DNA of 35,176 nucleotides from Elusimicrobiota bacterium (GTDB lineage: Bacteria; Elusimicrobiota; Elusimicrobia; Elusimicrobiales; Elusimicrobiaceae): NCBI GenBank assembly GCA_031264445.1, contig JAISDW010000088.1:1-35176 (forward strand), in the 5' to 3' direction. This document shows, in pieces, positions 1-35,176 of this stretch. The notes beneath the pieces were generated by a model. That model was not told the DNA's origin. It was given only the letters and a program-made list of their open reading frames with translations, and ran no database searches. A program made the translations under genes and the position numbers. How positions within the stretch are numbered: the stretch's first letter is position 1; each line of letters begins with the position of its first letter.

Positions 1-2
1 AA

Positions 3-671
3 ATAGGTGAAGTTACGAAAATAGCGGCTGGGGAGATAGAAAATTTTGTAACAGAAACAATAAAAGGAATATTTAATAATGCAGAAACGATACAAAATTT
101 ATTAAAAGACCGCAGTATAATAACCCAAAAAGAAATCCTTAAAAAGTCCAAAGAAATAAACCTAACGCCGCAAATAATACGAGACACAAACAGCAGGATA
201 AAAATGTACAAAGAAAAAATAGAAATAACCTACTATCCGGAACGAGTAATAGAAATCTTGGTGAGCTACTACGAAAACAGACCGCTAAAACCGGAAATAG
301 ATAACAACACCGAAGAAACAATAATTAAAGACATAAAAATAGCCGTAGTAGATAACGGTAGTAAAATCATAATCGGTGATGGGGATGCAAAGCAGGAACA
401 GAATGAGCAGCTTATAAAAGCAATTTTAAGAGCCTATAAGTGGAATAAGAAATTAAAGGATAGCGCAGTTTTCAGTCTTAAAGAAATATGTGAAGAAGAA
501 AAAATAACAAAAAGATATGTGGATAAAGTTTTAAAACTTGCGTTTTTATCCCCGAAAATAACACAGGACATATTGAACGGCACACAGCCAAAAGATATAA
601 CCTTCCAAAGATTAACAGACGTAAATACAATGAATTGGCACGAGCAAGAGCGGCTTCTTAACATTAAATAG
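3..671 (+). CDS. Large serine recombinase / site-specific integrase, C-terminal part (5' end runs off the window)
   Basis: The frame is open from nt 3 with no stop, so the ORF track start at 204 is an internal Met. C-terminal motif 'ITKRYVDKVLKLAFLSPKITQDILNGTQPKDITFQRL' resembles the C-terminus of large serine recombinases (xxYVxRLLRLAFLAPDIxExILxGxQPxxLTxxxL). AT-rich compared with the following genes. Confidence 0.72.
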   Translation: MGEVTKIAAGEIENFVTETIKGIFNNAETIQNLLKDRSIITQKEILKKSKEINLTPQIIRDTNSRIKMYKEKIEITYYPERVIEILVSYYENRPLKPEIDNNTEETIIKDIKIAVVDNGSKIIIGDGDAKQEQNEQLIKAILRAYKWNKKLKDSAVFSLKEICEEEKITKRYVDKVLKLAFLSPKITQDILNGTQPKDITFQRLTDVNTMNWHEQERLLNIK

Positions 672-690
672 AAAGCCAAGAGGGACTGCG

Positions 691-729
691 AAAAAGCCAT
701 TCAGAGAAAAAAGAGCTGGACGGCTTTTT
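691..729 (+). terminator. Rho-independent terminator-like hairpin after the recombinase
   Basis: AAAAAGCC...GGCTTTTT, 8-bp stem, just downstream of the stop at 671. Confidence 0.5.
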
Positions 730-776
730 ATTTCTCCGAAAATTTCGAAAAACGGCGTTCTCAGTTCCAAGCAGAC

Positions 777-814
777 AAAAATCCCCGACGACAAAAAACA
801 ACGCTGGGGATTTT
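777..814. terminator. Terminator-like hairpin downstream of the tRNA 3' end
   Basis: AAAATCCCC...GGGGATTTT, 9-bp stem with A/T-rich flanks. Confidence 0.5.
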
Positions 815-838
815 ATCTAATTGATTTACACTAGAAAA

Positions 839-925
839 CGGAGAGGGAGGGATTCGAACCCACGGTACGGTTTCCCGCACACTTGTTTTCAAGACAAGCG
901 CCTTAAACCACTCGGCCACCTCTCC
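839..925 (-). tRNA. tRNA-Ser (anticodon UGA)
   Basis: Reverse strand GGAGAGG-TG-GCCGAG-TGGTTTAAGGC..., anticodon arm CTTGT-CTTGAAA-ACAAG (TGA), long variable arm, GGTTCGAATCC T-loop, acceptor CCTCTCC-G. CCA is not encoded. Confidence 0.93.
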
Positions 926-1054
926 CTGAAATATATTTTAGCAATTATTGCGGCGGCGGACAATTTGGGCTGGTGTTTCCCGCCTTTTCCGCGCCGGCCG
1001 CGCGGCAGTAAAGCCGCCGCCAAAGCCGCAATTAACTAATGCTATAATAAATAT

Positions 1055-1702
1055 ATGACAGATAATACCCCTAAAATCGTTTACCGGTTCAAAAACGCCC
1101 TGTATATCAACCTTACTAACAGGTGTCCAAACGCATGCGTTTTCTGTATTAAAAATCCTTTTAAAATGTATTTTGAAGGCTATAATTTAAACCTTTCCGG
1201 CACAGAACCTTCCGCCCGTCAGGTGCTTGACGAAATTTACAGACAGCTCAATGACGCGCCCACGAAGGAAGTCGTCTTCTGCGGCTACGGGGAGCCGACA
1301 ATGCGTCTTGACGTCCTTCTGCAAACGGCGCGCGAGCTTAAGCAAAAAATCGCGGCCGGCGCGCTGGCGCCTTTCAAAATACGCCTCAATACCATAGGGC
1401 TTGCGAATCTCGTCCACGGGCGCGACGTTACGGGGGAACTCGCCGCTGTCTTGGATAAAATAAATATAAGCATTAACTCGCCCGATAAACAGGAGTGGCT
1501 GCGTCTTGTGCGCCCGCTGCCGCAGTACGCGGATAAAGGCTATGAAAGCATGCTTGATTTCATCCGCCTGTGCGCGCAGAAGATGGGGGATGTCGTCGTC
1601 TCCATAGTTTCGCGCCAGGGTATAGACGCCCAAAAAACGCAAGAGCTGGCCAAATCTTTGGGCGCGAAATTTTATCTCAGGGAATTTATTGATGACAAAT
1701 AG
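1055..1702 (+). CDS. Radical SAM protein, TatD-associated type
   Basis: N-terminus 'ALYINLTNRCPNACVFCIKN' (CxxxCxxC) and 'VVFCGYGEPTMRLDVLL' match the TatD-linked radical SAM family. Confidence 0.8.
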   Translation: MTDNTPKIVYRFKNALYINLTNRCPNACVFCIKNPFKMYFEGYNLNLSGTEPSARQVLDEIYRQLNDAPTKEVVFCGYGEPTMRLDVLLQTARELKQKIAAGALAPFKIRLNTIGLANLVHGRDVTGELAAVLDKINISINSPDKQEWLRLVRPLPQYADKGYESMLDFIRLCAQKMGDVVVSIVSRQGIDAQKTQELAKSLGAKFYLREFIDDK

Positions 1703-2147
1703 CGGCATAGGCGCAAAAACGGTTATTTTTTACGCGCTTTTGATGGCGGGTTGTTTTACCTGCGTGTTTTCCATGGGGCACGGCTACAGCCGTTTTGCCA
1801 AAGATTATACCGCCGCCCAAAACATCCGCGCCAGCCGCGCGGCCCAGCCCGCGCAGGCCGCCGCGCCGTCGGCGGATTTGGGCGATATCCCCGCCCGCAC
1901 CGTGCGCTTTATTTACGCGGATAATAATGCCGCGCAGGTCTTTCTTCATGCGGATTTTAATCTTTGGGGAGCGTACGAAATTGAGTTGGAAAAATCCGCC
2001 TCGGGCGGGTTTGCCAAAACTTTGGTTTTGCCGCAGGGGGAGTATAAATATTATTTCAGCGTTGACGGCGCGCCCGCGCCTGATCCTCAGGCGGTCGCCG
2101 CGGCGTTTCACATGGGGCGGGAAGTCTCGCTCAAAACGGTTTTATGA
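1692..2147 (+). CDS. Membrane-anchored protein with a C-terminal CBM48/glycogen-binding-like domain
   Basis: N-terminal hydrophobic segment; 'VRFIYADNNAAQVFLHADFNLWG...YEIELEK...FAKTLVLPQGEYKYYFSVDG' is a typical E-set/AMPK-CBM pattern. ATG at 1692 overlaps the upstream stop. Confidence 0.6.
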   Translation: MTNSGIGAKTVIFYALLMAGCFTCVFSMGHGYSRFAKDYTAAQNIRASRAAQPAQAAAPSADLGDIPARTVRFIYADNNAAQVFLHADFNLWGAYEIELEKSASGGFAKTLVLPQGEYKYYFSVDGAPAPDPQAVAAAFHMGREVSLKTVL

Positions 2148-2632
2148 AGAAGCTGCAGATACATTCGCGCAGCGCCGGCGAAACGCGGCGGATTGCCGCC
2201 TCGTTGGCCGCGCATATTAAAAAAGGCGATATTATATTTTTCAACGGTCCTATCGGCGCGGGCAAGACTGTCATGGTCAGCGCTGTGGCGGCGGCATTCG
2301 GATTGCGGCGGCGGCCCTCAAGCGCGAGTTTCGGGCTCATGAAAAAATATAAAAACAAAAATATTACGATATATCATATGGATCTTTTCCGCCTTGCCTG
2401 CGGGGAAATGTTCAACCTTGGTTTTGAAGAAATGCTGCGGGATGAAAACAGCCTTATCCTCGCCGAATGGCCCGCCGCCGCGCGGGATTTCTTCCCCCGT
2501 GCCAGGCTGGAGGTTGATATAGAATTACGCAAGGGCGACGGCCGCGTCATATCCTTCGCCGCGCGCGGCAAAAGATACGAAGATCTGCTTGATAATTTAG
2601 GCAAAACTTTATGCGAAAAGACGAAGAAATAA
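2144..2632 (+). CDS. tsaE: tRNA threonylcarbamoyladenosine biosynthesis ATPase TsaE
   Basis: Walker A 'GDIIFFNGPIGAGKTVMV', 'SSASFGLMKKY', 'IYHMDLFRL', 'LILAEWP'; followed by tsaB and rimI. Confidence 0.88.
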   Translation: MKKLQIHSRSAGETRRIAASLAAHIKKGDIIFFNGPIGAGKTVMVSAVAAAFGLRRRPSSASFGLMKKYKNKNITIYHMDLFRLACGEMFNLGFEEMLRDENSLILAEWPAAARDFFPRARLEVDIELRKGDGRVISFAARGKRYEDLLDNLGKTLCEKTKK

Positions 2633-3297
2633 TTTTGGCTTTGGACAGCACTTCCGTCCCGCTGACGGCCGTGCTTAAGAAAGGCGGCAAAGTGTATTGT
2701 GCGCGCCGCGCCGGCATTAAGCAGGAGGATTATCTGTTCCCTCTGCTGGGCCGTCTGCTTGCCAAAGCCGGCTGCAAACTCGGGGATGTAAAAAAATTCT
2801 TTTTCCTTAAAGGCCCCGGGCGTTTTACGGGGATAAGGATTTCAATAACGCTGGCTTCGTTGCTGCATGAAATCAGCGGCGTGGAGATATCGTCGGCCGA
2901 CGTTTTTGACGTGCTGGCCGCGGAGGCGCAAAAATCGCGCGGATATAAAAAATGGCTGGCGGCAAACCCGCGCGGCGCGGCGGCCGTGGTGCTGCACGCT
3001 TTCCGGGACGAATATTTTGTAAAGATTTACGCCGGCCCGCGGGAGCCGCGGTGGCTTGGCGGCGATGATTTGCCCGCACTGCTCAAAGCGGCGCGCAGGC
3101 CGCTTTATATAATCGGCCGCGGCAGGGACGGCGCGCCGCTGCAAAATCTCCTGCCGCCGTGTTTTGCTTATGCGCCGGCGCGGCTCAACAAAATAACCGC
3201 GCGCGCACTGCCGGCTTTTGACGCGCCGCCGCAAAGTATTGCAAAAACGCTTGAGCCGCTTTACCTAAAACCAGCGCGTTTTGAGCTTGGCAAATGA
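2611..3297 (+). CDS. tsaB: tRNA threonylcarbamoyladenosine biosynthesis protein TsaB
   Basis: 'ILALDSTSVPLTAVL', 'KGPGRFTGIRISITLASLL'; overlaps tsaE. Confidence 0.88.
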   Translation: MRKDEEIILALDSTSVPLTAVLKKGGKVYCARRAGIKQEDYLFPLLGRLLAKAGCKLGDVKKFFFLKGPGRFTGIRISITLASLLHEISGVEISSADVFDVLAAEAQKSRGYKKWLAANPRGAAAVVLHAFRDEYFVKIYAGPREPRWLGGDDLPALLKAARRPLYIIGRGRDGAPLQNLLPPCFAYAPARLNKITARALPAFDAPPQSIAKTLEPLYLKPARFELGK

Positions 3298-3737
3298 GCG
3301 TAATAATATCCCTCGCCTCCGCGGATGACGCACCTGCGTTTGCGCAAATCGCGGCGCAGGGCACTTTTGCCGCGCGCTGGACGGCAGTGGCGTTTGCGGA
3401 CGAAATCGCGCAAAACGCGGCCCGCGTTTTTAAGGCGCGCGCCGACAGTGGCGGGATTGCCGGTTTTATCGCTTTCCGTTTCGTCCCGCCCGCGGCGGAG
3501 CTTACCAATTTCGCCGTGGCGCAAAATTTTTTGCGGCGCGGCGCGGGTACGGCGCTGCTTACTTACGGGCTGGACTTCCTGCGTAAAAACGGCGTTGAGG
3601 AGCTTACGCTTGAAGTCAATGTCAATAACCTGGCGGCGGCCGCGCTTTACAAAAAGTTCAATTTTAAGCAGACTGCGGTAAGGAAAAAATTCTATAACAA
3701 TTCGGACGACGCCCTGGTGATGAAGGCCGTCCTGTGA
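3294..3737 (+). CDS. rimI: Ribosomal protein alanine N-acetyltransferase-like GNAT
   Basis: GNAT motif 'LTNFAVAQNFLRRGAGTALL', 'LEVNVNNLAAAALYKKFNFKQTAVRKKFY'; overlaps tsaB. Confidence 0.82.
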   Translation: MSVIISLASADDAPAFAQIAAQGTFAARWTAVAFADEIAQNAARVFKARADSGGIAGFIAFRFVPPAAELTNFAVAQNFLRRGAGTALLTYGLDFLRKNGVEELTLEVNVNNLAAAALYKKFNFKQTAVRKKFYNNSDDALVMKAVL

Positions 3738-3750
3738 AAGGATAAAACTA

Positions 3751-5319
3751 ATGAAAACTTCCGGAATTTTGTTTTTTATTTTATTTTTCATATCCCCTGT
3801 TTTTGCGCGCGCCGCCGCGCCGGCGCAGCCTTTGGGCGGGGAATTTTATCAGGATTTTATCTCAGCCGCGTGGTATGAAAAGCACGGCGATTTTAAAAAA
3901 GCTCTTGAATATTATGAAAAATTGCACCAAACGCTGCCTGATGATATCACGATACTCAAGGGCCTTGCGCAGGCCGCCATTCTTTTGGAAAACCGCGAAG
4001 CCATGGAAAAATATATCCCCGCACTTGCCGCGCTTGCGCCGGCTGACGCAGAGGCCGTCGCCGCCTCAGCCGCTTTGCTGTGGAGCAGGGGGGATTTGAG
4101 CGGCGCTCTCGCGCAGTATGAGCGCGCCGTAAAAATCGCGCCGGACGACGCCGGCATCATCTTTAAATATATCACCCTTCTGGCGAGCATTGACAGCGAC
4201 AGGGCCATCGCCTATCTCAAAACCCTGGGCAAAAGATACCCGGGCATGGCGGGCAATATCGCCCTGCAGATAGCGGAACTTTACCTTAAGGACGGGGATA
4301 AAGATAATGCGGTTGCCTATCTCAAAGAAGCGGCGAAACAATACCCCGACGCGGCCCAGCCGCGCCTTGGCCTTATAATGATTTACGAAAGTATGGGCGA
4401 CAGCACCGCCGCTCTTGCACAATATTTGGAGTTGGAAAAAGTCGGCCTTGCAGACGCCGCCGTCCTGACCAAAATAGTCGCGGATTATGTGCTGGGCGGC
4501 AAAAAGGATTTGAGCCGCCAATATTTCCTCAAAGTCAAAGCGATGGACGACGGCAGCCCGCAGGCCGCGCAGTTCCTTATGCTTGCCGCGCAGGAGCAGG
4601 GGGATTATGCCGCCGCGCTGGCTTATCTGCAGGCTGGCAGGGGTTATGAAACAACACCGGCCAGCCAAATCCGCGCCGCGTATTTTTACAACCGGCTGGG
4701 GGAGCCGGCAAAATCCGCCGAAGTTCTTAAAAAGGCTTACGAAGACGCGGGCCGGCCCGCGGAAACCGGGCTTTATTATGCTTTCGCACTGATTGATTTG
4801 CAGGATTACAAAAACGCCGCGCGCGTGCTGCGGGAAGTTTTGGAAAAATCCCCCGGCAACGAGGCCGCGCTCTTCCACCTGGCCACTGTTTTGGAGCGGC
4901 TTAAAGAATATAAAGAGATGGAAAAGTATTTAAGGCAGCTGATAGAAATCGCGCCCGAGCACGCCGACGGGCTTAATTTCCTGGGATATTATCTTGTTGA
5001 CAAAACGAAGCGCGTTGAGGAAGGCGGCGGTTATATAAAACGCGCGCTGGCATTGAGCCTGGGCAGCAGCGCGGTGGCGGATTCCATGGCGTGGTATTAT
5101 TATAAAACCGGGGATTTGCAAAAAGCGCTTGACCTGCTTGAGGGCATAGCGCCCTCCGCCGGCGATGATTGGGAAATACTGCTGCATACCGCGCTTGTTT
5201 ACGAGCAACTGGGCGATTACGCCAAAGCGCGCGTTTATTTTGAAAAAGTTTTACAGCTTGAGCCTGCAAACAAGCCCGCCGCGCGCGGCCTTAAGCGGGT
5301 AAAGAGAAAACTGAAATAA
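3751..5319 (+). CDS. Exported TPR-repeat protein
   Basis: Signal peptide 'MKTSGILFFILFFISPVFARA' and many TPR units (e.g. 'ALAQYERAVKIAPDDAGIIFKYITLL', 'ARVYFEKVLQLEPANKPA'). Confidence 0.85.
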   Translation: MKTSGILFFILFFISPVFARAAAPAQPLGGEFYQDFISAAWYEKHGDFKKALEYYEKLHQTLPDDITILKGLAQAAILLENREAMEKYIPALAALAPADAEAVAASAALLWSRGDLSGALAQYERAVKIAPDDAGIIFKYITLLASIDSDRAIAYLKTLGKRYPGMAGNIALQIAELYLKDGDKDNAVAYLKEAAKQYPDAAQPRLGLIMIYESMGDSTAALAQYLELEKVGLADAAVLTKIVADYVLGGKKDLSRQYFLKVKAMDDGSPQAAQFLMLAAQEQGDYAAALAYLQAGRGYETTPASQIRAAYFYNRLGEPAKSAEVLKKAYEDAGRPAETGLYYAFALIDLQDYKNAARVLREVLEKSPGNEAALFHLATVLERLKEYKEMEKYLRQLIEIAPEHADGLNFLGYYLVDKTKRVEEGGGYIKRALALSLGSSAVADSMAWYYYKTGDLQKALDLLEGIAPSAGDDWEILLHTALVYEQLGDYAKARVYFEKVLQLEPANKPAARGLKRVKRKLK

Positions 5320-5543
5320 ATATTGTGCGGCAGGGCTGTTTTTTCCTCTACGCTTTATGAAAAGGAATTCGAGGCCAAAGCCATGTATTTTCACACCGCA
5401 ATTGGCCCCATGCAGGCAGGTCTTTAACAGTAAGTTTGGCCTAGCAATGGCGGCTCCATAAAGTATTAGTACGGTATGAGCAAGCAAAAAACGCTGTTTT
5501 TATATATAATTAATTTATCTAAAATAAATGAAGAGATTTAAAT

Positions 5544-6920
5544 ATGAAAAAAATATTTGTTCTATTTTTCTTTTTAGTGTAGATGGAAATAATCTTTGCT
5601 AATGACAGTGGGGGTATGATATTGCCTACAGGAAGTGTACAATTTGTTAAACAAGAAAATATAGAAATGCAGCAAGAAGCTCTTTTCTTAAGTTCCGATA
5701 AAATTATTATTGATTATTTGTTTAAAAACGCATCTGACAAAGATATAACAACTACTATTATATTCCCACTACCAGATATGGCCTGTTACGAACTTTCTAT
5801 GGGTACAGATCATAATTTTGATTTTAAAGTCTGGGTAAATGGGAAAGAGATTGATTATAACACTCATTTGAATATATTTAATTATGATACAGATATAACA
5901 AAGGAATTTAGTTCTTTATTCAAAAATTACTATACGCTTCCCACGATTAAAGATTTATTGGAACACTGTAATACTTTGTCTTATGAAGAAAGAGAAAAAA
6001 TTAAACTGACCAAAGATGGTATGGAATTATCACTCGGAGAAATTACTCAACTTGGACCTAACGAATATTTTGGCTTCCCATGCGCAATGAAAGTTTATTT
6101 TTATTGGGAACAGAGCTTTCCTAGAGGAAAAATTGTAAATATAAGGCATACATATAGACCATCTTCGGAATTTGTAAGTAATGGCTCTGCCAGCTTTGAA
6201 TACATTTTAAAAACTGCTAATACTTGGAAGATGCCTATAAAACAGTTTAACTTACTTGTAAAATATATACCTGGTTACAGAAAAGGGAATGTGAGTGTAA
6301 ATTATTTTTCTGACTCAAGATATGATTCTAGCAAATATCCCAGCCGCGACTTTACCTCTGCTGGAGATTTAGGTAAACAGTATGAACAACAATATTATAT
6401 AGCTGATATTAAGAACTTTACTCCCGCAGGAGATTTATATATTTCAGAAAAAAGCCGTTTTTTTGAAAACTATTGTTCATGTGAAGATAATTTGGGATAT
6501 AAAGGCTGTATCCTTTATTCTGAAAAAGATAAGAAAACCCCTAAGTGTTTCTTTAAGGAAAGTCCGATAGAAGGAGAAGCTGACATTTATCCATGGTTCA
6601 AAGCTAAATACCCTTTATCTGGTTATTTTGAAGTAAAGAAGAGAGATTCTTGGCTTGATATAATATGTGTTAAAGATATCCCGAAAGGATTGCCTGTCTG
6701 TAAAGTGGCAGAGACCATAGAACCTAAACTTAACCAAATAGATGGCCCTGCCAATTTAAGGGATAAACCCAATGGGAAGAAAACTCATGAAGTTGAGGAT
6801 AAGATTTATGTTTGGGCTGTTGCTAAAGACGGTGATTGGTATCAAGTTATTACTGAAAATTTTTCAGGTTGGACACATAAACAAAACCTTATAGATATTT
6901 TTGCCGATTATGACAAATAA
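5544..6920 (+). pseudogene. DUF4424-like protein with C-terminal SH3 (SH3b) domain; signal peptide interrupted by in-frame TAG at 5580-5582 (ORF track begins at 5583)
   Basis: ATG 5544: MKKIFVLFFFLV*MEIIFANDSGG..., stop in the same frame as the 445-aa ORF. N-terminal part 'DSGGMILPTGSVQFVKQENIEMQQEALFLSSDKIIIDYLFKNASDKDITTTIIFPLPDM' resembles DUF4424; C-terminal 'ANLRDKPNGKKTHEVEDKIYVWAVAKDGDWYQVITENFSGWTHKQNL' is SH3b-like. Confidence 0.6.
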
Positions 6921-6930
6921 TATAACTCAT

Positions 6931-7110
6931 GTGTCCGGATGCCAGCAAAACATGATAGTTCCCAAAATCTGTGCATCCGAACAGTTTTTTTACGCGTAAA
7001 AAATCAGGCTTTAAGAAAATAACTACCTGTGGCGAAATCGCCAAAAGATTGTTTTACTCAGAATGGCTCCAGCCGGCGTCCAAATGCAGGAAATAAACAG
7101 GATATTTCCC
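6931..7110. repeat. Degenerate intergenic repeat, copy A
   Basis: Shares TCCGGATGCCAG...CCAAAATCTGTGCATCCGAACA...GCGAAATCGC...CAGAATGGCTCC.GCCGGC with copy B. Confidence 0.7.
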
Positions 7111-7155
7111 GACATCCTTAATATAAATTTTTCTGCCATAAATACTCTGCTGCAT

Positions 7156-8721
7156 TTATTTTACCGCTTTTCCCGCCTCGGCGTTTGATAACAGGTCAGA
7201 GATTTCTTTATTTCTGCATTGGTATCCGTTAATATCGTAGAGGTAATCAGAGGTGGCTCCCGCTTTCAGCAGAATATACACAATTTCTTTGTCGTCCCTC
7301 CAGCAAGCATTCTTTAACGCTGTCCTGCCGCCGCTGCCTTTTAAATCAGGATCAGCCCCCGCATTTAGCAGCATAGAGACTATTTCTTTATTTGAAGTAA
7401 GCATTAATGCCGTAGAACCATCTGATTTTTGTAAGTTAGGATCAGCCCCCGCGTTCAGCAGCATAGACACGATTTCTTTACCTTCACGGAATGAAGCAAT
7501 TATTAATGCCGTAGAACCATCTGACGATTGTAAGTTCGGATTAGCCTTTGCTTTCAGCAGCATAGAGACTATTTCTTTCCTTCCATGATTAGCGGCAATT
7601 ATTAATGGCGTCTCGGAATTTTCTGTCCGGGCATTAATATCTCCTCCTTTGATAAACTTTTCAAGCAGATCTATATCTTCGTTCACTATGATATTATTTA
7701 TTGATTTGACGGGTACTTCTGCTTCCGCGCCGGCGGCTAATAACATAGAAATGATTTCTTCATGTCTTCTGGCATACAGTAATGCCGTATAACCTTTTGA
7801 GTTTTGTAAATTGGGGTCGGCCCCTGCACTCAGCAAAATAGAGACTATTTCTTTATCTCCACGGGCCGCAGCGGACATTAATGCCGTAGAATTCTCCCTA
7901 TCGCTTCCGGCTGGTAGGTTGGGATCAGCCTTTGCCTTTAGCAGCATAGACACGATTTCTTTTTGTCCGGAAGAAACGGCTCTCGTTAATGGTCTTTCCG
8001 TATATATTAGGGCATTAACATCTGCTCCTTTTTTGATAAATTCTTCAATCAGAGGTATATCTGTAAGGCTTATGGCGTTAATTAACATTTCAGAAAGGTT
8101 CTCTTGTGCGCCGGCGGATAACAACATGGAAACGATTTCTTCATGCCTTCTGACTTTCGCGTTCCATAAACCGCTATTAGGATCAGCGCCCGCCTTCAAC
8201 AGCATAGAGACTATTTCTTTATCTCCATTGGATGAAGCCATACTTAGTGCTGTTTGACCCAGATATGAGTTTATGTTAGGATCGGCTTTTGCCTCTAGCA
8301 GTATAGATACTATTGCTTTATGTCCTGCTCTTGAAGCAGCCATTAAGGCAGTCTCGCCCCCGGGATTAATCCCTCTATGGAAATGTCTCATATTAGGATC
8401 AGCCCCTTCTTTTAATAATCTGGAAACAACATCCTTATCCCCATTTGCCGCGGCAGTTATTAGAAGAGGGGGTTTATTATCCTCAAAGAATCTTTGGATT
8501 TCTTGAAGTTGGACACTATCTAATTGCACCGCCGCCGCGGGCGAATCCATGGCGGGTTTATCCCTTTCAATTCGTTCTTGAACTTGGACACTATCTTTGC
8601 TTGCGCCGGCTTCCGACAAAAGAGCGTTTTCATCTGCAGAATTGTCTTTGCAGCCAGAGGCGAACAGAATAAACGACAGAATCACAAAAGAAAATAATAA
8701 CAAAACTTTTTTTGGTTTCAT
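7156..8721 (-). CDS. Ankyrin-repeat lipoprotein
   Basis: Signal peptide with probable lipobox 'MKPKKVLLLFSFVILSFILFASGC'; ~12 ankyrin repeats ('DGSTALIIASFREGKEIVSMLLNAGADPNLQ'). Confidence 0.88.
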   Translation of the reverse strand: MKPKKVLLLFSFVILSFILFASGCKDNSADENALLSEAGASKDSVQVQERIERDKPAMDSPAAAVQLDSVQLQEIQRFFEDNKPPLLITAAANGDKDVVSRLLKEGADPNMRHFHRGINPGGETALMAASRAGHKAIVSILLEAKADPNINSYLGQTALSMASSNGDKEIVSMLLKAGADPNSGLWNAKVRRHEEIVSMLLSAGAQENLSEMLINAISLTDIPLIEEFIKKGADVNALIYTERPLTRAVSSGQKEIVSMLLKAKADPNLPAGSDRENSTALMSAAARGDKEIVSILLSAGADPNLQNSKGYTALLYARRHEEIISMLLAAGAEAEVPVKSINNIIVNEDIDLLEKFIKGGDINARTENSETPLIIAANHGRKEIVSMLLKAKANPNLQSSDGSTALIIASFREGKEIVSMLLNAGADPNLQKSDGSTALMLTSNKEIVSMLLNAGADPDLKGSGGRTALKNACWRDDKEIVYILLKAGATSDYLYDINGYQCRNKEISDLLSNAEAGKAVK

Positions 8722-8764
8722 AAAGCTACCTCCAAAGTTGACGTTACAAATAAATAATATAATT

Positions 8765-8990
8765 TTTAATTATCCGGATGCCAGTGAAAAACTATAGTTT
8801 CCAAAATCTGTGCATCCGAACACTTTGTTAAGCAACAAAAATTTAAATTGTAAGAAGAGCCCCATCTTTGACGAAATCGCTAAAGGGTTTAGTTTTCCAG
8901 AATGGCTCCTGCCGGCAGACGGTATCCGGAAAGAATATAAAGCCAAAGTTCCGTATTTCCATACCGCATTTGGCGCGTTAAAATTTGCAG
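8765..8990. repeat. Degenerate intergenic repeat, copy B (same orientation as A)
   Basis: Direct alignment by eye to copy A (~150 bp); its 3' portion resembles 5360-5415 and its middle resembles 11876-11950. Confidence 0.7.
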
Positions 8991-9751
8991 CAGTGGTTTA
9001 AGGGACCGCTTCCGGCGCCCAAATCCAGGCCGGCTTTCAGCGCGCATGTAATATACTGTTTGGCGCGCTCAATGCTTGTTTCCAAAGGCAGGCCCGCGGC
9101 CAGATTGCAGGCTACTGCGCTTGAAAGCGTGCAGCCCGTGCCATGCGTGTTGGGATTATTTATTTTGGGCGCGCAAAACCAGCGGGCTTTTTTGCCGTCG
9201 TAAAATAAATCATCCGCGCAATTTTTTAAGTGTCCGCCTTTTAGTAAAACGGGTTTATTAAATTTTTTTGCCGCCGCTGGCATATCTTCTTTATTTTCTA
9301 TTTTCAGGCCGGTGATGGCTTCGGCTTCCGCAATATTGGGCGTGATGAGCGACGCCAAAGGAAAAAGTTTTTCCTTTAAAGCGTTTACGGCGCCTTCGCT
9401 TATAAGCCTGCCGCCGCTGGTGGCCACCATAACAGGGTCAAGCACTATATTTGCCGCTTTAAATTTTTTCAGCGCGGATGCTATTGCCTCAATAATTTCA
9501 ATTTCGGAAACCATGCCTATTTTGACGGCGTCGGGGAAAATGTCCGTAAACACGCATTCCAGCTGTTTGGTGACGAAGGCCGCGTCAACATTCATTACGC
9601 CGTAAACGCCGGTGGTGTTTTGCGCGGTCAGGGCGGTTATCACGCTTGAAGCGTAGAGGCCGTGCGCCGTGATTGTTTTTATGTCGGCCTGTATGCCAGC
9701 GCCGCCGCTTGAGTCCGAGCCCGCGATTGTTAGTACCGTTTTCATTTCCAC
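8978..9751 (-). CDS. thiD: Hydroxymethylpyrimidine/phosphomethylpyrimidine kinase
   Basis: 'VLTIAGSDSSGGAGIQADIKTITAHGLYASSVITALTAQNT', 'NTHGTGCTLSSAVA'. Confidence 0.93.
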   Translation of the reverse strand: MEMKTVLTIAGSDSSGGAGIQADIKTITAHGLYASSVITALTAQNTTGVYGVMNVDAAFVTKQLECVFTDIFPDAVKIGMVSEIEIIEAIASALKKFKAANIVLDPVMVATSGGRLISEGAVNALKEKLFPLASLITPNIAEAEAITGLKIENKEDMPAAAKKFNKPVLLKGGHLKNCADDLFYDGKKARWFCAPKINNPNTHGTGCTLSSAVACNLAAGLPLETSIERAKQYITCALKAGLDLGAGSGPLNHCCKF

Positions 9752-10992
9752 TCCTCAAGCGAATTTAAGTAAAAATCCGCGCTTTCAAGCATTTGTTGTT
9801 TGTCATCGTTTACATCGTTTACATTGGAATCATAAACGCCTACGGCGTAAAAACCGGCTTTTTTAGCGGTTTGCAGCGCGGTGAGATTATCTTCCGCCAG
9901 AATACTTTTTTCTTTTACGCCGCCAGCCGCTTTAAGCGCGGCCAGAAAAACCGCGGGGCTATCTTTGGAGGCTCCCGCGTCACGGGTTGTTATTATATTT
10001 GTAAAAAACTCTCGGGCTTTAAGCCTTTTTAACACGGCGGTTACGGGCTCTTTTAGCGCGCCGGTGGCTATAACCATTTTTTTGTTTTGGCTTTGCAGTT
10101 TTTCCAAAAGTTCTCTTGCGCCCGGTTTAAACAAAGAATATTTTTTATAACCTTCCGTTAAAAGATGAGAGAGCTCTTTTTCTATTTCTTCCGCACCATC
10201 GGCAAGCGGGTATTTATTTTTAAGATGAAGCGCGGCCTCGGGCAGCGTTAAATACTCCAGCTCTTCATAAAGGACGGGCCCGGGTGTGATATTTTTACCC
10301 GCGAGATAATCTTTTGCCAAGTTCTTCCATACCGGCATGGAGTCTATTAAAGTGCCGTCAAAGTCAAAAATAATACAATCAGAAATTACTTTCATAATTT
10401 CAAAGCGCAGCTCTTTAGCCGCCGTATACACGTCCTTCGTGCCGAAGAGAGAAGAAATTACCGCTATGCCCGAAAGGCCGGCGCCCTCAAGCCGGGCGAT
10501 ATTATTCGCGTTTATTCCGCCAATGGCGACGACGGGTATTTTTACGGTTGAGCATATTTCTTTCAATACGCCCATAGAAATATTTTGCGCGTCGCCCTTA
10601 CTGGGCGTGGGGAAAACCGCGCCCGCGCCCAGATAATCGGCGCCTGCCGCCTGCGCTTCAAGGGCTTCTTTTTTGTTAAAGACCGATATGCCCAATATTT
10701 TCCTTGGCCCCAGCATTTTGCGCGCTTCGCGCGCCGTTATGTCGCTTTGTCCTGCGTGCAGGCCTTCAGCGTTTACCCTGAGCGCGACTTCCAAATTATC
10801 ATTAATTATAAGAGGCACTTTATATCTTGAAGTTATTTTTTTAACTTCCTCCGCGCGTGAAATAAATTCATCCGCGGGCAGATTTTTGCACCTTAACTGT
10901 ACAAGCGTTGCGCCGCCTTTTATCGCGGCTTCCAGATTTTTTACGCCGTCCGTCACGGCGTAAAGTGCTGGATTAAACGGTAAGGGTTTCAA
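9742..10992 (-). CDS. thiE: Thiamine-phosphate synthase fused to a C-terminal HAD-superfamily phosphatase domain
   Basis: N-terminal ThiE: 'LYAVTDG...VQLRCKN...LIINDNLEVALRVNAEGLHAGQSD...GAGAVFPTPSK...VVAIGGINANN'. C-terminal HAD: 'CIIFDFDGTLIDSMPVW', 'VIATGAL', 'KDSPAVF', 'ILAEDN'. Single uninterrupted frame. Confidence 0.9.
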   Translation of the reverse strand: MKPLPFNPALYAVTDGVKNLEAAIKGGATLVQLRCKNLPADEFISRAEEVKKITSRYKVPLIINDNLEVALRVNAEGLHAGQSDITAREARKMLGPRKILGISVFNKKEALEAQAAGADYLGAGAVFPTPSKGDAQNISMGVLKEICSTVKIPVVAIGGINANNIARLEGAGLSGIAVISSLFGTKDVYTAAKELRFEIMKVISDCIIFDFDGTLIDSMPVWKNLAKDYLAGKNITPGPVLYEELEYLTLPEAALHLKNKYPLADGAEEIEKELSHLLTEGYKKYSLFKPGARELLEKLQSQNKKMVIATGALKEPVTAVLKRLKAREFFTNIITTRDAGASKDSPAVFLAALKAAGGVKEKSILAEDNLTALQTAKKAGFYAVGVYDSNVNDVNDDKQQMLESADFYLNSLEEWK

Positions 10993-11749
10993 TTTTTTTC
11001 TCCCTTTGCACTGTTTCGGGGGTTAAGAAGCCGACGGCGTCTATGAGATTGTTCCTGTAAGACATCAGCCCCTGGTTTTTGAAAGCTCTTTCGCCCGCTA
11101 CGCCAAAAGCCGCAGTCGCGCAAACCGCTGCGTCCAAGGAAGGAAACTCCGCCCTGAAAGCCGCGCACAAGGCCCCCAGCATGCAGCCGCTGCCGCACAC
11201 GCGGCCCATGTATTCGTGTCCGTTTGCGATAGAAAGAGTTTTTTCGCCGTCTGAAATTATATCCAAAGGCCCGCTTATTAAAATTACGCTTTTGGTTTTT
11301 AAGGCCAGCTCTTTTGCAAGCAAAGCGGCGTTTTTGGGTGAAGCTTTATCTTCGTCGCTTGCGTCTACGCCTTTTGTTGCGTTTGCGCTGCCAGCTATGT
11401 TTTTTATTTCCGAAATATTGCCTTTTATTATGTCAAAGCGGATATTTTCAAGCAACTGAAGCGCGGCTTCAGTCCTTAAGCGGCTTGCGCCCGCGCCGAC
11501 GGGGTCAAGAATTACGGGGATATTAAGAGCATTGGCTTTTTTGCCGGCGCGCAACATGGCATTTACGGTGCGGGCGTTCAGCGTGCCTATGTTAATGTAA
11601 AGCGCGTTTGATATGGAAACGATGTCTTCGACTTCTCTTTCATCGTCGGCCATTACGGGGCTGGCGCCGCAGGCTAGTAAAACATTGGCGCAGTCGTTTA
11701 CCGTAACGTAATTTGTTATGCAGTGTACTAAAGGTTTGGTTTGCAGCAT
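10973..11749 (-). CDS. thiM: Hydroxyethylthiazole kinase
   Basis: 'PLVHCITNYVTVNDCANVLLACGASPVMADDEREVEDIV', 'VILDPVGAGASRLRTE', 'GSGCMLGAL'. Confidence 0.93.
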   Translation of the reverse strand: MLQTKPLVHCITNYVTVNDCANVLLACGASPVMADDEREVEDIVSISNALYINIGTLNARTVNAMLRAGKKANALNIPVILDPVGAGASRLRTEAALQLLENIRFDIIKGNISEIKNIAGSANATKGVDASDEDKASPKNAALLAKELALKTKSVILISGPLDIISDGEKTLSIANGHEYMGRVCGSGCMLGALCAAFRAEFPSLDAAVCATAAFGVAGERAFKNQGLMSYRNNLIDAVGFLTPETVQREKKIETLTV

Positions 11750-11762
11750 TTTTTATCCCTCC

Positions 11763-11840
11763 GTTGGTATTATCCAAATCAGGTTATATGGGTCGGAATT
11801 AAAAATTCCCTCTCAGCCTATACATAAGCTCCCCGCCAAC
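11763..11840 (-). ncRNA. TPP riboswitch (THI element) upstream of thiM
   Basis: Reverse strand GTTGGCGGGGAGC...GGCTGAGAGGGAATTTTTAATTCCGACCCATATAACCTGATTTGGATAATACCAACGGAGGGA: P1 GTTGG/CCAAC, CUGAGA and ACCUGAU...GGAUAAU consensus. Confidence 0.95.
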
Positions 11841-11875
11841 TATGAATTATATTAATATTATAACAAAATAACTGA

Positions 11876-11960
11876 AAGTTTTTTAAGCATAAAAAACCGA
11901 GTTTTAAGAAAAGAAAACCCTTCGGCATAATTGCCGAAGGGTTCAGTCTTGAAACAACGC
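11876..11960 (-). repeat. Degenerate intergenic repeat, copy C, containing a perfect hairpin that probably terminates the M20 peptidase gene
   Basis: AACCCTTCGGCA-TAAT-TGCCGAAGGGTT at 11918-11945 (12-bp stem), followed by TTTTCTTTT on the minus strand; flanks align with copy B (TTAAGCA.AAAAA...TAAGAA.AG...AAGGGTT.AGT). Confidence 0.6.
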
Positions 11961-11983
11961 GCCAAATCGTGGGCGCAATCCCG

Positions 11984-13126
11984 CTACTTCTTATAATTCC
12001 GTACAATATCCAGCACGATGTCCGCCGTCTGGTTGAACATTTTGATGTCCAGCCACTCGTTCAGCGTGTGCGGCGCGCGGTAGCCTATGCCGATTATCGG
12101 CGTAAGGAGACCTTTGCCGTAAAGGATATTGGCGTCATACCCGCCGCCGCTGGAATGGGCGTGTATTTTAACCCCGTGCTTAGCGGCCTGCGCCGTGATG
12201 TGATTCATCAGCGCGGACTTGGGGGGGATATTGAGTATGGGGTATTTTTCGCTCACTTTTACGTCAATAACGGCTTTGACCGTTTTGCCGTTTACTTTTT
12301 TGGTAAATTTCTTTTCGGCCTTTTTGAAGCAGTCCTGCATGTGTTTGATTTGCTTCTTAAGGCTGGCGAGATTTCGGCTTCGCGCCTCACCTTGCAAAGT
12401 CAGGGCGGGCATTACGACGTTTGTGGAATTGCCGCCGTTTATTACGCCGAAGTTGGCTATTGTCAGCGGGTCTATGCGGCCCAGTTTCATTATTGAAAGC
12501 GCGTAAGCTGCGGCTTCCAGCGCGGAGATACCCTTTTCCGGCTCCATGCCGGCGTGGGCGGCAAGGCCTGTTATTTCGACATCAAATACAACCGCGGCCG
12601 GGGCCTGCACCACAAGGGCGTCATTCTCATTGTTGTCCAAAAGCAAGCCTTCGCGGCCTTTGAGTTTTGTGGCGTCCAAACCCTTCGCGCCGTACATACC
12701 CGATTCTTCGCATAAGGTCAGCAGCACTTCCACAGGCGGGTGGGGGATTTTCTTTTCTTTAAGCGTTTGTATGACTTCAAGGATTATGGCTATGCCGGCC
12801 CTGTCATCCGCGCTCAAAATGGTGCTGCCGTCGGAGGTTACTTTGCCGTTTTTCACAATCGGTTTTACGCCTTTGCAGGGTTTTACGCTGTCCAGATGCG
12901 CGCCCAGAATAAACGGGGCGGATTTTATGCTGCCCGGCAGCGAGGCTATAACATTACCTTTGGCATTTGTTTTAAAGGTTTTGCCGGCATTATCGGTACA
13001 TACTTTGCAGCCCAGCTGTTTTAATTTCTTTTCGGCCAGCAGCTGCATTGGCAGCTCTTCGTATGAGGGGGCCTCAACTTTAGCCAGCTCAAGGAAGGTG
13101 TCCATAAGTCTTTTATGATTTATCAT
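11984..13126 (-). CDS. M20-family peptidase (tripeptidase T-like)
   Basis: 'FILGAHLDSVKPCKGVKP', 'ILSADDRAGIAIILEVI', 'LLTLCEESGMYGAKGLD', 'GGYDANILYGKGLLTPIIGIGYRAPHTLNEWLD'. Confidence 0.88.
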   Translation of the reverse strand: MINHKRLMDTFLELAKVEAPSYEELPMQLLAEKKLKQLGCKVCTDNAGKTFKTNAKGNVIASLPGSIKSAPFILGAHLDSVKPCKGVKPIVKNGKVTSDGSTILSADDRAGIAIILEVIQTLKEKKIPHPPVEVLLTLCEESGMYGAKGLDATKLKGREGLLLDNNENDALVVQAPAAVVFDVEITGLAAHAGMEPEKGISALEAAAYALSIMKLGRIDPLTIANFGVINGGNSTNVVMPALTLQGEARSRNLASLKKQIKHMQDCFKKAEKKFTKKVNGKTVKAVIDVKVSEKYPILNIPPKSALMNHITAQAAKHGVKIHAHSSGGGYDANILYGKGLLTPIIGIGYRAPHTLNEWLDIKMFNQTADIVLDIVRNYKK

Positions 13127-13202
13127 TGCGCTTTCTCCTTATATAAGGCATACAAGCTAAGTATATTATAACATGCGCAAAGTTTTTTTGTAAACTGTAT
13201 GT

Positions 13203-13637
13203 ATGAAGAAATTTATGCTGCCCGCCCTGCTTTGCGTTTTGTGCGCGTGCGGCGGGTATAAAAAGACGGCCGTCACGCTGCCCGACGGCTTTGTGGTTAG
13301 GGCGGAAGTCGCCGATACTCCGCAAAAGGCCGAAAGAGGCCTTATGTTCCGCGAAAGTCTGGCCGAGGACGGGGGCATGTTATTTACTTTTGACGCGGCG
13401 GGGCCGCGTATGTTCTGGATGAAAAACACTTTTATAGACCTTGACATAATTTTTATAAATTCCGACGGGAGCGTCTATTCCGTCGCCGCAGGCGTGCCGC
13501 GTTCCTATTCCTACACGCCGGACCATCAGGTGGCATATGTCCCGGGCTACGGGCAGTATGTGCTTGAGCTTGCCTCCGGCGGCGCGCGCAGACATAATAT
13601 AACGGAAGGCTCCAAAATAAAATTTGAATTAAAATGA
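13203..13637 (+). CDS. DUF192-family lipoprotein
   Basis: Lipobox 'LLCVLCAC'; 'ERGLMFRESLAEDGGMLFTFDAAGPRMFWMKNTFIDLDIIFINSDGSV'. Confidence 0.85.
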   Translation: MKKFMLPALLCVLCACGGYKKTAVTLPDGFVVRAEVADTPQKAERGLMFRESLAEDGGMLFTFDAAGPRMFWMKNTFIDLDIIFINSDGSVYSVAAGVPRSYSYTPDHQVAYVPGYGQYVLELASGGARRHNITEGSKIKFELK

Positions 13638-15046
13638 AAAAAATCCTGATATTTTTCTTTTTCTTCCTGCCGGTTTTGCTTGGCGCACAGGAACGCGCTA
13701 TTGATTATGCCCCGCTTAACGCCGCCGTAAAAGAAAATCTTATAAACCTTATAAATATAAACACCGCCCAGCCCGAGCCGGACGAAACGCTCGCCGCGCG
13801 CTATATTTACAAAGTGCTGAACAAAAATAATATAGACTGGGATATTTACCGCGCGGAAAAGCCGCGCGCCAATCTTATCGCCGTCCTGAAAGCCGATAAA
13901 AAGGCGCCCAGGCAGGACGCGCTGATAATGCTCGCCCATCTTGACACCGCCGCCGTGCACGGCGAATGGGCAAATCCGCCGGCCAAGGCCGTGCTGAAAG
14001 ACGGGCGCATTTACGGCCTGGGCTCAAGCGACGCCAAGAACTACGCTGCCGTAAACCTGGCCATAATGACGTGGCTTAAGCAAAATAAAGTAAGGCTTAA
14101 CCGCGATATTATTTTCCTGTTCACCGCCGACGAAGAAAACGGCAGCGCCAAAGGCATCAGATTTTTGTACGACAAATATCCGCAGAAACTTAAAGCCGGC
14201 TACGCGCTCAACGAAGGCGGCGGGTTTACGGACGAGGGCAGGGGCAGCATAATGTTTGTTGAGGCGGCTACAAAGATGTATATGGATATCCTGATAACGG
14301 CTTACGGCGAGGACGCGCATTCCGCCGCGCCGGCCGACAATAACGCAATTTATAAACTTTCGCAGGCGCTTTCAAAGATAGAAGCCTATAACCCGCCGCT
14401 GCACGCCGCGCCCTTTACCATAAAATTTTTTGAAAAGGTTTACCCGCTGCAGGACGACGATGCAAAAACCACGATGGCTATTTTCCTTAATTCCTCAGAC
14501 TATATGCAGCGCGCGCAGGCGGCCCGCATAATAAGCGAGGACAGGTTTTTCAAAACCCAGCTTATGGACACCATATCGCCCACGGTGATTACCGCCGGCG
14601 CGCAGAGCAATACCGTGTCTTCCGAGGCTTACGCCACGCTGAACTGCCGCCTGCTGCCCGATACCGACCCGGCGAGGTTTCTTGCCGCGCTTACCGGCCT
14701 GTTTGATAATGACGACAGCATTACGCTTACGGTAACCGAGCGGCCGCAGCTGCCCTTTCCCCAGCCGGATCCTTCCGGCAATGACCCGCTTTTGCGCTCA
14801 ATTGAACGCGCCGTGGGAAATGTTAATCCCGGCGCGCTTACGCTGGCCGGCATAGGCCCGGCCGCAAGCGAGAGCGAGTTTTTAAGACGCCGCGGCGTAA
14901 TAACTTACGGCATAGGCCCGCGCATGGACAGGGACGGCGGCGGCGGGCCGCATCAGGTTGACGAGAGCATCGCCGAGGAAGACCTTTATCACCAGCTGAA
15001 GCTGACGCTGAACATAGTGCTTGATTTCGCGGAATACGCGCCGTAG
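13634..15046 (+). CDS. Exported M20-family metallopeptidase
   Basis: Signal peptide 'MKKILIFFFFFLPVLLGAQ'; 'LIMLAHLDTAAVHGEW', 'GLGSSDAKNYAAV', 'FTADEENGSAKGIRFL'. Confidence 0.85.
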   Translation: MKKILIFFFFFLPVLLGAQERAIDYAPLNAAVKENLINLININTAQPEPDETLAARYIYKVLNKNNIDWDIYRAEKPRANLIAVLKADKKAPRQDALIMLAHLDTAAVHGEWANPPAKAVLKDGRIYGLGSSDAKNYAAVNLAIMTWLKQNKVRLNRDIIFLFTADEENGSAKGIRFLYDKYPQKLKAGYALNEGGGFTDEGRGSIMFVEAATKMYMDILITAYGEDAHSAAPADNNAIYKLSQALSKIEAYNPPLHAAPFTIKFFEKVYPLQDDDAKTTMAIFLNSSDYMQRAQAARIISEDRFFKTQLMDTISPTVITAGAQSNTVSSEAYATLNCRLLPDTDPARFLAALTGLFDNDDSITLTVTERPQLPFPQPDPSGNDPLLRSIERAVGNVNPGALTLAGIGPAASESEFLRRRGVITYGIGPRMDRDGGGGPHQVDESIAEEDLYHQLKLTLNIVLDFAEYAP

Positions 15047-15116
15047 TTTTTGAAGCGCAGGCCGCTGCTTTGCCTGCGTGCGCAATGAAAGCGGCGGCAA
15101 TGCCCCTTCCCTCCCG

Positions 15117-15211
15117 CGGTGTATAAAATATATAATATAGTTGTCGTAACACCTGTGTACTGCTAATTAGCGACGTATAAAATATAGTATGCCGTAACAG
15201 GAGGCTGTATA
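15117..15211 (+). repeat. Imperfect direct duplication upstream of the M24 peptidase pair
   Basis: GCGgtGTATAAAATATA...CGTAACAcc (from 15117) and GCGacGTATAAAATATA...CGTAACAgg (from 15170). Confidence 0.5.
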
Positions 15212-16266
15212 TGCAAAAAATTGACAATTCAAAAATTGCTGCTTTGAAAAATATTCTCAAAAAGAACGAACTTGACGGGTGTATCATAACCGATGTTAAC
15301 GACTTAAAATATTTCATTGGTAGTGTTTTCCTCCACAACGGGGAAGCTGTTATGCTGGCTTCGTCAAATGGGTTTTTCCTTACGGCGCGCAGTCTCTACG
15401 AGGCCCCGGTCAGTGCCGCTTTCCCGCAGATAAAAACCGAAGGCTGCGACGGCGACAGGCCCGCCAAAATAGTTGAGACCGCAAGAAAAATGGGCCTCGG
15501 GAATATAGCTTTTGACGGCGGCAAAGAGATTTACAGCGCCGGCAAGATTTACGAGAAGGCAGGCTTCAAAGATATCCCGGGCATTATAGGCAGTCTGCGC
15601 ATCGCAAAGACTGAGGACGAACTGGAAATCATGCGCAGCTCCGCCGGCATTTTATACGGCGCATTTAAATATATCCGGCAATTCCTAAAACCCGGCGTGA
15701 GCGAAAGCCAAATCGCCCGCCTGCTGGAAGATTATATGCTTAAAAAAGGCGCAAGCGGGCCTTCGTTTCCTACCATAGTCGCTTTCGGGGAGGGCACTTC
15801 CAGCCCGCATTATAAGACGGGCGAAGTCAAACTCAAAAAAAATATGCCCGTTATGCTGGACTTCGGTTGTTATTATGAAGGTTATTGCTCCGACATAACG
15901 CGCACATTCTGGTACGGCGATAAACCCGCGCCGAAGGAATTCGCGGAAATTTTAAAAACGGTGTGCGAAGCGCATGCCTTGGTCGCCGCCCGCGCCAAAT
16001 ACGGCATGAGCGGCGCGGAAATTGACGCCATAGCGCGCGGGCATATAGAAGCGGCGGGCTTCGGCAAATACTTCACGCACCGCACGGGCCACGGCATCGG
16101 GCTGGAGCCGCACGAGTCAGGCGACATCAGCCAGCTGAATAAAGAAAAAATCGGCCTTAATTACTGCTTCAGCGTGGAGCCCGGGATATACCTGTCCGGC
16201 AAATTTGGCGCGCGTTGGGAAGATTGTTTTTACATGACCAAAAACGGTATAAAAATTATTGAGTGA
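15211..16266 (+). CDS. M24-family aminopeptidase (Xaa-Pro aminopeptidase-like), copy 1
   Basis: Creatinase-type N-domain; metal ligands in 'VMLDFGCYYEGYCSDITRTFW', 'RTGHGIGLEPHE', 'FSVEPGIYL', 'ARWED'. Confidence 0.9.
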   Translation: MQKIDNSKIAALKNILKKNELDGCIITDVNDLKYFIGSVFLHNGEAVMLASSNGFFLTARSLYEAPVSAAFPQIKTEGCDGDRPAKIVETARKMGLGNIAFDGGKEIYSAGKIYEKAGFKDIPGIIGSLRIAKTEDELEIMRSSAGILYGAFKYIRQFLKPGVSESQIARLLEDYMLKKGASGPSFPTIVAFGEGTSSPHYKTGEVKLKKNMPVMLDFGCYYEGYCSDITRTFWYGDKPAPKEFAEILKTVCEAHALVAARAKYGMSGAEIDAIARGHIEAAGFGKYFTHRTGHGIGLEPHESGDISQLNKEKIGLNYCFSVEPGIYLSGKFGARWEDCFYMTKNGIKIIE

Positions 16267-16274
16267 GGTGCGGC

Positions 16275-17315
16275 ATGAAGTCTAGCGGCGAAAAGCTTAA
16301 AAAATTCCAGGAAATACTCAAAAAGCGGGGCATAGGCGCGTTTGTTGTTATGGACCTTGCCTCTGCGGTCTATCTTTCCGATTACCGCTTCAAAGCCCAG
16401 GGTGACGCTTATCTGCTTATAACGCCCTCGCGCGCTTTTTGTTTTACCAAGGAATTATATGCCATAACACTTCGCCGCGCCGCGCCGTTTCTTGAATGTA
16501 TAAACAGTCTTAATCCTTCAGACATCGTCGCAAAAGTTAAAGAGCTTAAAATAAAATCCGCGGCTTTTGACCCGGGACTTATTGAATATCTCCCGGGCAA
16601 TATGTTTAAAGCCGCGGGTTTTAAGGAACTGTCCGGCCTGATCTCCGCCGCGCGCGAAGTTAAACTGCCGGACGAAACCGCAAAAATCCGCAAGGCCTGC
16701 CATATATCGGCGAAGGCTTATGAAATCTTCCGCAAAAAACTTAAAACCGGCATGACGGAAATTGCCGCCGCAAGGATGCTGGAAGACATAATGTATTCGC
16801 TCGGCGCGACGGGCATTGCTTTTGAAACCATTATGGCTTTCGGCCCCGACGGCGCAAACCCGCATCACGAAAGCGGCGAAAGAAAACTGAAGGCGGAAGA
16901 CGCCGTTCTTATGGACTACGGCTGCTCTTATCACGGCTATTGTTCCGATATTACGCGCACCTTCTGGCACGGCAAAAAACCGTCGGCGGAATTTAAGCGT
17001 ATTTTTAAAATAGTCAAAGCCGCGCATGACCTGGGTATTAAGTCCGCCCGCGCCGCAATGACGGGCGGCGCGCTGGACGCCGTCTGCCGCGGTTATATGG
17101 GCAGCCTTGCCAAACATTTTATACACAGCACCGGCCACGGCCTGGGCGTGCAGATACACGAGCCGCCCTGGATACGCGCCAACTCTTTAAGCAATCTGGG
17201 CTGCGGCAGTATTTTTACGATAGAGCCCGGGATATATTTTGAAGGTAAGCTGGGCATAAGATGGGAAAACACCGTGCTTCTTACAAAACGCGGCGCAGAA
17301 ATTCTGACTAAATAA
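16275..17315 (+). CDS. M24-family aminopeptidase, copy 2 (tandem paralogue)
   Basis: 'VLMDYGCSYHGYCSDITRTFWHG', 'STGHGLGVQIHE', 'FTIEPGIYF', 'IRWEN'; start chosen at ATG 16275. Confidence 0.9.
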   Translation: MKSSGEKLKKFQEILKKRGIGAFVVMDLASAVYLSDYRFKAQGDAYLLITPSRAFCFTKELYAITLRRAAPFLECINSLNPSDIVAKVKELKIKSAAFDPGLIEYLPGNMFKAAGFKELSGLISAAREVKLPDETAKIRKACHISAKAYEIFRKKLKTGMTEIAAARMLEDIMYSLGATGIAFETIMAFGPDGANPHHESGERKLKAEDAVLMDYGCSYHGYCSDITRTFWHGKKPSAEFKRIFKIVKAAHDLGIKSARAAMTGGALDAVCRGYMGSLAKHFIHSTGHGLGVQIHEPPWIRANSLSNLGCGSIFTIEPGIYFEGKLGIRWENTVLLTKRGAEILTK

Positions 17316-17345
17316 TAATTTAACTTAACAAAGGAGAAGCGGATT

Positions 17346-17921
17346 ATGATAGGCACGGGTGATTTCAGGGAAGGTTTAATTTTTGAGAACGAAAACGGCG
17401 AGCTGGTTGAAATTATGGAATACCAGCATCACCGCAAATCGCAGGCGCGCGCCGTGGTGCGCGTTAAGCTGCGCAATTTAAATACCGGTTCCATTATAGA
17501 AAGTTCTTACAGGCCCGAGGATAAATTCAAGGAAGCAAGCATAGAAAAACGGCCTTTCACCTATTCTTACGCCGACGGCGATATGCTTTATTTTATGGAC
17601 AGCGCCAGCTACGAGCAGGTGGGCGTACCCGCCGCGAAGCTGGGCAATAAGAAAAATTATCTGGTGGATAATATGGAAGCGGTCGGGCTTTATATAAACG
17701 ATTCCCTCTTCAGCGTTGATTTGCCGATTAAGGTTGATTTGCGCGTGGCCTCAACCGTGCCGGGCGTGCGCGGCGATACCGTGGCAAATATGACCAAAAT
17801 GGCCACGCTGGAATCGGGCATAGAAGTCAAAGTGCCGCTGTTTATAAACGAGGGCGATAAAATCCGCATAGATACCCGCACCGATACCTACGTGGAGCGG
17901 GTTAATGATATTAAGCCGTGA
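17346..17921 (+). CDS. efp: Translation elongation factor P
   Basis: 'GTGDFREGLIFENENGELVEIMEYQHH...ARAVVRVKLRNLNTGSIIESSYRPEDKF...VPGVRGDTVANMTKMATLESGIEVKVPLFINEGDKIRIDTRTDTYVERV'. Confidence 0.95.
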   Translation: MIGTGDFREGLIFENENGELVEIMEYQHHRKSQARAVVRVKLRNLNTGSIIESSYRPEDKFKEASIEKRPFTYSYADGDMLYFMDSASYEQVGVPAAKLGNKKNYLVDNMEAVGLYINDSLFSVDLPIKVDLRVASTVPGVRGDTVANMTKMATLESGIEVKVPLFINEGDKIRIDTRTDTYVERVNDIKP

Positions 17922-18259
17922 AGCTGATTAAAGCCGCGGGCGGCGCGGTCATCGCAGATAAACTTGTAATGAAGGATAGTTTGCGCGGCCGCGTTTGGGG
18001 CCTTTTGGGTACGAAGGAACTGGGCGCGGGGGAAGGCATAATCCTTAAACCCTGTACGCAGATACACACTTTTTTTATGCGCATGCCGATAGACGCGGTT
18101 TTTATCAGCGGCGATTTGAAGGTTTTATACGCGGCGGAAAATATGCGCCCCTGGCGCGTGAGCCCGCTGCTTTTTAAGTCGGTTTATACTGTTGAGATTG
18201 CCGCCGGCGCTTTGGCCGGCCGGCTGAAAGCCGGGGATGCTGTTTCTTTCAGGGATTAA
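17918..18259 (+). CDS. DUF192-family protein (cytoplasmic form)
   Basis: 'GLLGTKELGAGEGIILKPCTQIHTFFMRMPIDAVFISGDLKVLYA'. Confidence 0.85.
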   Translation: MKLIKAAGGAVIADKLVMKDSLRGRVWGLLGTKELGAGEGIILKPCTQIHTFFMRMPIDAVFISGDLKVLYAAENMRPWRVSPLLFKSVYTVEIAAGALAGRLKAGDAVSFRD

Positions 18260-18318
18260 CTGCGGCGGCTATTGACTAAACCCGCAGTTTCGGCCATAAT
18301 ATATATAAAGGATTTACG

Positions 18319-19065
18319 ATGAGGAAATTTGTCCGTTTTCTAATTTCAATAATTTTATTTTCGGGCGCGGCGCTGCCTTTAGCCGCAGCCCAGGCTAAAT
18401 TTAACGATTTTGCCGCCAATATCAACAAGGACAATCTTGAATATTTCGCAAAGGATTTATCGGGCCTGCTCAGCGCGGGTACTTTTACCACGGGGCGCAT
18501 TCTGGGCTGGGGCGGGTTTATGCTTTCCGGCCGCGCGGCGCTGATGCCAAAACCCAGCCCGAAAAACACGGCCTTCGGCCCCGCCGACGGGAGTCAATAC
18601 AAAATTTATCCGTGGATACAGGGCGAAATCGGCCTGCCCTTCAGGCTGGACGGCTATATCCGCGCGTCCTCTTACGACGGGCTGACTGTAGCCGGCGGCG
18701 GCCTCAAATGGGGCATAATCCCTCCCAAGGAAGTGCTTTACACCTTCCAGCCGACGGTAGTGGTGCTGGCGGAATCCGGCGTGCATAAAGATTTTTCCCT
18801 TACGCATTACAGCGCGGATTTGGTGCTCTCCTTCAAACTGCCTTATGTCGTGCCTTATGTCGGCGGCGGCGTGGATTATATAAAATTTACCGTACAGGGC
18901 GCCGACAACGACGCGACGTTGATAGGAACCGTCGCCTATGCCACCACCCCGCGCGGCACGGCGGGCTTTAACTTCAAACTGCCGGCTTATGTGGATTTAA
19001 GCCTTGCCGCCAATTACGCCAGCTACGGCCTCGGCGCGGAAGCCAGCCTGGGCGTGCGCTTCTGA
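18319..19065 (+). CDS. Putative outer-membrane beta-barrel protein
   Basis: Signal peptide ending 'ALPLAAAQA'; alternating amphipathic strands; terminal 'LGAEASLGVRF' with C-terminal Phe. Confidence 0.6.
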   Translation: MRKFVRFLISIILFSGAALPLAAAQAKFNDFAANINKDNLEYFAKDLSGLLSAGTFTTGRILGWGGFMLSGRAALMPKPSPKNTAFGPADGSQYKIYPWIQGEIGLPFRLDGYIRASSYDGLTVAGGGLKWGIIPPKEVLYTFQPTVVVLAESGVHKDFSLTHYSADLVLSFKLPYVVPYVGGGVDYIKFTVQGADNDATLIGTVAYATTPRGTAGFNFKLPAYVDLSLAANYASYGLGAEASLGVRF

Positions 19066-19069
19066 GTTT

Positions 19070-20353
19070 ATGAAATTTTACCTTATCAGCCTGGGCTGTC
19101 CCAAAAATCTTACCGACAGCGAGGACTTTTGCGCCCGCCTCGCCGCCAAAGGCCATAAAATGGTTTTTACGCCGCAGGGCGCGGATATTATCATTATAAA
19201 CACATGCGGGTTTTTATCCTCCGCGCTTAAAGAGGCGCGCGAAAACATCAAAACCGCGCTTGAACTTAAGAGCAAAGGCATAGTAAAAAAAGTGGCCGTT
19301 ACAGGCTGCATGGTGGAGCGGCTTAAAGACGAAGTCAAAAAGGAGTTCCCCGAGCTGGATTTAGTGTTTTCCGTCGCGCAGCAGGAAAGGATTGATGAAA
19401 TCATAAACGGCCGCGCGCAGCTTATCACGCCGATACAAAACGCGCTGCATATCCCGCGTTATAAAATGAGCCTGACGCTGCCGCACACCGCCTATCTTAA
19501 AGCGGCCGACGGCTGCAATAACCGCTGCGCCTACTGCGCGATACCGGCGATACGGGGCGCTTACCGCTCCAAACCCATGGAAGACGTTATGGCCGAGGCG
19601 CGGCTTATGGCGCAAAACGGGGTGAAGGAAATATCCCTCATAGCGCAGGATACAACTTCCTACGGGCAGGATTTATACGGCAAACCGCAGCTGGAGCGGC
19701 TTCTTAAAAAACTCGTTAAAATCAAAGATTTGCAGCGCATACGCATAATGTACGCATATCCGCACCGCGTAAGCAGGGAGCTTGCCGATATCATGGCGGG
19801 CGAGGAAAAGATTTTCCATTACCTTGATATCCCGCTGCAGCATATTTCCGATAATATTCTGAAAGCCATGAACCGCCATTGCGGCGCGGGCGCGGTAAAA
19901 AAAGTTTTGGACATGCTCAAAAAAACCGTGCCGGATATTGCGCTGCGCACCAATTTTATAACGGGCTTCCCGGGCGAGACGGAAAAGGATTTCGCGGAAC
20001 TCAAAAAATTTGTTAAGGATTATCAGTTTGATAATATAGGCGTTTTTGAATATCACCGCGAGCCTGGCACGCCCGCATACAGTATGCGCGGCCAGGTGCC
20101 GGCCGCCGTCAAAAAACGCCGCGCGCAGGAGCTTGCGCTCGCCCAAAGCCGCGTGGTGGATAAACTCAATAAGGCTTTAATCGGGCAGACTATAGAAGTA
20201 ATAAGCGATACGCCGCTACGCGGCCGCACCTATAAAGACGCGCCCGATATTGACGGGACGCTGGATTTTGCCAAACCCGTACAAGCGGGCCAAATCTTCA
20301 AAGCCAAAATCATCAAAGCCGAAGGCTACCGCAGGACGGCCGAAACTGCGTAA
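19070..20353 (+). CDS. rimO: Ribosomal protein uS12 methylthiotransferase RimO
   Basis: 'FYLISLGCPKNLTDSEDF', radical SAM 'YLKAADGCNNRCAYCAIPAIRGAYRSKP', 'EISLIAQDTTSYGQDLYG'; start at ATG 19070 rather than the track start 19004. Confidence 0.92.
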   Translation: MKFYLISLGCPKNLTDSEDFCARLAAKGHKMVFTPQGADIIIINTCGFLSSALKEARENIKTALELKSKGIVKKVAVTGCMVERLKDEVKKEFPELDLVFSVAQQERIDEIINGRAQLITPIQNALHIPRYKMSLTLPHTAYLKAADGCNNRCAYCAIPAIRGAYRSKPMEDVMAEARLMAQNGVKEISLIAQDTTSYGQDLYGKPQLERLLKKLVKIKDLQRIRIMYAYPHRVSRELADIMAGEEKIFHYLDIPLQHISDNILKAMNRHCGAGAVKKVLDMLKKTVPDIALRTNFITGFPGETEKDFAELKKFVKDYQFDNIGVFEYHREPGTPAYSMRGQVPAAVKKRRAQELALAQSRVVDKLNKALIGQTIEVISDTPLRGRTYKDAPDIDGTLDFAKPVQAGQIFKAKIIKAEGYRRTAETA

Positions 20354-20374
20354 ATTATTCCTTCGGCAATATTC

Positions 20375-21625
20375 TTACCAACTCATTTTTATCAAGGTCC
20401 CTTTATCCGGAATGGAATCCCTGTGAAATACCATTTTCTTCCGGGGGATTGGTAGTTTGGCAATATCTAAACTGTAAAAAGTATCCTGCCTGAAAACATT
20501 AGTCCAGATATTTAGCGTTACAGGCTCATTGAATAAAAACGGGTCTGCGATGACGTATACAATATCATTTCCTTTTGTCAGAACCAGAAGAGGCGCTTCA
20601 TGATATGTCCACTCGCCGTAGCCGCTGTCAAAAGTGTCTGACTGTATGCGCTCTTGTTTTCCTGAGTAAGGAGAACTCCGTTTGCCGCTGTTTAAAGTTT
20701 TGATTTCGGCGCGCGCGTGTAAAAGCGGAGGGGCTTCTTGGAGAGTCGGTCCGTGCCCCGGGAAGGCTTTAATGCTATAAACCTCGGTTATTTTCCAACC
20801 GCCATATGTTTTGGGAAAAGACGTGTCAAAAAGATAGTTTTTACAGAAATAATGAGTGTTAGGACCGCACTCCATGCTTACGGGATGGTGTTCAAAGTCT
20901 ATATGCATTGTACCTTTTTGTTCTATCGCCGCCGCTACGTCAACCTGTTTATAGACTGCTACCAGCTCGTCGTTTTTTCGCCTGTTAAGTTCCATCTGAT
21001 ACCGTATTCCGTTTTTAACAGCCTCGGGCAGGGGGCCGCGTTCTTTTAGCTCTGATATTCCGCCGTACAATATTACCCCCGCATTTTTACTTCGCATCAG
21101 TGTATACAAAAAAAATATCTCGTAAACGGACGCGGAGATGCTCCTGCCAGATGCAATGCCCAGCCTTTTTTTAAATGTCATGTTTAATGTATTGCTTATA
21201 AATTCTTTTTCCTTTTCATATATTTCTTTCCAATTTTCATTTCTGTTATCAAGGGAATCCGCCGCGCCGATATGGCCGATATTCAGTTTGTGCGGCATGC
21301 CGCGGTCGCTCAATGCCGTAATAATGTACATATTATAAATATAGTCTGCTAAAGCTTGGCGCGGGCTGACTTCTTTTTGCCTTATAATGTGTTTGTTAAT
21401 CAGAAATTCTACAGAGGCGTTTTTATCATCGGCGTTCCGCACGGCTTCAGCAATAATAGCAATAAAATTAGACCTAGCTCCCTCAGATCTATTGAATCCG
21501 GCAAATTGTATGTATTGCTCCAATGAAGACGGAGACAGCTGGTCATTATACTGTTGTGGATATGCCGTACAAAAAAACAGCATAAAAATTGAAAAAACGC
21601 TTGCCACTCTTGTGAAATATTTCAT
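20375..21625 (-). CDS. Secreted protein of unknown function
   Basis: Signal peptide 'MKYFTRVASVFSIFMLFFCTAYPQQ' preceded by a GGAGGG RBS; the ORF-track N-terminal extension (to 21703) overlaps the promoter and is rejected. Confidence 0.75.
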   Translation of the reverse strand: MKYFTRVASVFSIFMLFFCTAYPQQYNDQLSPSSLEQYIQFAGFNRSEGARSNFIAIIAEAVRNADDKNASVEFLINKHIIRQKEVSPRQALADYIYNMYIITALSDRGMPHKLNIGHIGAADSLDNRNENWKEIYEKEKEFISNTLNMTFKKRLGIASGRSISASVYEIFFLYTLMRSKNAGVILYGGISELKERGPLPEAVKNGIRYQMELNRRKNDELVAVYKQVDVAAAIEQKGTMHIDFEHHPVSMECGPNTHYFCKNYLFDTSFPKTYGGWKITEVYSIKAFPGHGPTLQEAPPLLHARAEIKTLNSGKRSSPYSGKQERIQSDTFDSGYGEWTYHEAPLLVLTKGNDIVYVIADPFLFNEPVTLNIWTNVFRQDTFYSLDIAKLPIPRKKMVFHRDSIPDKGTLIKMSW

Positions 21626-21648
21626 AAAGCCCTCCGGTAATATATAAA

Positions 21649-21706
21649 AGTATATTATATACCAGATATTGCCCGCAAGGGCCAAAAGACCTATTTTGCG
21701 CATAGG
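21649..21706 (-). promoter_or_regulatory. Sigma70-like promoter with conserved upstream box (copy Y)
   Basis: Minus strand CCTATGCGCAAAATAGGTCTTTTGGCCCTTG (21706-21676), -35 TTGCGG (21678-21673), 18-bp spacer, -10 TATACT (21654-21649). Confidence 0.6.
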
Positions 21707-21919
21707 CCCAAATGCCTTTAATAATTATAAGTGGCGGAAAACGGCAAAGCTGCGGGTGCAGTCATTACTGTGGCAGTTGTGGAACGCTGCCTAGCGTGGA
21801 TTAACAAAGAAAAACAGATGATCTCCCTATGTCTTTTTACTTTTCGCGGGCCATACACTTTCTTTTTCGCGGATATTTTGTTTTACTTTTGCCCGTTTTG
21901 TGGAGGCTTTCACCATTTC

Positions 21920-21955
21920 CCCTCACCCTTAATTCCCCTCCAATGGAGGGGAATT
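21920..21955 (+). repeat. CCCTCACCC-tagged palindromic repeat, member 1
   Basis: CCCTCACCC TT AATTCCCCTCC-AAT-GGAGGGGAATT (11-bp perfect stem). Confidence 0.6.
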
Positions 21956-22017
21956 AACAAAATATGCGAGCCGCTTCCTCTACTAAAGGACAAAAAGGCA
22001 AGCCGGCAATTACGGCA

Positions 22018-22057
22018 AAATAAATAACCCCCGCGTTTCGCGGAGGGCTATTTATTT
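22018..22057. terminator. Bidirectional terminator after the carboxyltransferase gene
   Basis: AAATAAATAaCCCCCGCG-TTT-CGCGGaGGGcTATTTATTT. Confidence 0.75.
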
Positions 22058-22079
22058 TATTGTTTTTACCGCGGCGCGG

Positions 22080-23705
22080 CTACAGCGGGATATTGCCTTT
22101 TCTGGGGTTTTCCCTCGGGTCGCGCTTGTTCTTGAGTATGCGCACTGCGTGTATTATGCGGCTGCGCGCGGCGGAAGGTTCTATAATCTCGTCAATCGCG
22201 CCGGTGGAGGCCGTCTGATAAGGCGAGGCGAATTTAGCCGCGTAATCCGCGGTTAATTTGGCCTTGATTTCCTCCGTCTTATCCGGCGGGGCGGCTTTAA
22301 TGTCGCGCGAGTATAAAATTTCTATCGCGCCGCGCGGGCCCATTACGGCGATTTCGGCCGAGGGTATTGAATAATTGAAATCCCCGCGCAGATATTTGGA
22401 GCTCATCGCTATATAAGCCCCGCCGTAAGCCTTGCGCAGCACGAGGGTAATTTTGGGCACAGTCGCTTCCGCGTAGGCGTATAAAAGTTTTGCGCCGTGG
22501 CGTATTATGCCGCCGTGCTCCTGCTCAACCCCGGGCAGATAACCGCCGATGTCAACCAGCGTAAGTATCGGTATGTTAAAAGCGTTTAGAAAGCGCACAA
22601 AACGCGCGGCTTTGTCGCTGGCGTTGATGTCCAGCGCGCCGCCCAGATGGTCGGAATTATTGGCCACCACGCCGACCACCTCGCCGCCCAGATGAATAAA
22701 ACCCACCACCACGTTTTTGGCGAAGTCGCGGTGGATTTCAAAAAATTTATTCTGGTCCGCAAGCTCCCATATCACATGCTGCGCGCGGAACGGTTTGCGC
22801 GGGTCCATGGCGCAAATCTGCTCCAGAAATGGCGTTTTGCGGTCAATAGAATCCTCGCTTGAAGGCGCGGACGCTTTTTCGTTACAGTTCTGCGGCAGGA
22901 AGGTAAGCAGCTCTTTTACCTGGCGGAAGCAGTCCTGCTCGCTCTTGGCCACCACGTGGCACACGCCGCTCTGCTGGCCGTGCGCGTGGCTGCCGCCGAG
23001 CGTGTCAAAATCCACATCCTCGCCCGTGGCGGATTTAACGACGCTCGGGCCAGTGACGAACATATGGCTTATGCCTTCCACCATGAAAATAAAATCCGTA
23101 AGCGCGGGGGAATACACCGCCCCGCCAGCGCACGGGCCCAGGATTACCGAAATCTGCGGTATCACGCCGGATGCTTTTACATTCCTGTAAAAAATTTCGC
23201 CGTAGCCGTCAAGGCTGTCAACGCCTTCCTGTATGCGCGCGCCGCCGCTGTCCAGCAGGCCTATGACGGGGATTTTGGCTTCCAGCGCCAAATCCATTAT
23301 ATAGGATATTTTCTGCGCGTGCACAAGCCCCAGCGATCCGCCCAGCTGCGTAAAATCCTGCGCGAAGATAGCAACCTCGCGCCCGTTTACGCGGCCGAAA
23401 CCGGTTATCACGCCATCGCCTTTTATGTGTTTGTCTTTTATGCCGAAGTCCGTACATCTGGTTTCAACCAGGCTGCGGATTTCGTAGAAGGAGTTTTCGT
23501 CCAGCAGATATTGTATGCGCTGGCGCGCGGTAAATTTGCCTTTATCGTTCTGGGCTTTTATGCGCTCCGGGTCGCCTGCGCGCGCCGCCGCGCTGACCTC
23601 GCGGAATTTTTTTATATTTTCCGGCACGGGCGCGGGCGCGGTTTCAAGCTCGGGTTTTTCGGATTTCTTTACTTCGCCGTTTTTTAAAGCATTATTATTT
23701 TCCAT
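22080..23705 (-). CDS. Acyl-CoA carboxylase carboxyltransferase subunit (PccB/MmdA-like)
   Basis: 'MFVTGPSVVKSATGEDVDFDTLGGSHAHGQQSGVCHVVA', 'GGYLPGVEQEHGGIIRHGAKLLYAYAEATVPKITLVLRKAYGGAYIAMSSK', 'AVMGPRGAIEILY'. Confidence 0.9.
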   Translation of the reverse strand: MENNNALKNGEVKKSEKPELETAPAPVPENIKKFREVSAAARAGDPERIKAQNDKGKFTARQRIQYLLDENSFYEIRSLVETRCTDFGIKDKHIKGDGVITGFGRVNGREVAIFAQDFTQLGGSLGLVHAQKISYIMDLALEAKIPVIGLLDSGGARIQEGVDSLDGYGEIFYRNVKASGVIPQISVILGPCAGGAVYSPALTDFIFMVEGISHMFVTGPSVVKSATGEDVDFDTLGGSHAHGQQSGVCHVVAKSEQDCFRQVKELLTFLPQNCNEKASAPSSEDSIDRKTPFLEQICAMDPRKPFRAQHVIWELADQNKFFEIHRDFAKNVVVGFIHLGGEVVGVVANNSDHLGGALDINASDKAARFVRFLNAFNIPILTLVDIGGYLPGVEQEHGGIIRHGAKLLYAYAEATVPKITLVLRKAYGGAYIAMSSKYLRGDFNYSIPSAEIAVMGPRGAIEILYSRDIKAAPPDKTEEIKAKLTADYAAKFASPYQTASTGAIDEIIEPSAARSRIIHAVRILKNKRDPRENPRKGNIPL

Positions 23706-23717
23706 AAAAAAGAACCT

Positions 23718-24344
23718 CTATATATGCGGCGCCTCTGCGGCGACGGCCAGTTTATAGCCGCCGTCAAGGTCGCTCGCGTCCACCTGTATATTTGGGCTGC
23801 CCGTTTGCGCCCAGACGTCAAGTGCTTTGCCGTAAAGCATAAGCCTGCCGCCGATGAAGCGTACATCTTTCATATCCAGGCTGAGGCCCGTGCCCAGAAA
23901 TTTCAAAACCGCTTCTTTTTTAGCCCAAAGCTCAGTAAGGAAAAACGCCGCGCTTGACGATATTTCGTCCTTATGGAAGCACATCCGCGCCCATTCTTTG
24001 CCGCGGTTTTCTATAAGTTCTATATCAATGCCGATATTATCGCCGGTAAGGCCTATGGCGGCCGCGGCGTAATCGCCGCTGTGCGTGATGGAAACCGGCA
24101 AATGCGTGCCGCCCTGCACCATGAGCACCGGCTTGCCCGAAGGCGTGCTGCGCACCTCCATATGCAACATATCAAAGGTAAAAAAATCCATAGCAAGCTG
24201 CTTGAGCGCGTAGCGCCCGCCCAGCCATTCGCGGCGGCGCTTTTCCACCTTGAATTCTTCGTAGGTTTTCGTCTCCCTCGCCGTGAGTATCTGCGGCGCG
24301 GGCGGCAGGCGGTCAAGTTCAACGACTTTTATTCTGTATGCCAT
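23718..24344 (-). CDS. 4'-phosphopantetheinyl transferase, Sfp type
   Basis: 'LPVSITHSGDYAAAAIGLTGDNIGIDIELIENR' and 'FFLTELWAKKEAVLKFLGTGLSLDMKDV'. Confidence 0.9.
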   Translation of the reverse strand: MAYRIKVVELDRLPPAPQILTARETKTYEEFKVEKRRREWLGGRYALKQLAMDFFTFDMLHMEVRSTPSGKPVLMVQGGTHLPVSITHSGDYAAAAIGLTGDNIGIDIELIENRGKEWARMCFHKDEISSSAAFFLTELWAKKEAVLKFLGTGLSLDMKDVRFIGGRLMLYGKALDVWAQTGSPNIQVDASDLDGGYKLAVAAEAPHI

Positions 24345-24447
24345 AAATATCCTTTATTAAAAATTATATAATTTCTGTCCGTTTCCTGCACCGGTTATAT
24401 AGGATATCGGCGGATATCGGGCTTTTTGCCTGCGCGGCATTTTTCCA

Positions 24448-24497
24448 CCCTCACCCGCTCACTGCGTTCGCCGCCCTCTCCCATCTAAGGGAGAGGG
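24448..24497 (+). repeat. CCCTCACCC-tagged palindromic repeat, member 2
   Basis: CCCTCACCC...CCCTCTCCC-ATCTAA-GGGAGAGGG (9-bp perfect stem). Confidence 0.6.
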
Positions 24498-24510
24498 AAA
24501 ACTACTTCTA

Positions 24511-24677
24511 GCCGTCATTCTAAAAACCGCATACACAGCGGTTTTTAGAATCTATGCGCAAAGCGCATGTCTTAATTTATGCTTTTAAGTCTTAATAACA
24601 GCACCAATATGATATAACCGTTTTCAACGGTTAAAGATTCTCAAACGCGCATCGAAAGTGCATTTGAGAATGACGGC
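24511..24677. repeat. Composite inverted palindromic element (REPIN/BIME-like)
   Basis: Outer arms GCCGTCATTCT/AGAATGACGGC enclose ATTCTAAAAACCGC-7nt-GCGGTTTTTAGAAT (14-bp stem), ATGCGC-AAA-GCGCAT, TAACCGTT-TTC-AACGGTTA and ATTCTCAAA...TTTGAGAAT. Confidence 0.75.
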
Positions 24678-24724
24678 TCTGGCGCATTGAATGACGGCTT
24701 TAAATAATAACAACAATATTAAAT

Positions 24725-24777
24725 CCCTCGCCCGCCTTCGCTTCGTTACGGCGTGGCACTCCCTTTACGAAAGGGAG
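24725..24777 (+). repeat. CCCTCGCCC-tagged palindromic repeat, member 3
   Basis: CCCTCGCCC...CTCCCTTT-ACG-AAAGGGAG. Confidence 0.55.
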
Positions 24778-24853
24778 AAAAAGACTTATTATATGTCGCG
24801 CTGATTGCCTGCGATAAACATAAATATAATTACTAATAATCATACCCTAAAGT

Positions 24854-24909
24854 CCTATGTGAGAATAGGTCTTTTGGCCCTTGTATTCAGCCCTCGATAA
24901 TATTATACT
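24854..24909 (+). promoter_or_regulatory. Sigma70-like promoter with conserved upstream box (copy X)
   Basis: CCTATGTGAGAATAGGTCTTTTGGCCCTTG (24854-24883), -35 TTGTAT (24881-24886), 17-bp spacer, -10 TATACT (24904-24909). Confidence 0.65.
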
Positions 24910-24945
24910 TTTATTATAATTAGATTTTTCAGCTAAGGAGGCATC

Positions 24946-26046
24946 ATGAAAAGACAGCAAACAAAAAAACTTATAACCAAAGTTCTAAGCATTGTATTAA
25001 CGGCAATAATGCTTGTTAATATCAACCTGCCGGTTTTCGCCCAGTGGACGCCGGCTGATAAAAAAGTCATGCAAATTGCAGACTCTTTAAAAAATATGGC
25101 TGATGAGTATGAAAAACTGCAAAGACAACAGGAAATGTTACTTAAACACATTGAAGAATTAGAAAGAACAGCAGAATTACAGAGAGCAAAAGCGAACGCG
25201 TATAAAAAACTTGAAGAAGCGCCTGATACAAAAAGAGAGAAAAGGATGAATATTAGTAGAAATCTTTATATAGGAGGGGTAGGAGCTATGTTTGCCGCAC
25301 TCATCCTTTATATCCTCCCTTCTGTGGTAGAAACTGCACCGATATGGCTTGAGACCTTGTCAACGATAGTCTTTAGCGGCGGAATGCTTGCACTTGTTGG
25401 TGCGGGGCTTTTCACGCTTTTTTCTTCCGCAGTTCCTGTGCCGGAGGAAATAAGCACATATCACATAAAAGATTTTAAAGGAACTCCTGATACAGAAAGA
25501 AATGACCCTAAATTTGTCAGAGACGTTCTTTTTAAACACCCCGAATATTTCGGCCAGCGGGAGAAATATAACAAAGACATTCCCGTAGTAAATCCGCGGC
25601 GTTTATACGAGGCCGAGCTGAAATATCCTGAACTTAAAACATACCGCGAGAATTATGCGTTTTATCTGAAGCTGATGAATATGGACACAAATGACGAAAG
25701 ATTGGTAAAGGCTCTTTTGACAACCGTGGAAGAATACGGCAAAACGCATCAGCCTGATGAAAAAACGGCTCAAGAGCTTAAGAAGTTTATGGAAGGCGGC
25801 AAATTACGGCAGATTGTACAGTCCGGAGAGGGGCGAAAACTGCAGGAGAAAATACTGGCATTGCAGGATTTCCCGCAGCTGTACGCCGCTGTAAGGAAAA
25901 ACTGCGGGCCGATAGTTAAAGAATTGGAGTATAAGAAAGAGCTGCAAAAAGAGCTCCAAAGGAAGATGATGAAGTTTAACTTTAGCAATCCGCAGGACAG
26001 CGGTTTTGAAGAATATAAAACGCGGATTGGTCTGTTAGCGCCTTAA
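24946..26046 (+). CDS. Exported/membrane protein of unknown function with N-terminal coiled coil
   Basis: Signal peptide 'KVLSIVLTAIMLVNINLPVFAQ', heptad-like Lys/Glu-rich stretch, two TM segments (~aa 105-165), charged C-terminal domain; AAGGAGG RBS. Confidence 0.8.
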   Translation: MKRQQTKKLITKVLSIVLTAIMLVNINLPVFAQWTPADKKVMQIADSLKNMADEYEKLQRQQEMLLKHIEELERTAELQRAKANAYKKLEEAPDTKREKRMNISRNLYIGGVGAMFAALILYILPSVVETAPIWLETLSTIVFSGGMLALVGAGLFTLFSSAVPVPEEISTYHIKDFKGTPDTERNDPKFVRDVLFKHPEYFGQREKYNKDIPVVNPRRLYEAELKYPELKTYRENYAFYLKLMNMDTNDERLVKALLTTVEEYGKTHQPDEKTAQELKKFMEGGKLRQIVQSGEGRKLQEKILALQDFPQLYAAVRKNCGPIVKELEYKKELQKELQRKMMKFNFSNPQDSGFEEYKTRIGLLAP

Positions 26047-26068
26047 TAAAAGCAAATCATTTGTAAAC

Positions 26069-26110
26069 AAACGCCCCGCGGGTTTAAAATCCAACCCGCG
26101 GGGCGTTTTA
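26069..26110. terminator. Strong terminator between convergent genes
   Basis: AAACGCCCCGCGGGTT-TAAAATCC-AACCCGCGGGGCGTTTT, 16-bp perfect stem. Confidence 0.9.
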
Positions 26111-26146
26111 GTTTTACTTCATATTTTTCTACAAAGGCGCAGTAAA

Positions 26147-29100
26147 TTACTGCCCTATCATCTGGTAATCGCCAAGCTCCGCCCAGAGTTTGCCTCTCTC
26201 GTCAAAAACAAAGGCGTCGTAAACGCTTTTGCCTTCAATGTTCTGCCCCGTAAATACGCCGAGCAAATATAATTTCTGCGGCGCGGGGCCTTTGCCAAAG
26301 ATTGCCAGTTTGCCGATGGAATCGGGCAGCGTCATGCGGTTGTCAACGGCCAAATCGCGGTAGCCGCAGGTCTGGAAGGCCGCTTCTATAAGCATTGGGT
26401 AAGCGATAAGCTGTTTGGGCCCGTCGTGGAACAAAACCGAAGCCGGCGTTTTATAAACGCCCAGCACGGCATTATTGTCAATTTTCAAAATCCCGTCCAG
26501 CACCTGGAAGCTCGGCCCGTGGAAGTATTTGGAATAAATGGTTTCTTTTGAGACGGCGTACGCGCCGCCAAGATCAACTTTTGTTTTATAATCATTCCAT
26601 TTACTTTCAAAGCCGCTCAAAACGCGCGCTGTAAAATGCCTGCGCGTATTGCCCATTTTAATGCCTTTGCTGTTGATGAAATCGGATTCTATTTCCATGT
26701 TGACATTGCCGTTTTCCGCGCGGGCTTTGACGCGCACGGTCTGCGGGTTGCGGCGCAAAAGTTTTATGGGCAGGTAGAAGTGCACGTCCTCCAGTCCCTG
26801 CGGCGCGGCGCCGGTAAGCGCGGCGGCGGCTTCCATAAAAGTTTCAATGCCCATTACGCCCGGCACATAAGGCGTGCCTTCAATGGCATGGTCAAAAAGG
26901 AAAGGATATTGAGCGTCAAAAGTATTTTCGGCAAACAGTTCTTTGCCCTTTTCCAAAGTTTTTATTGTGCCGAGGAAAAAATTTTCCCGCCCTTCTTCCG
27001 CGCGGGTGATATCGCCGCCCTGCCCGCCCTGCTGCTGCGCCGCGGGTGCCGCCGGTTCTGCCGGCGCGGCCGGGGTTGGCGTTTGTGGTGTTTGAGGCGT
27101 ATTTTCGCCGTCGTCTTCCTGCGCCTGCGGCGCGTTGCCCGCATTGCCAACAGGCTCGCCGCCGCCGGTAAGCAGAGCGCCTTCCGGCGAAGGCTCTTCT
27201 TTAATAAACTCGTCTTCCGTGCGGACCTGATTGTCCCAGTCAAGCCGGCCGAGGCAGTCGGTCAGTACTATTTCCGGCGCGCGTCCGTAAACGATTTCGT
27301 CAAGGAAAATCTGCATGCCGTCGTGCGGGTCAACAAACTTGAGGCCCTGGTTTGTAAGGAATTCAAACACGCCGCCGCGCACGCCCATACCGACGGAACT
27401 GTATGCGCTCATATCCACGCTTACCGCGCGGGTGCCCTGGTTTTGCAGGCTTATGCACAGTTTGGCGAGGAAGTCATTGGCGCTTGCGTAATCGCTCTGC
27501 CCCAGATTGCCGTACTTGCCCGCGATTGAGGAGGCAAAGGCGTAAAACCCGCTGTCCTTAACCAGATTCAAAGCCACGAATGCGCCGGCGGAGGTAGCCT
27601 TAATGTCAAAGGTTCTGTAATATTCCTCAGGCGTTTTATCGGTAATCAGGCGGGACTTTTCTATACCGGCAAAATGTATCAGCCCGTCAACTTTGCCGTA
27701 TTTGGTTTTGATTTTGGTTACGACTTCTTTCATCATGCTGCCGCTGGTAACGTCGCACTGGTAATATTCGGCCTCGCCGCCGAGGGCCTTTATTTTCTGC
27801 ATATTTTTATAAAGGGTTATGGCGTCGGTTATTTTGCCGTAGGCGCGCTCAAGCAGCACGGGCGTAGCGCGCTGCGTGGTATCGGCTTTAAGCTGCTCCC
27901 AGAGCTTGTTTTTCAGTTCCTTAAGTTCGGCCTCGTTGAGCGTGGCCCAGTAGGAAGCCTTTTCGTCGGGCTCAATGATATCCAGTATCAGTATGCGGCT
28001 TTGGTACTGCGCGGCGATTTTCTGCGAAAGCATGGCCCCCAGGCCCCTGCCCGCGCCCGTGAAGGCGATGGTTTTGCCGCGCAAATCCATATATTTACGG
28101 GACATATCAAGCTGCCGCGGCAGCGAAAACATCGTGCTGCGCGCGCCTTTATACCAGCTTATCATGCAGCGGTCGTCGCCTTTTATAAGCTCGTGAAGCG
28201 TGCGTTCGGCCATGTATTCGGGCTCAGCTTCGGGCTCAAAATCCATTATCTTGCTGAAGCAGCCGCTGAGCTCGTACAAATCCTTGCGGAAGCAGTTTGC
28301 CGCGCCGCAGACAGAGCCTATGGCCGGGCTTATCGCTTCTTTGGTTTTATAGGCAAATGCGCCGTCAACCTTAAAAATTACCGACATAAAAGTATCCGCG
28401 GCCGGGCGGTTATCCTTAAGGTCTTTCATGAAGGTTTTGCACGCCGTGAACAGCGGCATTAAGAACCTGGTAAGATCGGCGTGAGGATTGCTCTTTTTGT
28501 CAAATTTCTTTATGGAGCACGGCAGCAGATAAACCATGCCTTGCACGTCGCCCGGGTTTTCCCGCGCATACTGGGCGAAAGCGGCCGTAGTTTCCTCCAG
28601 GCTGTCCCAGTTGACTATGGTGGTGTTTTTGGCGCGCGTCTTAAGCGTGGTAAAAACATGCGTCCTTACGCCCTGCTGTTTGAAAGCGTCAACGTAGGCT
28701 TTGGTCAGGGAGGCATTATCGGACATTATGAGCACCGCCTTTTCCGCCGATAATTTGCGTTTGCCCTCGGCCGCGAGCGGCGCGTCCACAAGCACGGGGA
28801 TAAAGCGCAGTTTGCGGTTGTGGGAATCTTCGCCCTCGTATTGTTTTGGCGCGGCAGTCTGTGCCGCCGGCGCGGCGGGCTCGGGTGCGGGTGCAGATAC
28901 GGGAGCGGGAGCAGGTATCGGAGCAGGCGCGGCCTCAATAACGGGCGTTTGAAGCGGTTCCGCCGTCGGAGCGACTTGGGCCGCCGGCTCTGGCGCGGCG
29001 GCAACAGGAGTATTAGCATTGCCCGCCGCGGTATTTATCGCGTATTTTATGCAATGCCTTATTGTAGGATAATCTTTGAGCTGTATGCCCTCGGTACGCG

Positions 29101-32100
29101 GCAGATTATATTTTTCTCTCATCGCCGCAAAAAGCTCGGCCTGTTTTACCGTATCTATGCCGAGGTCGGCTTCCATGTCCAAATCCAAGTCCAACATATC
29201 TTTGGGATAGCCCGTTTTTTCAGAAATCAAATCCAGCATTTCGGCAGTGACTCGCGCCTCGTCCAATTGTTTTGGCGCAGTGGCCGACGCGACTGGCGTT
29301 GACGCTGGCACGGGGGCGGGTGCAGCCTCAACAGCCGGCGCCGGAGCAACGGGCATTGTCGGTACAGGCGCGACGGCCGCAACGGGGGCCGGCTCCGCCG
29401 CAGCGGCAACAGGAGCATTGCCCGCCGCAGTATTTATCGCGTATTGTATGCAATGTCTTATTGTGGGATAATCTTTAAGCTGAATACCTTCCGCGCGCGG
29501 CAGATTATATTTTTCCCTCATCGCCGCAAAAAGTTCGGCTTGTTTTACGGTATCTATGCCCAAATCTGCTTCCATGTCCAGATCCAAGTCCAGCATGTCT
29601 TTGGGATAGCCGGTTTTCTCAGAAATCAAATCCAGCATTTCGGCCGTGACTTGCGCCTCGTCCAATTGTTTTGGAGCTGCAGCCTGCACGTCAGGCGCGG
29701 GTGCGATAGCAGGAGCGGCCTCAACAACCGGCGTTATCGGTACAGGCGCAACGGCTGCCGGCTGGTGTTCAGCAGCAACAGATGTATTGCCCGCCGCGGT
29801 ATTTATCGCGTATTTTATGCAATGCCTTATCGTCGGATAATCTTTAAGCTGAATGCCTTCAGTGCGCGGCAGATTATATTTTTCCCTCATCGCCGCAAAA
29901 AGTTCGGCCTGTTTTACAGTATCTATGCCGAGGTCGGCTTCCATATCCAAATCCATATCCAGCATGTCTTTGGGATAGCCGGTTTTTTCAGAAATCAAAT
30001 CCAGCATTTCGGCCGTGACTTGCGCCTCGTCCAATGGTTTTGGCGCGGCGGCCGGCGCGACAGGCGTTGGCGCGGGAACAGGAGCAGCCTCAATAACAGG
30101 CTCCGGGGCAACAACGGGCGCCGTCGGTACAGGTACTGGTGCAACAGCAGCAGCAACGGCTACAGGCTGGTGCGGGTGCGCGGCCTGCGCTTTATCCACA
30201 AAAGCCTGCGAGGCCTCCATAACCAAAGAAGGTTTTCTGCCGGCCTGATAGTCGTCCTTAATCCTTAAGGTATTATGAACCACTTCAAGCACCGGGTTCT
30301 GCTGGTTTGAAGATTCTTTAAGCCACGCGGTATGCGCGACCGCGTCAATTATTCGCGGCGTGCCGGCAGCCCACACCTTTTCCTGCAAAGTCAGCGACAG
30401 CTGCGAGCCAAAGCCCGCGGCCAGCCGCAGCGCGTATTTAAAATTATAATGCCCGCCTTTGCTGAGCGTAATGCCCTCAAGCTCGGGGTCCGGCTCTTTA
30501 TAGTTTGCTATGGGCGGCACATTGCCGGTATTGAGCGAGTGTACTGCAATAACGTCCTCCAGACCGGTACCCATGGAATGGCCAGTAAAGCCTTTTACAT
30601 TGCTGACGATAATTTCCTTCACGTCGCTTTTGAAAGTGTTTTTGAGCGCAAAAACCTCCGCGCTGGCGCTGCCGCCGCGGGCGGGGGTATAAGTCTCGTG
30701 CGAGATAAAAACCATCTCTTTTGCCATGTCCGCGCGGCTGAGATTATAATCCTTCTCAACGCCCGTAATCATTTGGTTCATGACTTCCGCCACGTGGTTT
30801 ACGTCCAGCCGCATGGGGTGAAATGCGCTGTTGCGCATCTCGGCCGCCAGGATTTTGGTTAAAGGCAGCATGCCGCGTTTTGCGACTTCGGCCCCATCTT
30901 CAACCACTATGCCGGCCGCGCCCATGCCCACTATCATGCCGTTGCGCCGCCTGTCAAAAGGCAGTGCGGCCAGGGTAACGTCTTCTTCCCTGCTGACCGC
31001 GCCCGAAGCCAGAAAGCCGGCCAGAATCCATTCCTGCAAAATATCATTGGTAACGTCGTCCGCAGCGATTATAATGACGCGTTTTGCGCGGCCGAGGCGT
31101 ATCCAGTCCTGCGATACCGATAAAGCCTGCGCGGTTGAGGCGCACGCGCCGCTGATATGCGTCGCCGGCCCGCGCGCGCGTATCCACTGGCAGAACTGCG
31201 AATGCGCTATGGGTATGGCTTTCAAGAGGAAATCCTGCGGGAAGGTACGGGCCTTATGTTCTTTGTATTCTTTAAAATTTTCGTCAAACCACGCGCTCAG
31301 CGATGCTTTTAAAGCCTCGTCGCTTAACGCGCCTATGAGACGGCGGTAAAAAGATTCCGCCTGTTCAAGCGTTTTTTTGCTCAGCACGTCCGTTATATTG
31401 CGCGCCACTTCGGATACCCACGTGGTAGCCGTTGGGAAGGCGGAGGTAAAAATTACGCCAGTGTCGTCTATCATGCTTTCCGGCAGGCCCCAGCGGTCCG
31501 GCAGATAGCCGCCGGCCGTGGTGGGTTTGTAATAAAGCACAAGCGGGATGCCCGCGTCTTTAAGCGCAAGCACGCCGGCCGCTATTGCCAGTTTGAAAAC
31601 GGGGTCCATTGAATTGACCCACTTTTCCGGCACGCCGAAATCCTGCCCGAAGTCAAACGCGCCTTTGCGCGCCGCCAGTTTGACGGATTGAGACACGTCT
31701 TCCAGTTTTTCCACCCTGTGGTTGCCCACGCGGGACTTTACTACATATTCTATATTCTTATCTATCTGCTTCTGGCGCGCGGCGGCGGGCAGCTTTTCTA
31801 TGAGGTTTTTACCGTTGAGGATTTCGTCAAGATTACCCTCGCGGAAAACGCGCTCCCAGCTGCCGGGCGTGCCGGCCGCTATGCCGCTGATTACTACGGA
31901 AGGCCAGCTGCGGAGGCCGCAGTCCTGCCGCGCGGCCGGCTGCGCCGCCGGCACTGCTGCCGCTGTTGCCGCTGTTGCCGCAGCTTTGCCGCCGACGGCT
32001 TCGTAAAATGCGGGGTTATACATTGTGGGCGGCGTATCAAGGTCGGTCAAACGCCAGTCCACCGCTATGCCGGCGGCGGCGAGGTTTGCCATAAGATCGT

Positions 32101-34906
32101 TAAATTCGCTTATGCCGCCCTTTTTGGGGTGGTTGGAGGACAGCACGCGCGCATCTTTTTTATCCGCAAGAATATTTGTCACAAAAGCACTCAAAACACG
32201 CTTGGGGCCTACTTCTACAAATAATCTCACACCGCGCTCATAAGCAAGCTGCACCTGCTTTATCCATTCAACGGAGCTCATTATCTGCTCCACCATTATA
32301 TCCCTGATTTTGGCGGTATCTTCGGGATAGAAATCCGCGGAAACGTTTGAAGTTATGGGAAGCACGGGCGGTTTTACTTCAAGAGTGTTCAAAAATTCCC
32401 TGTAGGGTACCTGCGCGTGTTTTACTATGGCCGAGTGGAAAGCATGCGAAACCGGCACTATCACCGACTGTATGCCCATGGCGTTAAACCTTGCCACGGC
32501 TTCTTCAACGGATTTGCTCTCGCCGGCGATAACGGTCTGCGTAGGGCAGTTTTTGTTGGCCACCGACACATAGCCCGGGATTTTTTTAAGCTCGGGCTCA
32601 ATCACCTCAACGCTTGAGGAGACCGCCGCCATCTTGCCATTGTCGCCCACTTTTATATTCGCCATAGCCGTACCGCGCATTGACACCGCGCGTATGGCAT
32701 TGGGGAAATCCAGCACGCCGGCGGCTACCGCCGCGCCGTATTCGCCCAGGCTGTGGCCCATAACCACGTCCGGTTTAAGGCCGAACTGGTACAAAAGCCT
32801 CATCATGGCGACATTGGCCGTAAGTATGGCCGGCTGGGTGTACTGCGTTTGTTTTATGATTTCTTCCCGTTTGGCGATTTGCTCTTTGCCTTCGCCTTCT
32901 TTTGACCAGAGGCTGTCGGTAAGGTTCACGCCTATCATGGATTTCAAAATGTCGTCGGCCTCGTCAAAAGTGTCTTTGACTATTTTGTACTTGCTGGCCA
33001 AATCTTTCATCATATCCACATACTGCGCGCCCTGGCCCGGGAACATAAAACAGACTTTGGGCTTTTCCTCGCGCGGGTGGAACGGATAAATGCCTTTCAT
33101 TTTAAGGTACAAAGAAGGCTCCGCCCAGACGTCGCTGCCCAGAGCGGTCTTTATGAAAAATTCAATCTTTTCCTTAAGTTTCTGCGGGTCTTCCGCGTTT
33201 ATTGAAACCGCAAATTCTTTATGCCGCGCGGTATGGTTTTGATAAGCCGTGCGCGTGATATAGGCGGGGTTGTTTTCAATTGCGCGGGCGGCCTCGTTAA
33301 GTTTGTTGAATAAGTCCTGTTTCGTCGCGGCCGAAAATACCAGCATGTCCCCCTGCAGTTTTTCAAGGGGCGTCATAAGGACGTATTTTGAAGCTTGTTT
33401 CATTTCATTCTCCTGATTAGTCAAATTGTTTTGCGGCTGCTGCTTAGGGGCGGCGGCGGCGCAGGGCGCAGAATCCTGAGGCGCGGCGAATTTTACATCC
33501 GGGTCGTATTCCTGCGCGGCTAAATGGAAGTTCGTACCCCCGAAACCGAAGGAGGATACATTCGCCCGCCTTATTTTATCCGTCTCCCAGGCGCGGGCTT
33601 TGGTTATTACCTTAAACGGGCTGGAAGCCCAGTCAACCGTGGGGTTGGGCGTTTCAAAATTTATTGAAGGCGGCAGCACTTTATGGTGCAGCGCCAGGAT
33701 TATTTTTATTACCGACGCTATGCCCGCCGCGGCTTTGGCGTGGCCTATCTGGCTTTTGACCGAGCCCAGGCCTATAGTCCCCGGCCCGCCGGCAAAGGGT
33801 GCAAAGACTTCATTCAAAGCGCCAAGCTCCGTTGCGTCCCCTACGCGCGTGGCGGTGCCGTGCGCCTCAAGAAGGCCGACTTCGCCCGGATTATAATCCA
33901 GCTGTTCAAAAGTTTTTTCTATAGCCAGCTTCTGGCCTTTGGGGTTGGGCGCGGTTATGCCTTTGCCTTTGCCGTCGCTGGAGGCACCGACGGCGCGGAT
34001 AAGGCCGTAAATTTTATCGCCGTCCCTCTGCGCGTCGCCGAGGCGTTTTAAAATCATTATGCCCGCGCCCTCGGCCATTACGAAGCCGTTGGCCCTGGCG
34101 TCAAAAGCATAGCTGCCGTCGGCGGATAAAGCGCCTATCTTGCAGAATTTGACAAAAGCCGCCGGCGACATCATCTGGTCCACGCCGCCGCATACGGCCA
34201 TATCGTAATTGCCCATGCGCAGGCCGTTTACGGCCTGGTCTATCGCGGCGATTGAGCTTGCGCAAGCCGCGTCAATGGTAAAATTGGTGCCGTTTAAATC
34301 AAATACATTTGCCACGCGGCCGGCTATTACGTTTGAAAGCTCGCCGGGCATGGTATCCTCGGTTATTGGCAGGAAGTGCTCGTCAAGGGCGCGCTCCATA
34401 TCGCCTATTACCGCTTCCTGCGCGGCTGGCGGCAGGTTCGCGAAAGTACCGGATTTGCGCAGCATGTCATAATAGTATTGTTTATATATACGCGTGCAGC
34501 TGTATTCGTTTTTCTGGCCGCCCATGGCATTGGCTATTATTACGGCCGTACGCGCGCGGTTGAAATCTTTTTTATCGTAGCCGCTGTCTTCCAGAGCCAT
34601 GGAGGCGCTTTCAATTGCCAGATGCTGCACGCCGTCCATCTGTCTGGCGATACTGGGCGGTATACGATATTTAAGCGGGTTGAACTGAAAGCCTGTAATA
34701 AACCCGCCTATTTTGGAATAAGTTTTGTCTTTCGCGCCGTGGTCCGGGTCGTAAAAGAGAGAGGAATCCCACCTGTCTTTGGGCACTTCCGTAATACAGT
34801 TCCTGCCTTCAGTGATATTCTTCCAGAATTCGTCTTTATTGGCCGCGGCGGGCATTATTGCGCCTATACCGATAACTGCCACAGGTTCAAGATATTTTTT
34901 GGACAT
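26147..34906 (-). CDS. Type I polyketide/secondary-lipid (Pfa-like) synthase, KS-AT-KS-ACP-ACP-ACP-KR-DH
   Basis: KS1 'DAACASS', 'EAHGTATRVGD', 'KSQIGHAKAAAG'; AT 'FPGQGAQY', 'GHSLGEY', 'HAFH'; KS2 'GACASTAQ', 'SHETYTPARGGSAS', 'GFTGHSMGTG'; three ACPs 'LDMEADLGIDTVKQAELFAAM' / 'LDLEADLGIDTVKQAE'-like; KR 'AFTGAGRGLGA', 'FASSIAGKYGNLGQSDYASAND'; DH 'DHAIEGTPYVPGVMGIE'. CAGGAG RBS upstream of ATG 34906. Confidence 0.95.
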   Translation of the reverse strand: MSKKYLEPVAVIGIGAIMPAAANKDEFWKNITEGRNCITEVPKDRWDSSLFYDPDHGAKDKTYSKIGGFITGFQFNPLKYRIPPSIARQMDGVQHLAIESASMALEDSGYDKKDFNRARTAVIIANAMGGQKNEYSCTRIYKQYYYDMLRKSGTFANLPPAAQEAVIGDMERALDEHFLPITEDTMPGELSNVIAGRVANVFDLNGTNFTIDAACASSIAAIDQAVNGLRMGNYDMAVCGGVDQMMSPAAFVKFCKIGALSADGSYAFDARANGFVMAEGAGIMILKRLGDAQRDGDKIYGLIRAVGASSDGKGKGITAPNPKGQKLAIEKTFEQLDYNPGEVGLLEAHGTATRVGDATELGALNEVFAPFAGGPGTIGLGSVKSQIGHAKAAAGIASVIKIILALHHKVLPPSINFETPNPTVDWASSPFKVITKARAWETDKIRRANVSSFGFGGTNFHLAAQEYDPDVKFAAPQDSAPCAAAAPKQQPQNNLTNQENEMKQASKYVLMTPLEKLQGDMLVFSAATKQDLFNKLNEAARAIENNPAYITRTAYQNHTARHKEFAVSINAEDPQKLKEKIEFFIKTALGSDVWAEPSLYLKMKGIYPFHPREEKPKVCFMFPGQGAQYVDMMKDLASKYKIVKDTFDEADDILKSMIGVNLTDSLWSKEGEGKEQIAKREEIIKQTQYTQPAILTANVAMMRLLYQFGLKPDVVMGHSLGEYGAAVAAGVLDFPNAIRAVSMRGTAMANIKVGDNGKMAAVSSSVEVIEPELKKIPGYVSVANKNCPTQTVIAGESKSVEEAVARFNAMGIQSVIVPVSHAFHSAIVKHAQVPYREFLNTLEVKPPVLPITSNVSADFYPEDTAKIRDIMVEQIMSSVEWIKQVQLAYERGVRLFVEVGPKRVLSAFVTNILADKKDARVLSSNHPKKGGISEFNDLMANLAAAGIAVDWRLTDLDTPPTMYNPAFYEAVGGKAAATAATAAAVPAAQPAARQDCGLRSWPSVVISGIAAGTPGSWERVFREGNLDEILNGKNLIEKLPAAARQKQIDKNIEYVVKSRVGNHRVEKLEDVSQSVKLAARKGAFDFGQDFGVPEKWVNSMDPVFKLAIAAGVLALKDAGIPLVLYYKPTTAGGYLPDRWGLPESMIDDTGVIFTSAFPTATTWVSEVARNITDVLSKKTLEQAESFYRRLIGALSDEALKASLSAWFDENFKEYKEHKARTFPQDFLLKAIPIAHSQFCQWIRARGPATHISGACASTAQALSVSQDWIRLGRAKRVIIIAADDVTNDILQEWILAGFLASGAVSREEDVTLAALPFDRRRNGMIVGMGAAGIVVEDGAEVAKRGMLPLTKILAAEMRNSAFHPMRLDVNHVAEVMNQMITGVEKDYNLSRADMAKEMVFISHETYTPARGGSASAEVFALKNTFKSDVKEIIVSNVKGFTGHSMGTGLEDVIAVHSLNTGNVPPIANYKEPDPELEGITLSKGGHYNFKYALRLAAGFGSQLSLTLQEKVWAAGTPRIIDAVAHTAWLKESSNQQNPVLEVVHNTLRIKDDYQAGRKPSLVMEASQAFVDKAQAAHPHQPVAVAAAVAPVPVPTAPVVAPEPVIEAAPVPAPTPVAPAAAPKPLDEAQVTAEMLDLISEKTGYPKDMLDMDLDMEADLGIDTVKQAELFAAMREKYNLPRTEGIQLKDYPTIRHCIKYAINTAAGNTSVAAEHQPAAVAPVPITPVVEAAPAIAPAPDVQAAAPKQLDEAQVTAEMLDLISEKTGYPKDMLDLDLDMEADLGIDTVKQAELFAAMREKYNLPRAEGIQLKDYPTIRHCIQYAINTAAGNAPVAAAAEPAPVAAVAPVPTMPVAPAPAVEAAPAPVPASTPVASATAPKQLDEARVTAEMLDLISEKTGYPKDMLDLDLDMEADLGIDTVKQAELFAAMREKYNLPRTEGIQLKDYPTIRHCIKYAINTAAGNANTPVAAAPEPAAQVAPTAEPLQTPVIEAAPAPIPAPAPVSAPAPEPAAPAAQTAAPKQYEGEDSHNRKLRFIPVLVDAPLAAEGKRKLSAEKAVLIMSDNASLTKAYVDAFKQQGVRTHVFTTLKTRAKNTTIVNWDSLEETTAAFAQYARENPGDVQGMVYLLPCSIKKFDKKSNPHADLTRFLMPLFTACKTFMKDLKDNRPAADTFMSVIFKVDGAFAYKTKEAISPAIGSVCGAANCFRKDLYELSGCFSKIMDFEPEAEPEYMAERTLHELIKGDDRCMISWYKGARSTMFSLPRQLDMSRKYMDLRGKTIAFTGAGRGLGAMLSQKIAAQYQSRILILDIIEPDEKASYWATLNEAELKELKNKLWEQLKADTTQRATPVLLERAYGKITDAITLYKNMQKIKALGGEAEYYQCDVTSGSMMKEVVTKIKTKYGKVDGLIHFAGIEKSRLITDKTPEEYYRTFDIKATSAGAFVALNLVKDSGFYAFASSIAGKYGNLGQSDYASANDFLAKLCISLQNQGTRAVSVDMSAYSSVGMGVRGGVFEFLTNQGLKFVDPHDGMQIFLDEIVYGRAPEIVLTDCLGRLDWDNQVRTEDEFIKEEPSPEGALLTGGGEPVGNAGNAPQAQEDDGENTPQTPQTPTPAAPAEPAAPAAQQQGGQGGDITRAEEGRENFFLGTIKTLEKGKELFAENTFDAQYPFLFDHAIEGTPYVPGVMGIETFMEAAAALTGAAPQGLEDVHFYLPIKLLRRNPQTVRVKARAENGNVNMEIESDFINSKGIKMGNTRRHFTARVLSGFESKWNDYKTKVDLGGAYAVSKETIYSKYFHGPSFQVLDGILKIDNNAVLGVYKTPASVLFHDGPKQLIAYPMLIEAAFQTCGYRDLAVDNRMTLPDSIGKLAIFGKGPAPQKLYLLGVFTGQNIEGKSVYDAFVFDERGKLWAELGDYQMIGQ
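29029..30050 (-). repeat. Three tandem ACP-coding repeats (~250 bp conserved units) separated by Pro/Ala-rich linkers
   Basis: Near-identical units starting at about 29029, 29428 and 29797 on the + strand coordinates. Confidence 0.9.
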
Positions 34907-35086
34907 TGCTTAATTACTCCTGAAAGTTAATTGGGGATTTTTGGCTGCCGCCGCGCCCCGCGCGGCGGCCCGCAAACGGAGGCTGCAAAGAGATTAGTTT
35001 CGCCATATATATTAAATGATATTAAATATAGAAGGGTAAGGCAAACCCGTTCTCAGAGTTCGGGCCGGCCGGAATTATATGAAGAA

Positions 35087-35109
35087 CAGCCCGCGCGCGC
35101 CGCGGGCTG
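35087..35109. terminator. GC-rich hairpin near the right edge, possible terminator of a neighbouring gene
   Basis: CAGCCCGCG-CGCGC-CGCGGGCTG, 9-bp stem; no strong T-run. Confidence 0.35.
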
Positions 35110-35176
35110 CTCTCGCTGTATCAGACTTTAAAAATTAATTAACCGGAAAATACCTTCCGTTGCCTACAATTACCGG

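What the first reader, a model, noticed from the sequence alone, without database searches (positions are those of the whole stretch)
24854..24909. Conserved ~30-nt box fused to a sigma70-like promoter upstream of two unrelated secreted-protein genes
Copy X (24854-24883, +) CCTATGTGAGAATAGGTCTTTTGGCCCTTG and copy Y (21706-21676, -) CCTATGCGCAAAATAGGTCTTTTGGCCCTTG share AATAGGTCTTTTGGCCCTTG exactly. Both then have TTGnnn, a 17/18-bp spacer and TATACTTTTAT, i.e. -35 TTG / -10 TATACT. The box sits just upstream of and into the -35 and contains the inverted repeat CCTAT-N6/7-ATAGG, a plausible activator site. The two downstream genes (24946 + and 20375 -) encode non-homologous exported proteins of unknown function, and surrounding sequence is not conserved. 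This suggests a shared regulon for surface/secreted proteins. An RNA reading (CCUAU...AUAGG versus GGUC-UUUU-GGCC alternative hairpins) is possible if transcription starts further upstream.
Basis: partly seen in the sequence, partly recalled or inferred. Interest (0 to 1): 0.65.

Follow-up and report, generated by a model that had tools for sequence, protein, structure and literature searches.

The report
Phylum-wide promoter switch for exported proteins
The repeated box is a real DNA control element: in one major branch of the gut and groundwater bacteria called Elusimicrobiota it sits in front of dozens of unrelated genes for exported proteins, and it is most likely the docking site of one response-regulator protein whose DNA-reading part changes in the one genome where the box changes too.

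Summary
The two window copies belong to a genome-wide family (11 sites with up to 3 mismatches, reversed control 0). Across 84,980 species genomes, exact hits fall almost only in Elusimicrobiota. The box is one or two 16-bp palindromes, TAGGNC-N4-GNCCTA, about 24-25 bp apart. The proximal one overlaps TTG of the -35 and lies 17 bp upstream of TATAAT. Many genes start exactly 32-33 nt after the box, as leaderless mRNAs would, which places the operator at -42.5 (class II activator geometry) and rules out an RNA element. Downstream genes encode exported proteins in 54 unrelated families.

Best regulator candidate: a NarL/FixJ response regulator ("RR-A") encoded in the Tad pilus locus behind a dCache sensor kinase. 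Its orthologues co-occur with the box. Crp-, OmpR- and a second NarL-type regulator fail that test. Decisively, the one family genome lacking the canonical box carries a changed box (TAGTAC, 35 exact copies; 0 in 89 relatives), and its RR-A is the only one found with Lys-to-Asn at the position aligned with DosR Lys179, a base-contact residue. Binding and activation are inferred, not measured. I found no earlier description.

The parts
24866..24881 (+). Copy X proximal operator TAGGTC-TTTT-GGCCCT, centre -42.5 from predicted start
   Evidence: R1 hit 24834-24883, E 2.6e-10
24842..24857 (+). Copy X distal operator, only the right half-site GTCCTA (24852-24857) well kept; centre 24 bp from proximal one
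   Evidence: sequence; upstream conservation profile
24881..24886 (+). Copy X -35 element TTGTAT, overlapping the operator
   Evidence: TTG conserved in profile
24904..24909 (+). Copy X -10 element TATACT, 17-bp spacer; predicted start about 24916
   Evidence: TATAAT-like hexamers peak at +21 after the box in 104 sites
24946..26046 (+). Exported protein of unknown family (366 aa), SD AAGGAGG at 24935-24941; has a box-bearing paralogue on contig C83
21678..21693 (-). Copy Y proximal operator TAGGTC-TTTT-GGCCCT
   Evidence: R1 hit 21676-21724, E 2.8e-10
21703..21718 (-). Copy Y distal operator, right half-site GGCCTA (21703-21708) kept; centre 25 bp from proximal one
   Evidence: sequence; profile
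21673..21678 (-). Copy Y -35 element TTGCGG
21649..21654 (-). Copy Y -10 element TATACT, 18-bp spacer
20375..21625 (-). Exported 416-aa protein with a Gln_deamidase_2 (protein-glutaminase-like) C-terminal domain; relatives in other genomes also carry the box

Best explanation
The box is the operator of a class II transcription activator of the NarL/FixJ (GerE) response-regulator family, named here RR-A (G000:C66:9971-10627). RR-A is encoded in the Tad/Flp pilus locus behind a dCache-HAMP sensor kinase and a REC-kinase hybrid. Proposed working: the kinase pair phosphorylates RR-A; RR-A dimers bind two 16-bp palindromes (TAGGNC-N4-GNCCTA) centred near -42.5 and -67.5; the proximal dimer touches RNA polymerase at a poor -35 (only TTG kept) and turns on a lone gene for an exported protein. 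Shown here: the element, its promoter geometry, its link to exported-protein genes, its class-wide spread, co-occurrence with RR-A, and joint change of box and RR-A recognition helix in one lineage. Inferred: that RR-A binds the box, that it activates, that phosphorylation controls it, and the signal.
For: Family and geometry: 11 sites, control 0; exact 20-mer in 37 stretches of 84,980 genomes, nearly all Elusimicrobiota; the 4 hits labelled as other phyla show no promoter or gene; 104 non-redundant sites: TATAAT-like hexamer starts at +21 in 33 and +22 in 13, background about 2-3; start codons at 32-33 nt in 14 of 104, Poisson p about 7e-10. Regulon: signal-peptide-like N-termini 81/104 against 45/120 control ORFs (p 7e-10); 75 proteins in 54 unrelated clusters. 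Regulator: all 85 family genomes have GerE regulators; RR-A orthologue in 18/19 box genomes and 0/12 box-less ones, RR-B absent from box-bearing f5 genomes and others; over 295 genomes RR-A in 127/134 with a box at E<=0.005 against 39/161 without; Crp absent in box-bearing G003/G007, OmpR absent in box-bearing G034. Joint change: TAGTACTWWWGTACC 35 times in G129, 0 in 89 relatives, same 24-bp tandem spacing and signal-peptide genes 15/15; RR-A helix KT[IV]KN in 28/28 sampled box-bearing family genomes, NTVKN only in G129. The changed residue aligns with DosR Lys179, which with Lys182 and Asn183 contacts bases (PMC4082495). The operator core GGAC-TTTA-GTCC, seen in some sites, matches the DosR consensus TTSGGGACTWWAGTCCCSAA (PMC2275270).
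Against: No binding or expression data. The joint change is one event on one lineage whose RR-A has diverged overall (63% identity), so the helix change could be incidental. 7 of 134 box genomes lack a detected RR-A (6 in family f2, including G268 with 11 boxes at 78% completeness); the large search scored only 10 candidates per genome. 39 genomes have RR-A without a strong box, though the box model is trained mainly on one family. Co-occurrence within one class is partly shared ancestry (within class odds ratio 6, p 3e-4). No palindrome was found around the RR-A/Tad locus itself, so no autoregulation supports the link. Only three regulator families were tested.
Confidence: 0.8

Rival explanations
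1. Same promoter operator and regulon, but bound by a different transcription factor than RR-A (an untested family), RR-A merely sharing its phylogenetic distribution.
For: Only GerE, Crp and OmpR families were tested; 7 box genomes lack a detected RR-A; no box near the RR-A locus.
Against: Joint change of box and RR-A recognition helix in G129; operator frame matches that of DosR, a relative of RR-A in the same family; RR-B, Crp and OmpR are excluded by missing genomes.
Confidence: 0.15
2. The same operator is used for repression: the protein bound over the -35 blocks polymerase, and the regulon is derepressed by a signal.
For: The proximal palindrome overlaps the -35, a position also compatible with repression (general knowledge).
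Against: Centre at -42.5 is the classical class II activator position and the -35 is otherwise poor; the distal palindrome at about -67.5 fits cooperative activation, as described for DosR/DevR (titles cited in PMC4082495).
Confidence: 0.15
3. An RNA element in the 5' leader (alternative hairpins CCUAU..AUAGG versus GGUC-UUUU-GGCC).
For: Palindromic arms could fold as RNA (sequence).
Against: 14 of 104 genes start 32-33 nt after the box, 5-7 nt after a -10 at fixed spacing, so the box is not transcribed from this promoter; no Rfam match at either copy.
Confidence: 0.02
4. A dispersed repeat or mobile-element end that happens to lie near genes.
For: Multiple copies per genome; several lie near contig ends.
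Against: Flanks not conserved; fixed spacing to -10 and start codons; 54 unrelated gene families; kept in high-GC genomes (0.66-0.68) upstream of exported genes; half-site changes in concert in 35 exact copies in G129.
Confidence: 0.01

Closest known systems
DosR/DevR regulon of Mycobacterium tuberculosis
   Same: NarL/FixJ response regulator with K-x2-K-N base-contact residues (Lys179, Lys182, Asn183); palindrome with the same GGAC-TWWA-GTCC frame; one regulator controlling a scattered set of genes, with multiple cooperatively bound sites at some promoters (PMC4082495, PMC2275270).
   Different: Half-site ends TA instead of GG/CC (TAGGNC); targets are exported proteins rather than dormancy genes; sensor is a dCache-type membrane kinase plus hybrid, not a haem kinase; regulator sits in a Tad pilus locus.
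VraR/LiaR-type response regulators
   Same: VraR gives the best sequence matches of RR-A among solved structures (E about 1e-37).
   Different: They serve cell-wall stress in Gram-positive bacteria (general knowledge); no orthology claimed.
PlcR regulon of Bacillus cereus
   Same: One box upstream of many unrelated secreted-protein genes (PMC2464732, abstract only).
   Different: Different regulator type (peptide-responsive, from memory), different phylum and box.
Sigma-54 promoters (claimed controller of the bacterial exterior)
   Same: Linked to surface functions; contains GG and TTG elements at first sight.
   Different: Here a sigma70-type -10 at 17-bp spacing; Elusimicrobium minutum is reported to lack sigma-54 (PMC3162934).

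Membership tests
NarL/FixJ (GerE) two-component regulon | Regulator with REC plus GerE domains | tested here: met
   RR-A: Response_reg 98.9 bits, GerE 66.9 bits
NarL/FixJ (GerE) two-component regulon | Cognate histidine kinase adjacent | tested here: met
   dCache-HAMP-HisKA-HATPase kinase and REC-HisKA-HATPase hybrid directly upstream
NarL/FixJ (GerE) two-component regulon | Palindromic operator at class II position with sigma70 promoter | tested here: met
   TAGGNC-N4-GNCCTA centred -42.5, -10 at +21 after box
NarL/FixJ (GerE) two-component regulon | Regulator binds operator and changes transcription | not testable with these tools
   Only indirect: co-occurrence and joint change
DosR regulon | Operator TTSGGGACTWWAGTCCCSAA | tested here: not met
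   Inner core matches in frame, outer positions are TA not GG/CC (PMC2275270)
Sigma-54 promoter | -24 GG / -12 GC, no -10 hexamer | tested here: not met
   TATAAT peak at +21 and no GC conserved 12 nt on; sigma-54 reported absent in E. minutum
Crp/Fnr regulon | Crp-type regulator in box-bearing genomes | tested here: not met
   No PF13545 match in box-bearing G003 and G007
OmpR/PhoB regulon | OmpR-type regulator in box-bearing genomes | tested here: not met
   No PF00486 match in box-bearing G034, G003, G007
Known cis-regulatory RNA family | Rfam covariance match | tested here: not met
   Only a TPP riboswitch and a tRNA in the window

The most novel reading that the evidence does not exclude
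RR-A, encoded in the Tad locus, co-ordinates the Tad-type machine with a large, fast-changing set of exported proteins that are its cargo or partners, that is, an undescribed Elusimicrobiota surface/secretion programme switched on by one extracellular signal, with a natural rewiring of its DNA code in lineage G129.
Probability: 0.2. Interest if true: 0.82.

Novelty: new member of a known kind. Interest (0 to 1): 0.67.

Why it matters
As far as the searched literature shows, this would be the first regulon defined for Elusimicrobiota, a phylum with very few cultured members. It groups dozens of orphan exported proteins (some protease- or glutaminase-like) under one signal, giving a handle on how these bacteria act on their surroundings. 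The lineage with a jointly changed operator and recognition helix is a natural specificity switch that makes the regulator assignment directly testable.

Tried and rejected
RNA-element reading: rejected by leaderless start codons and absence of Rfam matches. Sigma-54: rejected. Second NarL-type regulator RR-B: its orthologue is missing from box-bearing f5, G071, G095, G202, G212 and G030. Crp and OmpR: missing from box-bearing genomes. G003 first looked box-less although it has RR-A; its marginal hits proved to lie before exported genes, one leaderless. G129 looked box-less until a palindrome count on 246 kb found the changed box. The same count in G069, which lacks RR-A, gave nothing, a useful negative control. 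Autoregulation: no palindrome near the Tad/RR-A locus. The Elusimicrobium minutum genome paper is not held. Literature searches found no earlier description.

Full report
What was claimed and what is there. Copy X (24854-24883, +) and copy Y (21706-21676, -) are as described, sharing AATAGGTCTTTTGGCCCTTG exactly; shuffled sequence never gives a match with up to 3 mismatches. Copy Y's gene starts at 21625, after the promoter, not at the longest-ORF start 21703, which lies within the box. A sequence-only model scores the two copies at E 3e-10 in the window and finds no other window site, apart from copy X read on the other strand (its palindrome) and a negligible E 3.6 hit.

Genome-wide and phylum-wide spread. 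In the window's own genome (1.57 Mb, 153 contigs) there are 11 sites with up to 3 mismatches and none for the reversed pattern, and 20 model hits with E<=1. An exact scan of 84,980 species genomes with WATAGGWCTTTTGGCCCTTG gave 37 stretches. Nearly all are titled Elusimicrobia/Elusimicrobiales/Elusimicrobium; four, labelled Flavobacteriaceae, Cytophagales and Acidimicrobiales, have no promoter or gene behind them and look like chance. Over 295 genomes of the phylum, 134 have a hit at E<=0.005, all in the same class as the window; other classes give only single marginal hits. Relative G034 (one contig, 1,643,562 bp, which from memory is the size of Elusimicrobium minutum Pei191) has 42 hits at E<=1 where about one is expected.

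Anatomy. In 104 non-redundant sites the core is ATAGG[TCA]CTTTTGGCCC-TTG. Upstream there is a second, weaker half-site GNCCTA, and some sites show the complete second palindrome (for example TAGGACTTTAGTCCTA and GGCCAAAAGACCTA). The unit is therefore TAGGNC-N4-GNCCTA, with two units 24-25 bp apart. A TATAAT-like hexamer (5 of 6 or better) starts at +21 after the box in 33 sites and +22 in 13, against about 2-3 at other positions, giving the standard 17-bp spacer. Start codons lie at exactly 32 or 33 nt after the box in 14 of 104 cases (p about 7e-10). With a start point 7-8 nt after the -10 these are leaderless mRNAs, which places the proximal palindrome at -42.5. This is independent support that the promoter is real and that the box is DNA, not RNA.

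Downstream genes. 81 of 104 downstream ORFs have a signal-peptide-like N-terminus by a simple rule, against 45 of 120 control ORFs (p 7e-10; the control set is rich in Tad-locus membrane proteins, so this is conservative). Several of the failures are start-codon errors or sites whose exported gene lies on the divergent side. The 75 clear exported proteins fall in 54 unrelated clusters. Of 20 scanned, most have no Pfam family; the named ones are an M20 peptidase, Gln_deamidase_2 (also the window gene 20375-21625) and weak matrixin-like proteins. The link holds in other families of the class, including genomes of 0.66-0.68 G+C, where an A+T-rich operator would not persist without selection. It is not a general promoter for exported proteins: other exported genes in the window, such as 7156-8721 and 18319-19065, have no box.

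Finding the regulator. The palindrome frame resembles NarL/FixJ operators. The DosR consensus is TTSGGGACTWWAGTCCCSAA (PMC2275270), so GGAC-TWWA-GTCC coincides in frame. All 85 family genomes searched carry GerE regulators, usually two. RR-A lies in a Tad/Flp pilus locus (RcpC, TadE, T2SSE, two T2SSF) directly behind a dCache-HAMP kinase and a REC-kinase hybrid; new Tad systems in Elusimicrobia were noted before (PMC6668835). RR-B lies by a different kinase. In a 33-genome test RR-A orthologues (264-456 bits) are in 18 of 19 box genomes and 0 of 12 box-less ones (G003 and G129 set aside), whereas RR-B orthologues are missing from many box genomes. Over 295 genomes RR-A is in 127 of 134 box genomes and 39 of 161 others, and in none of the 109 unlisted genomes, which appear to be those outside the class. 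Crp- and OmpR-type regulators are absent from genomes that have the box.

Joint change of box and regulator. G129, of the same family, has RR-A but no canonical box. Counting palindromes on 246 kb of it revealed TAGTAC-TAAA-GTACC followed by TTG or a near match, a -10 at the same spacing, tandem copies at 24 bp, leaderless starts and exported genes. The pattern TAGTACTWWWGTACC occurs 35 times in G129 and in none of 89 other family genomes, with zero reversed-control hits. RR-A of G129 has SINTVKNHIN where all 28 other sampled family genomes have S[VI]KT[IV]KNHLN; the sampled orthologues from other box-bearing families also keep KT[IV]KNHLN. The changed Lys aligns without gaps with DosR Lys179, which contacts bases together with Lys182 and Asn183 (PMC4082495). 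A box-less genome without RR-A (G069) shows no comparable palindrome family.

Judgement. The promoter element and regulon are close to certain; RR-A as its activator is likely (about 0.8) but rests on computation. Direction (activation rather than repression), the phosphorylation step and the signal are inferred. The most interesting open reading is that this Tad-encoded system co-ordinates a surface or secretion programme with its exported partners.

Noticed in passing
window 5544-6920 (+): The ORF annotated from 5583 appears to be an exported protein whose signal peptide (ATG at 5544, MKKIFVLFFFLV) is interrupted by an in-frame TAG; a relative in L020 is intact and box-controlled. Either a pseudogene, an assembly error or a different start.
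   Followed up: partly
window 11739-11845 (-): TPP riboswitch (67.2 bits) upstream of a thiamine operon (by sequence: hydroxyethylthiazole kinase, ThiE fused to a HAD domain, ThiD).
   Followed up: no
window 26147-34906 (-): A 2919-aa polyketide/polyunsaturated-fatty-acid-synthase-like protein with three repeated carrier-protein units, near a phosphopantetheinyl-transferase-like ORF (23718-24344) and a carboxyl-transferase-like ORF (22080-23705).
   Followed up: no
window 6934-7077, 8773-8916 and 11879-11943: Three related intergenic repeats (up to 144 nt, 63-74% alike) ending in inverted repeats, possibly terminators.
   Followed up: no
L117 and L045: A box stands before an rdgB-like (XTP pyrophosphatase) gene divergent from a glycosyltransferase in two genomes: a conserved non-exported target or a target on the other strand.
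   Followed up: partly
G129, e.g. L248:4807, L255:7995, L264:117: A second repeat family, ACTGCGAAGCAGT, in 14 copies in 246 kb with conserved flanks; probably a dispersed repeat.
   Followed up: no
window 7156-8721 (-): A lipoprotein-like ORF made of many ankyrin-type repeats.
   Followed up: no
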